This document shows positions 1-64,000 of a stretch of DNA of 64,000 bases, piece after piece. The position numbers and the translations under genes were made by a program. The notes beneath the pieces are model-generated. The model did no database searches and was not told the DNA's origin. It saw nothing but the letters and a program-made list of their open reading frames with translations. Source of the stretch: Belliella baltica DSM 15883 (GTDB taxonomy: Bacteria > Bacteroidota > Bacteroidia > Cytophagales > Cyclobacteriaceae); assembly GCF_000265405.1 (NCBI RefSeq), contig NC_018010.1:3493501-3557500 (forward strand). The letters run 5' to 3'. How positions within the stretch are numbered: position 1 is the stretch's first letter; the number at the start of each line of letters is the position of its first letter.

Positions 1-1341
1 TTTTCCTTCAAATGCAAATTCAAATAACCTTTCTTGAAGGATTGCTTCATCATTAGCTTCACGTGATCCATTGACAAACCTAAAATCATCAAAATTAGCC
101 CCATATGCTCTTTGCCTGATTTCATTCATTTCAGGACTTGGGTCCTGACCCAGTGCATTTTTAGCTTCTGCTTTCAAAAGAAGAAGATCAGCATACCGGT
201 AAATGATGATATCGTCAATAAATCTTCTACCAGAAGGATCCACATAGCCTCTGTATTTCCTTACAGCAGATCCATAGTAGTTTTGCCCACCTTCATTATT
301 TGGAACAAAAATCTCTACAAAAGATGCATCTCTTCTACTGTCTCTTTCATCAAATTGAGCTCTTATAGTCTGCGATGGAGCCCATCTATTCAGGCCACCA
401 CCTTGACCAAGTTTGGCTTTAACCTCATCTGATGCAGATGGTGGAATTTCATCATCTCTGATATACATATTGGCATTATAGTTAGCCCCGGCTTCAAGGT
501 CTAAGTATCTCACACCAAATAAAACTTCAGAATTCCCTTTATTACTATATCTAAAGATATTATCATAGTTAGGCAATAAGCCAAGTCCACCTGCGCCTTG
601 AGCATCATTTAATGCACTCAATGCAGTTGTAAAATCCGCTTGTCCCCCATTCAAGACCTTCCCTGTCCACAAGAAAACCTCTGCTTTCAAGACATTGGCG
701 GATGGTTTTGACCAATATGCCCTTCCTGTCCCTACGTTATTATTTGGATATAATTCCAATGCCCTATCTAAATCAGCTTTGATTTGTGTAAAAATCTCCT
801 CAACTGATGCTCTTGGTCTAAAAGTCATTTCTGCATCATAACCTTCTGTAGGGTCTACAACTAATGGAACACCTCCCCAGGTTCTAACCATTGTAAAATA
901 CAAGAATGCTCTCATGGTATAAGCTTCAGCAAGCATTCTATTTTTATTTGCCACATTATTAAAAGTAATACCAGGGACATACTTGATGATCAAATTAGCA
1001 TCATGAACTACAGTGTACATCCTCAGCCAATTTGGGCCAGAAAAATTTGGATCTACATCGTTTAGGAAATAACGCTCAAGTCCCTCTGATGCTTGAAGCC
1101 CATAACTCAAAGTTTCACTTCTTCCTTCTCCCCAAACAAATAGATTACTAGAGGCTTGATCTCTAAATCTTACATACATACCACTTAATGCTCCGTTTGC
1201 ATTGTCTTCATTGACCCAGAACCCCGCAGCTGTAATGGTACTGATAGGCTCTACCTCCAGCATATCTGTGCAGGAATTACCTGCCAGTAATCCCAATGCC
1301 AGAATAAAATTGAAGTATATTCTGAATTTTATATTTTTCAT
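1..1341 (-). CDS. SusD/RagB-family nutrient-binding outer-membrane lipoprotein (C-terminus cut by window edge)
   Basis: Surface lipoprotein that binds a glycan and caps the partner SusC channel. The frame is open from the ATG at 1339-1341 to the window start, giving 447 codons. It opens with a lipoprotein signal (charged start, hydrophobic core, GNSC lipobox with Cys24), followed by DMLEVEPIS and the typical SusD pattern of a disordered N-terminus, then an SRAF/TPR-like helical segment (NRMLAEAYTMRAFLYFTMVRTWG). Near the window edge the conserved RYADLLLLKAEAKNALG segment is present. SusD proteins are usually 480-600 residues, so roughly 50-150 are missing. It lies 21 bp downstream of the SusC gene and is surely co-transcribed with it. 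Substrate cannot be read from the sequence; the amino-sugar neighbourhood is the only hint. Confidence 0.93.
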   Translation of the reverse strand, partial: MKNIKFRIYFNFILALGLLAGNSCTDMLEVEPISTITAAGFWVNEDNANGALSGMYVRFRDQASSNLFVWGEGRSETLSYGLQASEGLERYFLNDVDPNFSGPNWLRMYTVVHDANLIIKYVPGITFNNVANKNRMLAEAYTMRAFLYFTMVRTWGGVPLVVDPTEGYDAEMTFRPRASVEEIFTQIKADLDRALELYPNNNVGTGRAYWSKPSANVLKAEVFLWTGKVLNGGQADFTTALSALNDAQGAGGLGLLPNYDNIFRYSNKGNSEVLFGVRYLDLEAGANYNANMYIRDDEIPPSASDEVKAKLGQGGGLNRWAPSQTIRAQFDERDSRRDASFVEIFVPNNEGGQNYYGSAVRKYRGYVDPSGRRFIDDIIIYRYADLLLLKAEAKNALGQDPSPEMNEIRQRAYGANFDDFRFVNGSREANDEAILQERLFEFAFEGK

Positions 1342-1362
1342 GATTTTCGCGCTTTAATTGAA

Positions 1363-4300
1363 TTAAAATGACACATTGATACCCAACAAATAGCTTCTTG
1401 GAATTGGATATCTGCCTGAATCGGTACCTCCCAATTCAGGGTTTAAACCAGTATATTTGGTGAAATAATGTAGGTTGGAGCCGGTAAAATGTGCCCTTAC
1501 CGCTGGCAGCCTCAGCGGCCTTAATATACTTTGAGGGAAATTATAGCTAAGCGTGACTTCCCTGATAGCCAGGTAATCCCCTCTTTCATAGAAGAATGAA
1601 CTGCCACGGGAAGAGTTGTTCTGGGCCAGCTGATCCGCCCACATAAACCTTGGGAAGTCTGTTATATCTCCCTGTTCCTGCCAGGACTTTGTAGTTTCTT
1701 TCAGGATCCCGATATCCCCTTGGTACTGGCCATTGAATCTTGCCCTGGTCTCATGGTATATGGTATGTCCTAAAGCAAAGTCAGTTCTTACTGTCAGACT
1801 CAGTCTTTTGTAATTAAAGGTATTGGTAAATCCTCCGGTCCATTTAGGGAACATATTGCCGACCCTAACCCTATCGCGGCTATCAATCGTATCATTTTTG
1901 TCCAGATCAGCCCAATTGACATCTCCTCCAAATTTTGATTTGTTACTTCCCGGAACCAGTAAATCCAGTGGAGCATTGGCCGCAGCTTCATCTGTTGGGT
2001 ATACTCCTAGATGCTGGTAAGCAAACATCTCACCCAGTCTTTCTCCTTCCTGAAGTCCGCCTAACCATTCATACTTACCGGAACGTGGATTGAATACAAA
2101 TACCCCTCCGATCCTGTTCTTTTCATTATCATTATCAGGAAGTCTTACAATAGTATTAATATTGTAGGCTGCATTTGCTGCTAAATTCCAGCTAAAATTG
2201 TTTTTTTGAACTATAGTCGCCCCGATTTCGATCTCAAAACCTTCATTTCTCAAAGAACCTAAATTAGTCAGTATCGATGAAAACCCTGTAGATTGTGGTA
2301 ATTGCAAGTCAGTCAACAAATCATCCGTGACTCTATTATAATATTCTGCAGTTACATTAACTTTATTGTCAAACAAACCCATATCAATTCCAAGATTGAC
2401 AGTTTTTGATCTTTCCCATCTTAAATCCTGATTTGCCATTCTATTGTTTTGAATAGCTGCTAAATCATTATATCTCGCTCCAACAGAATACAACCCTTGA
2501 GCATGAAAATCTGATAAATTCCCAACATTACCATTTACACCATAACTAGCTCTTAACTTTAAAGAAGATATTGATTGGGGAACATTGGTCCAAAAATCCT
2601 CTTTATGAATATTCCAGCCTGCTGATACACCAGGAAAAACACCCCAATAATTATTTCTACCTAAGTTTGATGCTCCATCAACTCTTGCGGAAGCAGAAAA
2701 AAGATATTTTTGATCATAATCATAAGTGACTCTACCAAAATATCCTAGAATTCGTAATTGTGTAAGTGATGAAGATACAGCTGTTGGTTCTGCAGATGCA
2801 TTGAGAGTAGGAATCAAATCTGAAGCTGCACCTCTTCCTGATGCTGACGCACTATAAATTTGTCTGTCAAAATAAGCCCCGCCAACTTTTCCTTGAATGT
2901 TGTGCAATCCTACTGATTTATTGTAAGTAAAGACTCCGTCAAATTGCTTTTGCCAGAAAAGTGAATTGGAAGCTGAAGCGGCCCTGTTATCTACAAATTG
3001 TGTAGGTGTATTGAAATAGGATTTGAGAAAAGAATTGCTTGTTGACTGCACCATATAAAGTGATCCTATAGGTTCAAAAGTAAGCCCTGGAAGAATTTCC
3101 CAATTGGCCCCAGCTGATAAGGTAATCCTGTTGGTTGCATTCAGGGCATCAGACCTGCCCAAATGGTACACTGGATTACCCATTGAACGGTTTTGGCCCG
3201 GAGCTAAGCTGCCATCTTCATACCTGAATTTAGCGGTTGGCGGTAAGCCCAAAGCCCTTTGAAAGATTTCATTTTCGTTGAATACCTGGGTATTGGATGA
3301 ATTGGTGAAATTTAATCTTCCATAAACTGACAGCTTCTTATTGACTTCTATATCACCGTTCATACGGACAGTAAATCTTTTGAAGTCTGTATTGATGGCT
3401 ACACCTTGGTTATCAAGATAACCAATACCCATGTCAAATCTTGCTTTCTCAGAACCTCCTGAAATTTGAATATTATGATTTTGAGTAATTGCTTGCCTAA
3501 ATAAGATGGATTGCCAGTCAACTTCATCAAAAATAATCGTCTTTGTAGGATCAGCTGGATCTATCATTGACTGCCAACCCTCATTCAACTTATATTCATT
3601 TTCGGGTGTCAGATATTGAGGAGTGAATGCGGTGGTATTCGTTAAATTATTACCTATTCCAAAACCATTGGCTTGATTTAACCTAAATAATTGTCCTGGA
3701 CTTTTTTCTGCCAACCGAAGAATACCCATTCTATTAAAGTAAATATAATCTCTTGCGGATGCCATCTCATATTGGTTCCACTGCTCTGACATACCTACAG
3801 TGTACCTATATTGAACTGAAGTTTTTCCAACTTTACCAGTCTTTGTTGTAATAATTACAACACCATTTGATCCCCTAGCACCATAAATCGCTGTTGCTGC
3901 TGCATCCTTTAATACCTGAAAGGTTTCAATATCATCAGGGTTTAGATCATTCATATTATTTCTAATTACACCGTCAATAATATAAAGTGGCTGTGCTCCA
4001 TCTGGATTATTGATAGATGTTCCACCCCTAACAATTACCCTTGGTGCTGCACCCGGCTGTCCACTCGTAGTTTGAACCCTAACACCAGAAACAGTGCCTT
4101 GAAGTGCTGAAGCTGCATTAGCAAATGGAACATTATCCAAAACTTTTCGATCTACTTTAGACACTGCAGATGTAAGTGTTTCTCTAGACTGTTCTCCAAA
4201 CCCTATAACAACCACTTCATCTAAACTTTGAGAGTCCAGTTTCAATGAAACATCTAATCGTGATTGATTATTAATTACAATTTCATAGGCAGTGTAGCCT

Positions 4301-4539
4301 ATGAAAGTAAATCTCAATCGCTCTCCTTGACTTACAGATAAGGTGAAATTTCCATCAATATCTGTTGCTGTACCATTTGTAGTACCCATTACAAGTACAT
4401 TTACTCCAGGAATACTCTCCCCAGTGTTCTCGTCAATTACTTTTCCTGTGATCGTTCTAGATTCTTGTGCAGTCACCACATAGGACATGCCCATCAATAA
4501 AGTAAAGATCAACCAGGCTTTTAGGTCGAATTTCTTCAT
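1363..4539 (-). CDS. SusC/RagA-family TonB-dependent outer-membrane transporter
   Basis: TonB-dependent channel importing oligosaccharides captured by the adjacent SusD. The 1058 residues show a signal peptide ending near residue 25 (VVTAQ), a carboxypeptidase-D-like regulatory domain at about 28-112 (ITGKVIDENTGESIPGVNVL), the SusC signature before the plug (DEVVVIGFGEQSRETLTS), a plug at about 125-235 (PLYIIDGVI, then AIYGARGSNGVVIITTK), and a long beta-barrel ending in a C-terminal Phe (GINVSF). Length is normal for SusC. The start is the only Met before the signal peptide. It is divergent from the hybrid regulator at 4780, 240 bp away, which suggests control by that regulator. GC content looks patchy along the gene, higher at about 1480-2130 and 3060-3300. 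Confidence 0.96.
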   Translation of the reverse strand: MKKFDLKAWLIFTLLMGMSYVVTAQESRTITGKVIDENTGESIPGVNVLVMGTTNGTATDIDGNFTLSVSQGERLRFTFIGYTAYEIVINNQSRLDVSLKLDSQSLDEVVVIGFGEQSRETLTSAVSKVDRKVLDNVPFANAASALQGTVSGVRVQTTSGQPGAAPRVIVRGGTSINNPDGAQPLYIIDGVIRNNMNDLNPDDIETFQVLKDAAATAIYGARGSNGVVIITTKTGKVGKTSVQYRYTVGMSEQWNQYEMASARDYIYFNRMGILRLAEKSPGQLFRLNQANGFGIGNNLTNTTAFTPQYLTPENEYKLNEGWQSMIDPADPTKTIIFDEVDWQSILFRQAITQNHNIQISGGSEKARFDMGIGYLDNQGVAINTDFKRFTVRMNGDIEVNKKLSVYGRLNFTNSSNTQVFNENEIFQRALGLPPTAKFRYEDGSLAPGQNRSMGNPVYHLGRSDALNATNRITLSAGANWEILPGLTFEPIGSLYMVQSTSNSFLKSYFNTPTQFVDNRAASASNSLFWQKQFDGVFTYNKSVGLHNIQGKVGGAYFDRQIYSASASGRGAASDLIPTLNASAEPTAVSSSLTQLRILGYFGRVTYDYDQKYLFSASARVDGASNLGRNNYWGVFPGVSAGWNIHKEDFWTNVPQSISSLKLRASYGVNGNVGNLSDFHAQGLYSVGARYNDLAAIQNNRMANQDLRWERSKTVNLGIDMGLFDNKVNVTAEYYNRVTDDLLTDLQLPQSTGFSSILTNLGSLRNEGFEIEIGATIVQKNNFSWNLAANAAYNINTIVRLPDNDNEKNRIGGVFVFNPRSGKYEWLGGLQEGERLGEMFAYQHLGVYPTDEAAANAPLDLLVPGSNKSKFGGDVNWADLDKNDTIDSRDRVRVGNMFPKWTGGFTNTFNYKRLSLTVRTDFALGHTIYHETRARFNGQYQGDIGILKETTKSWQEQGDITDFPRFMWADQLAQNNSSRGSSFFYERGDYLAIREVTLSYNFPQSILRPLRLPAVRAHFTGSNLHYFTKYTGLNPELGGTDSGRYPIPRSYLLGINVSF

Positions 4540-4779
4540 GTTAGTTTTTGGTTATGTTAATTGATTCATTTTCTTTGACTTGAAAGCCTTCCAGAAACAG
4601 TCTGATTTCGGCTCAAAGTCTATGATCCAAATTTCCATAAACAAGTTTTTACAGTACGGAAACAAAAATCCAAATTGAGGGATAGAATTATCCAGTAGGT
4701 GTAATATTGTCCGTAAATTGGGTGAAATACATCCAAATCTTGTTTTGATAGATATTTTATTTATGTCAATGAGGAGGAT

Positions 4780-7700
4780 ATGTTAATTTTGAACTCAAAG
4801 AAATCAACCGTGAAAAATTTGGATTGGATCAAGCAAAACAAAAGACTGTTAAAAGTACCATTGTTCAAATGGATATGTTTGGCTCTATTTGCCAGTTTAG
4901 GTCATTTTACCTTTGCACAAGATAACAATGATGAAGTTATCCCAAATTTTGATCATTATAGCTCAAATGATGGTTTGCCACAAAACTCTGTTTTAGCAAT
5001 ACAACAAGACAATTTAGGTTTCCTTTGGATGGGTACTGATGATGGACTAAGCCGATTCGATGGATATAATTTCAAAACTTTTAAACACTCTCCTGAAAAT
5101 CGCTTTAGTATCAGTAACAATGTAATCAGAGCAATTTCAAAAGACCCCAATGGATTATTATGGATAGGTACAGAGGGAGGTGGCATCAATGTATTAAATC
5201 CAAAAACAGAACAATTCATAGAATTCACACTTGAAAATCAGGATGAACCAAGAAGATTTGCTAATAAAATCGCATCAATTTTCTTAGATTCAAAGCAAAG
5301 ACTCTGGATCGGTACACAAGGAGATGGAATTATTTTAGTTTCAGGATTTGAAAATACCTTCTCTAATGAACTAACTACATACACTTCTAAGTTGGAAGTG
5401 CAATTTTTCAACAAAAGAAACTCTCCGCTATTAGATAATAAAATCTGGACTGTTGCCGAAGATAAAGAAGGAAATATATACATAGGCACATTGGACGAAG
5501 GAGCTTTTAAAATTCCTAATGGCTCTTATGAAATCAAACAAATCGAACTCTTTAAGGAACTTAACCTAAATTCTATCAAATCATTTTTCGAAAGCTCCAA
5601 CGGAGATTTTTGGATTGGTACAGAGAAAAACGGAGTTTGGAGAAAAGAAGCTGATAAAGCTTACTTCTCTTTTTTTGACCTTTCTAAAGTTCGAGGCATA
5701 AATAATAAACAAGACCTTAATGTAACTTCATTTGAAGAGGATCAGTTTGGTAATATTTTAATTGGCACGCTAGGCCAAGGTTTAATCAGTTTTAATCAAT
5801 CCAAAGGAACCTTAAAACATTACAAAGACGATCCAATGAAATCTAAGAGCCTAAATGGCAATTCAGTATATACCATATATAAAGACAACAAACAACAAAT
5901 ATGGCTTGGAATGTATTCTGGTGAAGGCCTAAATAAAATAAATTTTAGTCAGCAATATTTTGAACATTACAAATATGACCCTCGAGAAAATCATGGCTTA
6001 TCAAGCAGAATGGTGAAATCTATCTTTGTCGATAAAGATGATAATCTTTGGGTTGGGCTTTTTAATGGTGGATTAAATTTATTACCATCTGGAGAAAAGT
6101 TATTTCGCTACTTTAATTCTAAAGATGGCTTTTTATCTCATGATAATGTTCAAGTTATTCATCAAGCAAAAAATGGTGAAATTTGGATTGGAACAGATGG
6201 AGGTGGAATTAATATCTATAACCCCAAAACTAAAACCGTAAAATACCTCAAACAAATCCCTGGAAAAAATAGCTTGAGTAAAAATGAGGTTTGGGCAATT
6301 ACAGAAGATAATAGTGGTAATTTCTGGATAGGTACTGCAAATGGTGGAGGTTTAAATAAATTTGATCCTACGACTGGCCTTTTTGAAACTTTCTATTCTG
6401 GCTTAAACAAAAATAGATCTCCAAGCTTTAATGATATCCGATCTCTTCTTGTTGACAGTAAAAATAATCTTTGGATAGGTACTTATGGTGGTGGTCTAAA
6501 CAAATTAAACCTCTCTTCAGGTAAATTTGAATATTTCCAAAGCCATCATGAAAACACAAAAATAAGTCACGATATCATTACATCCGTCTTAGAAGATAAA
6601 AATGGTTTCATTTGGGTTGGAACATTCGGCGGTGGTCTCAATAAAATAAACCCTCTTTCGAATGAAGTGCTCGTGTACAGGGTAAAGGATGGATTACCAA
6701 GCGATGTAATCAAAGGAATCTTGGAAGATAATGATGGGCAGTTGTGGATCAGTACTTTAAATGGACTTTCAGCTTTTGATCAAAAGTCTGAAGTATTCAA
6801 AAATTATAAGGAGGAAGATGGCTTACAATCTGACGAATTCAATCTTGGTACAGCATTTAAAGATAATATAGGTCGCTTATATTTTGGTGGTACCAATGGC
6901 TTCAATGCTTTCTTTCCTGAGAAAATATCAATCTATCCAATTCCGGAAACTCCTGTTTTCACAAAACTGAAAATACTCAATAATGAAGTGAATGTAAATG
7001 AAGAAGTATTGGGAAGCACTATTTTAGAAACACAAATCAGCTACAAAGACCAAATCTCAATTTCTTATCAGCATAATAGCCTTGAACTGGAATTTGCATC
7101 ACTTCAATTCAATTTACAAAGCAAAATTCAGTATCAGTATTATCTAGAAGGCTACGACCAAGATTGGATTAATACAGATGCTCAAAGAAGATTCGCTACT
7201 TATGCCAACCTAAAGCCAGGAAAATATCTGTTTCATGTTAGAGCCTTTATAGACAATAATCAAACTACTAGTCCAAGTAGAACCATCTCAATTATTGTCT
7301 CTCCTCCTTGGCACAAAAGTAAATTAGCCTACTTTATCTATGTAATCTTAATTTTCCTCGCAGCATATGGAATCAAAAATATAATTGCATGGCGAATTAA
7401 ACTTAAAAATGACCTACGCTTCGAACGATTGGAAAAAGAAAAACAAGAAGAGATAAATCAACTAAAATTACGATTCTTTACAAACATATCCCATGAACTT
7501 CGAACTCCTCTAATGTTGATAAAAGCACCATTAGAGCAATTAGAAAAGGAAAAATACTTGTCTCCATTGGTCTCCAAGCAATTGGAATCAATTCATTCCA
7601 ATACCAATAGACTTTTGAGATTAATTAACCAACTCTTGGATTTTAGAAAACAGGAGACAGGAAACCTAAACCTGACAGTTAGACAAGTCCCTACAAGGTC

Positions 7701-9051
7701 ATTTATCAAAGAGATTTTTGATTCATTCTTTACATTGGTAGAACAGAAAAATATTGATTTTAATATTCAAATTGATGATGATATCCCATTTGCCTTATGG
7801 TTCGATCCAGAGCAAATGGAAAAAGTATTCTTTAATTTAATTTACAATGCCATAAAGTTCACACCAGATGGTGGTAGAATTCAAATTCAGGTCAAAAATG
7901 ATACAGATTTAAATTTAGTAGGTTTTAAAATAATTGATAATGGAAGAGGCATAGAACCAGAAAACATTGATTTAATTTTTGATAGGTTTTTCCAAGTTCA
8001 TCAAAAAGGAGATTTTCATCAAGCTGGTACAGGAATAGGCTTGGCACTTTCCAAAAACATCATCGATTTACATCAAGGAAGAATAAAAGTAAAAAGTAAA
8101 CCTGGAGTAGAGACTATATTTACCATTTTACTTAAAACAGGATTCGAACATTATGACAAGTCTCAACTCGCTCAAGGTATCACCTTTAGCGAAGAAAAAT
8201 ACCAATCCAATAACACGAATTCTAAAGAAATCTATTTTGATGATTTTAAAATCTCGCACGAAAGTGAACAAGAAAACGAACTAACTATTGGAAAAAAACT
8301 TCTGATTGTGGAGGACAATATTGATTTATTGCTCTTACTCAAAAGGTCCTTAAGCTTGCATTTTGAAATTATAGAAGCCAAAGATGGTGAGGAAGGGCTA
8401 AACTCAGCAATTGAAAACAAACCTGATTTCGTGATTTCTGATGTCATGATGCCTAAGCTTGACGGTATTTCTATGTGCAAAATGCTCAAACAAAACATTG
8501 AAACAAGTCATATCCCCGTCATTTTACTGACAGCCAAAAGTTCCCATATTAATCAGCTCGAAGGTTATGAATCAGGAGCTGATGATTATATAACCAAACC
8601 TTTTCCTATTGATCTATTAATTCTAAAAATTAAAAATATCCTTGATGGTCGAGAAAAGTTTCAAAAACAATTTCAATTAATACCAAATCTTGATTCATCA
8701 AAAATTAAGGTCACTTCGGAAGATGAAAAATTCTTGAATCAAGCGATTTCTAGTATTGAGAAGCACATAGATAATCCTGATTTCCAAGTCCATGATTTGG
8801 TAAAAGATCTTGGAATGAGTAGAACATTGGTTTTTGAAAAATTCAAAGCACTAATCGGTCAAACACCCAACGATTTCATTCAAACAATCCGATTGAAAAG
8901 AGCTGCTCAGCTGCTACTAGAAACCAATTATAAAATCTCAGAAATAGGATACATGGTTGGCTTCAACAACCCTAAATATTTTAGTAAATGTTTCTTGAAA
9001 CATTTTGGCTTCTCGCCATCAAAATATAAATCAACTGAAAATGAATCTTAA
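4780..9051 (+). CDS. Hybrid two-component system regulator (propeller sensor, histidine kinase, receiver, AraC)
   Basis: One-protein signalling system of Bacteroidota polysaccharide loci: it senses a glycan fragment in the periplasm and activates transcription. The 1423 residues contain an N-terminal signal/anchor (about 25-47), about 14 reg_prop repeats with the LWIGT...GGGLNK pattern (about 60-720), enough for two seven-bladed propellers, a Y_Y_Y domain (about 755-830), one membrane helix (about 849-866), HisKA with phospho-acceptor His905 in ISHELRTP, a HATPase (DNGRGI and GTGIGLALSKN), a receiver domain with Asp1221 in SDVMMPKLDG, and a C-terminal AraC HTH (about 1320-1420). AGGAGG lies only 2 nt before the ATG, too close for an ideal Shine-Dalgarno; no later Met precedes the signal. 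It lies between two SusC/D loci and is the obvious regulator of both; which one it controls is inference. Confidence 0.96.
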   Translation: MLILNSKKSTVKNLDWIKQNKRLLKVPLFKWICLALFASLGHFTFAQDNNDEVIPNFDHYSSNDGLPQNSVLAIQQDNLGFLWMGTDDGLSRFDGYNFKTFKHSPENRFSISNNVIRAISKDPNGLLWIGTEGGGINVLNPKTEQFIEFTLENQDEPRRFANKIASIFLDSKQRLWIGTQGDGIILVSGFENTFSNELTTYTSKLEVQFFNKRNSPLLDNKIWTVAEDKEGNIYIGTLDEGAFKIPNGSYEIKQIELFKELNLNSIKSFFESSNGDFWIGTEKNGVWRKEADKAYFSFFDLSKVRGINNKQDLNVTSFEEDQFGNILIGTLGQGLISFNQSKGTLKHYKDDPMKSKSLNGNSVYTIYKDNKQQIWLGMYSGEGLNKINFSQQYFEHYKYDPRENHGLSSRMVKSIFVDKDDNLWVGLFNGGLNLLPSGEKLFRYFNSKDGFLSHDNVQVIHQAKNGEIWIGTDGGGINIYNPKTKTVKYLKQIPGKNSLSKNEVWAITEDNSGNFWIGTANGGGLNKFDPTTGLFETFYSGLNKNRSPSFNDIRSLLVDSKNNLWIGTYGGGLNKLNLSSGKFEYFQSHHENTKISHDIITSVLEDKNGFIWVGTFGGGLNKINPLSNEVLVYRVKDGLPSDVIKGILEDNDGQLWISTLNGLSAFDQKSEVFKNYKEEDGLQSDEFNLGTAFKDNIGRLYFGGTNGFNAFFPEKISIYPIPETPVFTKLKILNNEVNVNEEVLGSTILETQISYKDQISISYQHNSLELEFASLQFNLQSKIQYQYYLEGYDQDWINTDAQRRFATYANLKPGKYLFHVRAFIDNNQTTSPSRTISIIVSPPWHKSKLAYFIYVILIFLAAYGIKNIIAWRIKLKNDLRFERLEKEKQEEINQLKLRFFTNISHELRTPLMLIKAPLEQLEKEKYLSPLVSKQLESIHSNTNRLLRLINQLLDFRKQETGNLNLTVRQVPTRSFIKEIFDSFFTLVEQKNIDFNIQIDDDIPFALWFDPEQMEKVFFNLIYNAIKFTPDGGRIQIQVKNDTDLNLVGFKIIDNGRGIEPENIDLIFDRFFQVHQKGDFHQAGTGIGLALSKNIIDLHQGRIKVKSKPGVETIFTILLKTGFEHYDKSQLAQGITFSEEKYQSNNTNSKEIYFDDFKISHESEQENELTIGKKLLIVEDNIDLLLLLKRSLSLHFEIIEAKDGEEGLNSAIENKPDFVISDVMMPKLDGISMCKMLKQNIETSHIPVILLTAKSSHINQLEGYESGADDYITKPFPIDLLILKIKNILDGREKFQKQFQLIPNLDSSKIKVTSEDEKFLNQAISSIEKHIDNPDFQVHDLVKDLGMSRTLVFEKFKALIGQTPNDFIQTIRLKRAAQLLLETNYKISEIGYMVGFNNPKYFSKCFLKHFGFSPSKYKSTENES

Positions 9052-9080
9052 AAATTCAATTACGAATCAAGAAAATAAAT

Positions 9081-9845
9081 ATGAAACCATACCTATTATC
9101 AGAAACGAATTGGTTGATGCTAAAGGAATTTCGTTATGATTTAGCAGTATTACCCTGGGGAGCTACAGAAGCTCATAATTACCACCTACCCTATGGAACT
9201 GACAACTATGAAGCAAGCGAAATTGCGGAAAAGTCAGGAGCAATAGCTTGGGAGAAAGGAGCGAAAGTGGTCATTCTACCCACAATCCCCTTCGGAGTAA
9301 ATACAGGTCAATCAGACATCTATTTAGACTTGAATATCAATCCTAGCACGCAGCGCTATATCATCAAAGACCTACTGACCGTACTCAACCGCCAAGGAAT
9401 TAAAAAATTCCTAATTCTAAACAGTCATGGAGGAAATGATTTCAAAACTATCCTTAGAGAACTAGGATTAGAGTTTCCAGATATGCTTTTGATGTGTTGC
9501 GACTGGTTCAAGGCAATCCCAAAATCAAAGTATTTTGACCATTCTGGAGATCATGCTGATGAGCTCGAAACTAGCCTGATAATGCATCTCAGGCCTGACC
9601 TTGTATTACCATTGGAAAAAGCTGGACAAGGAAAAGAAAAATTTTCCAAAATAAAAGGAATTAGAGAAGGATGGGCCTGGTCCGAAAGGAAATGGTCTAA
9701 AGTCACGGAGGACACTGGTATAGGTGACCCAACAAAAGCCACAGTTGAAAAAGGTCAAAACTACTTTGAAGAAATCACCAATAAAGTTGCCCATCTCTAT
9801 CTTGATATTTGCAAGTTAGAGGGAACAGATCATTACGAGAAATAA
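9081..9845 (+). CDS. Creatininase-family amidohydrolase
   Basis: Cytoplasmic metal-dependent hydrolase of the creatininase/creatinine amidohydrolase fold; the substrate here is unknown. The 254 residues match the family length. Candidate metal ligands are Glu30 and His32/His35 in GATEAHNYHLPYGTD, Asp41 in the same motif, His116 in NSHGGND, and Glu161/Glu163 in HADELETS. There is no signal peptide. It starts 29 bp after the regulator stop and precedes the NagB-LmbE fusion by 55 bp on the same strand, so it is probably in one transcript with hexosamine genes. Family members cleave C-N bonds in creatinine, in mycofactocin peptides and in pyrimidine intermediates. A role on an amino-sugar amide is inference from context only. 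Confidence 0.85.
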   Translation: MKPYLLSETNWLMLKEFRYDLAVLPWGATEAHNYHLPYGTDNYEASEIAEKSGAIAWEKGAKVVILPTIPFGVNTGQSDIYLDLNINPSTQRYIIKDLLTVLNRQGIKKFLILNSHGGNDFKTILRELGLEFPDMLLMCCDWFKAIPKSKYFDHSGDHADELETSLIMHLRPDLVLPLEKAGQGKEKFSKIKGIREGWAWSERKWSKVTEDTGIGDPTKATVEKGQNYFEEITNKVAHLYLDICKLEGTDHYEK

Positions 9846-9900
9846 ACAAGGAAATACAGTCTTCTCAAAAAATATCACAAACCAAAAAATAAAACCTATA

Positions 9901-12228
9901 ATGAATCACAATCAAACATTTTCTCCTGTAGAAATGGCTTTTTATAAGGAGTCAAATCAAATTCATACAAGCACTTTGATACCTTATATCACTGTTGACA
10001 ATTTTCCGAAATTGGGTTTAATTACAGCTTGTAGATTTCTAGAATGGGTATCTGAAAACCCAAATGGAGTTATCAGTCTACCGACAGGAAAAACCCCTGA
10101 ATACTTTATCAAGTGGACGAAATTTTTATTGGAAAACTGGGATAACAAAAAAGGAAAAGAGGTCAGACAGAAATATGGACTTGAGAAATGTAATAAGCCT
10201 GACCTGAGTAACCTCACATTTGTACAGATTGACGAATTTTACCCTATTTCATCCAAACAAGCAAACAGCTTCTTTCATTATGTCCAAAAGTTCTATATAG
10301 AAGGCTTTGGTTTGAGTCCTGAAAATGCCATTTTAATCAATTCTGATGAAATACCACTATCAGGAGGAAGACATTTCAAAGAAGTTTTTCCAGACTTAAA
10401 GGTAGATCTTTCTTTGAGATTTAGAGATCCTATAAACGAATTAGAGAAAATTCAACAAGAGTCTATTTATCTAATAGATGAATGGTGTGGAAAATATGAA
10501 CAAAAAATCAGAGAAAAAGGTGGAATTGGTTTTTTCCTGGGTGGCATTGGTCCAGATGGACATATCGCATTCAATACAAGAGGTACTCAACTTTATTCTA
10601 CAACTCGGCTCACTGAAACAAACTTTGAAACGCAAGCAGTCGCTGCTGGTGATTTGGGAGGAATAGAGGTTTCTTCTAATAGACTGGTCATTACCATTGG
10701 CTTGGAAACAATCACCTACAAAGAAGATGCAGTTGCAATCATCATCGCTGCTGGAGAAGCAAAAGCACAGATCATCAAAGATTCATTGGAAAACCCAATG
10801 AGCAATATATATCCTGCTTCAAGTCTTCAGAAACTAACTTATGGGAGATTTTATCTCACAAAAGGAGCTGCAATAAAACTTAAAGATTCTTTAGACAACT
10901 ATTTTAAAGAAGGAACATGGACATGGGATAAAACTGAAAGGGCAGTTATCGAACTCTGCAAAAAACTTGGGAAATATGGGGATCGACTCAAACTTGAGGA
11001 CCTGAAAAATGACAAATACACTGCTATGATTCCTGACCTTGCTGAAGATACTGTAGAAAAAGTAATCGAAAGTACTGTTCTTAAATTGCAAAAAGGAACC
11101 TTAAAACAAAAAAACGAGGTAATTCTTCACACAGGTCCGCATCACGATGATATCTCATTAGGCATTCTCCCTCAGATAACTACACAACTTCAGGAAAATA
11201 GCAATGAAGTTCATTTCTCAGTACTTACTTCCGGCTTTACAGCTGTTACAAATACCTTTATCATTGACACACTACTCCAAGCCAAAAAATTGCTTGACAA
11301 CGGAGATATTCAAATGGTGAAATACGAGGACTTCTTTGATGTCGGATATAAACTCAAGACAGATAAAGATGTTTACCACTTCCTTACTAATGTGGCTTCA
11401 GAAAATGAATACCAAAGAGTTAGAGGACTTTGCCATAGGCTTATAAGGGCTATCGTGGGCATTTATGAAATAAAAGATGAAAACGGACTTAGGGAAACTA
11501 TCAATGACCTAATCAGCATCCTTAGAAACTCTTATGATGGCGAGAAAAATCCATCCAAAATTCAAAAGCTTAAAGGAATGATAAGAGAGTTTGAGGAAGA
11601 ATTGGTTTGGGCTCATTTTGGTGTTCAAGTCAAAAACGTACATCACCTAAGGTTAGGCTTTTATACTGGTGATATCTTCACTGAGCAACCAGACAAAAAA
11701 CGTGATGTAGAGCCGATTTTAAACTTATTGAGAAAAATTAAACCTACTATTCTTAGTCTAACTTTAGACCCAGAAGGCTCCGGACCTGATACCCATTATA
11801 AAGTACTTCAAGCTACGGCAGAGGCTGTTAGACAGTGGAATGAAGAAGAAAATTTGGAAAATTTCAGAATCATTGGATACAGGAATGTATGGTTCAAATT
11901 TGAGCCTTTCGAAGCTAATGTAATCACCCCAGTTTCTCTTGGAGACATGTCTGTAATGGAAGATTCCTTCGCAAATTGCTACTTGAGTCAGGTAAAAGCT
12001 TCTTTCCCAAGTTACTCCCATAATGGGAAGTTTAGTACTGTTGCCAAACGAATCTGGGTAAATCAATTACAAGATATACAGTTACTTCTAGGGAAAAATT
12101 ACTTCTACCTGCATGAAACAGCCAAGGTCAGATCAAGCCATGGGTTAATCTATACCAAAGACATGAATGTTCAAGAGTTCTTAACACATGCTAGAGAGTT
12201 AGAGAAATCCATAGAGGGTTTTATCTAG
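9901..12228 (+). CDS. Glucosamine-6-phosphate deaminase fused to an LmbE/PIG-L-like deacetylase domain
   Basis: Two-domain cytoplasmic protein of 775 residues. Residues about 30-340 are NagB-like: SLPTGKTPEYF phosphate-binding turn, QIDEFYP, and the signature GGIGPDGHIAFN at about 213-224. NagB converts glucosamine-6-P to fructose-6-P and ammonia. Residues about 400-775 resemble the LmbE/PIG-L metal-dependent N-deacetylase fold, with HTGPHHDDISLG (His410-Gly421) in the place of the family PHPDDE motif and SLTLDPEGSGPDTHYK later. This architecture is known in Bacteroidota and is annotated there as glucosamine-6-phosphate deaminase-like. Upstream is the creatininase-family gene, downstream a ROK kinase. 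It may link deacetylation and deamination of amino-sugar phosphates in one chain; that coupling is inference. Confidence 0.9.
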   Translation: MNHNQTFSPVEMAFYKESNQIHTSTLIPYITVDNFPKLGLITACRFLEWVSENPNGVISLPTGKTPEYFIKWTKFLLENWDNKKGKEVRQKYGLEKCNKPDLSNLTFVQIDEFYPISSKQANSFFHYVQKFYIEGFGLSPENAILINSDEIPLSGGRHFKEVFPDLKVDLSLRFRDPINELEKIQQESIYLIDEWCGKYEQKIREKGGIGFFLGGIGPDGHIAFNTRGTQLYSTTRLTETNFETQAVAAGDLGGIEVSSNRLVITIGLETITYKEDAVAIIIAAGEAKAQIIKDSLENPMSNIYPASSLQKLTYGRFYLTKGAAIKLKDSLDNYFKEGTWTWDKTERAVIELCKKLGKYGDRLKLEDLKNDKYTAMIPDLAEDTVEKVIESTVLKLQKGTLKQKNEVILHTGPHHDDISLGILPQITTQLQENSNEVHFSVLTSGFTAVTNTFIIDTLLQAKKLLDNGDIQMVKYEDFFDVGYKLKTDKDVYHFLTNVASENEYQRVRGLCHRLIRAIVGIYEIKDENGLRETINDLISILRNSYDGEKNPSKIQKLKGMIREFEEELVWAHFGVQVKNVHHLRLGFYTGDIFTEQPDKKRDVEPILNLLRKIKPTILSLTLDPEGSGPDTHYKVLQATAEAVRQWNEEENLENFRIIGYRNVWFKFEPFEANVITPVSLGDMSVMEDSFANCYLSQVKASFPSYSHNGKFSTVAKRIWVNQLQDIQLLLGKNYFYLHETAKVRSSHGLIYTKDMNVQEFLTHARELEKSIEGFI

Positions 12229-12239
12229 TCCAATAAAAA

Positions 12240-12273
12240 CCAACTCTTTCCTTATTCATGCGGAAAGAGTTGG
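12240..12273. other. Intergenic hairpin between the NagB-LmbE gene and the ROK kinase gene
   Basis: A perfect 12-bp inverted repeat (CCAACTCTTTCC at 12240-12251 and its complement at 12262-12273) with a 10-nt loop sits 11 bp after the NagB-LmbE stop. On the + strand no T-run follows, so it is not a standard terminator. On the - strand the tail TTTTTATTGG follows, but no - strand gene is present. It may set 3' mRNA stability or partly separate the ROK gene. Confidence 0.5.
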
Positions 12274-12310
12274 CTTAAATCAATTCATCGATATAACTGA
12301 TCAATTATAA

Positions 12311-13159
12311 ATGGATATAAATCAACCCATTTTGGGTATTGACATAGGAGGAACTAATATAAAAGCTGGAATACTACGTAAAGGTGAATTATCCTCCATT
12401 AAAAGTTTCCCGACACCAGCTCTCGAGAATACAGAAACTATTTTCAAAAAAATTTTTGATTTAATCTCTACTTATTCTTCAGAAGAATTTCATGGCATTG
12501 GTATTGGAGTACCTGGATTAGTAGAGCTATCTACAGGTAAAATTTTATCTATAAATAATATTCCTTCATTGATAAATTCTAACCTGAAAAATTATCTGGA
12601 GACTCAAACCAACTTACCAGTGAAAATTAACAATGATGCAAATTGTTTTGTGATGGGGGCCTACAGGTTTGGGAATTTAAAACATTTGAACAACGTAGTT
12701 GGAATCTCTTTAGGCACAGGACTCGGAGCGGGAATCATCACCAATAAGAATCTTTACAGCGGTCTAAACGCTGCTGCCGGTGAATGGAGTGCAATCCCCT
12801 ATTTAGATAAAACTTTTGAAGATTACTGCAGCAGCAAATTTTTCTCCAAAGAATATAACCAAACTGCTGACAAACTCGCCCATCTAGCTACTAAAGGAGA
12901 GAATAATGCCATTGAAGCATTTCAACAATTTGGAATTCACCTAGCAGAATTAATCAAACATATCTTATACACCCTTTCTCCAGAAGGGATTATTCTTGGA
13001 GGGTCAATCAGCAAATCACATAATTTATTTTTAGATAGTCTTAAATGTAACCTTAAAAATTGTCTCTATCCTTCTTTGGTTGAGAATTTGACACTTCATA
13101 TTTCTGATATAAATGAACCAGGAATTATAGGAGCTGCATCTTTACATCACTGCAAATAG
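12311..13159 (+). CDS. ROK-family sugar kinase
   Basis: Cytoplasmic kinase that probably phosphorylates a hexose or N-acetylhexosamine at O6 with ATP. The 282 residues show the phosphate-1 motif GIDIGGTNIKAGI (about 8-20), NNDANCFVMGA, and GISLGTGLGAGII, all ROK/hexokinase-fold landmarks. The usual ROK zinc cluster (CxCGxxGCxE) is absent: the region after AAAGEWS contains only the isolated Cys in FEDYCSS, a variation seen in short ROK kinases. It follows the NagB-LmbE gene by 82 bp on the same strand, which suits an N-acetylglucosamine or N-acetylgalactosamine kinase feeding that enzyme. A transcriptional-repressor role is unlikely because no HTH domain precedes the kinase fold. Substrate is not determinable from the sequence. 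Confidence 0.88.
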   Translation: MDINQPILGIDIGGTNIKAGILRKGELSSIKSFPTPALENTETIFKKIFDLISTYSSEEFHGIGIGVPGLVELSTGKILSINNIPSLINSNLKNYLETQTNLPVKINNDANCFVMGAYRFGNLKHLNNVVGISLGTGLGAGIITNKNLYSGLNAAAGEWSAIPYLDKTFEDYCSSKFFSKEYNQTADKLAHLATKGENNAIEAFQQFGIHLAELIKHILYTLSPEGIILGGSISKSHNLFLDSLKCNLKNCLYPSLVENLTLHISDINEPGIIGAASLHHCK

Positions 13160-13208
13160 AAAAATAAAATATTTCGTTTAGTTTCTTTTTTAGATTTTTT
13201 ATTTTCAT

Positions 13209-13216
13209 TATATTTG
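13209..13216 (+). promoter_or_regulatory. Candidate -7 promoter box (TATATTTG)
   Basis: Exact match to the Bacteroidota -7 consensus TAnnTTTG, on the + strand 50 bp after the ROK stop. No clear -33 TTTG stands 19-21 bp upstream. It would start transcription near 13223, leading into the hairpin at 13278-13301 about 85 nt later. Inferred from consensus only. Confidence 0.35.
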
Positions 13217-13221
13217 TTTTA

Positions 13222-13308
13222 TAAACAAAATGTTTACGACCTCAGATTTTAGATTATTGGGTTATTGAATTAGAAAGCCGGTTGGAAGATAATCCAACCG
13301 GTTTTTTA
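13222..13308 (+). ncRNA. Candidate small RNA between the ROK gene and SusC
   Basis: The interval between the TATATTTG box and the strong intrinsic terminator could yield a transcript of about 85 nt with no sensible reading frame. Small RNAs linked to Sus-like loci are known in Bacteroides, which makes the position suggestive. It could equally be the 3' end of the ROK transcript. No experimental or homology support can be seen here. Confidence 0.3.
13276..13308 (+). terminator. Rho-independent terminator
   Basis: Perfect 8-bp stem CCGGTTGG (13278-13285) and CCAACCGG (13294-13301), loop AAGATAAT, followed directly by TTTTTT. It ends transcription from the regulator-creatininase-NagB-ROK run or from the candidate small RNA, and separates both from the downstream SusC gene. 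Confidence 0.88.
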
Positions 13309-13732
13309 TATTTTTTTTCATTTTTAACTTGAAAAACTCTAAACCATTTACAACTAATCTTTTTAAATACAAAAGATTTAAATAAAGACAAATAAAATGA
13401 CTATAACTTTAAGATTAAACATTTTAATCAATCTTATAACTTTATTTGCAATGTTAAATGTAATGATAAGATTTAATTATCATCTAAAAAGAAAGATTTC
13501 AAAACCATATTATCTAAATTAATTTCATTTATAAAAAATATTATTTTCCATTAACTTAATAACACAGTATTTTTTCACTATTTATTATTTATTTTTTTAA
13601 AAACTTTCAATTTCTTTCTATTTTATTTTTGAATTTTAAAAACATTATTTAGATTTAGGAAATTCTTTCCATTTCCTTATAAATCAGGCGAAAAGAGAAA
13701 GATCACTCGTTTTATCAAAACCTTATTTAATT
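13309..13732. other. AT-rich upstream region of the second SusC gene
   Basis: About 420 bp with no gene, extremely A/T-rich with many short A and T runs. It must hold the promoter of the SusC/SusD/lipoprotein transcript, and a hybrid-regulator binding site would be expected here. I see a near-match to the -7 box (TTTATTTG at about 13441) but no convincing -33 partner, and no clear direct or inverted repeat that would mark an operator. Confidence 0.6.
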
Positions 13733-16657
13733 ATGAAGAAAAATTTATCTAGCATCATGGTTCTTTTGCTACTTCTATTTAGTTGGGAAGCAAAAGCACA
13801 GTCTGTGCAAGTCACAGGGCAAGTATTTGACGCGCAATCATCAGAATCGCTTCCTGGCGTAAATGTATTGGTAAAAGGCAGTTCTTCCGGAGCAGTAACG
13901 GATATCGATGGAAAATTTACCATAGAAGCTGAAAGTGGTAGCACTTTGGTTTTTTCATTTATTGGGTATAGTACCCAAGAGGTGCGATATACTGGCCAAT
14001 CTTCTCTTACAGTTTCACTTTCTTCTGATACGAAAGATTTACAAGAGGTGATTGTAACAGGATACGGAACACAGAAAAGGGAAAACTTAACAGGTTCTAT
14101 TGCAACTGTAAGTGGTGAAAAGCTAACTGACATTACATCACCAAACATTGGAAATATGCTCCAAGGGAAAATAGCGGGGGTAGATGTAGTAGCAAGCACA
14201 GGTGCACCAGGTGCCAATCCTGTGATCAGAATCCGAGGTAGATCCTCTATCAGATCTTCGGTAACACCAATATGGGTTGTTGATGGAGTAATCTGGCATG
14301 ACACACCAATTTTGAATCCAAATGATGTAGAATCCATTTCTGTTCTGAAAGATGCAGCAGCAGCTGCACTATATGGTTCAAGAGGTGCTAATGGTGTTAT
14401 TGTAGTAACTACAAAAGGTGCTAAAGCCGGAACAAATAAACTATCACTCAATGTCAAAAATGGGGTCAGTTTATTTAATAGACGTGGCTTTCAAGTAATG
14501 AACTCTGAACAGCTTTCTGACCTTTGGAATCAATTTCCAAACACAAATGCAATTCCGGGGTGGTTTGACGAGTCATTAAGGCAAAAAGATACTGATTGGT
14601 TGGACATAGGAACACAAACAGGTCAAGTTCGAGACTACAACCTTTCTTATTCTGGAACTACAGAAAGGGCTAGATTATTCACTGCTTTCAATTATTTCAA
14701 TGAAACTGGTACAGTTAAAGGTGATACTTATGAAAGGCTATCGGCAAGGATAAATTATGATTATGACATTAATGAAAAATTAACTTTCAAACCCAAACTA
14801 GCAGCGACTTATACTACAAATGACAATGCCAGACACAGCATTTACGACATGTACAGAAACCTTCCTTGGGATCAACCTTTCAATGAAGTCGGTGAACCAA
14901 TCAATACGCTAGCTCCAGGTGCCAATTGGAGAGGAAGAGATAACAGAAATTATCTCTACGACTTACAGTGGAATTATGGAAATTCAGCTACTTTCAATAT
15001 CCTGAGTAATTTGGATTTCCAGTATGATATCAATGAATACCTTTCTTTTACATCTACAAACAACCTTACTTACTTTAATGATGAGTCATTCAGCTATACG
15101 GATCCAAGATCCAATTCAGGCTTAGCAGACAATGGTAGAATGTCTGTTGGAATGAACAAAAGAATCACAAGATTCACCAATCAGATGCTATCTTATACCA
15201 GAACATTTGACAAGCATTTTGTGAATGTTTTGGCTGGATATGAATTCAATGATTACATATTTAACAATGTTTCAGCACAAGGTAGAGGAATTGCAGCTGG
15301 TGCACAGGTAATCGACAATGCTTCAGAACCACAAGCTATTGGAGGAACTAAAAATGACTATGCATTCCAGTCTTACCTTTTGAATGCTAACTACTCTTAC
15401 GAAAACAGGTATAGTGCTCAGGCATCCTTCAGACGCGATGGAGCTTCAAGATTTGGTTCAAACAATAAGTATGGTAACTTCTTCTCTCTTAGTGGTGCCT
15501 GGAATATTCACAATGAAGCGTTTTTCAATGTTTCTTCCATCAACTATCTGAGAGCTAAAGCAGCGTATGGGCAAGTAGGTAATACACCTGACAGCTTGTA
15601 TCCCCAATTTGAACTATTTTCTTTGAATGCACAATATAATGGAATGCCAGCTGCTGTAGCTTCTGCACTAGGAAATCCTGATTTGACTTGGGAAAAAACT
15701 GCCGCTTCCAATTTTGGGATAGAGTTAGGTTTATTCAATAGAATTGATTTTGCAGCTGAATATTATATCAAAAACACCACAGATTTACTACACTTTGTAC
15801 CACTTCCAAATATCTCTGGCTTTGATGGCTACTTCGATAATATCGGAAGCGTGATCAATAGAGGACTTGAAGTAACCTTAGGGGCTGATATTATCAAGAG
15901 TAATGGTGCCAACTGGAGATTGGATTTCAATATTGGTATGAACAGAAATGAAATTACCGAATTGTTCGAAAACAGAAGACAAATATCAGGTAACAGAATC
16001 ATTGAAGTAGGCGAAGATATCGATACTTGGTTTATGAGAAAATGGGTTGGAGTAAATCCAGAAGATGGAACACCACTTTGGGAAAGAGTTGATCCAACTA
16101 CAGGAGAAGTGACCCAAGTAGGAAACTACAACAACGCAACATTACAAAAAGTAGGTACTTCTACTCCAAACTTCTTTGGTGGCTTGACCTCATCATTTGA
16201 CTATAAAGGATTCTATCTAAATGCAAACATGGCATTTACTCAAGGAGCTATGGTCTATCACAGTGCAAGAGAGACTTTTGATAGTGATGGAGCTTACCCA
16301 ACTTATAATTATATGCAATTACAATCAGGATGGTCAAGATGGTCTCCTGAAAATCCGAATGCTACTCACCCACAGCCGATTTTTGGTGGAAACAATGAAT
16401 CAAATAGACCTTCATCAAGATTTATCGAAGACGTGAGTTTCTTGAGGATTAGAAACATCACTGCTGGGTACAGGCTTCCAGTAAGTGTAGTTGAGAAATT
16501 AAAACTCACAGGATTGGAAGTGTTTGTTTCCGGAGACAACCTTTTCACTTTTACAAACTTCTCAGGTCTTGATCCAGAGGCTGCAATATATGGAGATACA
16601 GGATCTCAATATCCACTTCCAAGAAGAATTAGTGTTGGTTTGAACTTGAACTTCTAA
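13733..16657 (+). CDS. SusC/RagA-family TonB-dependent outer-membrane transporter
   Basis: Outer-membrane oligosaccharide importer of 974 residues. Signal peptide about 1-22 (ending EAKAQ), carboxypeptidase-D-like domain about 25-105 (VTGQVFDAQSSESLPGVNVL), SusC linker motif LQEVIVTGYGTQKRENLTGS, plug domain about 120-225 (IRIRGRSSIRSS, then AALYGSRGANGVIVVTTKG), and a barrel ending in NLNF. It is shorter than the 1058-residue SusC at the window start and shares only family-level similarity, so the two transporters probably handle different glycans or fragments. It is followed after 13 bp by its SusD. Its neighbours on the opposite strand are GalNAc catabolism genes, which makes a GalNAc-containing glycan the likely cargo (inference). 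Confidence 0.96.
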   Translation: MKKNLSSIMVLLLLLFSWEAKAQSVQVTGQVFDAQSSESLPGVNVLVKGSSSGAVTDIDGKFTIEAESGSTLVFSFIGYSTQEVRYTGQSSLTVSLSSDTKDLQEVIVTGYGTQKRENLTGSIATVSGEKLTDITSPNIGNMLQGKIAGVDVVASTGAPGANPVIRIRGRSSIRSSVTPIWVVDGVIWHDTPILNPNDVESISVLKDAAAAALYGSRGANGVIVVTTKGAKAGTNKLSLNVKNGVSLFNRRGFQVMNSEQLSDLWNQFPNTNAIPGWFDESLRQKDTDWLDIGTQTGQVRDYNLSYSGTTERARLFTAFNYFNETGTVKGDTYERLSARINYDYDINEKLTFKPKLAATYTTNDNARHSIYDMYRNLPWDQPFNEVGEPINTLAPGANWRGRDNRNYLYDLQWNYGNSATFNILSNLDFQYDINEYLSFTSTNNLTYFNDESFSYTDPRSNSGLADNGRMSVGMNKRITRFTNQMLSYTRTFDKHFVNVLAGYEFNDYIFNNVSAQGRGIAAGAQVIDNASEPQAIGGTKNDYAFQSYLLNANYSYENRYSAQASFRRDGASRFGSNNKYGNFFSLSGAWNIHNEAFFNVSSINYLRAKAAYGQVGNTPDSLYPQFELFSLNAQYNGMPAAVASALGNPDLTWEKTAASNFGIELGLFNRIDFAAEYYIKNTTDLLHFVPLPNISGFDGYFDNIGSVINRGLEVTLGADIIKSNGANWRLDFNIGMNRNEITELFENRRQISGNRIIEVGEDIDTWFMRKWVGVNPEDGTPLWERVDPTTGEVTQVGNYNNATLQKVGTSTPNFFGGLTSSFDYKGFYLNANMAFTQGAMVYHSARETFDSDGAYPTYNYMQLQSGWSRWSPENPNATHPQPIFGGNNESNRPSSRFIEDVSFLRIRNITAGYRLPVSVVEKLKLTGLEVFVSGDNLFTFTNFSGLDPEAAIYGDTGSQYPLPRRISVGLNLNF

Positions 16658-16670
16658 ATCAAAAAAAATC

Positions 16671-18308
16671 ATGAAAAAATTAAGCTATATATTTATAATT
16701 TCCCTTGGAATCTTTGCTATAGCGTCTTGTGATATAGACAAATCCCCTTATGATTCCATCACTTCTGATGATCTTGCTCAATCAGAAACGAGTGCCATGA
16801 TTGTGACTCTAGGTACTTACAGCAGAATGAAAGCTTGGACAGATAACTGGCACAGGCTTTTCGAATACCCTGGAGACAATGTCGCTTTGAGTGGTACTAC
16901 TTCAGATCCTTTGTTTTTTACTTATAATTACCAAAGAATCCCTAATGGAAGTAGAACTGCTGGATTCTGGAGAAGTTCGTATCAAATTGCAGTATCAGCG
17001 AATCAGGTAATCAGCAATGTGGCAGAAGGAAGTTCAGAAAGCAACGATCAAATCTTAGCTGAAAACTACTATATTAGAGCATTGATGCACTTTACGATGG
17101 TAAATATCTTTGGAAGACCTTACAATCAAGGAGTTAATAATCCAGGCGTTCCGTTAAAACTTGATGCAGAACCTTTGAATCATCCTACGAGATCTTCTGT
17201 AGGTGAAGTTTATGATCAAGTTGAAGCAGATTTGTTAAAGGCTGCATCCCTATTTACAGAGTCCAAATCGAATGTTTTTGCTTCAAAAGAAGCTACTTGG
17301 GCATTATTATCTAGACTGTACTTATACAAAGAAGATAATCAAAAGGCAATTGAATATGCTGACTTGGTATTGAATTCTGGTAGATTTTCTTTGGTTCCTA
17401 CTCAGACCTTGGGAGATTACCCTAAGCTATCACCAGAAAGTAATACCGAAACCATCTTTGCAGTAAAGTTTGTGAGGGATGTTGATTATGAGGCAAATGG
17501 TTGGTATACAATTGGATCGCTTTATGCCAATATACAAGGTGCAGGCTGGGGTGAAATGTATGCATCAAGACCATATTTGGAGCTAGTAAGAGAATTTCCT
17601 GAAGATCAAAGAAATAAATTCATTCAACCTGTAGTTGTTGACCAAAATGTGACTTGGGGTTTATTCGTAAGAAATAACCTAACTTATGGTTGGACTGAAT
17701 TGACGCCTCAAGGAGAAGACTTTGTATATACTCACGGTGGAACCACAAAATTGGTAGAAAAGGAATTTAATGAAAGAGGTGGTATAAGTTACCATATAGA
17801 CACAGACGAAGGTAAAAAGCAAATCTTAATCGATAAGAGACTTGATTTGAGAAACAACTTCCCTAAATACTTCATTTTGAAAAGTTCTGGACAGGAAGAT
17901 CAAGCTCACTTATGGTCTCCTGTGGTATCGAGGCTAGCAGAAATGTACCTTAACAAAGCAGAAGCACTTGCTAAACAAGGACAAAATGCAGAAGCGCTAG
18001 AACTCGTCAATGTGATTAGAACTAGAGCAGGTATTCCTCAAACTGGTCTTTACAACCTGGGTAATCTAGGTGGCAAAACAGTTCTTGACGTCGTATTGGA
18101 AGAAAGACAACTAGAGCTTTCTTGGGAAGGGCATAGAAAAATGGATGTGTTCAGAAATGGCAGAATGATGGATAGACGATATCCTGGAACCCATTTGGCT
18201 GGAAACAACCCACGACAAACTATTCTTGCCAATGAGAATGCTATCATAGAGTTTATACCAGAAGCTCAACTCCTTGTCCATGAAGGATTGACACAAAATC
18301 CATCATAA
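16671..18308 (+). CDS. SusD/RagB-family nutrient-binding outer-membrane lipoprotein
   Basis: Glycan-binding lipoprotein partner of the SusC just upstream. The 545 residues start with a lipoprotein signal with Cys20 in the lipobox (IASC), then helical repeats (NYYIRALMHFTMVNIFGRPY) and the C-terminal SusD landmarks RLAEMYLNKAEALAKQG and ERQLELSWEGHRKMDVFRNG. The length is normal. It ends 3 bp before a strong terminator hairpin, so SusC and SusD form one two-gene transcript, and the following lipoprotein needs its own promoter or read-through. Confidence 0.95.
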   Translation: MKKLSYIFIISLGIFAIASCDIDKSPYDSITSDDLAQSETSAMIVTLGTYSRMKAWTDNWHRLFEYPGDNVALSGTTSDPLFFTYNYQRIPNGSRTAGFWRSSYQIAVSANQVISNVAEGSSESNDQILAENYYIRALMHFTMVNIFGRPYNQGVNNPGVPLKLDAEPLNHPTRSSVGEVYDQVEADLLKAASLFTESKSNVFASKEATWALLSRLYLYKEDNQKAIEYADLVLNSGRFSLVPTQTLGDYPKLSPESNTETIFAVKFVRDVDYEANGWYTIGSLYANIQGAGWGEMYASRPYLELVREFPEDQRNKFIQPVVVDQNVTWGLFVRNNLTYGWTELTPQGEDFVYTHGGTTKLVEKEFNERGGISYHIDTDEGKKQILIDKRLDLRNNFPKYFILKSSGQEDQAHLWSPVVSRLAEMYLNKAEALAKQGQNAEALELVNVIRTRAGIPQTGLYNLGNLGGKTVLDVVLEERQLELSWEGHRKMDVFRNGRMMDRRYPGTHLAGNNPRQTILANENAIIEFIPEAQLLVHEGLTQNPS

Positions 18309-18311
18309 ATC

Positions 18312-18350
18312 AAAATGGTCTAGAGACATTAATCTCTAGACCATTTTTTT
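18312..18350 (+). terminator. Rho-independent terminator after SusD
   Basis: Perfect 15-bp stem (AAAATGGTCTAGAGA at 18312-18326 against 18333-18347) with a 6-nt loop and a run of T. It lies just after the SusD stop codon. Confidence 0.93.
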
Positions 18351-18427
18351 ACCCAGAAATCAAAATTTGAGGAAATATCCAAAAAAATCGATTTTAAAAA
18401 TCGCAACCCTTGGAATAATTAGATGGA

Positions 18428-18477
18428 TTGGTCGGTGAGGACATTGACCAAGGTGATGAAGGACACTTACCAAGTGT
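18428..18477 (+). other. Structured leader upstream of the DUF3472 lipoprotein gene
   Basis: Two adjacent hairpins in the 204-bp spacer: TTGGTC (18428-18433) with GACCAA (18446-18451), and ACACTT (18463-18468) with AAGTGT (18472-18477). The second is not followed by a T-run. They would lie in the 5' leader of the downstream gene. Function unknown. Confidence 0.35.
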
Positions 18478-18512
18478 GATAAAATAATTTTCTCAACATT
18501 AATTTTATAATC

Positions 18513-20279
18513 ATGCAAAAAAATATGCAATTATTCTTAATGCTTCTCCTTGCTTTTTCTTCTTGCAAAGATCCAGAAGACAATGTACCTGTGGATAATA
18601 ATTATGACAATGAAGTCACGATTCCTCTAGGAGGTAACACTTATCAAGTATTGGGTTTAGTTTCCGAACCTATCAGCCAAAACGGGATTTCAAACTGGAC
18701 TGACAACAATACTGTTTACAATGTTTTTGTAAAAACAACCGGTGCACAATCTATAGGTGTGATTCTCAATATCGAAAACCAACCTGATCAAGCTACCATC
18801 AAAGTCAAAATTGGGGAAACCGAAAAAGAGGTAACCATTGAAAACAATACCTCTGGAGAAATCAAAGTTGGAGATTTTGAATTTAAGCAAGGATATGAAA
18901 AAATTGAATTGACTGGTGTTTCAAAAACCGGGGATAATTTCGTTAAAATCAAAGATATTATTTTAGAACATTCAGGGGATATCAATGCTGAATATGTCAA
19001 AAACAATGGTGACAACAATTTTTACTGGGGAAGACGTGGCCCTTCTGTTCATTTGGGATATCAAGTTCCTGAAGGCAAAGATTACCAATGGTTTTACAAT
19101 GAAATGACAATTCCAGAAGGTGAAGATCCTTTGGGTTCATATTTCATGGCAAATGGATTTGCAGAAGGTTACTTTGGAATCCAAGTTAATTCTACCAACG
19201 AAAGAAGAGTACTCTTTTCGGTATGGAGTCCATTTGTCACAGACAATCCAAATGATATCCCTGAGGATGAAAGAATAATTGTTCTCAAAAAAGGTGAAGA
19301 AGTTTACACTGGTGAATTTGGTAATGAAGGATCAGGAGGTCAGAGTTATTTGAGATTTAATTGGGTAGCTGGTAATACTTATAAATTCATCAATTCCGTG
19401 GAACCTGATGGAAATGGAAATACTATCTATACAGGTTATTTCTATGCACCAGAGGTAGGTGAATGGCAAATTATCGCTAGTTTCAAAAGACCGAAAACCA
19501 ATACCTGGTATAAAAGACCACATTCGTTTTTGGAGAATTTCAATCAAAACTATGGCCATATTGGTAGAAAAGTTCATTATGACAATCAATGGATTAGGTC
19601 TACAGAAGGTGAATGGACGGAGTTGACCGAAGCTAGGTTTACGGGTGATGCCATTGCTACTATTGGTTTCAGGATGGATTATGCAGGCGGATCCAATGAT
19701 GGGAAATTCTTCCTTCAGAACTGTGGGTTCTTTGACCAAAACACAACCTTGAACAGCATACACTTACGATCCGCCAATAATCAGACTCCACAAATTGACT
19801 TTGAATTCTTAGAGACACTTGGAGTAGAAGTAACAGCACCAGAAGAAATTGAAGAAGCGGATAAAACCAATTGGACAATTGTGGATTTTAGTTCTGAAGA
19901 GACCTCAGGTGAAGGAGATACAGGACGAGCAATTGACGTAATTGACGGGGATTTGGCTACTTATTGGCATAGCAGATGGTCATCTGATGCAGAATCATAT
20001 CCACATCATTTTACAGTGGACATGTCAGAAAGCAAGGAAGTTGAAGGATTTGTGATCTCACAGAGAAATGGCTCAAGGAAAATCAAAGATTTCAAAATTC
20101 ATGTAAGCCAAGACAATGAAAATTGGACAACATTAGTTGATAGCCATTTGCTCAATGATGCATCCAAGCAAGTGAAGAATCTCGATGAAAAGACAACTTT
20201 CAGGTACTTCAAATTTGAAGGGTTGAATGCACATGATGGACAGCAGTTTGGTGCTCTTGCCGAAATTGGGTTATTTTAA
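18513..20279 (+). CDS. Surface lipoprotein with DUF3472 and C-terminal discoidin (F5/8 type C) domain
   Basis: Predicted outer-membrane lipoprotein of 588 residues. Signal with Cys18 in the lipobox (FSSC). The central part (about 180-430) resembles the DUF5077-DUF3472 pair seen in Bacteroidota surface proteins, with YFYAPEVGEWQIIASFKRP and GFRMDYAGGSNDGKFFLQNC. The C-terminal 130 residues are a discoidin-like carbohydrate-binding domain with AIDVIDGDLATYWHSRWSS. No catalytic signature is visible. It sits right after a SusC/SusD pair, the usual place of a surface glycan-binding protein (SusE/F role), so accessory glycan capture is the likely job; an uncharacterised glycosidase activity of DUF3472 cannot be excluded. 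It ends at a strong terminator shared with nothing downstream on this strand. Confidence 0.85.
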   Translation: MQKNMQLFLMLLLAFSSCKDPEDNVPVDNNYDNEVTIPLGGNTYQVLGLVSEPISQNGISNWTDNNTVYNVFVKTTGAQSIGVILNIENQPDQATIKVKIGETEKEVTIENNTSGEIKVGDFEFKQGYEKIELTGVSKTGDNFVKIKDIILEHSGDINAEYVKNNGDNNFYWGRRGPSVHLGYQVPEGKDYQWFYNEMTIPEGEDPLGSYFMANGFAEGYFGIQVNSTNERRVLFSVWSPFVTDNPNDIPEDERIIVLKKGEEVYTGEFGNEGSGGQSYLRFNWVAGNTYKFINSVEPDGNGNTIYTGYFYAPEVGEWQIIASFKRPKTNTWYKRPHSFLENFNQNYGHIGRKVHYDNQWIRSTEGEWTELTEARFTGDAIATIGFRMDYAGGSNDGKFFLQNCGFFDQNTTLNSIHLRSANNQTPQIDFEFLETLGVEVTAPEEIEEADKTNWTIVDFSSEETSGEGDTGRAIDVIDGDLATYWHSRWSSDAESYPHHFTVDMSESKEVEGFVISQRNGSRKIKDFKIHVSQDNENWTTLVDSHLLNDASKQVKNLDEKTTFRYFKFEGLNAHDGQQFGALAEIGLF

Positions 20280-20337
20280 AAGTAAGATTAAGGGGAAAGC
20301 AATTTATTGCCACCCCCTTAATCTTACTTTTATTTTT
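20278..20337 (+). terminator. Long rho-independent terminator
   Basis: An 18-bp stem begins inside the stop codon (20278-20295) and pairs with 20314-20331. The loop contains a second small hairpin GCAAT-TT-ATTGC (20299-20310). A T-rich tail follows. Its symmetry should allow termination in both directions between convergent genes. Confidence 0.9.
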
Positions 20338-20568
20338 TAAGCACTAAACCCTATAGCCCCAATTGTGGTGGAAATCCCTTTTTTGAAAAGAACAATCAAA
20401 AAAGACTGTAACTGAAAGCAGGAAATAGCTCCAAAAAAATAAGTATTTATAACTAGCTAAAAACATAGCAATTTTTCAATAACCACCTATGTTTTGTGTC
20501 CTCACAGAACCTTCAAATAAACTACTAAGGTTTCGGACTGTAAAAACACTGACTGAGGTTAAAATCAA
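20338..20568. other. Convergent intergenic spacer
   Basis: About 230 bp between two terminators, part of a 360-bp gap between the DUF3472 lipoprotein and the GH109-like gene. No open frame, repeat or promoter-like signal stands out. Confidence 0.5.
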
Positions 20569-20600
20569 ACAAAAAAAACACCGAAGAATCCCTCGGTGTC
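20569..20600 (-). terminator. Rho-independent terminator of the leftward GalNAc operon
   Basis: Stem ACACCGA (20578-20584) with TCGGTGT (20593-20599) and an 8-nt loop. On the minus strand it is followed by a run of about ten T. It lies 41 bp downstream of the GH109-like gene and ends the operon that starts at 28676. Confidence 0.88.
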
Positions 20601-20640
20601 TTTCTAACTAAACTAATTAACCCTATTTATAAGATTTTTT

Positions 20641-22050
20641 TTACACAATTACCTTTGTGGTTCCACCACCATTCAAAGTAATATCCAAAGGCTTATTGGT
20701 CTTCCATGAACCACCAGTAAAATCAGGAACATCAATGGAATTAGATCTATGGGCTACAGACCACTCACTCAATGGGGATAAGGCTGACCATAATGCTGCA
20801 TCATAAACATCCTGATCTAAGGGAAGGCCATTTCTCAAACAATCTATAAGTCTCCAATCCATCATAAAGTCCATACCACCATGTCCTCCAATCTGCTTGG
20901 CCAACTCCCCTACTTTCTTCACAATTTCTGGATTATATCTTTCCTGCAAAGCCTTCATTTCCTCTTCTTTAATCCACCCATGACCACTTGAAATCCTCTG
21001 AACAGGATACTTTTGAGCAAATGCCTTGGTACCACTCAAAGCATGTAACCTTGAATAAGGTCTTGGCGAAGTCACATCATGTTGCATCATCATCGACTTG
21101 CCATGCTTGGTTTTAATAATCGTGGTATTGATATTCCCACCAAACTTTTTTTCTACGAATGAAGCATAAAAATTATCCCTCTCTGCCAATTCTTTTGCTT
21201 TGTCTGCCATATGAAAATCAGCTGAAGATAAGGATGTCAAATAATCCATTTGGTCTCCCCTGTTGATATCCATCAGTTGACATATTGGACCTAGGCCATG
21301 TGTAGCATATAAATTACCATCTCTATAATTTTCTTTCAGCCTCCACATGTCTTCATAAGCATTCTTCGCAAAATTCAGATCTAAAAGGTCATGAATATAA
21401 GCACCTTCTCCATGAAGAATATCACCAAAGAATCCATCTCTAGCCATATTCAATGTCATCAATTCAAAGAAATCATAGCAACAATTCTCCAGCATCATAC
21501 AATGCTTCTGCGTTCTTTCAGAAGTCTCTACGAGTTGCCAGCATTCTTCTAATGTTTTGGCAGCAGGTACTTCTACGGCAGCATGCTTACCGGCCTCCAT
21601 AGCATAGACAGCCATTGGCGTATGCCAATCCCAAGGCGTCGCGATATAAATCAAATCCAAATCATCACGATCTACCATTTTCTTCCAGGCATACGCACTA
21701 CCGGAATATTTCTCTGGTTTGTGAGAAGTCTTTTCAAGTGATTTGGCGATTTTATCGACTTTTTCAGGCACTAGATCACAAATAGCGACAATTTCAACTC
21801 CTTGGATTTTGCTCATTCGATTCACTGCACCTGGCCCTCTCATTCCTAAACCTATAAAGCCTATTCTTACTTTATCTAATTTAGGAGCTGCAAAACCGCT
21901 CATATTGAAATGTTGGATCCTTTTTCTTTTAATCAGCTCGGGAAGCCGCTCCATTTCTTCAGTAGACTTAAAGCTACTCATCCCGGTACCGATCAAGCCC
22001 AAGCCTGCCAATCCGGAAAGCTTGAGAAATTCTCTTCTTTTATTGCTCAT
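20641..22050 (-). CDS. GH109-type alpha-N-acetylgalactosaminidase (Gfo/Idh/MocA fold, exported)
   Basis: Exported NAD-dependent glycosidase predicted to remove terminal alpha-GalNAc. The 469 residues start with a Tat-like signal (KRREFLKLSGLAGLGLIG), then a Rossmann domain with GFIGLGMRG (about 64-72), EVPAAKT (about 160-166) and the GH109 landmark HGLGPICQLMDINRG from His251. The C-terminal part carries GHGGMDFMMDWRLIDCLRNG, also typical of GH109. GH109 enzymes use bound NAD for an oxidation-elimination mechanism. The gene is last in a leftward operon of GalNAc catabolism, 17 bp after the amidohydrolase, which fits the substrate. An ordinary sugar oxidoreductase is the alternative, but the His-Gly-Leu-Gly-Pro segment argues for GH109. 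Confidence 0.87.
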   Translation of the reverse strand: MSNKRREFLKLSGLAGLGLIGTGMSSFKSTEEMERLPELIKRKRIQHFNMSGFAAPKLDKVRIGFIGLGMRGPGAVNRMSKIQGVEIVAICDLVPEKVDKIAKSLEKTSHKPEKYSGSAYAWKKMVDRDDLDLIYIATPWDWHTPMAVYAMEAGKHAAVEVPAAKTLEECWQLVETSERTQKHCMMLENCCYDFFELMTLNMARDGFFGDILHGEGAYIHDLLDLNFAKNAYEDMWRLKENYRDGNLYATHGLGPICQLMDINRGDQMDYLTSLSSADFHMADKAKELAERDNFYASFVEKKFGGNINTTIIKTKHGKSMMMQHDVTSPRPYSRLHALSGTKAFAQKYPVQRISSGHGWIKEEEMKALQERYNPEIVKKVGELAKQIGGHGGMDFMMDWRLIDCLRNGLPLDQDVYDAALWSALSPLSEWSVAHRSNSIDVPDFTGGSWKTNKPLDITLNGGGTTKVIV

Positions 22051-22067
22051 GGTTATTTATGGTTGTT

Positions 22068-23042
22068 TTAAAATTTATACATACTTTTTGCATTTTCAAC
22101 AAAAATCTTTCGAATCACTTCATCCGGAAGATCTAGTCCTTCAAATTCCCCTTCAAATTCAGGCGCATTCATCTTCTGATCAGTACCAAAATAGCTGAGG
22201 TGAAAATCCCATAATTCTTGAAATCGATCAGCATATTGAATATCAGTACTTACTCCATCATCAATTACATCTGAACCATAAATAATCCTGTCCTGATACT
22301 TGATGAAAAACTGACGAACTTGATCTCTATCATACATTCCTTGTCGCTGAACATGACAGATTCGTTCTGCTAAATCCGTGTGGAAATTTGGAAACTTTTC
22401 TAACCGCTTTCCTACTTCTTCCAAGCTCCATTCCATACTCCCCAAATGCGCTCCCACAAAAATGAGGTTTGGGTGCTTTGCAAGCATATTATCCCTTGCA
22501 TCAAGCTGATCTTGGTAGCTTGGAAAAGCCGGCAACTTATACATATGATACTCAGGATGAGCTGCAAAATATGCTCTATCTGAATCCACAGTCATCTCTT
22601 CTAGTGGTAGCCAGCAATTTCTGGGCTCTCCAATATGACCAAGTAGCGGCACACCTTGGGCAGCTAAGTAATCAAAAATAGGATCTAGCCTTTCATCATC
22701 CACCATTACAAATCTTCCTGAATCATCTCGAATCTCCATCCCAAAATTCTTCCAAATTTTGATGGCTACCGCTCCTTTGTCTAAGGTCCTTTTGATTTGA
22801 TCTAAAGCTTTGGTCACCCAAATCCCTGAACCAAAACCCGCTGACTCAAATGAACCAATATACCTGACTTGATCAGGATACTCTCTTTTCAAATCAAGCA
22901 CCACCGCCTCCTGCTGAGCAAGAGAATCGAAAAACGGAATATCCGTATTAATAGAAACAAATGCTGCACCTCGCTCCAAAGCTAATTTCATCTTAGCCTT
23001 GGAGCGGGTGTTTAAATGACAATGTGCATCAATAAGATTCAT
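22068..23042 (-). CDS. Amidohydrolase-family TIM-barrel hydrolase (candidate amino-sugar deacetylase)
   Basis: Cytoplasmic metal-dependent hydrolase of the amidohydrolase-2 type, 324 residues, no signal peptide. Likely metal ligands are the HxH in DAHCHLN (residues 5-11), LGHIGE, VGAHLGSMEW, and the late Asp in IYGSDVID. It lies between a GH109-type enzyme and a tagatose-bisphosphate-type aldolase, 1 bp after the aldolase stop. The pathway coded around it needs a GalNAc-6-P deacetylase and no classical AgaA/NagA gene is visible in this window, so this gene is the best positional candidate. Family members also decarboxylate or hydrolyse lactones, so the assignment is inference. Confidence 0.8.
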   Translation of the reverse strand: MNLIDAHCHLNTRSKAKMKLALERGAAFVSINTDIPFFDSLAQQEAVVLDLKREYPDQVRYIGSFESAGFGSGIWVTKALDQIKRTLDKGAVAIKIWKNFGMEIRDDSGRFVMVDDERLDPIFDYLAAQGVPLLGHIGEPRNCWLPLEEMTVDSDRAYFAAHPEYHMYKLPAFPSYQDQLDARDNMLAKHPNLIFVGAHLGSMEWSLEEVGKRLEKFPNFHTDLAERICHVQRQGMYDRDQVRQFFIKYQDRIIYGSDVIDDGVSTDIQYADRFQELWDFHLSYFGTDQKMNAPEFEGEFEGLDLPDEVIRKIFVENAKSMYKF

Positions 23043-23043
23043 C

Positions 23044-23868
23044 CTACCTGTTATTTACAATATCAAGTTTGCCTTTCACCAGTTCGGTTACAGCATTTGT
23101 TGCTTTTGGAAATACTTTTCTTAAATCTATTTCCTCGTTTTGGGTTAATATATCCTGAAGGGTCTTCATAAAGATATTCTTAATCTCCGTGGCCAAATTG
23201 ACCTTGCAGATTCCATATTGAATAGCGGCTCTTAATTGAGATTCTGGTACTCCTGAACTCCCGTGAAGCACAAATGTCGCAGAAGCAACTTCCGCTTCGA
23301 TTGACTTGAGGAGATCGATTTGAAGTTTGGGCTCTTCCTTGTAAAAACCATGGGCAGTCCCAATGGAAATAGCCAAAGCATCTACACCTGTTTCTTCTAC
23401 AAACTGCTTTGCTTCATGGGGCTGGGTAAACCCGTTATGGGCATGCGATTGTCCTAATTTGGCTACAAATCCTAATTCTGCTTCTACATGTGCTCCATAA
23501 GATTTTGCTCTCTGCACTACTTCTTGTGTAATCTTAACATTCTCTGAAAAAGGCAGCTCAGATCCGTCAATCATGACAGAATCAAAACCTGCATCCAAAC
23601 AACGCTGAGCTAATTCCACTGAACCACCGTGATCCAAGTGAATCCAACCTTCTACACCAAATTGCTTCAACCCTTCTCTTCCCATCGCTACAGCAGTATT
23701 CAGACCCATATAATCTATGGAACTCTGTGTCAACTGTAATATAATCGGATCTCCTGTTTGCTGAGCAGCTCTCAATACACCATGTAAAGTCTCTAAATTA
23801 TAATAATTAGTGGCCAATAACCCAGTCTTATGAGCAGACAAGTCTCTTAATTTATCTTTTAGCTTCAT
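23044..23868 (-). CDS. Class II ketose-bisphosphate aldolase, probably tagatose-1,6-bisphosphate aldolase
   Basis: Zinc-dependent aldolase expected to split tagatose-1,6-bisphosphate into dihydroxyacetone phosphate and glyceraldehyde-3-phosphate. The 274 residues have the class II landmarks NYYNLETLHGVLRAAQ, IHLDHGGS (metal His and catalytic Asp), AELGFVAKLGQ, FVLHGSSGVP (metal His) and ICKVNLATEI. Length and motifs fit the GatY/KbaY/AgaY group. It is 7 bp downstream of a PfkB kinase and 1 bp upstream of the amidohydrolase. Substrate specificity for tagatose rather than fructose bisphosphate is inferred from the adjacent AgaS and kinases. Confidence 0.9.
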   Translation of the reverse strand: MKLKDKLRDLSAHKTGLLATNYYNLETLHGVLRAAQQTGDPIILQLTQSSIDYMGLNTAVAMGREGLKQFGVEGWIHLDHGGSVELAQRCLDAGFDSVMIDGSELPFSENVKITQEVVQRAKSYGAHVEAELGFVAKLGQSHAHNGFTQPHEAKQFVEETGVDALAISIGTAHGFYKEEPKLQIDLLKSIEAEVASATFVLHGSSGVPESQLRAAIQYGICKVNLATEIKNIFMKTLQDILTQNEEIDLRKVFPKATNAVTELVKGKLDIVNNR

Positions 23869-23875
23869 AGGTTTG

Positions 23876-24820
23876 TCAAATCTTTACATTAAATATTTTC
23901 ATTGCTTTTTCGGATATATTTTTCCTATCTTCAAAGGCTCCTGTCCCTCCTGCAGCCGTGGTATTAAGCGCTCCTGTGAGGTTAGCAAACTGCAAGCATT
24001 CTTCTAAAGATTTTTCTTCAAGAAAAGAATGAATAAAACCAGCATTAAAGCTATCTCCTGCACCAATCGCGTCGACAAAATGTTCATGCTTAAATCCAAC
24101 AGCCTGAATTCGTTCACTTTTATTGATCAAAATACTTCCTTTTTGCCCCATCTTCACCGCAACCACATGAGCAAATGGCCTAAGTACCTCTAATGCATCT
24201 TCCACATTATTTTTACCGGTGAGCCCTTTAATTTCTGCTTCGTTTGGTAAAAAAATATCTACAAAGGGAAGACAAGCTTGAAAATCAAAATCAAACCTCC
24301 CTTCAGGATCTGTCTGTAAGTCCAAAGAAGTAGTCAACCCAGCAGCTTTCGCCTTTTTAAAGAGAGAAGAAATATCTTTTCTGATCTTAGGTTGCAAAAA
24401 AAGATTGGAGAAATGCAAATGATCAAATTGATCGATATGATCCCAAGGAATGTCATCAATCCCCAAATGTTCCATAGCCCCACAATATGTCACATTGGCT
24501 CTATCTTGACCATAATTAAGTACGAGGGTTAAACCCGTCTGATAAATCTTATCTTTTACCAAAAAATCAGTATGAACTCCTTTTTCCCTTAACCTATCAA
24601 AAACAAAATCCCCAAAATCATCTTGACCAATCTTTCCACAAAAACTAGTAGAAACACCTAATGCAGCAATATTAGAGGCGAAAATAGCAGAACTACTTCC
24701 AAGTGTAAGATTCATTTGAGAAGCTATGATTTCAGTTCCAACTTTCGGAAAGCCTCTGATATCATTAAGAATGAGATCCACATTTAACTCCCCAACGACC
24801 AAAAGTTTTTTATTTTGCAT
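23876..24820 (-). CDS. PfkB-family sugar kinase (ribokinase type; candidate GalNAc kinase)
   Basis: Cytoplasmic ATP-dependent kinase, 314 residues. Ribokinase-fold landmarks: GELNVDLILNDI near the start, SSAIFASNIAALG substrate-binding stretch, and DAIGAGDSFNAGFIHSF with the catalytic Asp of the GxGD anion hole. It overlaps the upstream kinase gene by 11 bp, so the two are translationally coupled. Two different PfkB kinases in one GalNAc operon suggest one for the amino sugar itself and one for tagatose-6-P. This ribokinase-like one is the better candidate for the first step, but the ROK kinase at 12311 competes for that role. Confidence 0.88.
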   Translation of the reverse strand: MQNKKLLVVGELNVDLILNDIRGFPKVGTEIIASQMNLTLGSSSAIFASNIAALGVSTSFCGKIGQDDFGDFVFDRLREKGVHTDFLVKDKIYQTGLTLVLNYGQDRANVTYCGAMEHLGIDDIPWDHIDQFDHLHFSNLFLQPKIRKDISSLFKKAKAAGLTTSLDLQTDPEGRFDFDFQACLPFVDIFLPNEAEIKGLTGKNNVEDALEVLRPFAHVVAVKMGQKGSILINKSERIQAVGFKHEHFVDAIGAGDSFNAGFIHSFLEEKSLEECLQFANLTGALNTTAAGGTGAFEDRKNISEKAMKIFNVKI

Positions 24821-25718
24821 AATTCACTTCCTTGATTTCAATTTCGGATAAAAGGTTATCCACATCTTTTTTATAAAGCATTCCCAGTTCATGTCTAAGA
24901 CAGTTGGCAGCACCAAAAGCTACAGCATATCGAGCGTGCTCTTTCATATCAGTATTCTTTAGCAAACTATATCCTAAACCAGCAGTGAGGCAATCCCCAC
25001 TTCCAACAGTACTTATTACTTTACTTAAGACAACTTTACCTTCTACAATTTTATCAGATGATAGCAATTCAAGACCATCTTTTCCCTTAGTCAATGCAAG
25101 TATCGAAACTGATTCCAACAATTTTGGAAACGTCATTTTGGTTTCTTGAAATTCTGATTCATTGAGGTGTAAGGCTGTAACTTTTTCTTGTAGCGCATTT
25201 TTGAGCTGAACACCAGTACAGTCCAAAATCACATCTACATGATGCTGATTGCAAAGCCTTACAAGTTCCTGACAGGCATTTTCTGGACTATCAGCTGGCC
25301 AAGAACCGGAAATTATAACCTGTGATACTGACTTGATTTTATCAGCAAATATCTTTTTAAAAGCCTCAAAACTTTCCCTGCCCATCCTTGGCCCTGGCTC
25401 CAATAACTCGGTATGATCCCAGGATTTTTCTTCAGTGATGAAAGTATAGCATTTTCGAGTATTTCCCTTTAAATCTACCCCTGAAGTTTCTACCCCTAAT
25501 TTATTGCAAGCTGATTGAACCCATTCCCCATGTGTTCCTGCCCAAAAACCCATCAACTCAACAGCCATTCCCATCTCCTTCAAGGCTAAGGCAACATGAA
25601 CCCCTTTGCCACCAGGATATTCAGTCAGATGTTGAATCCTATTGCTTGTAGCAGGCTTAAAAGTTGATAAATGTGCATAGACATCAATAGCTGGATTGGG
25701 ACAGACTGCTAGTATCAT
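24810..25718 (-). CDS. 1-phosphofructokinase/tagatose-6-phosphate kinase-like PfkB kinase
   Basis: Kinase of 302 residues similar to FruK/LacC/AgaF, which phosphorylate fructose-1-P or tagatose-6-P to the bisphosphate. Landmarks: AVCPNPAIDVYAHLSTF at the N-terminus (the NPAxD signature of this subgroup), PGGKGVHVALALKEMG, and STVGSGDCLTAGLGYS with catalytic Asp. Its ATG overlaps the AgaS stop as TAATG, so translation is coupled. Between AgaS, which makes tagatose-6-P, and the aldolase, which uses tagatose-1,6-P2, this is the expected tagatose-6-P kinase. Activity on fructose-6-P or fructose-1-P is possible. Confidence 0.9.
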   Translation of the reverse strand: MILAVCPNPAIDVYAHLSTFKPATSNRIQHLTEYPGGKGVHVALALKEMGMAVELMGFWAGTHGEWVQSACNKLGVETSGVDLKGNTRKCYTFITEEKSWDHTELLEPGPRMGRESFEAFKKIFADKIKSVSQVIISGSWPADSPENACQELVRLCNQHHVDVILDCTGVQLKNALQEKVTALHLNESEFQETKMTFPKLLESVSILALTKGKDGLELLSSDKIVEGKVVLSKVISTVGSGDCLTAGLGYSLLKNTDMKEHARYAVAFGAANCLRHELGMLYKKDVDNLLSEIEIKEVNYAK

Positions 25719-26893
25719 TATACTTTTTTATAAATTTTTACCCCCTGGACTACTCTAGAAATTGCACCACTTACAGACGGGTTATCTGGCTGTAAACCCA
25801 ATTCAAGACTTTTATAAAATCCCATCAGTTGACCAATCAACGTACCTGTCAACATTCTAAAATCTCCAGCAGGACAGTTTTCAGATCTTGGAGCAATATT
25901 TATCAGAGGTCTGAAATCATCTTCATACCAGCCACCAAAACTAATGATCGGAATCTTTCTTAAATCATCAGCAATACTAATAGCTAGATCTCTTTCATAT
26001 TGATAAACATGCGATTCACTTGAGAAAAGAAATACGATCAGGGACTTCTCATTCAATACCGCTCTTGGACCATGCCGGAAACCCAAGAAAGAATCATGCT
26101 TGCAGATTACCTTCCCATCTGTTAGCTCCTGAAGTTTCAAATGACACTCTCTTGCAATGCCTAACATAGGCCCAGAACCTAAAAAAATTACTCTCTCAAA
26201 ATTCTTCGAACTCAACGAAATAAAGTCATCAAGATGCTCTGCAATAATTGCATCTGCAATCTCGGAAACACTTAATACCTGTTCACCAATTTCTGACAAT
26301 TTTGCTAGATTACTAACAAGCAATACTGATAAAAGCATAGAAGTAAAACTTCCAGTCATGGCAAGACTTTTATCATTAGCATTTTCAGGCAACTGCAAGC
26401 AATAAGAACGCTTTTTATTCCGTTTGGCATAGCCGGCTAGCTGCCCTTCTTCATTACAGGTTATAATGAGATGATAAATTTCCGATACATTCTCATCTGC
26501 TAACAAGACAGTTTCTACACTTTCAGGACTATTGCCTGACCGTGCAAATGACACCATCAAAGTTGGTGTTTGCTTCTGAAAAGTGAGCTCAGGGTGGGTT
26601 ACAATATCGGTAGTGGCGATTGCTTGAGTAAGTCTTCCAGTATTTCTTTGTACAATTCCCTGTGCAGATTCTCCTATAAAGGCAGAAGAACCAGCACCTG
26701 TCAAAATTATCCTTAAATCAGGCTTTTCAATTAAGGGATAGAGAAATGCTGCTAAATCATTTTTCTGAGAAGCGATCAGTGCCAACACATCTAGCCAAAG
26801 TCTTGGCTGTTGCACAATCTCTCGTGCTGTATTTTCCGCACCTGCATTGACAGCTGACTGCTTTTCAAGGTTCAAATAGGTGGTTAATATCAT
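25718..26893 (-). CDS. agaS: Galactosamine-6-phosphate deaminase/isomerase AgaS
   Basis: Cytoplasmic SIS-domain enzyme converting galactosamine-6-P to tagatose-6-P and ammonia. The 391 residues carry two SIS domains: the first with LTGAGSSAFIGESAQGI (about 64-80) and VSFARSGNSPESVETV (about 125-140), the second with FLGSGPMLGIARECHLK and DSFLGFRHGPRAVL (about 235-290), which is characteristic of AgaS. Length is the usual 380-390. It is the clearest evidence that this operon is for GalNAc/galactosamine. It lies 4 bp after the SSS transporter and is coupled to the following kinase by a one-base overlap. Confidence 0.93.
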   Translation of the reverse strand: MILTTYLNLEKQSAVNAGAENTAREIVQQPRLWLDVLALIASQKNDLAAFLYPLIEKPDLRIILTGAGSSAFIGESAQGIVQRNTGRLTQAIATTDIVTHPELTFQKQTPTLMVSFARSGNSPESVETVLLADENVSEIYHLIITCNEEGQLAGYAKRNKKRSYCLQLPENANDKSLAMTGSFTSMLLSVLLVSNLAKLSEIGEQVLSVSEIADAIIAEHLDDFISLSSKNFERVIFLGSGPMLGIARECHLKLQELTDGKVICKHDSFLGFRHGPRAVLNEKSLIVFLFSSESHVYQYERDLAISIADDLRKIPIISFGGWYEDDFRPLINIAPRSENCPAGDFRMLTGTLIGQLMGFYKSLELGLQPDNPSVSGAISRVVQGVKIYKKV

Positions 26894-26897
26894 ATTT

Positions 26898-28676
26898 TTA
26901 TTCTTTATTATCTATCAATTTATACATTAAGGCAAAGGCTATGACCGAACAAAAAAGTATCCATCCACCTGCTTCATAACTTTTCAAAACAAGCTTTCCT
27001 ATTGCGATCAATAAGCCAAATATGGCAATCACCCCAAGACCAAATGATAAGAGTGCTTTCTGAAAACCAAAGTAATTTTGATCACTCTCCGCTGTTTCAC
27101 TATTTTTCATTTGACTTCTGACACTCTCCCAACCTTTGCCAGGAACTTTTGTAACATTTAGAAATTTAATCAGAACCGCAGTATCTGTTGGCTTGGTCAA
27201 ATATGACACTACTATCCAAGAAACAGTAGTGATCAAAACACCAATCACAAGCTCCTCATGAGTCTGTAAGGCTTCAAAGTAATGCTGATGTACAAATGCA
27301 AAATATAAGGCAATTGCAAAAGAAACAATCATCGCTGTAAGCTCACTGGCGGCATTGATTCTCCACCAATACCATCTCAAAATATATAAAAGACCAGTAC
27401 CTGCTCCTATTTGAAGTAAAATGCTGAAACTTTGCAACGCATTCTCTAACTTAAGAGCCATAAAACCTCCCAATAGCATGATCAAAACTGTTGCTAAACG
27501 ACCTACATTAACCAAAGTCTTCTGAGAACTTTCTGGGTTGATAAACCTTTTATAAAAATCATTGACCACATAAGATGCTCCCCAGTTGAGATGGGTAGAA
27601 AGGGTTGACATATAAGCAGCCACCAAGGATGTGACAACCAAGCCCATTAAACCAACAGGTAGAAATGAAAGCATCGCAGGATATGCTATATCATCCTTAA
27701 TTATTTGCGGGGAAGTATTTGGAAATGCAATCTGAATATCATCTAAAGTAGGAAAAACTACGATAGAAGCCAATGCCACAATAATCCAAGGCCATGGACG
27801 AATAGCATAATGCACAATATTGAAAAGTAGAACAGAACTAAATGCATGCTTTTCATTTTTAGCTGCCAGCATCCTTTGAACTACATACCCCCCTCCACCA
27901 GGTTCTGCACCAGGATACCAAACTGACCACCATTGAATAAACAAGGGGATAAAAAATATAATGACAGCAGCCTCCATATTCCCAAAATCAGGAAGTATAT
28001 TCAATTTAGAACTTACCTCAGGATGACTTAACAGTTTATCCATACTTCCAATCGCTGGATGGGATACAGCCACATAGGCAGCAGCAATAGCTCCTCCTAA
28101 AGAAAGTCCAAACTGTAAAAAATCTGTCAACACCACTCCACGTAAACCTCCTAGCGAACTATAAATCACTGTAACCACGCCAGCAATCAAAAGTGTTTGC
28201 AATGGACTAATTCCTAATAAAACCCCTCCAATCTTAATCGCTGCAAGGGAAACAGAAGCAATGATAACTACATTGAAAAAAACACCTAAATAAATCGCAC
28301 GAAATCCTCTCAAAAATGCAGCTAGCTTTCCGCTATAGCGCATTTCATAAAATTCTATATCGGTAAGAACACCAGACCTTTTCCAAAGCTTTGCAAAGAA
28401 AAATACCGTCAACATCCCCGTCAACAAAAAACTCCACCAAACCCAATTACCGGCTACCCCATTGGTCCTTACAATATCCGTTACCAAATTTGGAGTGTCT
28501 GTAGAGAAAGTAGTTGCAACCATCGATATCCCTAATAGCCACCATGACATACTGCCTCCTGCATTGAAATACTCCTCTTGGCTCTTAGATGCTTTCTTTG
28601 CTGTATAGAGCCCTATTCCCAGAGATATTACAAAAAAGCCTATGAGTATAATCCAATCAATTTCTTGTAGCAGCAT
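26898..28676 (-). CDS. Sodium:solute symporter (SSS/SLC5 family), probable GalNAc uptake
   Basis: Inner-membrane sodium-coupled sugar transporter, 592 residues with about 14 hydrophobic segments. SSS landmarks include SQEEYFNAGGSMSWWLLG after helix 1, STDTPNLVTDIVR, GGLRGVVLTDFLQFGLSL and SFLPVGLMGLVVTSLVAAYMS. It is the first gene of a leftward operon that runs transporter, AgaS, kinase, kinase, aldolase, amidohydrolase, GH109. Context points to import of free GalNAc (or another hexosamine) from the periplasm after GH20 and GH109 action. The specific solute cannot be read from the sequence. Confidence 0.92.
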   Translation of the reverse strand: MLLQEIDWIILIGFFVISLGIGLYTAKKASKSQEEYFNAGGSMSWWLLGISMVATTFSTDTPNLVTDIVRTNGVAGNWVWWSFLLTGMLTVFFFAKLWKRSGVLTDIEFYEMRYSGKLAAFLRGFRAIYLGVFFNVVIIASVSLAAIKIGGVLLGISPLQTLLIAGVVTVIYSSLGGLRGVVLTDFLQFGLSLGGAIAAAYVAVSHPAIGSMDKLLSHPEVSSKLNILPDFGNMEAAVIIFFIPLFIQWWSVWYPGAEPGGGGYVVQRMLAAKNEKHAFSSVLLFNIVHYAIRPWPWIIVALASIVVFPTLDDIQIAFPNTSPQIIKDDIAYPAMLSFLPVGLMGLVVTSLVAAYMSTLSTHLNWGASYVVNDFYKRFINPESSQKTLVNVGRLATVLIMLLGGFMALKLENALQSFSILLQIGAGTGLLYILRWYWWRINAASELTAMIVSFAIALYFAFVHQHYFEALQTHEELVIGVLITTVSWIVVSYLTKPTDTAVLIKFLNVTKVPGKGWESVRSQMKNSETAESDQNYFGFQKALLSFGLGVIAIFGLLIAIGKLVLKSYEAGGWILFCSVIAFALMYKLIDNKE

Positions 28677-29001
28677 TGTATCTTGAAATTTTTACTTTTT
28701 TAATTCAACAGAACTCCGAATCACTATTAATTCAATAGATAGCTAAATTAAAGAGACTTAGCTTAGAGGAGTTTCGGTTTTTTGATTTCCTAATTACCAT
28801 TCTATTTTTTCCAGACTATTAACCTTTTTTAGTAAGCTATCGGAATATTTCGAAATATAAAAACTTTCATTATTATATAAAACGAAAATAAATTAATTTT
28901 CATTTTATTTTTAAATTTTCTCACTTTGATTTCAGAATTTCTGATTCGTTTGTATTAAAAAAATTTAGCAAACAGAACGCATCAGCTACACTAAGACAAA
29001 A
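28677..29001. other. AT-rich promoter region of the leftward GalNAc operon
   Basis: About 325 bp between the SSS transporter start and the terminator behind GH20. It must hold the operon promoter on the minus strand. I see only an imperfect TAnnTTTG match on the minus strand and no clear operator-like repeat. Confidence 0.5.
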
Positions 29002-29037
29002 AAATACCATGATAAATCATAATTTATCATGGTATTT
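29002..29037 (-). terminator. Rho-independent terminator behind GH20
   Basis: Perfect 16-bp stem (29002-29017 with 29022-29037), loop CATA. On the minus strand a T-run follows (complement of the A-run at 28999-29004 and upstream). It closes the transcript sulfatase-SUMF1-oxidoreductase-isomerase-GH20, 22 bp after the GH20 stop. Confidence 0.92.
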
Positions 29038-29058
29038 AAGGCTTGAATAGTCAAATTT

Positions 29059-30966
29059 TTACTCAACATCTACAGTATACATACCACTTTCTCTATTTGA
29101 AGGTGTCACAATAATATACCTCAATTTCAATGGCTCTTGCCCTTCCCCATTCACCGGCATGAAAAAAGGCCCTCTGTAAAGATGGGCTGTTCTATCAGCC
29201 TTATGTCCATCGAAAGTGTAATAAATCTTACTCCCAGCAACACTACTATGGAGCTTGACCTCTTTCTTTCCATCTTTAAGGGTAACTTCTACAAGAGCTT
29301 CTGGAATTCTAAAGTTGATTTTTTGCTGATCGAGTTCGGCCAACTGCTTTGGCATTCTAACTTTAGCGAAGTTGCTGAAATCTTTTTCCTCTTGAGGCAT
29401 CCAGGCCACTTCTGATAAAGCAAGTAGCCTAGGGAAAATCATATATTGCATCTTTTCAAATGATGGAACATACTCTGTCCACATATTTGCTTGTACTCCT
29501 AAAATATGCTTTTGCTGATCTTGAGTCAGATCCATTGGTCTTGGATGATAGCTATAGACCTTTTCCAATGGCAAATAGCAACAAATAAACAAAGGTTCAT
29601 CGGCTTGCTTTCCCTGACCATGGTCAATGTACATATGACTATTAGGAGTCATGATAACATCATGTCCCATCTTGGCCGCTGCAATCCCTCCTGCTTCACC
29701 TCTCCAACTCATCACTGTTGCATTTGGTGCTAGACCTCCTTCGAGAATTTCATCCCATCCGATTAAGTTTCTTCCATTTTTATTCAGAAATTTTTCAATT
29801 CTTTTGATAAAGTAACTCTGTAACTCGTGTTCATCCTTAAGCTTATTTTTCTTGATCACACTTTGAGCTATCTCCGATGTTTTCCAATGATCCTTAGGAA
29901 CTTCATCTCCACCAATATGAATATATTCACTTGGAAAAATCTCCATCACCTCTGTCAAAACATCTTCAAGAAATTTAAAAGTTTCTTCTTTGGGACCGAA
30001 AATATTATAATGAATCCCCCAGTATCCTGGAACAAATGTAGATATTTCATTATTTAATGAATTTCCATTTTCACGCTTTGCCTCAATCAATCCTTTGATA
30101 GGAACACCATTGACAACATCAAAACTTCCAAATTCTGGATATGCAGCTAAGACCGCAGAACTATGTCCTGGAAGCTCGATTTCAGGAATGACAGTGATCT
30201 TTCTTTCAGCTGCATAGCGTACTAGTTCTCTGGCTTCATCTTGAGTATAAAAACCACCATGCTTAATGCCATCATAAATAAATGGCTTGTAATTGCCATA
30301 TTGACCAATAATAGTAGAATCCCTCCAGGCAGCTACTTGTGTTAGTTTGGGGTACTTTTTGATTTCTAATCTCCAACCTTGATCGTCAGTAAGATGCCAA
30401 TGAAGCTTATTTAATTTGAAATGTGCCATCAAATCGACTACCTGTTTCATTTCTTCCAAAGTTCTAAAATGCCTGCTGACATCAATCATCAAACCTCTGT
30501 AGCCAAACTCTGGCTTATCTTTGATCTCTACAACAGGAATATGCAATTCATTTCCCTTTGGCTCAATAAGCTGAATCAGAGTCTGAAAAGCATAAAAAAT
30601 TCCAGCATCACCCCCTTTAATCTCAATCTGATTATTTTTTACAGAAAGATGATAGGCCTCTTCCTCCATGTCAGAATCGTGACTAACTTTTATTTTAGTA
30701 TAATCCTGAGCTTGAGCAGAAATATAGGTCCTTATTCCAAACCTCTTGTTGATATAAGAATTGAATAGCATAGCAGAACCTCTCTGCGAATCATTCTTGG
30801 CAAATAGTTGCACCTTATCTTGTAAGATAAATGAACCTGAACCTAATTCTACTTCTTTTGGATAAGGCACTAAAGCAAGTTCTTTGGGAATTTGTGCATT
30901 AACTAAATGACTGCTTAGCAATACTAAAGTAAGGCAGATTAGCTTTATAAATTTAATTGAATTCAT
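29059..30966 (-). CDS. GH20 beta-N-acetylhexosaminidase
   Basis: Exported exo-hexosaminidase releasing beta-linked GlcNAc or GalNAc by substrate-assisted catalysis. The 635 residues have a signal peptide (about 1-24, ending LVNAQ), a GH20b-type N-terminal domain (about 30-150), and the GH20 barrel with GYRGLMIDVSRHF, KLHWHLTDDQGWR and the catalytic pair Asp354-Glu355 in HIGGDEVPKDHW. VMSWRGEAGG and a C-terminal beta-rich domain follow (about 545-635). It is the last gene of its transcript, 14 bp after the isomerase-like gene. With a GH109-type enzyme next door, beta-GalNAc is a reasonable substrate. Confidence 0.95.
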   Translation of the reverse strand: MNSIKFIKLICLTLVLLSSHLVNAQIPKELALVPYPKEVELGSGSFILQDKVQLFAKNDSQRGSAMLFNSYINKRFGIRTYISAQAQDYTKIKVSHDSDMEEEAYHLSVKNNQIEIKGGDAGIFYAFQTLIQLIEPKGNELHIPVVEIKDKPEFGYRGLMIDVSRHFRTLEEMKQVVDLMAHFKLNKLHWHLTDDQGWRLEIKKYPKLTQVAAWRDSTIIGQYGNYKPFIYDGIKHGGFYTQDEARELVRYAAERKITVIPEIELPGHSSAVLAAYPEFGSFDVVNGVPIKGLIEAKRENGNSLNNEISTFVPGYWGIHYNIFGPKEETFKFLEDVLTEVMEIFPSEYIHIGGDEVPKDHWKTSEIAQSVIKKNKLKDEHELQSYFIKRIEKFLNKNGRNLIGWDEILEGGLAPNATVMSWRGEAGGIAAAKMGHDVIMTPNSHMYIDHGQGKQADEPLFICCYLPLEKVYSYHPRPMDLTQDQQKHILGVQANMWTEYVPSFEKMQYMIFPRLLALSEVAWMPQEEKDFSNFAKVRMPKQLAELDQQKINFRIPEALVEVTLKDGKKEVKLHSSVAGSKIYYTFDGHKADRTAHLYRGPFFMPVNGEGQEPLKLRYIIVTPSNRESGMYTVDVE

Positions 30967-30980
30967 AGTTTTCTACGTTA

Positions 30981-31889
30981 TTATTTGAATTTATCTGAAT
31001 CTATGTAAGATTGAATAAGTCTTTTTTCGCCTTCTATTCCTCCTAAAGAAAGACCATGTTCCATTCCTACAATTCCATCATATCCTTTTTCATAAAGAAA
31101 TTTAAATAAGTTTAAGTAATTGATTTCACCAGTTCCTGGCTCTTTTCTACCGGGGTTATCTCCCACTTGGATGTAGGCAATTTCACTCCAACATTTATCA
31201 ATATTCGCCAAAAGATTTCCCTCGTTTCTTTGCATATGATAGGCATCATAAAGGATTTTACAAGCTGGGCTTCCGACAGCCTTACATATAGAATATGTCT
31301 GATCAGAAAATCTTAGAAACAAATCTGGTGTATCACTCAAAGGCTCTAAAACCATGGTAAGACCATGAGGCTCGAATATGTCTGAGGCTTTTTTAAGTGT
31401 TTCAATAACATTGGCGGTTTGAATTCCAAGAGGAAGGTTTCTTTCATAAAATCCGGGAACTACTGTCATCCATTTAGCTCCAGTTCTTTTAGCTACTTCC
31501 ACAGCTTTTTCACAAGTACTTAGAAAATTATCCGAAAACTCCTGCTTTCCTGTTGTCAGAGATTTCTTCCAATTATCTCCTCCATCGATCACAAAAACCC
31601 CCATTTTCATACCTCGGCGCTCTAAAGCTTTGGCTATTTTATTCTGATCCTCGATTGATCTTCCCATCATGCCATTGTCCTCAAGGGCTTTGAAACCCTG
31701 ATCGGCCATATATTCAATCTGAGCAATAAGATCTTTGCCAGCGGATTGATTAAACATTCCAAAATGCGGGGCATAGTTTAGGTTAAAAGTATGGTCTTTT
31801 CTATAACCATTCGCATTGCTGAGAAATGGAAATAGAGCTGAGAATGCAGTTGCTAAACTCGCCTTTTCTATAAACTTTCTTCTTTCCAT
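30981..31889 (-). CDS. Exported xylose-isomerase-like TIM-barrel protein (hydroxypyruvate isomerase-like)
   Basis: Sugar phosphate isomerase/epimerase-fold protein of 302 residues. The N-terminus MERRKFIEKASLATAFSALF looks like a Tat signal, so it is probably periplasmic. Barrel landmarks: GFKALEDNGMM, VLEPLSDTPD (metal Glu), KILYDAYHMQRNEGN (metal Asp/His), YIQVGDNPGR and GIVGMEHGL (metal Glu). It is 3 bp after the Gfo/Idh/MocA oxidoreductase, and the two Tat-type proteins recur together in Bacteroidota sugar loci. A joint oxidation-isomerisation of a sugar in the periplasm is inference; true hydroxypyruvate isomerase activity is unlikely for an exported protein. Confidence 0.85.
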   Translation of the reverse strand: MERRKFIEKASLATAFSALFPFLSNANGYRKDHTFNLNYAPHFGMFNQSAGKDLIAQIEYMADQGFKALEDNGMMGRSIEDQNKIAKALERRGMKMGVFVIDGGDNWKKSLTTGKQEFSDNFLSTCEKAVEVAKRTGAKWMTVVPGFYERNLPLGIQTANVIETLKKASDIFEPHGLTMVLEPLSDTPDLFLRFSDQTYSICKAVGSPACKILYDAYHMQRNEGNLLANIDKCWSEIAYIQVGDNPGRKEPGTGEINYLNLFKFLYEKGYDGIVGMEHGLSLGGIEGEKRLIQSYIDSDKFK

Positions 31890-31892
31890 AGC

Positions 31893-33197
31893 TTAAATCA
31901 CTTTAGTTTTCCCCGGTACAGCAAATGGATAATAACCTTCATCATTTGGCAATACTTTAGGATTAGCAGACCAATCCAAAGATTCTGGCATAAGACTTAT
32001 TTCAGAATGCAAAGCGTCTTCCCAAGTGACCGCCTTTCCTGAGTAAGTAGCATTCCTTCCCAAAATCGCAGTCATCGTACTTTTGGCTGCATGTTCTGCA
32101 TCTTGGTATTTGAACTCTCCGTCAACAATTGCCTTGAAAAGCAAATCATGTTCTTTTTGATACGGGTTTTTATTTCCCTTTCCATCATGATTAAAAAGCT
32201 CATTCCCTTTTCTATCCCAAAGTTGGCCTTTGTTTCCAGCATTCAAATAGGCTCTTCCATCTGTACCTTGAAAAGTTTCATCCACCCTATTGTGTGCGCC
32301 TGGAAAATGCCTGCACTCTCCTAAAATCACTGTTCCATCTGCATAGGTATAGGTTACTGAATGATGATCAAATATTTCTCCATATTCTTTTCCATTCCGA
32401 ATAAACCTTCCTCCTGTCCCTTCAGCTTTGATAGGGTAAGCACCTTTCACCCAATTCACCACATCCAAATTATGAACATGCTGTTCCACAATATGATCTC
32501 CACATAGCCAATTGAAGTAATACCAATTTCTCATTTGATACTCCATTTCAGTCATGCCAGCTTCTCTTTGTTTTACCCATACTCCTCCATCATTCCAATA
32601 AACCTGACCAGAAACAATATCTCCTATAGCCCCATCATGAATCCTTTTGATGGTTTCTACATAGCTGTCTTGATATCTTCTTTGAAGCCCTACGACTACA
32701 TTTAATTTTTTCTCTCTTGCTTCTTTTGCAGCATTGAGTACTTTTCTTATACCAACAGCATCTGTTGCCACTGGTTTTTCCATAAACACCTGCTTATTTT
32801 GTCTGATAGCTTCTTCAAAATGATCAGGTCTAAAACCAGGAGGTGCAGCTAAAATGACAACATCTGCTTCTTTGATAGCATCCTTATAAGCATCAAAACC
32901 TACGAATTTTTTATCTTCGCTTACTTCTACTTTATCTTTTCCATATTTTTCGAATATTGGCTTATAGCTACTTTCTAAGCGATCTCGAAAAGCATCTGCC
33001 ATTGCCACAAGTTTAATATTATATCCTGTTTCAAAAGCTTGAAAAACAGCTCCAGTACCCCTGCCGCCACAGCCAATCAGAGCTATTTTTATAGTATCAT
33101 CACCTTGAGCAAATGCTTTTGGCAGCGAAAAGGGACTAATAATAGCTCCACCAGCAATCAATGCTGATGTCTTGATAAAGTTTCTTCTTCGGTTCAT
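31893..33197 (-). CDS. Tat-exported Gfo/Idh/MocA-family oxidoreductase
   Basis: NAD(P)-dependent sugar oxidoreductase-fold protein, 434 residues. Twin-arginine signal MNRRRNFIKTSALIAGGAII with cleavage near AFAQ (about 30). Rossmann motif IALIGCGGRGTGAV, EKPVATDA (about 140-147, the EKP motif of the family) and a C-terminal alpha/beta domain with NWYYFNWLCGDHIVEQHVH. It lacks the HGLGP segment of the GH109-like gene at 20641, so it is a different subfamily. It stands between the SUMF1-like and the isomerase-like genes. Its role may be redox tailoring of a released sugar in the periplasm; substrate unknown. Confidence 0.88.
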   Translation of the reverse strand: MNRRRNFIKTSALIAGGAIISPFSLPKAFAQGDDTIKIALIGCGGRGTGAVFQAFETGYNIKLVAMADAFRDRLESSYKPIFEKYGKDKVEVSEDKKFVGFDAYKDAIKEADVVILAAPPGFRPDHFEEAIRQNKQVFMEKPVATDAVGIRKVLNAAKEAREKKLNVVVGLQRRYQDSYVETIKRIHDGAIGDIVSGQVYWNDGGVWVKQREAGMTEMEYQMRNWYYFNWLCGDHIVEQHVHNLDVVNWVKGAYPIKAEGTGGRFIRNGKEYGEIFDHHSVTYTYADGTVILGECRHFPGAHNRVDETFQGTDGRAYLNAGNKGQLWDRKGNELFNHDGKGNKNPYQKEHDLLFKAIVDGEFKYQDAEHAAKSTMTAILGRNATYSGKAVTWEDALHSEISLMPESLDWSANPKVLPNDEGYYPFAVPGKTKVI

Positions 33198-33227
33198 TGT
33201 TATTTTGATTTATTATATGGAATGTTG

Positions 33228-34217
33228 TTAGTAATCTGCAATTGGTTCTTGATTATAGTAAGCTTTGATTTCTTCTTCAGAAGGAGAAATCAGAGGTCTA
33301 ACCAACCTTAATCCCACAAAAGGCGCTTCAGGGAACCACCATTGACTTTTGGGGATTTGAGGATCAAGTTGCTTCCAAATTGGATCTGAAGCAAATCGTT
33401 TTCCTGATCTCAACTCACTCTCACTACTTTCATAATGCCCACCTCTTAAAACTTTCGGATAAAGTGCTTCAGACGTTTCTACTGGATTTTTAATTGTATT
33501 TTGTGATGTGCGATAAGGCGAATAATGGTCATAAGTCCATTCCATAACATTTCCTAATATATCGTAAAGACCCCAAGGATTTGGTTTTTTTGAGCCTACA
33601 GGCATTGTTTGACCTTTACTATTAGAATCATATACCGCATATTCAGAAAGGCTTTCCTTTTTATCTCCAAAAAAATAAGCTGTATTGGAACCAGCACGTG
33701 CTGCATATTCCCACTCCGCCTCTGTTGGCAGTCTATAAAATTTTCCAGTTTTCAAATAAAGCCACTTACAAAATTGAATCGCTCCGTACTGGGTCATGGC
33801 TATAGCAGGCTTATTTTCCTTACCCATTCCAAAAGTCATATCCAAATAAGGTGTACTCGGTCTACTGAGTCCATCAACTTGCTGAGTAATGGGTTTGGTA
33901 CTAATAGCTTTTTCAAAATCCTTGTCTAAAAAGAGCTCAAAAACATCCCATGTAACTTCATGTGCACCCATCCAAAAAGCATCTATAGAAACCCTTCTTT
34001 GTGGCGACTCATCTCCATCATGTCCAATCTCCTCCATTGATGTACCCATCAAAAACTCTCCAGCAGGAATTGGCACCATTTCAAAAGATAGATTTGTGTT
34101 TGGTATCTCTTGTTTATAAGATTCAAATGATTGATTCTGTGTTTTTGAGTCAATCTGAATGATTAAAAAAAGAACAGGAATCACAAACACAGTTTTATAT
34201 TTATTTAATATTTCCAT
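33228..34217 (-). CDS. SUMF1-family (formylglycine-generating-enzyme-like) exported protein lacking the catalytic cysteines
   Basis: Exported protein of about 330 residues with the SUMF1/FGE-sulfatase fold: MVPIPAGEFLMGTS, EVTWDVFELFL, RLPTEAEWEYAARAG, NPWGLYDILGNVMEWTYD and a C-terminal GLRLVRP. I take the ATG at 34217 (MEILNKYKTVFVI signal) rather than the TTG frame start at 34265. True aerobic FGE needs two cysteines near the C-terminus; this protein has a single Cys (in QFCKWLY) and none in the SESELRSGKRF region. So it is unlikely to mature the adjacent Cys-type sulfatase, despite being 235 bp downstream of it. A binding or accessory role is more likely. Confidence 0.88.
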   Translation of the reverse strand: MEILNKYKTVFVIPVLFLIIQIDSKTQNQSFESYKQEIPNTNLSFEMVPIPAGEFLMGTSMEEIGHDGDESPQRRVSIDAFWMGAHEVTWDVFELFLDKDFEKAISTKPITQQVDGLSRPSTPYLDMTFGMGKENKPAIAMTQYGAIQFCKWLYLKTGKFYRLPTEAEWEYAARAGSNTAYFFGDKKESLSEYAVYDSNSKGQTMPVGSKKPNPWGLYDILGNVMEWTYDHYSPYRTSQNTIKNPVETSEALYPKVLRGGHYESSESELRSGKRFASDPIWKQLDPQIPKSQWWFPEAPFVGLRLVRPLISPSEEEIKAYYNQEPIADY

Positions 34218-34452
34218 AATTTCTCTGATTAGAGATTTATAAATTGAGTTTAATTTATAAATCAAATATCTCTAAACTCAATTTATATTTTTTGTAAACT
34301 TCCCAAATTAAACATTGATATAAGGTAGTTTAAAATCCATAAAAGGGGTAATATTATCCATTTAAATGAAAGTAGAATTCATTTTTCAAATTTAGAATTG
34401 CAAAATAACTCCTGATTAATTTTAGATTTCAATTGAGGCCTGATTGAGAGAT

Positions 34453-35865
34453 TTATTTCTTGCCAAAATTGAACAAGCTACTAGATGTCCTTACATTATC
34501 CATTATTCTAGTTAACCTTGCTGCTCTTTTTGTGAATTTATCAGCTAAATCAATTTGCTCTGCTGGATCTTTTTTCACATTGTACAATTCGACTTTATTA
34601 GCAGGGTTATTACCAACTTCTAATCTTATAATCTTCCAGTCACCTTTTAACAAAGCTTGTTTGCCACCAAATTCATGGAACTCCCAGTATAAATATTCAT
34701 GTTGCTTTTGCTTACTTTTTCCAAGTAAGGTCGGTAAGAAAGAAATACCATCTCTTGTACTATCTATATTTCCAACAATATCTCCAAAAGTATTATAAAC
34801 ATCCCAAAATGAAGCTCTATGTTCAGTAACACTATTCTGTTTTATTTTATCGGGCCATTTAATGATTAAGGGAACTTTGATTCCTCCATCATACAGATCA
34901 CGTTTTACCCCCCGATATTGACCGCTGCTCTGAAAATAATCCACATCCTCCATTCTTCTTCCACCTTCTATATGTGTTCCGTTATCAGAAGTGAATATCA
35001 AAATAGTGTTATCAGCTATCCCTTTACTTTCAAGTGCATCCATAACTTGACCTACATAATCATCTAGACTATGAACCAATGCTGCATACGCGGCTTTAGG
35101 ATAATTTTGCTGACCATAATGTTTGCCATCAGGCCATGCTATTTCATTTGGGAAAACACTTTGACCATTTTCATTCACAAAATCTTTGAAATAACGATCT
35201 GGAACCAAAAGCTCGGCATGCGGAATTGTATAAGACAAATAAATAAAAAATGGCTCTTCATTGCTTGACGTTTCAATGTAATTGATTGCTCCTTCTGTAA
35301 ACCAATCATTTGCATAAGTACCTTCAGGAACTTTCACTCTACCCAAAGTATTGTTTAGAAAGAGGTCAAGAGAATCGGGCTTTTGAAAATGAGCAGATAC
35401 ATGATGTAAATGTCCCAAGAAAAAATCCCAACCTCTTTTCTCTGGACTGCTTTCAGATTCTTGAAGACCTAATCCCCATTTTCCAAACATAAGGTTGGTA
35501 TAGCCATTTTCTTTCAACATTTCTGGTAAAATCTTCACATCAGGATCCAAGGGAAACTCCCCATTCCCTCTTATTCTAATTTTTCCCGTATGTTGGCCAG
35601 TCATAAGACTCGCTCTTGAAGGTGCACAAACTGTACTCCCCGCATAAAAATCCTTAAACATTATCCCTTCTTGAGCAAGTCTGCTTAAGTTTGGAGTTTC
35701 AAAAATAGATTGTCCATAGGGCTCAATATCTCCAACACCCAAGTCATCTGCCATGATAAATACAATATTGGGTTTCTTACTTTGTCCAAACACCCTAGTT
35801 TCAATATTGACTAAAAGCAAAATCAAAGTTGGCATTAACAAGTATTGAGGAAAACATTTTTTCAT
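34453..35865 (-). CDS. Sulfatase of the arylsulfatase (S1, Cys) type
   Basis: Exported sulfatase, probably removing sulfate esters from a glycan. I choose the ATG at 35865, which gives a normal signal peptide (about 1-27, ending RVFGQ); an upstream in-frame ATG at 35913 would add 16 unlikely residues. From that start, metal-binding Asp40-Asp41 lie in FIMADDLG and Cys80, to be converted to formylglycine, in TVCAPSRASLMTG (CxPSR). TSDNGTHIEGG supplies further ligands. The 470 residues are normal for S1. It is the first gene of a leftward transcript ending with GH20. A sulfated GalNAc-containing glycan would explain sulfatase and hexosaminidases together. Confidence 0.93.
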   Translation of the reverse strand: MKKCFPQYLLMPTLILLLVNIETRVFGQSKKPNIVFIMADDLGVGDIEPYGQSIFETPNLSRLAQEGIMFKDFYAGSTVCAPSRASLMTGQHTGKIRIRGNGEFPLDPDVKILPEMLKENGYTNLMFGKWGLGLQESESSPEKRGWDFFLGHLHHVSAHFQKPDSLDLFLNNTLGRVKVPEGTYANDWFTEGAINYIETSSNEEPFFIYLSYTIPHAELLVPDRYFKDFVNENGQSVFPNEIAWPDGKHYGQQNYPKAAYAALVHSLDDYVGQVMDALESKGIADNTILIFTSDNGTHIEGGRRMEDVDYFQSSGQYRGVKRDLYDGGIKVPLIIKWPDKIKQNSVTEHRASFWDVYNTFGDIVGNIDSTRDGISFLPTLLGKSKQKQHEYLYWEFHEFGGKQALLKGDWKIIRLEVGNNPANKVELYNVKKDPAEQIDLADKFTKRAARLTRIMDNVRTSSSLFNFGKK

Positions 35866-36066
35866 TTTTAAGATAATTTTTAAATAAAATCCCAATATAA
35901 TTAAACACATCATTCAATGACAATGAATTGAAATTTTTTTTTCTTACAAATGAAAGATAATGAAACAAAAATAAATATTTAAAATAGCATTGAATAATTT
36001 AACCCTGAATGAACGTGATATTAATTGACAATCGGCATCATCTTTGAATTTCATTTCCAAAAAGTA

Positions 36067-36420
36067 ATGCGTCAAATTTTCACCCTTATTATAGCTATTT
36101 CTTTTAGTATAATTGGATGTAGCCCAAAAATCACTCAAACTGGTCAAGCTTCTTATTATCATGACAAATTTCAAGGTAGAACTACTGCAAATGGAGAGAA
36201 ATACAGGAAACATAAACTAACCGCAGCGCATAAAACGCTACCTTTCGGAACAAAAGTCAAAGTGATTAATCAGAATAATGGCAAAGCAGTAAAAGTTCGC
36301 ATCAACGACAGAGGTCCCTTTGTAGGAGGTAGAATTATAGACCTCTCAAAGAAAGCTGCCCGGAGAATTGATATGATTGATGATGGCGTAGTACATGTAA
36401 AAATCAAATACAAAAAATAA
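36067..36420 (+). CDS. rlpA: RlpA-like lipoprotein (DPBB domain, septal ring lytic transglycosylase family)
   Basis: Small outer-membrane lipoprotein of the RlpA family, whose members cleave or bind denuded peptidoglycan at septa. The ATG at 36067 gives [18 protein letters not shown], a clean lipoprotein signal; an upstream TTG at 36025 would bury it. The remaining 100 residues are one double-psi beta-barrel: [19 protein letters not shown] and [19 protein letters not shown], the RlpA signature. There is no SPOR domain, so it is a short form. It is divergent from the sulfatase and 27 bp upstream of the helicase gene. Confidence 0.9.
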
Positions 36421-36435
36421 TGCAGATGGATTGAT

Positions 36436-36443
36436 TATCTTTG
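36436..36443 (+). promoter_or_regulatory. Candidate -7 promoter box (TATCTTTG) next to the helicase start
   Basis: Exact TAnnTTTG match only 4 nt before the ATG at 36448. If used, transcription would start at or next to the start codon, giving a leaderless or nearly leaderless mRNA. No TTTG stands at the -33 spacing. Confidence 0.3.
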
Positions 36444-36447
36444 CAGC

Positions 36448-37770
36448 ATGATAAATGACACGGAAGCGACCCAAGAAATACTCAATCATCTACAAATAGA
36501 TGCTCTCAATGAAATGCAAATTGACTTCATTGAAAAAGCCAAGCATCACCAAAACCTCATGTTACTTGCTCCAACTGGTTCAGGCAAAACATTAGCCTAT
36601 CTTTTTCCACTTTTAGAAATCCTCCAAGCAGATCTGAGAGCCGTACAGGCTTTGATTATCGTTCCTTCAAGAGAATTGGCAATACAAATCGAGCAAGTTT
36701 TCAAAAGTATGAAGACTCCTTTTAAAGTGAGTACTTGCTATGGGGGGCATGCCATGAAAATCGAACAAAATAGTCTTGGAGAAGGTCCTGCATTGGTAAT
36801 CGGCACACCTGGAAGACTCAAGGATCACATTGAAAAAGAATCTTTTGATCCGAGTTCTATCCAAGTAGTCATCCTTGATGAATTTGATAAATCTTTGCAA
36901 TTGGGATTTCATGATCAAATCAGAAATATTCTTAGACCTTTAACTTCAGATTTAAAATATTTTTTAACCTCAGCAACTAAAATGGATAGACTTCCTGAAT
37001 TTATTCCATTTAGTAACCCTGAAACGGCTAATTTTCTACAAGACGAAAAAGACTCTAAATTAAAACTTAAACTTGTCAATACTCCAAGTATTGAAAAAGC
37101 CGAAACTTTGATGCGATTAGTAGCTGAATTTAACAATGAAGCTTGTATCGTCTTTTGTAATCATCGTGATGCTGTGGACAGAATAAGTACTCTTTTGAAT
37201 GACTATGACTTTCACCATGGAATACTTCATGGAGGAATGGAGCAAATCGATAGAGAAAAAAACCTAATCAAATTCAGATCAGGAGCACATAATTTGCTAA
37301 TCGCAACTGATTTGGCTTCTAGAGGTCTCGATATTCCGGAAATCAAACATGTAGTCCACTATCAACTTCCACCAAAGGTTGAGGCTTTTACCCATAGAAA
37401 TGGTCGTACTGCAAGAATGCATGCTGAAGGTCAAGGATATTTAATATTGGCTAATGATGAGCTGCTTCCTGATTACATTGATAAAGATGTGGAAGAAATC
37501 TACCCATCGCAGAAATTTGTCAGCCCTGACCTACCTGAATACGAATGCTTGTACATCAGTGCAGGTAAAAAAGACAAAATAAGCAAAGGAGACATTGTAG
37601 GGCTTTTAACCAAAAAAGGTGGACTTGAAGGCTCTGACATTGGGGTCATCAGTATCCTAGACTTTTCAGCCTATGTAGCTGTCAAAAGAAATCTTGCAAC
37701 AAAAGTCTTAAAGAAAGTTCATCAAGAGAAATTGAAAAAAATAAAAGTCAAAGTTGCACTTGCAAATTAA
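36448..37770 (+). CDS. DEAD-box RNA helicase of the DbpA-like type
   Basis: ATP-dependent RNA helicase, 440 residues, probably in ribosome assembly or RNA decay. Motif I APTGSGKT (about 45), Ia PSRELAIQ, Ib TPGRL, motif II reads DEFD instead of DEAD (VVILDEFDKSL), motif III SATK, and the second RecA domain has VFCNHRDAV, IATDLASRGLDIP and HRNGRTARM. The last 75 residues resemble the DbpA RNA-binding domain (GKKDKISKGDIVGLL...DIGVISILDFSAYVAV), which binds 23S rRNA hairpin 92 in E. coli DbpA. It follows rlpA closely. The DEFD variant occurs in Bacteroidota homologues. Confidence 0.92.
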   Translation: MINDTEATQEILNHLQIDALNEMQIDFIEKAKHHQNLMLLAPTGSGKTLAYLFPLLEILQADLRAVQALIIVPSRELAIQIEQVFKSMKTPFKVSTCYGGHAMKIEQNSLGEGPALVIGTPGRLKDHIEKESFDPSSIQVVILDEFDKSLQLGFHDQIRNILRPLTSDLKYFLTSATKMDRLPEFIPFSNPETANFLQDEKDSKLKLKLVNTPSIEKAETLMRLVAEFNNEACIVFCNHRDAVDRISTLLNDYDFHHGILHGGMEQIDREKNLIKFRSGAHNLLIATDLASRGLDIPEIKHVVHYQLPPKVEAFTHRNGRTARMHAEGQGYLILANDELLPDYIDKDVEEIYPSQKFVSPDLPEYECLYISAGKKDKISKGDIVGLLTKKGGLEGSDIGVISILDFSAYVAVKRNLATKVLKKVHQEKLKKIKVKVALAN

Positions 37771-37849
37771 TTTCTAGAACTGTAACCTTACTCACAGTTT
37801 TACTGATTTCTATGAAATAACTTTATGAAAGGAACCAAACCATAAAATT

Positions 37850-38239
37850 ATGACCTACTACAATTCAAAAACTATAAAAGCTGAAGCCATCGATGAAGTA
37901 AGAAAGCTAGTTGAGGCCGCTTTAAAAGATGAAGGGTTCGGAATCTTAACTGAAATAGACATTCAAGCCACAATGAAAAAAAAGCTTGATAAAGAATATC
38001 CACCATATTTGATTTTAGGTGCCTGCAATCCTGTTTTTGCTGATAAAGTACTTCAGGAAGAACCGCACATTGGTGTTTTACTTCCTTGTAATGTAATCAT
38101 CAGGGAAATAGGTCAAAAAAAGTATGAAGTATCAGCTATGGATCCGGCAGCAGCAATGTCAGCAGTAAAAAACAAAAATATTGAACCACTAGCTAGTGAA
38201 GTCGGAGAAATGCTAACGAGGATGCTTAGTAAACTTTAA
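37850..38239 (+). CDS. DUF302 domain protein
   Basis: Small cytoplasmic protein of 129 residues with a single DUF302 domain: GFGILTEIDIQATMKKKL, LGACNPVFADKVLQEEPHIG, LLPCNVIIRE and SAMDPAAAMS match the family closely. Function is not established; family members are common in bacteria and often sit near redox or heavy-metal genes, which is not the case here. It is 79 bp after the helicase. The IS1182-type element begins 2-3 bp after its stop codon, so the gene survived the insertion intact but its native terminator is displaced. Confidence 0.9.
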   Translation: MTYYNSKTIKAEAIDEVRKLVEAALKDEGFGILTEIDIQATMKKKLDKEYPPYLILGACNPVFADKVLQEEPHIGVLLPCNVIIREIGQKKYEVSAMDPAAAMSAVKNKNIEPLASEVGEMLTRMLSKL

Positions 38240-38280
38240 AAAAAAGAGGCTGTCTCATAAGTCTCTTTTTAAAAAAAATG

Positions 38281-38314
38281 AAAGGCTACCAAATTTCTCG
38301 GGTAGCCTTTTTCT
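38281..38314 (+). terminator. IS-internal terminator hairpin
   Basis: Stem AAAGGCTACC (38281-38290) with GGTAGCCTTT (38301-38310), 10-nt loop, followed by TTC and T-rich sequence. It lies between the left IS end and the transposase start and probably shields the transposase from read-through. Confidence 0.8.
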
Positions 38315-38343
38315 TGTTTAACTCAAAATTGTTATTTTGAGGT

Positions 38344-39891
38344 ATGCAAAAACAAAACTCAAATATAGTCTTTAAAGACTATGATCACAACCAGTTGATG
38401 CTCCTTCCCCACAATTTGGGTGACCTTCTTCCATCAGAGCATCCCGTCCGTGTAGTCAGCACGGTCGTAGACAAGATAAACATCCAGCCGATCTTTTCGC
38501 AGTACAGCAATATGGGAGCGAGCAGTTACCATCCCCGTATGCTGTTGAAGGTACTAATATACGGTTATCTGGAAAACTGCTATTCCTCCCGTAAGCTTGA
38601 GAAAGCTGTCCGTGAAAATATCGGTTTCATGTGGCTCTCGGGCATGCAGCGACCCGACCATAATACCATCAACCGTTTCCGGGGGGAAAAGCTCCGTGAA
38701 GTGATCCGGGAGATTTTTTCACAGGTAGTGCTCATGCTTTACGACGAAGGGCTTCTGGACATAAAAGACGTTTATACAGACGGGACTAAAATAGAGGCCA
38801 ACGCCAACAGGTACACCTTTGTCTGGGGAAAGGCTGTCAAGAAGAGCAGGGAGAGGATTGCAAAGCAGCTTCAGGAGCTCTGGGATTACGCTGCCGAAAC
38901 GGCAAAGGAAGAACTCGGACAGCCCGAAGAGAAGTTTGAGAATCCCAGTCCCCAAAAAGTACTTGAAACCGTTGAGAAGATCAACACGGCACTACAGGGC
39001 AAAGAAGTTGATCCCAAAGTGAGACAGAAGCTCAGGTATGCAGAGAAAAACTGGCCAGGAAAGCTTGCCGAATATGAACAGAAGGAGGAGACCTTACAGG
39101 AACGCAACAGCTATTCAAAAACTGATGAAGATGCCACTTTTATGCGGATGAAGGAAGATCACATGAAAAACGGGCAGCTTAAACCCGGCTATAACCTTCA
39201 GCTCAGTACCCACGGACACTTTGTGGTCAACTATACCCTGCACCAAAAACCCAACGATACCACCACACTTATCCCACATATGAATGCCTATCGGCAGATG
39301 TACGGAGCTTACCCCGAAACACTGACTGCCGATGCGGGGTACGGAAGCGAGGAAAATTATGCCGCCCTCGAGCAGAACGGTACATCAGCTTATGTAAAGT
39401 ATAATTACTTCCATAAGGAACTCAGAGAAGAAAACAGGAAAAACAGGGAATACAGACTACTTGAAAACCTGTATTACGACAGCCAAAAGGACAGGTATAT
39501 CTGCCCGATGGGACAGCCAATGGAAAGGAACGGTACCAGAACCAGGACAACAGCGACAGGATACAAACAAGAATACGCAAGATATACGGCATCAAAATGT
39601 GTGGGATGTCCTTTGGCTGCTTCCTGCAGGCCGGGAAAGGGAAACAAAACCATTGAAGTCAACAGGGCATTGGAACGGTATAAATCAGAAGCAAAACAAA
39701 AGCTGACCTCTCCCGAGGGAATCCAAAAAAGAAAGCAGCGGGCCACAGACGTCGAACCTGTATTCGGACACCTTAAGCAAAACAAGGGGATGAAGAGGTA
39801 TGTGCTCAGGGGACTGGAAAAGGTGGAAATTGAAACAGGTCTTCATGCAATCGCCCACAACCTTTCCAGAAAGGCAGCAAAAGCAGCATAA
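38344..39891 (+). CDS. IS1182-family transposase
   Basis: DDE transposase of 515 residues, full length and intact. N-terminal DUF772-type domain (YHPRMLLKVLIYGYLENCYS, QRPDHNTINRFRG). The likely catalytic residues are Asp in DVYTDGTKIEANANR, Asp in LTADAGYGSEENY and Glu in VEPVFGHLKQNKGM. A Cys cluster (CVGCPLAASC) sits between the last two. The insertion loop (about 175-260) is helical and charged. Codon use is GC-richer than in neighbouring genes, in line with recent arrival. With intact ends the element may be active. Confidence 0.95.
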   Translation: MQKQNSNIVFKDYDHNQLMLLPHNLGDLLPSEHPVRVVSTVVDKINIQPIFSQYSNMGASSYHPRMLLKVLIYGYLENCYSSRKLEKAVRENIGFMWLSGMQRPDHNTINRFRGEKLREVIREIFSQVVLMLYDEGLLDIKDVYTDGTKIEANANRYTFVWGKAVKKSRERIAKQLQELWDYAAETAKEELGQPEEKFENPSPQKVLETVEKINTALQGKEVDPKVRQKLRYAEKNWPGKLAEYEQKEETLQERNSYSKTDEDATFMRMKEDHMKNGQLKPGYNLQLSTHGHFVVNYTLHQKPNDTTTLIPHMNAYRQMYGAYPETLTADAGYGSEENYAALEQNGTSAYVKYNYFHKELREENRKNREYRLLENLYYDSQKDRYICPMGQPMERNGTRTRTTATGYKQEYARYTASKCVGCPLAASCRPGKGNKTIEVNRALERYKSEAKQKLTSPEGIQKRKQRATDVEPVFGHLKQNKGMKRYVLRGLEKVEIETGLHAIAHNLSRKAAKAA

Positions 39892-40105
39892 TTATCATTT
39901 TCGGGAAGATTTAAATCAAAAATATAAGAGAAACATCACCAAATCAGATAGAGTAATAAACCATGCTTTTTGACTAGAGTTCAAAAAATAAGAAGCCGAT
40001 TTGTTGAAAATCGGCCTCTATTGCTAAAGTAGGCTGTTTTTAAAATTTAAATTTATTCAAATTTACTTTTGAGACAGCCTCTTTTAAACTATATTTTTTT
40101 TTAAA

Positions 40106-41377
40106 TTAGGTAGCAGGAAGAACTTTTGCACTTACTTCACCAAATCCTACTCGAATCCCTTCCTTTTCGCAGTATCCTTTCATAATAACAGTGTCACCGT
40201 CTTCAATAAACTTACGCTCCTCACCATCTTCAAGCGTCAAAGGTTTTGTTCCTTTCCAAGCCAATTCAAGCATAGAACCATAGCTATCTTCGGTAGGTCC
40301 TGAAATAGTCCCTGAGGCATACATATCACCTACATTGATATTACATCCGTTTACAGTGTGGTGTGCTAGCTGCTGTGCAATATTCCAGTACATGTACTTA
40401 TAATTCGAAGTACATACTTTATTTGAATTTTTACCTTCTGGCTGAATATATGCTTCTAGATTAATATCAAATCCATGGTCCTTTTCGCATTGCAAATAAG
40501 GCAATACTTCCGGTTCTTGTTTTGGACCTGCTACTCTAAAAGCATCTAAAGCTTCCAAAGTCACAATCCAAGGAGAAATACTTGAGGCGAAATTTTTTCC
40601 TAAGAACGGCCCCAAAGGCACGTACTCCCAAGCCTGAATGTCTCTCGCTGACCAGTCATTAAAAAGAACAAAGCCAAAAATATAATCTTCCGCATCAGCA
40701 GTGCTGATAGAATCACCCATTTTTGTGGCCTTCCCCGTAATAAAAGCCAATTCCACTTCAAAATCAAGTCTTCTACTAGGCCCAAATTCTGGAGCTTCCA
40801 TATTAGCATCCTTATATTGCCCCTTTGGTCTTTTGATTGGTACGCCTGAAGGAATGATAGACGAAGCCCTACCATGATAACCTACTGGAAGATGTTTCCA
40901 ATTTGGAAGCAATGCATTGTCCGGATCCCTAAACATCGTTCCGACATTTGTAGCATGTTCCTTACTGCTATAAAAATCTGTATAATCACCAATTTTAACA
41001 GGAAGTAGCAGGTTCGCTTCTTTCCTATTGACCATTGCCTTTCCTCTACATTGATGGACTTTCAAATCCTCTTTTTCATCGTTTAGAAGCTCTTGGACGC
41101 GCTCTCTTACCTTCTTGGTTACAGCTTTTCCTAATGCGATAAAATCGTTCAAAGAATCTCTCAAGAAAATATCATTCGGAAGTTGGGTAATGTCAGAGAA
41201 AAAACCCTCGTCATGCAAGACTGAAAGATCAACAATCTTATCCCCTATCGCAATACCTGCACGCGCCGATATTCTTTTGGTTTCGAAGATACCAAAAGGG
41301 AGGTTGTAAATGGTAAAATCTGAGTTTTTAGATACTGGAACCCAACTAACCATGGGCTTATTATTCTGATGAATCAT
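40106..41377 (-). CDS. fahA: Fumarylacetoacetase
   Basis: Last enzyme of tyrosine and homogentisate degradation, hydrolysing fumarylacetoacetate to fumarate and acetoacetate. The ATG at 41377 gives 423 residues, normal length; a TTG two codons earlier is less likely. An N-terminal SH3-like domain (about 15-120) is followed by the FAH domain with PVGYHGRASSIIPSGVPI (catalytic His), DFEVELAFITGKAT (metal Glu residues), FGFVLFNDWSARDIQ (metal Asp) and ASGTISGPTEDSYGSMLELAWKG. No other tyrosine-catabolism gene is in the window. It ends 21 bp from the IS1182-type right end, so its 3' side was reshaped by that insertion. Confidence 0.96.
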   Translation of the reverse strand: MIHQNNKPMVSWVPVSKNSDFTIYNLPFGIFETKRISARAGIAIGDKIVDLSVLHDEGFFSDITQLPNDIFLRDSLNDFIALGKAVTKKVRERVQELLNDEKEDLKVHQCRGKAMVNRKEANLLLPVKIGDYTDFYSSKEHATNVGTMFRDPDNALLPNWKHLPVGYHGRASSIIPSGVPIKRPKGQYKDANMEAPEFGPSRRLDFEVELAFITGKATKMGDSISTADAEDYIFGFVLFNDWSARDIQAWEYVPLGPFLGKNFASSISPWIVTLEALDAFRVAGPKQEPEVLPYLQCEKDHGFDINLEAYIQPEGKNSNKVCTSNYKYMYWNIAQQLAHHTVNGCNINVGDMYASGTISGPTEDSYGSMLELAWKGTKPLTLEDGEERKFIEDGDTVIMKGYCEKEGIRVGFGEVSAKVLPAT

Positions 41378-41399
41378 TATCAAAAATTTGTTTCTCGCG

Positions 41400-41407
41400 C
41401 AAAGTTA
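41400..41407 (-). promoter_or_regulatory. Candidate -7 box of the fumarylacetoacetase gene
   Basis: Minus-strand TAACTTTG matches TAnnTTTG, 22 bp before the ATG at 41377, giving a short leader and supporting that start. No perfect -33 TTTG at the proper spacing is seen. Confidence 0.4.
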
Positions 41408-41516
41408 AGATTTAATACCACAAGTTAAAAAATGAAAGCAATATTCGCCAAAATAACCTAAATAAGCACAATCTTCTGCTTGGCATAATTTACTTAGTAC
41501 AGGTCAAATTCGACTA

Positions 41517-41657
41517 CTAAAAGTTTTTTGATCGATTTCCTTGACAGCGCTTTGAGCAATATTTGACCTCCTCCCAATTTTTTTCCCACTTCTTTCTCCA
41601 AGTAAATGGCCTATTGCATACGCTACAGATTTTGGTTGGCAAATTTTCTTTTTTCAT
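41517..41657 (-). CDS. DUF2256 small zinc-ribbon-like protein
   Basis: A 46-residue protein, from the ATG at 41655-41657 to a TAG at 41517-41519. The sequence contains [20 protein letters not shown], then a [11 protein letters not shown] segment: two cysteine pairs (CxxC and CxxxC) typical of the DUF2256 family, which probably bind zinc. The spacing and the [11 protein letters not shown] core match the family well. It is the last gene of the leftward operon, 30 bp after the MazG-like gene. Function unknown; homologues are often near cryptochrome/photolyase or DUF-type genes in other bacteria. Confidence 0.85.
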
Positions 41658-41687
41658 GCACAAAAAACATCAATTTCTAGAAAGAGT

Positions 41688-42035
41688 TTACTTGAGTTTA
41701 TCATTATTTTTATGCCTGTCTTTATCCCTTATATTCTTTTTCTGAAAGTTCTTTTGCAAAGCTTCCGTCAAATCAACTCCAGTTTGATTGGCAAGGCAAA
41801 TCAAAACCCAAAGAACATCTGCCATCTCATCACCCAAGTCTTTTCCTTTATCAGATTCTTTGAAAGATTGCTCGCCATATTTTCTAGACATTATCCTAGC
41901 CAACTCACCCACTTCTTCCATCAATATGGTCATATTGGTCAACTCACTAAAGTACCTTACGCCTATAGTTTTGATCCAATGATCGACATCTTTTTGAGCT
42001 TGAGAGAGGCTTATTTCTTCTCTTTCAATTTTCAT
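41688..42035 (-). CDS. MazG-like nucleotide pyrophosphohydrolase
   Basis: Small all-alpha NTP pyrophosphatase of 115 residues, predicted to hydrolyse non-canonical or excess nucleotides. The MazG metal motif is visible as EEVGELARIMSRKYGE (EExxE) followed by DLGDEMADVLWVLICLANQ (ExxD). Length fits the single-domain MazG-like group. It is 18 bp after dtd and shares its transcript. Together with Dtd this gives the operon a quality-control flavour for nucleotides and aminoacyl-tRNAs. Confidence 0.9.
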   Translation of the reverse strand: MKIEREEISLSQAQKDVDHWIKTIGVRYFSELTNMTILMEEVGELARIMSRKYGEQSFKESDKGKDLGDEMADVLWVLICLANQTGVDLTEALQKNFQKKNIRDKDRHKNNDKLK

Positions 42036-42053
42036 TTTGTACAGGATTTTTTT

Positions 42054-42506
42054 TTAAACTCTATTTTTACTATCTATCGTGATTGTGACTGGTCCATCAT
42101 TGACTAATGCCACCTTCATATCTGCTCCAAACTTACCAGTTTGAATGGTTTTCCCAAGTTCTTTCTCTAAAGTTTGAATGAATTTCTCATACATTGGAAT
42201 AGCGATGTCAGGTTTTGCTGCTTTTATGTAAGATGGCCGGTTTCCTTTCCTTGTACTTGCATGAAGCGTAAATTGTGAAATCAAAAGAATGTCACCATCT
42301 ACATCAAGAAGACTTTTATTCATCACAGCATTTTCATCTGGAAATATTCTTAAGTTAATCACCTTTTTGGTCAACCAATCAATATCCTCTTGATTATCTG
42401 CATCTTCAATACCTAATAAAATCAAAAGACCCTTTTTAATTTTTCCTTTGATAATATTATCTATTTCGACAGTAGCTTCCGAAACTCTTTGAATAACTAT
42501 AATCAT
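42054..42506 (-). CDS. dtd: D-aminoacyl-tRNA deacylase
   Basis: Cytoplasmic enzyme that removes D-amino acids (and Gly mischarged on tRNA-Ala) from tRNA. The 150 residues are the standard length. Signature segments: VIQRVSEATVEID at the N-terminus, SQFTLHASTRKGNRPSYIKAA (the SQxT active-site motif, shown here in part), and KFGADMKVALVNDGPVTITID, with NDGPVT at the cross-subunit Gly-cisPro position. It lies 3 bp after the epimerase-like gene and 18 bp before the MazG-like gene. Confidence 0.95.
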   Translation of the reverse strand: MIIVIQRVSEATVEIDNIIKGKIKKGLLILLGIEDADNQEDIDWLTKKVINLRIFPDENAVMNKSLLDVDGDILLISQFTLHASTRKGNRPSYIKAAKPDIAIPMYEKFIQTLEKELGKTIQTGKFGADMKVALVNDGPVTITIDSKNRV

Positions 42507-42509
42507 ATG

Positions 42510-43226
42510 CTAAAAATCCTGCATTTCTTTGGATGTAATCACTTCTACTTTTACCTGCTTAGGTTCATTTGCATGAAAAATCATAGTTTTGGCAACTTGA
42601 AAATCATGAATTGGACGATACTTTGGTAATATTTTTAGCCAGCTCAAAGGTTTCATGAAAACTTTTGCTATTTCTTCACCTAATCGAAATTCAGACCGGG
42701 AACCCAAGAGTAAGGATGGCTGAAAAAGACCTAAATAACCAAATGAAAGCACTTTTAAATCTTCTTCAGTTTCACCTTTTACTTTATTGTAATATATGGA
42801 AGATTGAGGATCAGCACCAAGCGCACTTACATAAAGCATTCTAGAAGCACCTAAAGATTTACTCCATTTTGCAAACTCAACAACAAAATCATGATCAACT
42901 TGAAAAAACATCTCTTTAGATCCAGCTGATTTTATTGTAGTACCTATGGATGAAAATGCATGAATTTCAGCTTTTGATTCTTTGATAGCTTGTACGATTG
43001 GAAAGTATATCCCACCCAAATCTGCCATTCGTAATTGTTCTTCCCAGTCTAAATTACTCAAATCTTCAAAATCAACTTTCAATTGAATTAGTTTTTCATG
43101 CTTCAAAGCCAAGGTTCTCCTTCCAAGTGAAATAATCAAATCATAAGAAGTATTTTTCAGCAGCTGATGTAACAACTGCATTCCTATCAATCCTGAAGTA
43201 CCAGAAAGTATTGCTATTTTTTTCAT
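42510..43226 (-). CDS. NAD(P)-binding epimerase-like protein (HTATIP2-like)
   Basis: Rossmann-fold protein of 238 residues in the atypical short-chain dehydrogenase group. The N-terminus KKIAILSGTSGLIGMQLLHQLL carries a nucleotide-binding glycine motif in variant form (SGTSGLIG). FSSIGTTIKSAGS and ILYVSALGADPQSSIYYNKVKGETE resemble the HTATIP2/YwnB-type proteins, where Ser and the YxxxK stand for the catalytic residues. Substrate is unknown. It is between DUF1232 and dtd with spacings of 18 and 3 bp. Confidence 0.83.
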   Translation of the reverse strand: MKKIAILSGTSGLIGMQLLHQLLKNTSYDLIISLGRRTLALKHEKLIQLKVDFEDLSNLDWEEQLRMADLGGIYFPIVQAIKESKAEIHAFSSIGTTIKSAGSKEMFFQVDHDFVVEFAKWSKSLGASRMLYVSALGADPQSSIYYNKVKGETEEDLKVLSFGYLGLFQPSLLLGSRSEFRLGEEIAKVFMKPLSWLKILPKYRPIHDFQVAKTMIFHANEPKQVKVEVITSKEMQDF

Positions 43227-43244
43227 AAATCTTAATATTTTGAG

Positions 43245-43676
43245 TTACTTATTTTCACTCGTTTTGATTTGTGATTTTTCCCAAGACAAAAAATCTTCTA
43301 CCTCATTTTTAAGAAGATTGAAGATTGCTATTAAAACGGAAATATCATCTGTGAATCCCAAAAAAGGCATAAAATCTGGAATAATATCCATTGGAATTAC
43401 AAAGTATAATATTCCAAGAACCAAGAGACCTAGCGTTTTTGAAGAAAGTTTGTAGCTACCTGACCGATGTGCTGAGATCATCCGTTTGAAAATTTTAATT
43501 GGCTCAATTGCTTTATTCAATTTGCGATTGTCCCTCAGCGATTTCACTCTAGAAGATGCCTTTTCAAGGAGTTCTTTCAACTTACTGTCTTCACCAGCGA
43601 TCACTTTTGCCTTTTCTAAATATAATTGCTTGGCTTTTTCGTAGAAGTTTACTGACTTTTCTTTGAAAGGAATCAT
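43245..43676 (-). CDS. DUF1232 (YkvA-like) membrane protein
   Basis: Protein of 143 residues with the DUF1232 core SSKTLGLLVLGILYFVIPMDIIPDFMPFLGFTDDISVL, of which the PxDxIPD and DD segments define the family. One or two hydrophobic segments (about 82-125) suggest inner-membrane location. The N-terminal 75 residues are charged and helical. Function is not established. It is 8 bp after the next gene upstream and 18 bp before the epimerase-like gene. Confidence 0.9.
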   Translation of the reverse strand: MIPFKEKSVNFYEKAKQLYLEKAKVIAGEDSKLKELLEKASSRVKSLRDNRKLNKAIEPIKIFKRMISAHRSGSYKLSSKTLGLLVLGILYFVIPMDIIPDFMPFLGFTDDISVLIAIFNLLKNEVEDFLSWEKSQIKTSENK

Positions 43677-43684
43677 AATGTTTT

Positions 43685-44206
43685 CTAAAAGTAAATACGA
43701 ATTTCAGATTTAACTTGTGTTAGGGCAATTTGAATGCCATCATTCTTTTGATCCAAAGAACGCTGAAAGATTCGTTTTGCTAAATCTATTCCTCTAGCTT
43801 CATCATTCATGTCTTGAAAAGAGGAATTGATTAAAGTCACGACACTTTCCACTGCACGTTTGACACTTTCCCAAGTTTCATCAGAGAAATAAACTTGCTG
43901 AGAAAGGTTATGATTAAATTCTTCTCTAACTTCCATTAGCAATTGAGAATGCAAATCTCTCGCTGAAAACTCAGCTTGATTAACTCTTCTAACAAGATTA
44001 TTTGGAGTAATTCGCTCCAATAACAAACAAATTCTCTCACTTGCTTGGAGTCTTATTGGGAGAATTATTTGTGTATTTTGTGTTTTAAGGTCGATCAATA
44101 ATTTTTCTCGTTCTTTACTTAGAAATGAAACTACGGTGATATACATTCCATAAATCACCAAACCTGCTGGCAACACAATTTTTAAAAGATCAGCTACGAA
44201 ATCCAT
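43685..44206 (-). CDS. Hypothetical membrane-anchored protein
   Basis: I do not recognise this 173-residue protein with certainty. It has one N-terminal membrane helix (about 9-30, KIVLPAGLVIYGMYITVVSFL), then a cytoplasmic charged helical domain with LPIRLQASERICLLLERI and VRRVNQAEFSARDLHSQLLMEVREEF. It resembles conserved single-pass Bacteroidota proteins of unknown function. It heads the leftward operon DUF1232-epimerase-dtd-MazG-DUF2256, with tight spacing throughout, so it is expressed with quality-control genes. No catalytic motif is visible. Confidence 0.75.
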   Translation of the reverse strand: MDFVADLLKIVLPAGLVIYGMYITVVSFLSKEREKLLIDLKTQNTQIILPIRLQASERICLLLERITPNNLVRRVNQAEFSARDLHSQLLMEVREEFNHNLSQQVYFSDETWESVKRAVESVVTLINSSFQDMNDEARGIDLAKRIFQRSLDQKNDGIQIALTQVKSEIRIYF

Positions 44207-44257
44207 AAATTTATTTTGATTTAAATGTGAATATCTGAATTTATTAGAGATTTAAAA

Positions 44258-44288
44258 CAAAAAAAGACCATGAATACATCCATGGTCT
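44258..44288 (-). terminator. Rho-independent terminator
   Basis: Stem AGACCATG (44265-44272) with CATGGTCT (44281-44288) and an 8-nt loop; on the minus strand a run of seven T follows. It terminates the small hypothetical gene at 44313-44591. Confidence 0.9.
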
Positions 44289-44312
44289 CAAAATTATAAA
44301 TCTAAAATCTTC

Positions 44313-44591
44313 TTATGCAAAAGCTCTATCAGTAGAAATATTTATTTCTGCCAAGAGCTTATCAAAATCAGAATAGTCAATCTCCTTGATCATCATAATC
44401 AATGTATGTGCAAATTCTTGCTTACACATTTTTACACAAAACTCAAAGCCATCAACACTGCATTTGCTTATTCTCTTTTCATCAAAAATCCTCATAAGTT
44501 CGTCCTTTTTCTTGGCTCGAACCAAAAGCTGATCTTGATTCTTTTCATTGATCACGATAGAAAAAATACCGTGTAGTGATGTAATTACCAT
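44313..44591 (-). CDS. Small conserved-looking hypothetical protein
   Basis: A 92-residue soluble protein I cannot assign to a family. It is mixed alpha/beta, with three Cys in ISKCSVDGFEFCVKMCKQE, no signal peptide and no membrane segment. The ATG is the only plausible start. It is a stand-alone unit: a strong terminator lies 25 bp after its stop and a long AT-rich gap precedes it. The dedicated terminator and normal codon use suggest a real gene. Confidence 0.65.
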   Translation of the reverse strand: MVITSLHGIFSIVINEKNQDQLLVRAKKKDELMRIFDEKRISKCSVDGFEFCVKMCKQEFAHTLIMMIKEIDYSDFDKLLAEINISTDRAFA

Positions 44592-45083
44592 AATTGTAAA
44601 ATTGTTTCAATCAAATTTTCGAATTTCTGTTCTTACGATTCCAATTCAAATTATCACCATCTGAGCAATACTCTATTAGATCCTTACTTTGATGATGCAC
44701 CCTAACCTTAATTTTCAAAATTAGACAACTTAAGTATTTTAAAAAATACCCTGTTCAGGGTATTTTTTGCTAATAATGAAAGTATTTTTATTGCGTTTTT
44801 TAATTTCATCAGAAATCAAATATAGAAACAACAAATTAAAAACCAGAGATTTAAAAAAATATTTTATCCAAGATAAGTACTATTTCTGTTGTTTTTTACC
44901 TATCAATTATTTCAATTTTTAAAATCAAATAGAAATATTTGTAAATCATCTTCATCTAAGGACTTTTCATCACAAAAATCAAGATTTGAAAATTATTTTT
45001 AAAAATTTGTTCTTGATAAACAGTCAATTACTCATTTGTCCAAAATAATCTCATTTTTCTAGCATATTTTATCATGTTCCTCC
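44592..45083. other. Long AT-rich intergenic region upstream of tRNA-Ser
   Basis: Almost 500 bp with no credible reading frame on either strand. It contains a symmetrical terminator-like hairpin (44741-44768) and a minus-strand TATATTTG box at 44817-44824. The rest is low-complexity A/T sequence. It may hold the promoter of the 92-residue hypothetical gene on the minus strand. Confidence 0.5.
44741..44768. terminator. Symmetrical terminator-like hairpin without an obvious gene
   Basis: Perfect inverted repeat AAAAAATACCCTG/CAGGGTATTTTTT with a 2-nt centre. It would terminate on either strand, yet no gene ends here. It may end a short minus-strand transcript starting from the TATATTTG box about 50 nt away. 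Confidence 0.65.
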
Positions 45084-45116
45084 TTTGCTAATGTGGATAA
45101 TATTCCTTTATATTTG
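45084..45116 (+). promoter_or_regulatory. Bacteroidota-type promoter of tRNA-Ser
   Basis: TTTG (-33 box, 45084-45087) and TATATTTG (-7 box, 45109-45116) with a 21-bp spacer, an excellent match to the phylum's housekeeping consensus. It points to the tRNA 160 bp downstream; the transcript would include the degenerate tRNA-like copy. Confidence 0.7.
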
Positions 45117-45206
45117 CATCGCTTTAATAAAGAAATCACATGAATTCTAAAATAGTTATTTGACTATTTGATTCTACCGATTGGTTCTACTAAAATAAGT
45201 AATTGA

Positions 45207-45266
45207 AGCAAGTTGGATGAGTGACTTAAATCATTCGCCTTAGAGAAAAAACTGTCTTACGGACAG
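45207..45266 (+). pseudogene. Degenerate tRNA-Ser-like sequence
   Basis: The stretch AGTTGGATGAGTGACTTAAA (45211-45230) matches the 5' part of the intact tRNA-Ser, AGTTGGGTGAGTGGCTTAAA, at 18 of 20 positions, and CTGTC-TACGG also recurs in the same order. The anticodon arm cannot fold and the T arm is absent. It looks like a partial duplication or a decayed second tRNA, about 70 bp upstream of the intact gene. Confidence 0.6.
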
Positions 45267-45277
45267 AAAAAAGATAG

Positions 45278-45366
45278 AGAGAGTTGGGTGAGTGGCTTAA
45301 ACCAGCAGTTTGCTAAACTGTCGTACGGGTAATTCCGTACCGGGGGTTCGAATCCCCCACTCTCTG
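45278..45366 (+). tRNA. tRNA-Ser (anticodon GCT)
   Basis: Class II tRNA, about 89 nt. Acceptor stem AGAGAGT (45278-45284) pairs with ACTCTCT (45359-45365), discriminator G45366; CCA is not encoded (CGA follows). Anticodon GCT at 45312-45314 in loop TTGCTAA on stem GCAGT/ACTGT. Long variable arm GTACGG-GTAATT-CCGTAC and T arm GGGGGTTCGAATCCCCC. The exact 5' end could be one base earlier. A tyrosine recombinase follows 370 bp downstream, the usual layout of an integration at a tRNA 3' end. Confidence 0.96.
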
Positions 45367-45506
45367 CGAAAATGACTTAAAAAACGTTCAAATTTGAAGA
45401 ATCAAACATTTTCCAGATTAGATCAAAATAAGTCAAAAAATTGAAAAAGTGGATTTAATGCGAATTTAAGCACATTTTCAACCAATTTTAATTCATTTTA
45501 TTGATG

Positions 45507-45540
45507 AAAAGCCTACAGTCCACAAACTGTGGGCTTTTTG
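45507..45540 (+). terminator. Terminator downstream of tRNA-Ser
   Basis: AAAAGCC-T-ACAG pairs with CTGT-G-GGCTTTT, followed by TTTTTGTTTTTGG. About 140 bp after the tRNA; it should end the tRNA transcript. Confidence 0.75.
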
Positions 45541-45549
45541 TTTTTGGTG

Positions 45550-45686
45550 CTAAAACCACCAAATTTTTCAAAAATACCCAAAATTCAAAAGCGTCATTCG
45601 TGGCGTTCTTTGGTTTCAAAAAAAAGACGCTTTTTAGGTGGTTTAAACTACTGAAAAACAAGATGTTCAATAGCTGAACATCTTGT
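45550..45686. repeat. Nested inverted repeats between the tRNA and the integrase
   Basis: Outer arms AAAACCACC (about 45553-45561) and GGTGGTTT (about 45637-45644) enclose AAAAGCGTC (45587-45595) and GACGCTTTT (45626-45634). A separate perfect 12-bp hairpin ACAAGATGTTCA/TGAACATCTTGT spans 45658-45686, 50 bp before the integrase ATG. These could be integrase arm or accessory-protein sites, or regulators of integrase expression. No gene is credible in this 370-bp gap. Confidence 0.5.
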
Positions 45687-45736
45687 ATTGGTTAGCCTGT
45701 TTTTCGACATTTATTTAACCAATAAAAAACAACATT

Positions 45737-46954
45737 ATGCTGGACAAAAGCTTTGGTCTTATGTTTTTTCTAAAAACAACCAAAAACAGTAAGAAATCGG
45801 AGAAATATATCTACGCTAGGGTGACCGTAGACGGTGATTCAAGGGAAATCTCCACCAAAAGAGTCTGTGAAGCTCACAAGTGGAATCAAGGACAGGGAAG
45901 GGCAATGGGAAACAAAGAAGATGTAAGGCAACTAAATGCCTTTCTGGATTCTTTTCAAATGAAAATCCTACAGGCCAAGATAGTCCTGATGGAGAACAAC
46001 AAAGATGTGACTGCAGAAAACATCAAAAATGTATTACTTGGGAAAACTGAGGATCGGAAACAAATATTGGAGGTCTTTCAGGCACACAATGAACAGCTAG
46101 AAGCTCTCGTAGGAAAAGGCTTTGCTGCGGGGACCCTTCAGCGGTACAGGACATCTTTGGACCATACCAGGTCATTCATTCAATGGAAATTCCAAAAAGA
46201 TGACATTGAAATCCACCAACTCAATTATGAATTTATTTCTGACTATGAATTCTGGTTGAAAACTGTCAGGAACTGCAGCCACAATACGACTGTGAAATAT
46301 CTTTCAAATTTCAAAAAGATTGTTCTCTCCTGTGTCAAAAAAGGATGGCTGATCAGGGATCCTTTTCTTGGATACAAAATGGTGAAAAAGGAAGTTGTCA
46401 GGGAGGTATTAAGCAATGAAGAATTGAACAGTATCCGAAAAAAAGAATTTAGTATAGAAAGATTATCACAGGTAAGAGATATATTTCTTTTTTGCTGCTA
46501 TACAGGTCTTGCCTATATAGATGTCAAAAACCTAAAGAAAGAACAGATCAAATTGGGTATAGATGGTGAACAATGGATATTTACCCAAAGGCAAAAAACA
46601 GAAACCCCAACTAGACTTCCTTTACTTCCTCAGGCAATGTCAATTATCCAAAAATATAAGAACCATCCATATTGTGAGAACAAAGGATATTTATTACCGG
46701 TTTTGAGCAACCAGAAAATGAATTCCTATCTGAAAGAAATCGCAGATGTCTGTGGAATCAATAAACCCCTGACCTTCCATATCGCAAGACACACATTTGC
46801 GACCACGGTTACTTTGGGGAACGGTGTACCCATAGAAACTGTCTCAAAAATGCTCGGCCACAAATCACTCAAACAGACTCAGCACTATGCAAAAATCCTC
46901 GATATCAAGATCAGTAAGGATATGGAAAAACTTAGGATTGTATTAAAGGGTTGA
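45737..46954 (+). CDS. Tyrosine recombinase (Bacteroidota mobile-element integrase)
   Basis: Site-specific recombinase of 405 residues. N-terminal arm-type domain (about 1-95), SAM-like core-binding domain (about 105-215, YRTSLDHTRSFIQWKF) and catalytic domain (about 220-405). Catalytic residues seen: His348-x-x-Arg351 in HIARHTFATT, GHKS with the second His, and nucleophile Tyr384 in QHYAKI. The position of the first catalytic Arg is Ala259 (CYTGLAYIDV), as in the CTnDOT-type integrases that lack it. Its location beside tRNA-Ser suggests it mediated integration of this region. No relaxase, mobilisation or excisionase gene follows in the window, so the element is likely reduced or its other end lies beyond. 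Confidence 0.93.
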   Translation: MLDKSFGLMFFLKTTKNSKKSEKYIYARVTVDGDSREISTKRVCEAHKWNQGQGRAMGNKEDVRQLNAFLDSFQMKILQAKIVLMENNKDVTAENIKNVLLGKTEDRKQILEVFQAHNEQLEALVGKGFAAGTLQRYRTSLDHTRSFIQWKFQKDDIEIHQLNYEFISDYEFWLKTVRNCSHNTTVKYLSNFKKIVLSCVKKGWLIRDPFLGYKMVKKEVVREVLSNEELNSIRKKEFSIERLSQVRDIFLFCCYTGLAYIDVKNLKKEQIKLGIDGEQWIFTQRQKTETPTRLPLLPQAMSIIQKYKNHPYCENKGYLLPVLSNQKMNSYLKEIADVCGINKPLTFHIARHTFATTVTLGNGVPIETVSKMLGHKSLKQTQHYAKILDIKISKDMEKLRIVLKG

Positions 46955-46988
46955 CCCCCGATCAAAATTGAAATTTTGATCGGGGGTC
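46953..46988. repeat. Perfect 17-bp palindrome overlapping the integrase stop codon
   Basis: GACCCCCGATCAAAATT (46953-46969) is followed by 2 nt and its exact reverse complement (46972-46988). It starts inside the TGA of the integrase. No T-run follows, so simple termination is doubtful. The GACCCCC/GGGGGTC tips resemble the repeat core of the nearby IS21 ends. Confidence 0.85.
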
Positions 46989-47079
46989 AGATCCGTTTAG
47001 AAGTAGAATTTGTCATCGGAGGCTGCTATGAGTTTGTAAATATATACATCCCTCCTATCCCAGTCATCCAATAAAGTAA

Positions 47080-47105
47080 TTAGAATTGAATTTAATCAAT
47101 TCTAA
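47080..47105. repeat. Short inverted repeat downstream of the integrase
   Basis: TTAGAATTGA (47080-47089) and TCAATTCTAA (47096-47105), perfect 10-bp arms with a 6-nt loop. AT-rich and without a T-tail; possibly a weak terminator or a protein site. Confidence 0.4.
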
Positions 47106-47241
47106 AATAAATCTAGTGTTATTTACTATATATAATGGAATTGAAAATTCCTTTGGATAAAAAGGTATATTTGCAAACAACACATAGGTTCAATGCTAAA
47201 CTGCACCCAAAGGGGGCATTTCCACTGTGTAAGTGACAGTT

Positions 47242-47993
47242 TTAATTTCCACCAATTAGAAAAAAGATACAATAAGTCATTCCTAAATTGAAAGCTGAAT
47301 GAAAAATAATTGCTCCTAAAATTGAGCCCGAACTTTTTCTGCAAACATAAAATAAAATACTTATTGTAAACATACTCAGCACCCATATCAGAGTTGGTAC
47401 AAAGAGGAATTCCCAATGTTGATTGTGGATAACCAGTCCAAAATGTGAAATATGAACAAGTGCAAATGCCGAACTATCAATTAAAGATGCTTTGATATTT
47501 CCTATGGAATTTGCAAAACTCGAATTCACTATCCCTCTAAAAAAAGTTCCTCTCCAATGGGGCTAAATGTCATTCCAATCATAGATGAAATAGTAAACAT
47601 GATAAGCTTACTTTGCTCGTCAATTTCTTGAGGAATATTATAAGATCTTCCAATATAGCTATACCAATTTTTGTGAGAGTTACCGTAAAGTACATCACCC
47701 AGGAAGTATAGTAAAATGCTAAAGACTATACCTATAATTAATGCAATAATTAGCCAGCTATTATTTGTAGGCTTTTTAATTCCAATTTTTCTTCTGCCAT
47801 TCTTGCTTAAAAAAACGAACGGTGTAAATGCCATAGTAAGCATCAGTATTCCTACAAAATGCATATTGGATATTTCATTGCCGTGCAGAACTAAAATAAA
47901 ACGAGGAATACAAATTAGAGTAATTAAAAAAAGCCCAAATTTCCAGTTAAAACTCAAAATCTTATTCCAAAAGGGTTTTAAATCATTCTCCAT
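47242..47993 (-). pseudogene. CPBP-family (CAAX-like) membrane protease, frameshifted
   Basis: Integral-membrane glutamic protease of the CPBP/Abi group, in two frames. The 5' part (ATG at 47993) encodes several membrane helices and reads GEELFLEG before a stop at 47529. The 3' part continues in another frame as GIVNSSFANSIG. Reading one extra T in the seven-T run at about 47540 restores EELFFRGIVNSSF, the canonical EExxxR motif, and the rest contains FALVH and FHSAFNLG, motifs 2 and 3. So the gene was complete apart from one lost base. It could be dead, phase-variable, or rescued by polymerase slippage. It lies directly after the truncated Lnt-like gene. Confidence 0.87.
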
Positions 47994-48008
47994 GCTTTCG
48001 AATGGCAA

Positions 48009-49109
48009 CTAGCTTTTCCTATCTGTTTTTTTTCCTCTAAGAACTACAACAATCATAACAAGCAAGAGCATACAAAATACAATGAAACTATCTCCAATGA
48101 TAGAATATATTGTCTTCGACCCTTTTGTCGGAAGTTGCGTGATCAGTACTTTACTGGTATCCGTAAAATGATTCATTTCACTAATCACCTTTCCTGTATA
48201 ATCTGTACCTATAGAATGGCCTAAGCTAGCTTGTCTAACCATATTGAACCCTTGTTCTATGGCTCTAAACTTAGCCATATTGGTATGTAATTGATCAATT
48301 TCTATATAATCATTACTTGGTGCCAACAGAATGTCTGAACCTTTAGCCTCTTTTAAATAATTTGGAAAATCTAAATCAAAGCATATTGCTCCTGCAATGG
48401 TACCATAGTCTGTTTCTATTTTTTGGATTCCGGTAGTTTTATTATTGCTAATTGGAGCTTCGGCACCAGGTACTGAAATACCCTTCCAATAATCCATAAC
48501 CTTTTTACCATTCCGGTCAAATAAAACAAATTTATTTTCAAGAAATCTGCTATTTGTAGGGTCTATTACCGCTATACCCAAGCCTAAATATATATTTTGG
48601 GTAGAAGCTATTTCACTGGCTTGATCATATAATTCACTTTCGTCATCTTTTAATATTACGCCATTGCCTTCTGCCCAAAAAACTATTTTTGCTCCAGCTT
48701 CTGCTTCTTTGATACTTCTGTCAAATAAATATTGATTTAATTTCGATGTATTTCTTCTAGCTTCAATTATAGCGTCATTTTCAGTTTCTTTATTATTTAT
48801 TCCGTGAAGGTCAATCCCAACTTTAAGACTATCCAATGCGGAAATAGAAGCTATCCGAATCGTTTCAGAATTGGGATCTTGAAATTGCACACGATAAGCA
48901 CCATACATTAATGTCAAACCCAAAACAAGGCCATAAATGAGAACTCCCTTTTTTACATTTCTCCCTTCATTTCTTTGCTCATAAACCCAATTGCTAACAG
49001 AGGCAAACCAGGCAATTAAAAAGGTAATATAACCCATCCCAAAAACAGAGATAGATTGAAGTAAAATATGTTGTGATTGTTGGGTGTATGCAAAATGCCC
49101 CCAAGAGCC
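48009..49109 (-). pseudogene. Apolipoprotein N-acyltransferase/nitrilase-like gene missing its 5' end
   Basis: C-terminal remnant of an Lnt-like carbon-nitrogen hydrolase. Open from a GGC codon at 49109 (GSWGHFAYTQQ, then ILLQSISVFGMGYITFLIAW), which is typical of the middle of Lnt; an in-frame TAA (49110-49112) precedes it and the IS21 left end begins within about 20 bp. An internal ATG at 49037 exists but starts in a membrane helix. The nitrilase domain has the expected Glu (VFWAEGNG), Lys (DYWKG) and Cys (AICFDLDFP). The N-terminal membrane helices are lost. Insertion of the IS is the likely cause. Confidence 0.82.
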
Positions 49110-49153
49110 TTATTGATTATATTGATGATAGGCATATTCTGCATATAGCGGTC

Positions 49154-49190
49154 AAAGTGACCCCCTATCAGCGCTGCAAAGTGACCCCCC
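49154..49190 (-). repeat. IS21 left-end transposase-binding repeats
   Basis: AAAGTGACCCCC at 49154-49165 and again at 49178-49189, spaced exactly 24 bp. On the minus strand they read GGGGGTCACTTT, the same motif as at the right end. Confidence 0.85.
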
Positions 49191-49242
49191 GGAGTTAAGT
49201 AGTTTTTTTGGTCAGGAATAGTGGACTTACATCGCGTTAAAG

Positions 49243-49986
49243 TTATTGTTTTTCGGGATTAATATTACGTTTTCTTCTCAGGGATTCTCCCTTTAGTTCT
49301 ATCCGGTGAGCATCGTGCACAATTCTGTCCAAAATAGCATCTGCAAGAGTTTGATCTCCGATTATTTCATACCATGCACTGACCGGTAACTGCGAAGTGA
49401 TGATGGTGGACTTTTTACCATGTCGGTCCTCTATAATCTCCATCAGCAACATTCTGCTCTGAACATCCAGGGGTTGTATCCCAAAGTCATCGAGTATCAA
49501 CACATCAAGTTTTTCGAGTTTGAGCATCTCTTTGATAGAAGATCCATCAGCCTTAGCCATTTTCAGTTGGGTAAGCAACTTAGTCGTATTCGCATAAAGG
49601 ACTTTGTGTCCCTTGCTACAAGCCTGATTGCCCAAGGCACAGGCAAGATAACTCTTACCTGTGCCTGTACTTCCTGTCATCAGAATGTTTTCTCCTTTGT
49701 GGATGTATGCTCCGTCTGCGAGTCTCAATAGTTGATTTTTGTCCAGTTCACGCCCGGGACGAAAATCCAGTTCCTCGACAGTGGCTTTGTATCGGAAACG
49801 TGCACCACGAAGGCTTCGATCCATCCTGCGGTTTTGACGGTCATCCCATTCGTTTTCCACGAGCAGACTAATCAGTTCATCCGGTGTAAGGGATGACAGA
49901 GAGCCGGATTCTGTGGCATGACTGAAGCTTCGTGACATGCCGTAAAGCTTCATTTTTCTCATTTTTTCAATTGTTTCTTGTATCAT
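49243..49986 (-). CDS. istB: IS21 transposition helper ATPase IstB
   Basis: AAA+ ATPase of 247 residues that assists IstA in target choice and transposition, related to DnaC. Walker A MTGSTGTGKSYLACALG (about 104-120), Walker B DVLILDDFGIQPLD, sensor-type SQLPVSAWYEIIGDQTLADAILDRI near the C-terminus (shown in part by SQLPVSAW). Full length. It starts 15 bp after the istA stop, in the usual istA-istB order on the minus strand. Confidence 0.96.
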   Translation of the reverse strand: MIQETIEKMRKMKLYGMSRSFSHATESGSLSSLTPDELISLLVENEWDDRQNRRMDRSLRGARFRYKATVEELDFRPGRELDKNQLLRLADGAYIHKGENILMTGSTGTGKSYLACALGNQACSKGHKVLYANTTKLLTQLKMAKADGSSIKEMLKLEKLDVLILDDFGIQPLDVQSRMLLMEIIEDRHGKKSTIITSQLPVSAWYEIIGDQTLADAILDRIVHDAHRIELKGESLRRKRNINPEKQ

Positions 49987-50001
49987 TGGAATTGGTGTTT
50001 G

Positions 50002-51558
50002 TTAACTGAAGTATCTGTTGCCACGGATGTTGTGGTGTTTGGGCATCTGGGAAGACTCATCCAGCTGTTCATCGGAAAAACTGATTGCGTCTAAATTTTT
50101 GGAAAGGATCTGTTCAATCATAGGATAGGTGTAAACACCATACTCTGACGCTCTTTTGCAGGCTCCGGTGATCCGCTGTGAACCCACTTTACGGGCAAGA
50201 TGAAGGATTCCGGAGCAGGATCTATAACCTTGCTCCGGATGGGGAATAGATTCCATCAGGCTGGATAGGAATTTCCCTACCTCCTTGCTGATCTTATTGC
50301 CTTCACTTACAAAGAATTCATAACTCCAATCGGATACATACTTCTGGTTTCCGGCCAGATGATCCCTTAGTGTCGTGTACTTATGCTTCCTTTTATCGCG
50401 TTTGTGTTTGGCTATAGGATGATACTTGTAAAAGATCTCTACCCGGTCATCATTGAAAAGGACTTTGACTTTCTTCCCCATATACTGATGGGGTACGCTA
50501 TAATAATGTTTATCTTCTCCCAGACAGATATGGGTGTTTTTCATCACTGTGCATACCTTGACTGTCATCATCTGATAAGGGAGTTCGGGAAGTGCCAGAA
50601 GACTGCTTCGTTCAAGTGTATCAAACTGCTCCTTACGACTTTCCTCACCTCTGAGTGCATAGTCATTGTAGTTGGATACCAAAGGAACAAGTGCTTCATT
50701 AAGGCTTTCTAAGGATAAAAACACCTTTCCCTGAAGAGCTACATAAATCCGCTGATATACCAGTCTTACAGCACCTTCGACCAGAGACTTTTCTCTTGGC
50801 TGACGCGGTCTTGCCGGAATGATAGTGGTGTTGTAATGCTCAGCAAAGGTTTCAAAGGTCTCGTTCAGGACTGGAGAGTATTTGCTGCCTTTGGTAACTG
50901 CAGACCGGAGGTTGTCAGGCACGATTACCCTTGGAACCCCGCCGAAGAACTCCAGCATCCTTGTGCAGCTTCCGATGAAGTCGGGTTTCTTCTGGGTGTA
51001 AGTGGCTTCCACATAAGTGTATTGACTACAGCCCAGAGTAGCCACAAAGACCTCTACAGGAAAATGCTCCCCTGTATCGGGATCAGTGACATAGAGCTTT
51101 TTGCCCGCATAGTCGATGAATACTTTATCTCCGGCTAGGTGCTCAAAATGCATCGTTAGCCCCTGCTTACCCACATATTGCCGGATATGTTTACGGAATT
51201 GGCTAGACTGAAAACCGTCAGGATGCTTCTGTCGGTATTCTTCCCAGAGACGCTGACGTGTCATGCCTTTTATTCGCAACTTCTTAACGATCCCAGGCAG
51301 TAAAGGAAGTAATACTTCTAGCCTGTCACTTTGCTGCACAGGGGCCGGTGGGCCTAAAATCAATTCAGCCAGACCTTCTTCCGAAAGCTGATTAAGCTCT
51401 TCAAAGGAAAGGCCTGTTTGCTGAAATCTTTTAAGATAGGACTTGACAGTATTGCGGGAGACTCCCGTCAATTTGCTGAGCTGCTTGGAGCCATGGCCTT
51501 CAAAATGGCCTCGTAAAATTTGTTTGATCTTGTTCATGGTAAGAGTGCGATTGGCCAT
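50002..51558 (-). CDS. istA: IS21 transposase IstA
   Basis: DDE transposase of 518 residues. N-terminal HTH (ILRGHFEGHGSKQLSKLTG, about 13-45), rve-type catalytic core with Asp in GDKVFIDYAGKKLYV, Asp in VIVPDNLRSAV and Glu in REKSLVEGAVRLV, then a C-terminal Mu-type beta domain (ICLGEDKHYYSVPHQYMG). Intact and full length. The ATG at 51558 lies about 75 bp inside the innermost right-end repeat. Confidence 0.96.
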   Translation of the reverse strand: MANRTLTMNKIKQILRGHFEGHGSKQLSKLTGVSRNTVKSYLKRFQQTGLSFEELNQLSEEGLAELILGPPAPVQQSDRLEVLLPLLPGIVKKLRIKGMTRQRLWEEYRQKHPDGFQSSQFRKHIRQYVGKQGLTMHFEHLAGDKVFIDYAGKKLYVTDPDTGEHFPVEVFVATLGCSQYTYVEATYTQKKPDFIGSCTRMLEFFGGVPRVIVPDNLRSAVTKGSKYSPVLNETFETFAEHYNTTIIPARPRQPREKSLVEGAVRLVYQRIYVALQGKVFLSLESLNEALVPLVSNYNDYALRGEESRKEQFDTLERSSLLALPELPYQMMTVKVCTVMKNTHICLGEDKHYYSVPHQYMGKKVKVLFNDDRVEIFYKYHPIAKHKRDKRKHKYTTLRDHLAGNQKYVSDWSYEFFVSEGNKISKEVGKFLSSLMESIPHPEQGYRSCSGILHLARKVGSQRITGACKRASEYGVYTYPMIEQILSKNLDAISFSDEQLDESSQMPKHHNIRGNRYFS

Positions 51559-51633
51559 GGGAATGCTAAATTGTTTGCACTCCTAACAGGTCTTAAAAGC
51601 CTCTTATTCCATTCCAGAAAAATAACTTTTGAC

Positions 51634-51713
51634 GGGGGTCAGTTTCCATCACCAGCCGGGGGTCAATTTGAATCACCAGCTGGGGGTCAATTTAAATCGT
51701 CAGAAGGGGGTCA
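51634..51713 (+). repeat. IS21 right-end transposase-binding repeats
   Basis: GGGGGTCA starts at 51634, 51658, 51682 and 51706, a strict 24-bp period, with partly conserved sequence between (A/G-TTT-n-n-ATC-n-n-CAG). Four copies here against two at the left end. Confidence 0.9.
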
Positions 51714-51776
51714 ACTTCATCATTTTTTGCAGTAATATGCCATCTCATTTTTAAATTGATTTCATTTTGTGAAAGA

Positions 51777-52763
51777 TCAATTTAAAATCACAGGCCAACC
51801 GTCTTTAAATTCTACTCTATCAATCAGCATTTTTCTCCCTTCATTTGGTTTTTCTCTCTCAATAGCGTGATAAAGGATCCAATATTGACCATCTTCATCT
51901 TTAATAATAGAGTTATGCCCAGGAGCTAACCATTTTTGATTTTCTGTGAGGATGGTATTTACACCATCCCCTCGCTCTTCACCCATTTTGGTAAATGGTC
52001 CCATTGCATTCTTTGACCGACTTACCCCAACAGCATAATGTGCACTATTACCACAACAATTATCTCCAGAATAAAATAGATAATAGAATTCTCCTTCTTT
52101 AGTAATCCATGGACCTTCAATTAATTTTTCATAATTATTTGGATCGTTTTTGTCAGGGTTAATATCCAAAACTTTCAATGGCGAACTTCCTTTCCTAAAA
52201 CCCAACCTATCATCAGACAATTCCTGCACATATAATGGGAGATGTGCTGAACCCCAGTATAATAGCCGTTTTCCGGATTCAGGATCATCAAAAGCCATTG
52301 GGTCAATATGTTCAAAGCTTTTTCCACAGATAAGGGGTTCACCTTTATCAATAAATGGACCAACAGGTGAATTTGAGGTTGCAACCCCTAAACATTTACT
52401 GTTAGCAACTTCATTTGATTCGCCTGAAAAATACATGAAGTATGTTTTGGTTTCTTCATCAAAGAACACGTGCGGAGCCCAGAAATGCTTGTCTGCCCAT
52501 AAAGTTTGATCAGGAAGTGCATCTCCAACATGTTCCCAAACCATTAGATCAGGAGACCTCGCCACTTGTATGTTAACCACATTTCCTTCAATTTCGGAAT
52601 TGGTTCCATAAACATAATAATACCCGTCAGGAGCCTTTAGAACTGCCGGGTCTGCAAAATTTATGTTAAGCACAGGATTGATGTATTCCTTCTCCTTAGT
52701 AACTTCTTGATGTTTAGAATTGCACGCTAACAAAAAAATTGTGCAGCTTAAACTTTTTAACAT
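51777..52763 (-). CDS. GH43-family glycosidase lipoprotein
   Basis: Five-bladed beta-propeller glycosidase, probably arabinofuranosidase, arabinanase or xylosidase. I favour the ATG at 52763 (MLKSLSCTIFLLAC, a lipoprotein signal with Cys14); an in-frame ATG at 52784 adds seven residues. Catalytic landmarks: Asp base in NFADPAVLKAPDGYYY, pKa-modulating Asp in HIDPMAFDD, and acid Glu in LIEGPWITKEGEFYY. The roughly 328 residues are a single catalytic domain. It is the last enzyme gene of the leftward locus, next to the IS21 right end. Confidence 0.92.
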   Translation of the reverse strand: MLKSLSCTIFLLACNSKHQEVTKEKEYINPVLNINFADPAVLKAPDGYYYVYGTNSEIEGNVVNIQVARSPDLMVWEHVGDALPDQTLWADKHFWAPHVFFDEETKTYFMYFSGESNEVANSKCLGVATSNSPVGPFIDKGEPLICGKSFEHIDPMAFDDPESGKRLLYWGSAHLPLYVQELSDDRLGFRKGSSPLKVLDINPDKNDPNNYEKLIEGPWITKEGEFYYLFYSGDNCCGNSAHYAVGVSRSKNAMGPFTKMGEERGDGVNTILTENQKWLAPGHNSIIKDEDGQYWILYHAIEREKPNEGRKMLIDRVEFKDGWPVILN

Positions 52764-52962
52764 GATTTTAATAATTATTTGCATGGCATTGTTTTTTGTT
52801 GTTTAGGAACCAACCATACCTTTTTCACTAATCAATTAATTCCTAAATTAAACTCCGAGAAAGTTCAGTTTATTCAACTACTGATGTTTTATCTATAATT
52901 TAGGTTTGGTAGATCCAATATTTAAGAAACCCTGAAGGACCGTCTTTGAAAAAAAATATTCC

Positions 52963-54828
52963 TCATCTTTTCTTCAGATTAATTTTAATATCATACAGCT
53001 TTTGGTGAAGGTTTTTCAGCCAATCCTCATTGAATTTCACGATCCTCCGATCATAGGTCATCAGGCCATTAGTCTCCACCTCCACATCAGTGGTCTGGGT
53101 GTAAACCGCAGCCGACAGCCCAGCCTTGATCAGGGCATCCATCGACACAACAAGCTCCTCATACCGCTTGGCAAGTGCCTCTTTGTCCTTGAAACTCTGG
53201 TAGCCCCAGTTGTCCTTTTCCTGCCATGTATGCCCCTCTATTGGCAGGCCGAGCCCCCCGAATTCACCCAGTACAATGATGTTGTCCCTGCCATAGAGCC
53301 CAGGGTCAGGCATCACTGCCGCTGGATAGTTATGTAGATCCAGAATGTCTCCTGTGATCCTTGAACCATCCATTTCAAAGTTTCCGCCACTCGCCGAGTT
53401 CACAAGTCTGCTTGGATCATATGCCTTAGTCCATTCCGTTATTTCTTTTGTTTTAAATTGTCCCCAGGCCTCGTTGAACGGAACCCAGACTACGATCGAG
53501 GGAAAATTGTAGTTGGCATCTATGATGGCCTTCCATTCCTTTTTGTAAATGGACTCGGACTCCGCAGTCCTCTCCCTGTCAGTTCCTTTTCCAATAATAC
53601 CAGGTCGCTGCTCCCATTGATTGCCGTGGTCTCCGTTGGGCATGTCCTGCCAAACCAGCAGCCCGAGCCTGTCACAGTGGTAGTACCACCTTGCAGGTTC
53701 TACCTTCACATGCTTTCTGATCATATTGAAGCCCATCTCCTGTGTCTTTATTATATCAAAGACCAATGCCTCCTCATTAGGGGCCGTATAAAGTCCGTCA
53801 GGCCACCACCCTTGATCAAGTGGGCCATACTGAAACAAAAACTCCCCGTTCAGCAACATCCTGCTTATTCCTTCACTGTCATAGCCCATGCTGATCTCCC
53901 TGATAGCGGCATAGCTCTCCACTTTGTCCAGCACACGGTTGCCAGACAGCAGACTAATCTCCAGTTCATATAAAAAAGGGGAACCAGATGACCAATGCTT
54001 TGGGTCAGGGATACTGAGTTCCACCTCACTGCCAAGCGTCCCTGACCGCTCCGCAACTTTCTCACCTTTGGCAAAAGCAATCACCCTGATACCATCAGCC
54101 TTCCCATCCCCTGATACTTCCGCATTTACTTTTATAGATCCGTTCGCAAAATCCGATGAATTTTTGACCTTTATTATATGCGATTCCGGCACGGTCTCCA
54201 ACCATACCGTCTGCCATATTCCCGTAACAGGTGTGTACCAAATGCCTTTGGGGTTATTAACCTGCTTTCCACGGGGCTGTGATCCATCATCTGAAGGATC
54301 CCAGACTCGTACTTTGATCTCCTGGCTGTTCCCTCTGTTCAGGGCGCTGCTTATATCAAAATAAAACGGGTCATAACCGCCCTGATGTACACCCACAGAC
54401 TTGCCGTTCACAAACACCTCCGCTTCCCAGTCTACTGCTCCAAAGTGAAGGAATACCTTACCCTTCCGCTGGTTGGATTTCAGGTCAAATGCCCTAGAAT
54501 ACCACAGCTCATTATTCCTGCCCACCTTTTTGCCAACTCCCGAAAGGGCAGATTCGACAGGAAAAGGGACCGTTATCTTTCCCTGAAAAGCTTCAGGTAC
54601 AGAATTTCCCCTGCTAAGGATGGCATAGTCCCACTGTCCGTTGAGGTTTACCCAACTGTCCCGTTTCATATGGGGCCTAGGGTATTCAGGGTGGGGAGCA
54701 GATTTATCCACCTGGCTTGCCCAAGGACTGGTGATCACAGGCGTAGGGAAATCTTCTTGAGACCAGGCTTCTACAAAGATCAAAAACGACAAAAGAAGTC
54801 CGAATAAGAGTTTAAATGTTGATTTCAT
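52963..54828 (-). CDS. GH2-family glycosidase
   Basis: Exported beta-glycosidase of 621 residues. Signal peptide about 1-23 (VEAWSQ). Sugar-binding jelly roll (about 35-220, with WVNLNGQWDYAI and GKVFLHFGAVDWEAEVFVNG), immunoglobulin-like domain (about 225-315) and TIM barrel with acid/base Glu in WVPFNEAWGQF and nucleophile Glu in IIVLGEFGGLG. GH2 includes beta-galactosidases, beta-glucuronidases and exo-mannosidases; the short form without extra C-terminal domains occurs in Bacteroidota hemicellulose and arabinogalactan loci. GC content is clearly above that of the neighbouring GH43 genes, a sign of separate acquisition. Confidence 0.93.
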   Translation of the reverse strand: MKSTFKLLFGLLLSFLIFVEAWSQEDFPTPVITSPWASQVDKSAPHPEYPRPHMKRDSWVNLNGQWDYAILSRGNSVPEAFQGKITVPFPVESALSGVGKKVGRNNELWYSRAFDLKSNQRKGKVFLHFGAVDWEAEVFVNGKSVGVHQGGYDPFYFDISSALNRGNSQEIKVRVWDPSDDGSQPRGKQVNNPKGIWYTPVTGIWQTVWLETVPESHIIKVKNSSDFANGSIKVNAEVSGDGKADGIRVIAFAKGEKVAERSGTLGSEVELSIPDPKHWSSGSPFLYELEISLLSGNRVLDKVESYAAIREISMGYDSEGISRMLLNGEFLFQYGPLDQGWWPDGLYTAPNEEALVFDIIKTQEMGFNMIRKHVKVEPARWYYHCDRLGLLVWQDMPNGDHGNQWEQRPGIIGKGTDRERTAESESIYKKEWKAIIDANYNFPSIVVWVPFNEAWGQFKTKEITEWTKAYDPSRLVNSASGGNFEMDGSRITGDILDLHNYPAAVMPDPGLYGRDNIIVLGEFGGLGLPIEGHTWQEKDNWGYQSFKDKEALAKRYEELVVSMDALIKAGLSAAVYTQTTDVEVETNGLMTYDRRIVKFNEDWLKNLHQKLYDIKINLKKR

Positions 54829-54885
54829 AAGGTTTTAGGTTTACTGTTAATAAATTCTATCAAATGTGTTGATTATTATGCCATA

Positions 54886-57735
54886 TCATTGTTTTTCTTT
54901 GTCAAAGACCGTGATTCCATTAAAAATCACTCTACTATTTTCGGAATACAATCCAACTTTTGAGGATGGGTATTTAATTGGCATTTGCATTACCTCATTC
55001 CCATCCACCCAAAAGTGAATTTTATCCATTTGCTTTTCAGCTTTGAGATGGTGGGATTTTCGGTACAGTTCATTTACCCAGATTTTATATATATACCGAT
55101 TTTGGTCTTCAGGAACTTTATTGACCATTCTTAGGCCCTCAGCCATTACAGGTGTAAATGAAATTTTGGAAAAACCAGGATGATCTGAATCCACTTTTTG
55201 ATAAGCATCCAATAGAATCCAATCATTTCCTTTTTTATAGGAAATATTAACCCTGTCTAAAATATCTTCGATCGGAGCCTCATCTTGATCTACAGGAAGC
55301 TTATTGACCCTAATGGCATCAATCATTGTAGCATGGTCAAAATTGAATTGTTTTTCCATAAAATCTGAATAACTCATGTCAACAAAATAACTTTGCTCTT
55401 TTTCAAGGGGGATTTTTATGGACTGTATTACGGCCCCATCAACTAGACCTTCAATTTCAATACTTTGTGATTTAGGGTCAATTCCAGCTTTCAAGTAATT
55501 TTTATCATTGATATAGACAGGCATAATTCCAGCCTTCCCGTGTCCTTCGACAAAAGTCATCTGTGCACTGAGTTCATAAGCTTCCAAAGCATCTCCTTTA
55601 ACAACCACATGATTTCCCTTGTCATATGGAGAGGAAATACCATTTTCATCCACTTTCCATTCCAAAGTCTTGTTTGAGGAAAGGGACTCAGAAACCCAAC
55701 CTTTGATTTGATGGTCATATTCATCCCAACCTATTGTATAAACCACCCCATCAAAGGTGACTTGAGCACCCGAGGTAAAGATTCCGGGAATCCCCTCAAG
55801 GCCTAAACCGTTATGGTTATACTTCATTTGGGTGGGGAGATCGTTAACCAAGAATTGAACTTCATGGTCATTCTTATAAACAGATAGTTTGTTGTATGCC
55901 TGAAAGTCGAAGTCTTTAGCCACTGGAACTGTTTCCAAAACCGACCTTCCATCCATCATGGCTTCTAAAGCCAAAAGTTTTTGTTTCGGTCTCAAAGAAA
56001 ATTTAACCCAATTTTTCTCATCCCTATACCATGGATAAATACCCGCTTCACTTGCTGCAATGTCATTTATTTTCACATTGGCTTCAAAAAAATAATTCTT
56101 GGCTTTTTTGCTCTTTATCCAAGCAGAAGCATCAGTAACAGTGGACTGACGAATGGCTTCGCCCTCAAGATCCCATTTTCCTCCAACTGTGGCCCAATTG
56201 TTATGAAATATGGAAACCTCATTATAGTCAAACAAATCCTGAAAAGTTGGTTGCGAAGGAAGTGGATGATGCCCTGGGGTATTTGAGCTACTTATGGGTT
56301 GGATATTGAGTTTTTTGTCGAAGAAGTTTATCCTGGTGATATACTGCCCTCTTCTTTCTCTATTTTTATTGGCCATGTAAATCATCCACCATTCAAAGCC
56401 GTTTGGCCCTTTCAGTACATTTGGCTGTCCCGGTGAAAACAAAATATCATCCGCCCTATCTTCCTGCATTGCAAATAAAGAAAAGTCTAGAAAACCCGAA
56501 CGAGCCCCTTTTTTGCTATGGACTGCCAAAAGATTTTGACCCTCCACCAGTGATCCCATAGCGCGGGAATCTAAATTCACTATGATAAAGTCCGGCTGCT
56601 CTTGACTGTAAATTTCCCTGCCGTTCAGAAATACTGTAGTCTCCCCATCATGATGGATACGAAGTGCCAGATTACCTTGAACTGTTTTGTGCTCGAAATC
56701 TTTATGTACCCAAACTTCACCCGAATCCCAAGATGTTCTGGTATTTCTGGTTGATGAATTTATGGTCCTCTCCGAACCTAAACCCAATTTTCCAACCTTC
56801 CAATTTTGAGAAACGCTTCCATTGTTCTGCCATCCTTGGGCAGGTTTGTTTTCTGTAAATTTGAAATCATTTGAGGTATTACTATTATATCTGAGCAAGT
56901 CCACATACTTATCCTCGATATCAAACTGATTGGAAGTCATTACAGGATGGGGATATTTGTTTCCATGGTGAAATCCCAATGGTCCATTGGCCTGGGATAC
57001 TCCAAACATATAATTGCCCCACCTAGTGGCAGTATGGTTGGTATTATAGACCATATAGTAGTTATCCCTGTATTTCAGTACCCAAGGACCTTCAGCCACT
57101 CTGTTGTCCATAGTCTCCCACGTATTTTGAAGAGAAGAAAACATATAGACAGGCTCTCCATCAAAAGTCCATGGATCTGACATCTTTCTTCCCCATATGG
57201 TGTTTCCATCTGTGAATTTTACTAAATAGAAATATGGGACCCCGTCATCATCAATAAAAAGCGCGGGATCTATCCTGTTTTCAAACCAACTATCTTTTAC
57301 CGGTTCTACATAGGGTCCTAAAATATTCTTAGAAGTGGCATGGCCAACATGGACTGCATGCTGATCCTTGCCCCAATAATTGACAGACCAATAAAGGTGA
57401 AAAACACCATTGACATAATTGAAATCATTGGCATGGATCTCTCGGTCTGCTGAAGCTGGTCCAAATGTCCATGCATTGTCCATAGAAAAAACATGGGTCG
57501 GACCTTTCCAATTCACCAGGTCCGAAGAGCGATAAACCCCTCCGTTGGTAAAAACACCCCCAATGTAATATTCACCATTGAACCTGATAACACCCGCATC
57601 TGCTACCCCGGGAAGAACCGGATTAGGTATTTTGTCATCTTGAAATCCAAAAGTATTTTTACATAAGCCCAACAAAATAAATACCAATAGCACATTATAC
57701 TTTTTTATCAAAAATACATTTTTCAAATCTTTCAT
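54886..57735 (-). CDS. Large multidomain GH43-like glycosidase
   Basis: Exported protein of 949 residues. After a signal (about 1-30) the five-bladed propeller has Asp in GVADAGVIRFNGEYY, Asp in RIDPALFIDDDGVPYF and Glu in VAEGPWVLKYRDNYY. An inserted beta-sandwich at about 300-430 (FEHKTVQGNLALRIHHDGET, then FLNGREIYSQEQ) looks like a carbohydrate-binding module that splits the propeller, which resumes at FSPGQPNVLKGPNGFEWWM. The C-terminal half (about 520-949) has LamG-like beta-sandwich folds (KNYFFEANVKINDI, VTFDGVVYTIGWDEYDHQ). The architecture is far longer than a simple GH43. Specificity unknown, arabinan or xylan side chains likely. It is 18 bp after the GH-A gene. Confidence 0.88.
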   Translation of the reverse strand: MKDLKNVFLIKKYNVLLVFILLGLCKNTFGFQDDKIPNPVLPGVADAGVIRFNGEYYIGGVFTNGGVYRSSDLVNWKGPTHVFSMDNAWTFGPASADREIHANDFNYVNGVFHLYWSVNYWGKDQHAVHVGHATSKNILGPYVEPVKDSWFENRIDPALFIDDDGVPYFYLVKFTDGNTIWGRKMSDPWTFDGEPVYMFSSLQNTWETMDNRVAEGPWVLKYRDNYYMVYNTNHTATRWGNYMFGVSQANGPLGFHHGNKYPHPVMTSNQFDIEDKYVDLLRYNSNTSNDFKFTENKPAQGWQNNGSVSQNWKVGKLGLGSERTINSSTRNTRTSWDSGEVWVHKDFEHKTVQGNLALRIHHDGETTVFLNGREIYSQEQPDFIIVNLDSRAMGSLVEGQNLLAVHSKKGARSGFLDFSLFAMQEDRADDILFSPGQPNVLKGPNGFEWWMIYMANKNRERRGQYITRINFFDKKLNIQPISSSNTPGHHPLPSQPTFQDLFDYNEVSIFHNNWATVGGKWDLEGEAIRQSTVTDASAWIKSKKAKNYFFEANVKINDIAASEAGIYPWYRDEKNWVKFSLRPKQKLLALEAMMDGRSVLETVPVAKDFDFQAYNKLSVYKNDHEVQFLVNDLPTQMKYNHNGLGLEGIPGIFTSGAQVTFDGVVYTIGWDEYDHQIKGWVSESLSSNKTLEWKVDENGISSPYDKGNHVVVKGDALEAYELSAQMTFVEGHGKAGIMPVYINDKNYLKAGIDPKSQSIEIEGLVDGAVIQSIKIPLEKEQSYFVDMSYSDFMEKQFNFDHATMIDAIRVNKLPVDQDEAPIEDILDRVNISYKKGNDWILLDAYQKVDSDHPGFSKISFTPVMAEGLRMVNKVPEDQNRYIYKIWVNELYRKSHHLKAEKQMDKIHFWVDGNEVMQMPIKYPSSKVGLYSENSRVIFNGITVFDKEKQ

Positions 57736-57753
57736 ATTTTGGATTTTAAAGTC

Positions 57754-58911
57754 TTACAATGCGCTTTCAGAGGCTGTCATTTTTTTGATAAGTTCTACCT
57801 CTTCTTGTTTGTAAGGACTGCCATCCTCTCTTAATATTTCATGAAACCAGAGCTCAGGTTCATCGGTATATTCCTTTACCCAACTGTCCCAAGGATATTT
57901 GGTCTGGGTTTTTCCATCCACAAACCCCCAATTGTACATACCGATATTGTATTTTTTGGCTATTTTCAAAAATCCCTCAAATGTGCTTCCGTTAGGCCGT
58001 GCCATGTATTCTGTACATAGGAGAGGCCTTTCGTATCGAAGCAACCACTTTATTCTTTTTTCAAATTCCAGCGGATCATCATAATTATGGAAAGTTATTA
58101 TATCAGATTGTTCCACCTGAAGCCTTTGAAGGTCGGTGAGGCTTTCATGGGAAGACCAATCCCCTACCCATAACCCGGATGTGAGTGGTTGGATTGGGTT
58201 TTGTGATCTTGCCCAACCAAAAGCTTTATCCAAAAGTGGAAGCACATATTTTTCTTTTTGAGGTAAATCCACAGCTCTGTATGAATTCCCGGTATCGTTG
58301 TCAGGCTCGTTCCAAATGTCCCAACCTAGAATTCTTTCATCCTTTGCAAATCTCTTTACAACTCCTTTCACATACTTTTCCAATCGGGGATATTGTGATT
58401 TGTCTTCCAGTGCATAATATCCAGGACTCTGAACCCAACCTGAATTGTGCACATGGGGTCGTGGGTCTCTTTGTTTTCCAGTACTGGGAAAAGGATCCCA
58501 ACAAGAATCAAAAAATACAAACAAAGGTCGGATATCATGGGAGGAGGCAATGTCGAGAAATGTGTCCATCCTTTCCAATAACCCTGTAGAATCCTGTTCC
58601 CATAGCAGGTCATGAAGATAAACCCGCATTGTATTCATTCCCAATTCCCTGGCCCATCCCAATTCTTTTTCTATGCTTTCCCCATCAAAATCGTCAGCCT
58701 GCCACATTTCCAGTTGGTTGATTGCAGAGGCTGGGTTGTAATTGCTTCCAACAAGCCAACCCTGCTTTAAATACCATGAGTTTGCTTGTTCTTTGGTCCA
58801 AAGGCTTGAAGATGACGGTTCCTTTACATGTTCCTGTTTGCTTTTTAGATCGCAGGAAATAAAAGCAATTAGACCTATTATAATGAATAAAATGAAATTA
58901 AATTTTTTCAT
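57754..58911 (-). CDS. GH-A clan glycosidase lipoprotein (GH5/cellulase- or xylanase-like)
   Basis: Lipoprotein TIM-barrel glycosidase. The ATG at 58911 gives MKKFNFILFIIIGLIAFISC, with Cys20 as lipid anchor; the frame also extends upstream from a TTG at 58941, which is rejected. About 385 residues. Acid/base Glu lies in ILGWDIWNEPDND and the likely nucleophile in PLLCTEYMARPNG, both after beta strands 4 and 7 as in clan GH-A. Homologues are often called 1,4-beta-xylanase or cellulase-family glycosyl hydrolase without biochemical proof. It is between two GH43 genes on the same strand and shares their transcript. Confidence 0.88.
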   Translation of the reverse strand: MKKFNFILFIIIGLIAFISCDLKSKQEHVKEPSSSSLWTKEQANSWYLKQGWLVGSNYNPASAINQLEMWQADDFDGESIEKELGWARELGMNTMRVYLHDLLWEQDSTGLLERMDTFLDIASSHDIRPLFVFFDSCWDPFPSTGKQRDPRPHVHNSGWVQSPGYYALEDKSQYPRLEKYVKGVVKRFAKDERILGWDIWNEPDNDTGNSYRAVDLPQKEKYVLPLLDKAFGWARSQNPIQPLTSGLWVGDWSSHESLTDLQRLQVEQSDIITFHNYDDPLEFEKRIKWLLRYERPLLCTEYMARPNGSTFEGFLKIAKKYNIGMYNWGFVDGKTQTKYPWDSWVKEYTDEPELWFHEILREDGSPYKQEEVELIKKMTASESAL

Positions 58912-58981
58912 ATCAATTTGTAATTTAGGGCCTCTACTCAACTTTTTGGACCCTGGTTAAATTTTTAAATACTACTATTGG

Positions 58982-60007
58982 TTAATCCTCAAAGAGAAAA
59001 CGAAAAGACTTGTAATCAAAAACTATTTCATCATAAGTGTTCATTTGTTCGCTTTCTTTAAATGCTACTTTGATAATCGCTGTCTTTCTCGGATTGGGGG
59101 TTGTGGAAGAATAATGCGTATGCAATACATAATGCCAATCACCGTTCCCATCTTTAAACAAATCTCCATGACCTGTGCCATTTTCCCCCACATGCATTCT
59201 ATTCAAAATAGGGTTCTGGGGGACTTTTTCCCATGGCCCAATCGGATTGTCACTAACTGCATAACCTACTGCATAATCCGGGTTTCTAAAGTCATTCGTG
59301 GAATAAATGAAATAGTAAAGACCATTGTGCTTGATGATAGTTGGCCCTTCAGCTACTGGCCAATTAACTTGCTGGGTATTTTCCCATTCCTCCTCAGCTG
59401 AAATACATTCTTTGGCAGTATGTTCCAGAATACCACTTAAATCCGGTTTCATTTCTGCTACAAACAGTCTGTTTCCATCGGTGAGTCTTACAAAATACAT
59501 ATAAACCTTGCCGTCATCGTCAAAAAACACAAATGGGTCAATTTGTTTCACAGGTGCCTCTATGGCTACTTTGTTTTCTTGCACAAAAGGACCCAAGGGA
59601 CTGGAAGAAGTCGCAATAGCAATATTCTCATTGGCAGTATAGGCCATATGGAATTTTCCATTGTGTTCAAACACCTGTGGAGCCCAGAAACCTTTGTTTC
59701 CAAAAACATCTTCTCTTCTCAAGGCAAATCCATCATTGGCTCCAGATGGTCCATCCCAATTCACCAGGTCATACGATGTATACACTTCAAAACCCTTGTT
59801 AGGCTTATTTTCTACCGTACCATACAAGTAATAAATCCCCTGATGAAAAAAAATTGTAGGGTCAGCATAAAATAATTGTTGTTGGGAAGGCACCAATTCA
59901 TCTCTATCTGCAATTTCATTTTTGGAGTTGGATGAAAAACATCCTGTAACCATAAAAAGGATCCCAAGTAAGTAGAAACCTGATTGGGCTATTTTCAATA
60001 CTTTCAT
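58982..60007 (-). CDS. GH43-family glycosidase lipoprotein
   Basis: Five-bladed propeller glycosidase, 341 residues. Lipoprotein signal with lipobox VTGC (Cys23). Catalytic landmarks: Asp in LFYADPTIFFHQGIYY, Asp in QIDPFVFFDDDGKVY and Glu in VAEGPTIIKHNGLYY. Single domain. It is the first enzyme gene after SusD in the leftward locus, but a terminator hairpin (60136-60178) separates it from SusD, so enzyme expression is probably lower than that of the receptor pair. Confidence 0.93.
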   Translation of the reverse strand: MKVLKIAQSGFYLLGILFMVTGCFSSNSKNEIADRDELVPSQQQLFYADPTIFFHQGIYYLYGTVENKPNKGFEVYTSYDLVNWDGPSGANDGFALRREDVFGNKGFWAPQVFEHNGKFHMAYTANENIAIATSSSPLGPFVQENKVAIEAPVKQIDPFVFFDDDGKVYMYFVRLTDGNRLFVAEMKPDLSGILEHTAKECISAEEEWENTQQVNWPVAEGPTIIKHNGLYYFIYSTNDFRNPDYAVGYAVSDNPIGPWEKVPQNPILNRMHVGENGTGHGDLFKDGNGDWHYVLHTHYSSTTPNPRKTAIIKVAFKESEQMNTYDEIVFDYKSFRFLFED

Positions 60008-60135
60008 AATAAATTTGGTAAGTGTGTTAATTTTAAACCTATTATTGACCTACACCCTTTCAAACCCAATACAAAAATTCCAAGATTTAAGAATTTAGAA
60101 TTTCTTTGAAAGAATGCATCAAGTGAAATAATGTG

Positions 60136-60178
60136 AAAAAGGGGGACAAGTAGACCGATCTTCTCGTCCCCTTTTTTT
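60136..60178 (-). terminator. Terminator between SusD and the enzyme genes
   Basis: Stem GGGGAC (60142-60147) with GTCCCC (60166-60171), extended inside by AGA/TCT pairing; on the minus strand TTTTT follows. It lies just after the SusD stop at 60185 and should reduce read-through into the GH43 gene. Confidence 0.82.
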
Positions 60179-60184
60179 GGAAAA

Positions 60185-61714
60185 TCAATATTGTGGGTTT
60201 TGATTTAGGTTGGGATTGTTTTCAACTTCCTGTTGGGGAATAGGCAGTCTTATACTTCTACCAATCACAAAATTGTTAAAGTCCGGATCCCTCGCAGCCA
60301 CCAAGGCCAATTTCTGGGGATCACTTAAATCTCCCCAACGCTTTAGGTCTGCCCATCTAACAGATTCACTGAACAATTCCAATGCTCTTTCCATTTTGAG
60401 CCTGTCAAGGAAAAGTTGGGGATCATTCCCGATTTCAGGGTAAGCGGTTTCCAAAGGTCTCATTTTTACTCTAGCCCTTACTTGGTTTACATATTGATAA
60501 GCATTTGAAGTTTGTCCCAGTTCATTTAACACTTCTGCATACAACAGTAAGATATCTGCGTATCTCACCATCCTAAAATTGTTCTGGGCAAAATAGTCTT
60601 CATTCTCCCTATAATAATCCCTTGCATATTTTCTGAAATAAACCCTTTCACCCCATTGCCAATCCCTTCCATAGACTTTGTCTCCAAAGTCTGCTTCAAG
60701 ATTTGGATAAAAAAGTGTATGCCTAAGCCTAATATCCAGCTCCCCGTCAATTGTCAACTCACTTTTAAATGCATCTACAATCCATGGTCTAGCCTCTCCA
60801 TCTGACCAACCAATTCCATTAGGCGCAAAAAACTGAGGTCTATTGGTGCTCATAGTCGCATTTGGTCCTTCGCCATCCCCACCTCTGTTTACATCTGAAA
60901 ATTGAATTTCAAAAACAGATTCGGAGTTGTTTTCATTTAAGTGCGTAAAATTATCCTGATAATTATCAACTAAAGAATATTTTCCAGCCCCTTCGCCAAC
61001 AAAGAAATAATCCAAAGCCTCCTTTGCTTGTTGCCATTTTTGTTGCTGCATAAATGCCCTAGCCTGAAATGCCTTGACAGCACCCTTTGTAGGTCTTCCG
61101 ATATTGGATGCATCAAAGGATACTGGTAAAGATTGCATGGCAATGTTCAAATCATCCTCAATCTGCATCCACACTTCCTGAAGCGGTTTTTGTTCTGGCA
61201 AGTCCTCAGGCTGGGAAGGATCAAGAACAATGGGGATATTTTCCCATAACAATGCCGCATAATAATAATGCAAGGCCCTCATAAAATGTGCCTCTGCCAA
61301 AAGGCGGTTTTTTTCCTGTTGATTTTGAAATTCTATATTTGGAAGATTGGCCAAAACTTGATTACATCTCCATATGGCTTTATAGGTATCCCGCCAGGTT
61401 TGGACATTTCCCTCCCAGAAATTGAAATTGATGTATTGGAACCTTGTCCAATCTCCCAATTCCAACCATGGACTAGAGCTAAAGCCTTCATCAGATGTCA
61501 GGTCAAGTCTGAAATATATCCACCTGGACCACAACCCCGGCTTATAAAACATGGCATAAATGGCATTGACCCCCAATCTGGCATCCTCCTCTGTTTGCCA
61601 AAATTCAGCTTGGGTCAATGTATTGGGGTTTGGAATATCCAATAAGTCATCGTTACACGAAACAAATTGGAAAGTAACAACAAGAATGAGAATTTTATAT
61701 ATGATCTTTTTCAT
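60185..61714 (-). CDS. SusD/RagB-family nutrient-binding outer-membrane lipoprotein
   Basis: Glycan-binding partner of the SusC upstream, 509 residues. Lipoprotein signal with Cys20 (QFVSC). SusD landmarks: LTQAEFWQTEEDARLGVNAIYA, RWIYFRLDLTSDEG, LLAEAHFMRALHYYYAALLW, RYADILLLYAEVLNELG and ERALELFSESVRWADLKRWG. It begins 18 bp after the SusC stop. The following genes (three GH43, one GH2, one GH-A) suggest a branched arabinose- or xylose-containing polysaccharide as ligand; this is inference from context. Confidence 0.95.
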   Translation of the reverse strand: MKKIIYKILILVVTFQFVSCNDDLLDIPNPNTLTQAEFWQTEEDARLGVNAIYAMFYKPGLWSRWIYFRLDLTSDEGFSSSPWLELGDWTRFQYINFNFWEGNVQTWRDTYKAIWRCNQVLANLPNIEFQNQQEKNRLLAEAHFMRALHYYYAALLWENIPIVLDPSQPEDLPEQKPLQEVWMQIEDDLNIAMQSLPVSFDASNIGRPTKGAVKAFQARAFMQQQKWQQAKEALDYFFVGEGAGKYSLVDNYQDNFTHLNENNSESVFEIQFSDVNRGGDGEGPNATMSTNRPQFFAPNGIGWSDGEARPWIVDAFKSELTIDGELDIRLRHTLFYPNLEADFGDKVYGRDWQWGERVYFRKYARDYYRENEDYFAQNNFRMVRYADILLLYAEVLNELGQTSNAYQYVNQVRARVKMRPLETAYPEIGNDPQLFLDRLKMERALELFSESVRWADLKRWGDLSDPQKLALVAARDPDFNNFVIGRSIRLPIPQQEVENNPNLNQNPQY

Positions 61715-61732
61715 GATATTCTGGGTATTAAA

Positions 61733-64000
61733 TTAAAATCCTAATTGTAGGCCAACAGTGTACATTTTCAGGTTTGGAAAAGCGTAATTGTCAACTCCCC
61801 TCTGGAAAATATTGTTGTTTTGAAATTCCGGATCCAATCCGGTGTACCTAGTGAAGGTGATAAGATTTTGTCCTGAAATGGAAACCTGGGCATTCGAAAA
61901 TCCAATTTTCTCAACAATTGAAACGGGAACATTATATCCCAGTCGGATCAGCTTCAGTCTGAAAAAGCTACCATCCTCCAACCATCGGTCTGTATCTCCT
62001 CTTGAATTGAGTGTGGATGCTGCAATTACCCTTGGGAAATCATTGGTGGGATTTTCAGGGGTCCATGGCTGCACCCCCCTTCTGTAATTACTATTGTCGT
62101 CAAACCGGTCTACCAAACTTCTGTAACCATTATAAACTGTCGCTCCAAAAGATCCGAACCATTGCATGCTGAAATCAAAACCCTTGTAAGAAGCTCCCAT
62201 GTTCAGACCCAACTCATAATTGGGCCAAGGACTCCCCACTACTGCTTTGTCTTCATTGGTAATCTGTCCGTCATCATTGTTGTCTTTGAACCTGATATCC
62301 CCGGGCTGGGCATTGGGTTGGATGACCTGTCCCTGTGAGTTGGTATGGTTTTGAACTTCTTCGGCACTCTGAAAAATCCCATCCGTTTCCAATACAAACC
62401 ACATCCCGATCGGCTGACCGATTTCAGTGACGGTATTGCCCGAGTAAATGTCGTTTCTGCCATATCCCAAAGACAAAACCTCATTGTTGAGTGTTGTCAA
62501 ATTTGCTGTCACATAGTAGTTGAGCGGCTTGGCTGCTTCCCTAAATGTGGCTGTAAATTCAAAGCCCTTGTTTCTCAAAGATGCTGCGTTTACAAATGGA
62601 TCCACTCCATCATTTCCGGTAGTCCTTGGAATCGGCATATTTGTCAATACATCCTCAGTCACTGAGATAAAATACTCAGCCGATACGGTCAGTTTATTTC
62701 TGAAGAATCCTGCATCTACACCATAATTCTGTTGTGTCAGGATTTCCCATCTCAGGTTTTGGTTTGCCAATCTGACCTGGGTGGCACCGGGAATAATATT
62801 CTGATCCATTCCCATGGCTATGGTAGGAAAGATATTTACAAGGTTCAAATAGTCCCAATATCCTATATTGCTGCTACCCAGCTTTCCATAACTTGCCCTG
62901 ATTTTCAGATCCTCCACAATTTCGGAGGAATAAAATCCTTCTTCACTGATCCTCCACGCACCCGATATCGATGGAAAAGTCCCCCACCTATTGTCTCTGG
63001 ATAGTCTGGAAGTACCATCTCTACGGATGACGGCATTGATGAGGTATTTGTCAGCATAGCTGTATTCGATTCTTCCCAAGTAGGAAAGCAGTGCAGCCTC
63101 TTGTCTAAATCCACCCAATGCAGGAGTATCACCTTGATCCAATACAGTGTAATAATCACCCAAGGAGTTTCTTGGTATATTTCTCTTGTTGCCCCAAATC
63201 TGCGAATACTGAATATGCTGGTAAGTATGTCCTGCAAGAGCTTTGAAGGTATGATTGCCAAAAGTCCTGTCAAAGGCCAGTGTGTTCTCCACCAGTCCAT
63301 CAAAGTATTCAGCTCTGTTTTCTTCATATATGGCCGGATCATAGGGCTGGTTTTGAGTCCAGTTTCCTTCTTTTCTCAAAAACCTGAAATTATCATGGCT
63401 TGTATCCAATCCAAGGTTTAGCCTATAAGTCAATGAAGGATGGATTTTGACTTCAGACCAAAGATTGCCCCTGATCCTCAAATTACGGTTTTGCCTATCC
63501 TGAAGGTTGGCAGTGGCCACAGGGTTGGATCCAAATGTATTGCCCCTGGCAGGACTTCCATATCCAAAACCTCCGGGATTGTTTTCATCGTAAACTGGAA
63601 TAGTCGGAAGCATTCTGGTCACATCCGCTATCGGATTGCCAGCGATTTCATCCGTAGAGGAATGACTGATGGCCAAATTCTGACCAATGCTAAAAATCCC
63701 TTTATTTCCCTGGGTATTTACTCTTAAGCTATACCGGTCAAATCCAGTCCCTATCACAGCGCCTTTGTTGCCGAAGTAATTACCTGAAATCAGGTAGCTG
63801 CCACTTTGACCTCCTCCCGAAATCGTGGCATTGAAGTCATTCATACTTCCATTCAGGAATGCCGCATCCTGCCAATCCGTATTGATGGTCGGATCCAGGT
63901 TCTGCCTTGGAAGTCCGGCATTGTCATAGGCCATATTGTTGAGCCGGATAAATTCATCTGTTTCTGCCAGGTCAAATCTTGGAAGCATCTGGATACTGTT
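61733..64000 (-). CDS. SusC/RagA-family TonB-dependent transporter (N-terminus cut by window edge)
   Basis: C-terminal about 755 residues of an outer-membrane oligosaccharide importer. The frame is open to the window end; an internal Met at 63988 is not the real start, because four more in-frame codons are visible and the signal peptide, carboxypeptidase-D-like domain and most of the plug are missing. The barrel shows typical SusC segments: NYFGNKGAVIGTGFDRYSLR, DKYLINAVIRRDGTSRL, RIRASYGKLG-like IRASYGKLGSSNIG, and a last strand ending QLGF. GC content is higher than in the other SusC genes. It heads the second polysaccharide locus; about 250-300 residues lie outside the window. Confidence 0.95.
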   Translation of the reverse strand, partial: NSIQMLPRFDLAETDEFIRLNNMAYDNAGLPRQNLDPTINTDWQDAAFLNGSMNDFNATISGGGQSGSYLISGNYFGNKGAVIGTGFDRYSLRVNTQGNKGIFSIGQNLAISHSSTDEIAGNPIADVTRMLPTIPVYDENNPGGFGYGSPARGNTFGSNPVATANLQDRQNRNLRIRGNLWSEVKIHPSLTYRLNLGLDTSHDNFRFLRKEGNWTQNQPYDPAIYEENRAEYFDGLVENTLAFDRTFGNHTFKALAGHTYQHIQYSQIWGNKRNIPRNSLGDYYTVLDQGDTPALGGFRQEAALLSYLGRIEYSYADKYLINAVIRRDGTSRLSRDNRWGTFPSISGAWRISEEGFYSSEIVEDLKIRASYGKLGSSNIGYWDYLNLVNIFPTIAMGMDQNIIPGATQVRLANQNLRWEILTQQNYGVDAGFFRNKLTVSAEYFISVTEDVLTNMPIPRTTGNDGVDPFVNAASLRNKGFEFTATFREAAKPLNYYVTANLTTLNNEVLSLGYGRNDIYSGNTVTEIGQPIGMWFVLETDGIFQSAEEVQNHTNSQGQVIQPNAQPGDIRFKDNNDDGQITNEDKAVVGSPWPNYELGLNMGASYKGFDFSMQWFGSFGATVYNGYRSLVDRFDDNSNYRRGVQPWTPENPTNDFPRVIAASTLNSRGDTDRWLEDGSFFRLKLIRLGYNVPVSIVEKIGFSNAQVSISGQNLITFTRYTGLDPEFQNNNIFQRGVDNYAFPNLKMYTVGLQLGF

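Follow-up and report, generated by a model that had tools for sequence, protein, structure and literature searches.

How could a bacterium with no recognisable NagA or AgaA deacetylase break down N-acetylgalactosamine (GalNAc), a sugar abundant in glycans such as mucins and chondroitin? The question is raised by a 64,000-nucleotide stretch of the Belliella baltica DSM 15883 genome (the window), in which the original prediction placed a complete GalNAc pathway in seven tightly spaced genes. Re-reading the ORFs from the sequence, we found all seven intact, on the minus strand between 20641 and 28676 and with the ends originally given; each was matched by profile to its named family, and the gaps between them were 17, 1, 7, -11, -1 and 4 bp, spacing that makes a single transcription unit likely. 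The operon and its surroundings contain the following features.

4780..9051, plus strand: hybrid two-component sensor/AraC-type regulator of the locus (Reg_prop, HisKA, HATPase_c, Response_reg, HTH_18)
9901..12228, plus strand: NagB-PIG-L fusion protein, candidate second deacetylase, of a GlcNAc branch or a rival to AmiH (PRK02122, nagB and PIG-L matches)
12311..13159, plus strand: ROK-family sugar kinase, probably for GlcNAc or another hexose (PF00480, 161 bits)
13733..16657, plus strand: SusC-like receptor (PF07715, PF13715)
16671..18308, plus strand: SusD-like lipoprotein (PF07980, 90.6 bits)
20641..22050, minus strand: GH109, alpha-N-acetylgalactosaminidase type (PF21252, 135 bits)
22068..23042, minus strand: AmiH, PF04909 amidohydrolase, proposed GalNAc or GalNAc-6-P deacetylase (PF04909, 78 bits)
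23044..23868, minus strand: class II aldolase, putative tagatose-1,6-bisphosphate aldolase (PF01116, 286 bits)
23876..24820, minus strand: PfkB2, ribokinase-like PfkB kinase, putative GalNAc or GalN kinase (PF00294, 183 bits)
24810..25718, minus strand: LacC/1-PFK-type PfkB kinase, putative tagatose-6-P kinase (TIGR03168, TIGR01231)
25718..26893, minus strand: AgaS homologue, putative GalN-6-P deaminase/isomerase (TIGR02815, PDB 3odp, E. coli AgaS)
26898..28676, minus strand: SSS-family sodium/solute symporter, candidate for GalNAc or GalN uptake (PF00474, 108 bits; TIGR00813, E 4.5e-41, below cut-off)
28677..29058, minus strand: operon leader with two AgaR-like half-sites (at 28880 and 28898)
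28998..29037, minus strand: terminator-like hairpin at the boundary between the GH20 gene and the operon (-17.3 kcal/mol, z -6.4, then a T-run)
29059..30966, minus strand: GH20 beta-N-acetylhexosaminidase, upstream unit (PF00728, 394 bits)
34453..35913, minus strand: sulfatase, same strand and neighbourhood as the operon (PF00884, 199 bits; PDB 7an1, 310 bits, the best, and 7ana, 274 bits)

We propose that these seven genes supply the cytoplasmic steps of a locus for using GalNAc glycans. The GH109 (alpha) and GH20 (beta) enzymes would release GalNAc before it crosses the inner membrane, and the SSS symporter would bring it in; a sulfatase gene lies nearby. AmiH would take off the acetyl group, PfkB2 would add the 6-phosphate, and AgaS would convert GalN-6-P to tagatose-6-P and ammonia; the LacC-like kinase would then produce tagatose-1,6-bisphosphate, which the aldolase would split into DHAP and GAP. 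We infer these activities and their order from computed gene content, gene order and gene replacements. The GH109 protein matched PF01408 and PF21252, both above cut-off, as well as PDB 6t2b (338 bits) and 2ixa (239 bits), and its N-terminus looks export-like by eye. The SusC and SusD genes (13733-18308) are convergent to the operon, an arrangement found also in loci L027-L030. No PTS domain was detected among the scanned ORFs of 1363-35913, and the gene content of the locus fits the suggestion that a symporter and PfkB kinases stand in for a PTS.

The core enzymes were compared with family models, solved structures and E. coli proteins. The AgaS homologue is full-length, has an SIS domain and matched TIGR02815 with an E value of 6.7e-110, its 367.6 bits standing against a curated cut-off of 529.2; it also matched PDB 3odp (300 bits), and 145 of 391 positions are identical to E. 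coli K-12 AgaS. On these scores the product of 25718..26893 is best regarded as an AgaS homologue, not as a TIGR02815 member. The aldolase matched PDB 1gvf, AgaY (156 bits), and had 102 identities over 274 residues to E. coli KbaY. The LacC-like kinase scored below cut-off with both TIGR03168 (196.5 bits, cut-off 216.4) and the lacC model TIGR01231 (135 bits), and carries GSGD at position 239, with GAGD at 253 in PfkB2. For the putative tagatose-6-P kinase and aldolase, homologues at family level are present and the specific models score below cut-off. Both operon kinases are of the PfkB type; a check for APH-family HexNAc 1-kinases gave five matches in the genome at the level of the PF01636 family.

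Loci with the order AgaS-LacC-PfkB2-aldolase-AmiH occur in members of the Cyclobacteriaceae, Flavobacteriaceae and Balneolaceae, a linkage beyond chance. A fair test of the AmiH linkage is provided by the set drawn with AgaS, which was present in 22 of 392 genomes searched; AmiH lay at most 6 kb from AgaS in 18 of these 22. Within Belliella, AmiH occurred in all five genomes with AgaS and in none of the three without. AmiH was flagged in 17 of the 20 loci L107-L126, or 16 of 20 if L121 is not counted, since what matched there is a distant paralogue whose N-terminus resembles a signal peptide. The loci drawn with AmiH itself (L027-L106, the best 80 of 159 AmiH relatives) contain it by construction; 28 of them show AgaS and 52 show none in the available DNA, some loci ending at contig edges.

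Across 49 AgaS loci (48 places, as L109 and L082 are on the same contig), two positions in the pathway are filled by mutually exclusive genes: LacC in 28 loci or AgaZ (GatZ/KbaZ-like) in 12, with both in none and neither in 9, and PfkB2 in 43 or a BadF-type kinase in 3, with both in none and neither in 3, all counted within 8 kb of AgaS, where at least 7 kb was available on both sides in only 20 of the 49. Of the 49 loci, 19 had a symporter homologue no more than 8 kb from AgaS, and 30 had a GH109 homologue. These replacements, and not likeness to assayed GalNAc kinases, suggest which step belongs to the LacC-like kinase and which to PfkB2. Together with the gene order, an AgaR gene and AgaR-like half-sites in both leaders, they also back the earlier proposal that a GalN-6-P/tagatose-6-P pathway is tied to the SusCD locus.

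The claim that the pathway is complete fared less well. The genome, a single contig, contained no NagA or AgaA above cut-off, the best hit being a partial match at E 2.5e-6, and the operon amidohydrolase belongs to another family, PF04909. Loss of both agaA and nagA leaves E. coli unable to use GalNAc (PMC3668189). At E<=1e-20 the NagA model had no match in the Belliella genome itself, in 17 of the 22 AgaS genomes, or in 14 of the 18 with adjacent AmiH. Eight of these 14 also gave no hit to the NagB-PIG-L fusion at E<=1e-20, leaving AmiH as the only deacetylase candidate found there. Single-model negatives of this kind, the NagA one included, are not absolute, as a PF01182 search of the genome was negative for NagB, yet in the NCBIfam scan half of the protein at 9901-12228 proved to be NagB-like. 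Judging from its sequence and genomic context, AmiH is probably the GalNAc deacetylase of the pathway, acting on either GalNAc or GalNAc-6-P in place of NagA/AgaA.

AmiH scored 78 bits against PF04909 (gathering cut-off 26.4) and had no NCBIfam match at 1e-5, the NagA/AgaA model TIGR00221 included. Residues H7, H9, K95, H136, H199 and D258 are invariant among 62 sequences (that of the window and 61 of the 80 loci), and all of these except K95 are candidate metal-site residues. The AlphaFold2 model (pLDDT 94.9) is a TIM barrel, as in other PF04909/COG3618 amidohydrolases (LigI, LigJ, ACMSD and decarboxylases); AmiH differs from them in having its own long conserved stretch, around residues 136-184, and no relative by sequence among solved structures, where three chance-level matches were returned. 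NagA is absent from the 50 fold matches listed, which says nothing on kinship.

The fold neighbours of PF04909 include lactonases and decarboxylases, and genomes that have AgaS but lack AgaA have been interpreted as using galactosamine only (PMC5583593). The operon might then serve only galactosamine or another amino sugar, with AmiH acting on the same glycan as a lactonase or something similar. We consider this improbable, because the steps of the pathway make no lactone whereas a deacetylase is exactly the missing one, and because the GH109 and GH20 of this locus, like the GH36-like enzymes of relatives, suggest glycans that contain N-acetylhexosamine.

A further candidate deacetylase is encoded in the same locus. 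PIG-L proteins include amino-sugar deacetylases, and the PIG-L domain of the NagB-PIG-L fusion retains an intact HHDD stretch, which we take to be its metal site, so that this domain could remove the acetyl group and AmiH do something else. The fusion matched PRK02122 (196 bits) and nagB (95.8 bits) below their cut-offs, and its PIG-L score was 23.8 bits against a cut-off of 28.2. Although it occurs in six of eight Belliella genomes and in G328, it is present in two Belliella genomes without AgaS (G004 and G006) and has no match in the AgaS-bearing G007. Given also the NagA-less genomes without a match to the fusion, AgaS is tracked by AmiH and not by the fusion, and a deacetylase role for the PIG-L domain of the fusion in this pathway seems quite unlikely. 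The adjoining ROK kinase, which had been listed for assay on the pathway's sugars, scored below cut-off with TIGR00744 (141.7 bits) and the NagK model (95.6 bits); with flanks ending at 10 kb, it lies near AgaS only in the window and L029. We set it aside as a GalNAc kinase; it and the fusion look like a GlcNAc branch.

If AmiH is the deacetylase, in what order do the steps run? Phosphorylation followed by deacetylation, as first predicted, is made doubtful by the distribution of export signals. The window AmiH has no visible signal peptide; homologues 43-46% identical to it are predicted to be exported, and in a Woeseiaceae MAG one ORF joins AmiH to a GH36-like domain with an N-terminus that is lipoprotein-like by eye, at a locus that also has AgaS, AgaZ, BadF and AgaR-like genes. 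A homologue of this GH36 part has among its nearest solved structures PDB 9awt, named a galactosaminidase (221 bits), and the alpha-galactosidase 8x1b (225 bits). Exported and glycosidase-fused forms suggest that AmiH may act first, on free GalNAc. Assuming a deacetylase, we lean slightly towards deacetylation before phosphorylation, the reverse order having a little under an even chance. A bolder reading, to which we give somewhat less than an even chance, is that AmiH represents a previously unrecognised class of GalNAc N-deacetylase whose substrate is the free sugar. Such an enzyme would work in the cytoplasm of Bacteroidota and Balneolota but outside that of Pseudomonadota, in a deacetylate-first pathway with PfkB2 or the BadF-type protein as galactosamine kinase.

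Under the canonical order, AmiH would still be the deacetylase with another substrate: PfkB2 (or the ROK kinase) would make GalNAc-6-P, and AmiH would do the work of AgaA. In favour of this, the substrate of AgaS is GalN-6-P, and in the known pathway phosphorylation comes first (PMC12118421). The AgaS-linked AmiH of Bacteroidota also mostly lack a signal peptide, and of all AgaS-linked sequences 43 of 48 were scored as unexported versus 16 of 55 unlinked ones, by an ad hoc N-terminal hydrophobicity rule rather than a signal-peptide predictor, with two rows without the motif dropped and L056 scored as unexported because its signal precedes the fused GH36 part. An acidic residue 226, V210 and I260 separate the unexported linked forms from the exported ones and could mark a different substrate, in hand-set groups from which seven far paralogues and L056 were dropped and unlinked unexported rows omitted. 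Against this, no new basic residue marks the unexported AmiH, whose 30 invariant residues also occur in exported forms, proteins that should not encounter a sugar phosphate. Moreover, among ten hand-picked genomes (that of L082 being G218 again), the sole AmiH found in those of the Pseudomonadota AgaS loci L056, L078 and L091 is predicted to be exported or fused to an exported protein. Taken as a whole, with the chance that AmiH is not the deacetylase counted in, the canonical order seems less likely than not. The AgaS-linked AmiH sequences failed to form a single clade.

A comparable arrangement is said to exist in Flavonifractor, in which a GalNAc deacetylase and a galactosaminidase reportedly act as a pair on blood-group A, the deacetylase reportedly having a fold other than that of AmiH. 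Relatives resemble this pair in having a GH36-like enzyme beside or fused with AmiH, one about as close to galactosaminidase 9awt as to alpha-galactosidase 8x1b, whereas the window itself has GH109. In common with the E. coli Aga system, Belliella has homologues of AgaS and of the class II aldolase, an AgaR gene and AgaR-like half-sites, and presumably tagatose-1,6-bisphosphate as product; E. coli differs in having AgaA/NagA, neither of which was found here, a PTS in place of the symporter and PfkB kinases of the locus, and KbaZ/AgaZ where Belliella has a LacC-like kinase. The Belliella operon is also linked to SusCD. The Shewanella system (AgaP, AgaK, AgaAII, AgaS) is likewise non-PTS, with a permease, a kinase and an outer-membrane transporter, but its deacetylase is agaAII where Belliella has a PF04909 protein, a comparison made by description and not by sequence (PMC2996990). 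The Bacteroides thetaiotaomicron PUL BT4240-50 is also a Bacteroidota SusCD system with a GH109 freeing GalNAc and a cytoplasmic kinase; that kinase, however, is of the APH family and acts at O1 (shown for GlcNAc, inferred for GalNAc), apparently yielding GalNAc-1-phosphate, and AgaS, tagatose and 'deacetyl' are absent from the main text (PMC11992087).

We regard the Belliella operon as a new form of the Aga pathway, distinct from the route of B. thetaiotaomicron. Among the papers listed by a literature search thin on subscription journals, none showed an AgaS/tagatose GalNAc route for Bacteroidota or a sugar deacetylase of family PF04909. In human-gut genomes, one survey detected the Aga pathway in three phyla only (Actinobacteria, Firmicutes and Proteobacteria) and treated agaA as its crucial mark (PMC5583593). 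Environmental Bacteroidota and Balneolota would hold a different form, which agaA-based annotation would miss or label galactosamine-only, and which offers a candidate new deacetylase family, two candidate kinases and a possible change in step order.

The Bacteroidota promoter pattern matched the window 4 times, where 4.5 matches would be expected, and the operon leader held none of them. An AgaR gene lies at 3459329, 54 kb from the operon (NF040755, 265 bits, cut-off 260). Using a half-site sequence that we take to be that of E. coli AgaR, we found three half-sites in the 573-bp SusC leader (at 13172, 13316 and 13523), besides the two in the operon leader. Across 46 leaders, treated without regard to relatedness, 44 half-site cores were counted, against a mean of 7.6 and a maximum of 16 in shuffles drawn as first-order Markov samples. 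Both the operon and SusCD are probably under AgaR control. All nine half-site cores of the E. coli aga stretch fall in the two aga leaders.

All seven open reading frames of the original prediction, which had read them as a complete SusCD-linked, Aga-type GalNAc operon, were found intact on the minus strand, with intergenic gaps of 17, 1, 7, −11, −1 and 4 bp. Between the operon and the upstream GH20 gene is a hairpin (z −6.4) followed by a T-run. The genome is a single contig of 4,196,595 bases (99.98% complete), in which the window occupies 3493501–3557500. The relevant genes are:

20641–28676, minus strand, downstream reading: SSS symporter, AgaS homologue, LacC-like PfkB kinase (LacC), ribokinase-like PfkB kinase (PfkB2), class II aldolase, PF04909 amidohydrolase (AmiH), GH109
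Upstream of the operon, beyond GH20: TIM-barrel isomerase-like protein, Gfo/Idh protein, FGE-type protein, sulfatase
Plus strand: hybrid two-component regulator, creatininase-family protein, NagB-PIG-L fusion, ROK kinase, SusC, SusD, DUF3472 protein

A scan with AmiH gave 159 relatives, and AgaS was visible in the locus DNA in 28 of the best 80 named loci. The order AgaS-LacC-PfkB2-aldolase-AmiH recurs in genera that include Belliella, Echinicola, Salegentibacter and Galbibacter; Fodinibius (L060) has it with EamA inserted ahead of AmiH. GH109, SusC/SusD and a DeoR-type gene often accompany it. All 38 members of the DeoR-type cluster have BLAST matches to E. coli AgaR, and the one member scanned, from a locus without AgaS (L080), scored 280 bits against the AgaR cut-off of 260. 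To avoid the circularity of loci drawn by AmiH, AgaS itself was used as the query in 392 genomes of the phylum; it was present in 22, with AmiH at most 6 kb away in 18. Within Belliella, AmiH occurs in all five genomes with AgaS and in none of the three without. Among 59 relatives, the six with AgaS all carry AmiH at E ≤ 1e-50 (on a separate contig in G021), and eight others carry AmiH at this threshold without AgaS, suggesting that AmiH-like genes do other work too.

The pathway that these genes would form works like the Aga pathway but without its defining AgaA/NagA deacetylase: in this genome, the best hit of the NagA model was a partial match (E 2.5e-6). The observation behind the original prediction is confirmed, and its interpretation is partly supported. 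At E ≤ 1e-20, 17 of the 22 genomes with AgaS, including 14 of the 18 with an adjacent AmiH, gave no match to the NagA model. The model works in this group, since it finds NagA in related genomes, for example at 261.8 bits in G218; among ten hand-chosen genomes, G218 included, NagA was found at E ≤ 1e-20 in six and not in the other four. In 49 AgaS loci, the 8 kb on either side of AgaS contained no homologue of E. coli NagA above 60 bits, to the extent that the locus DNA covers them. In E. coli, as one study describes, either AgaA or NagA alone suffices, and the double mutant does not grow on GalNAc (PMC3668189). Together with the unmatched NagA in most AgaS genomes, this implies that another deacetylase would be needed there, if GalNAc is used, and AmiH is the candidate that tracks AgaS. 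The NagB-PIG-L fusion is a rival candidate in Belliella; however, it occurs in two Belliella without AgaS, and had no match in one AgaS-bearing Belliella and in eight of the 14 NagA-less genomes. In three AgaS genomes (G067, G337 and G431), no NagA was found and no close AmiH adjoins AgaS; these may use only galactosamine or yet another enzyme.

By a simple N-terminal rule for export, AmiH linked to AgaS had no signal in 43 of 48 cases, and unlinked AmiH had one in 39 of 55. Linked AmiH has a signal-like N-terminus in two Pseudomonadota loci (L078, L091), and in one Woeseiaceae MAG (L056) a single 1072-residue ORF holds a melibiase-type GH36 domain, with an N-terminus that is lipoprotein-like by eye, followed by AmiH; its neighbours are EamA, AgaZ, AgaS, BadF and AgaR-like genes. 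These three genomes, two of them MAGs, have one AmiH each at E ≤ 1e-20. Among solved structures, a homologue of this GH36 domain, from L080, comes closest to an alpha-galactosidase, at 225 bits, with a blood-group A galactosaminidase at 221 bits. Because no sugar phosphate is expected beyond the cytoplasm, AmiH of L056, L078 and L091 should act on unphosphorylated sugar, and the invariant residues common to the exported and unexported branches favour free GalNAc for unexported AmiH too. In the canonical order, phosphorylation would come first and AmiH would act on GalNAc-6-P; a substrate change is possible given that E226, V210, I260, T33 and F38 distinguish unexported linked AmiH from exported forms, position 226 being E in 95% of 41 unexported linked sequences versus Ala in 33 of 41 exported ones. 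The far forms of L115, L116 and L123 share E226, V210 and I260. On balance, deacetylation before phosphorylation appears slightly more likely than the canonical order.

AmiH with a signal-like N-terminus also adjoins SusC and GH20 in L080, L081, L101 and L103, with no AgaS in about 20 kb each; L080 and L081 contain a GH36-like and an AgaR-like gene as well. When exported, AmiH may have a separate function on N-acetylhexosamine glycans. In L067 and L070, such an AmiH shares the locus with a NagA homologue (in L070, 34% to E. coli NagA over 378 residues).

We counted genes up to 8 kb from AgaS in the 49 loci, which represent 48 distinct places. LacC was present in 28 and AgaZ, a GatZ/KbaZ-like protein (PF08013) proposed in one account as a tagatose-6-P kinase (PMC12118421), in 12, with both in none and neither in nine. 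For the second pair, 43 loci had PfkB2 and three a BadF-type kinase (PF01869), again with both in none, and neither in three. These replacements, whose partners never occur together, support candidate activities for both kinases of the operon: tagatose-6-P kinase for LacC and hexosamine kinase for PfkB2. Transporters alternate more loosely (SSS in 19, EamA in 14, some loci having both), and only the window and L029 had a ROK kinase close to AgaS, within flanks reaching 10 kb.

AgaR is encoded at 3459329–3460084 of the genome, about 54 kb from the operon. It scores 265 bits against a curated cut-off of 260 and shares 78% identity with the AgaR next to G328's AgaS operon. A half-site core, which we take to be that of AgaR, was counted in 46 leaders, 45 of them from AgaS loci and one being the SSS leader of the window (those from related species are not independent). 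It had 44 occurrences, with at least one in 27 leaders, whereas 200 Markov shuffles gave a mean of 7.6 and never more than 16. All nine matches in the E. coli aga stretch fell within the two aga leaders. The window has 32 matches, including two in the 382-bp operon leader, three in the 573-bp SusC leader and four further intergenic ones at 34–39 kb; the putative half-sites in the operon and SusC leaders link SusCD with the operon more strongly than proximity does by itself.

In the open-access literature, we found no Bacteroidota route that runs through AgaS or tagatose, and one experimentally studied GalNAc route of this phylum, B. theta BT4240-50, whose APH-family kinase acts at O1, as shown for GlcNAc and inferred for GalNAc; AgaS, tagatose and deacetylation do not occur in the main text of that study (PMC11992087). 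Since BT4240-50 differs, the Belliella pathway appears to be a second Bacteroidota route, and the operon, whose activities we infer from sequence, is a candidate new variant of the Aga pathway with a candidate new deacetylase family.

Directly preceding the window (genome ~3.473–3.490 Mb) is a further set of genes:

L133:2537–19899: GH20-like protein, sulfatase, sialic-acid-specific esterase domain, N-acylglucosamine 2-epimerase, cytidylyltransferase, BNR-repeat protein, SSS-like piece

The set reads as a locus of the sialoglycan type next to that for GalNAc, and glycoprotein glycans bearing sialic acid and sulfate may therefore be the target. At 9081–13159 of the window, behind the two-component regulator, the creatininase-family protein, NagB-PIG-L fusion and ROK kinase are consecutive; this row, in a genome without a real NagA match, looks like a GlcNAc branch in which one protein may hold both deaminase and deacetylase. 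Adjoining GH20 at 30981–33197 are the TIM-barrel isomerase-like protein and the Gfo/Idh protein, the latter with a weak likeness to BT_2158-family glycoside 3-dehydrogenases. A tRNA-Ser(GCT) followed by a tyrosine integrase (45278–46954) is a possible integration site, and the flanks carry a DDE transposase (38344–39891) and an IS21-type pair of IstB and transposase (49243–51558). A separate polysaccharide locus with GH43, GH2, GH5-like and SusD genes occupies 51777–61714.
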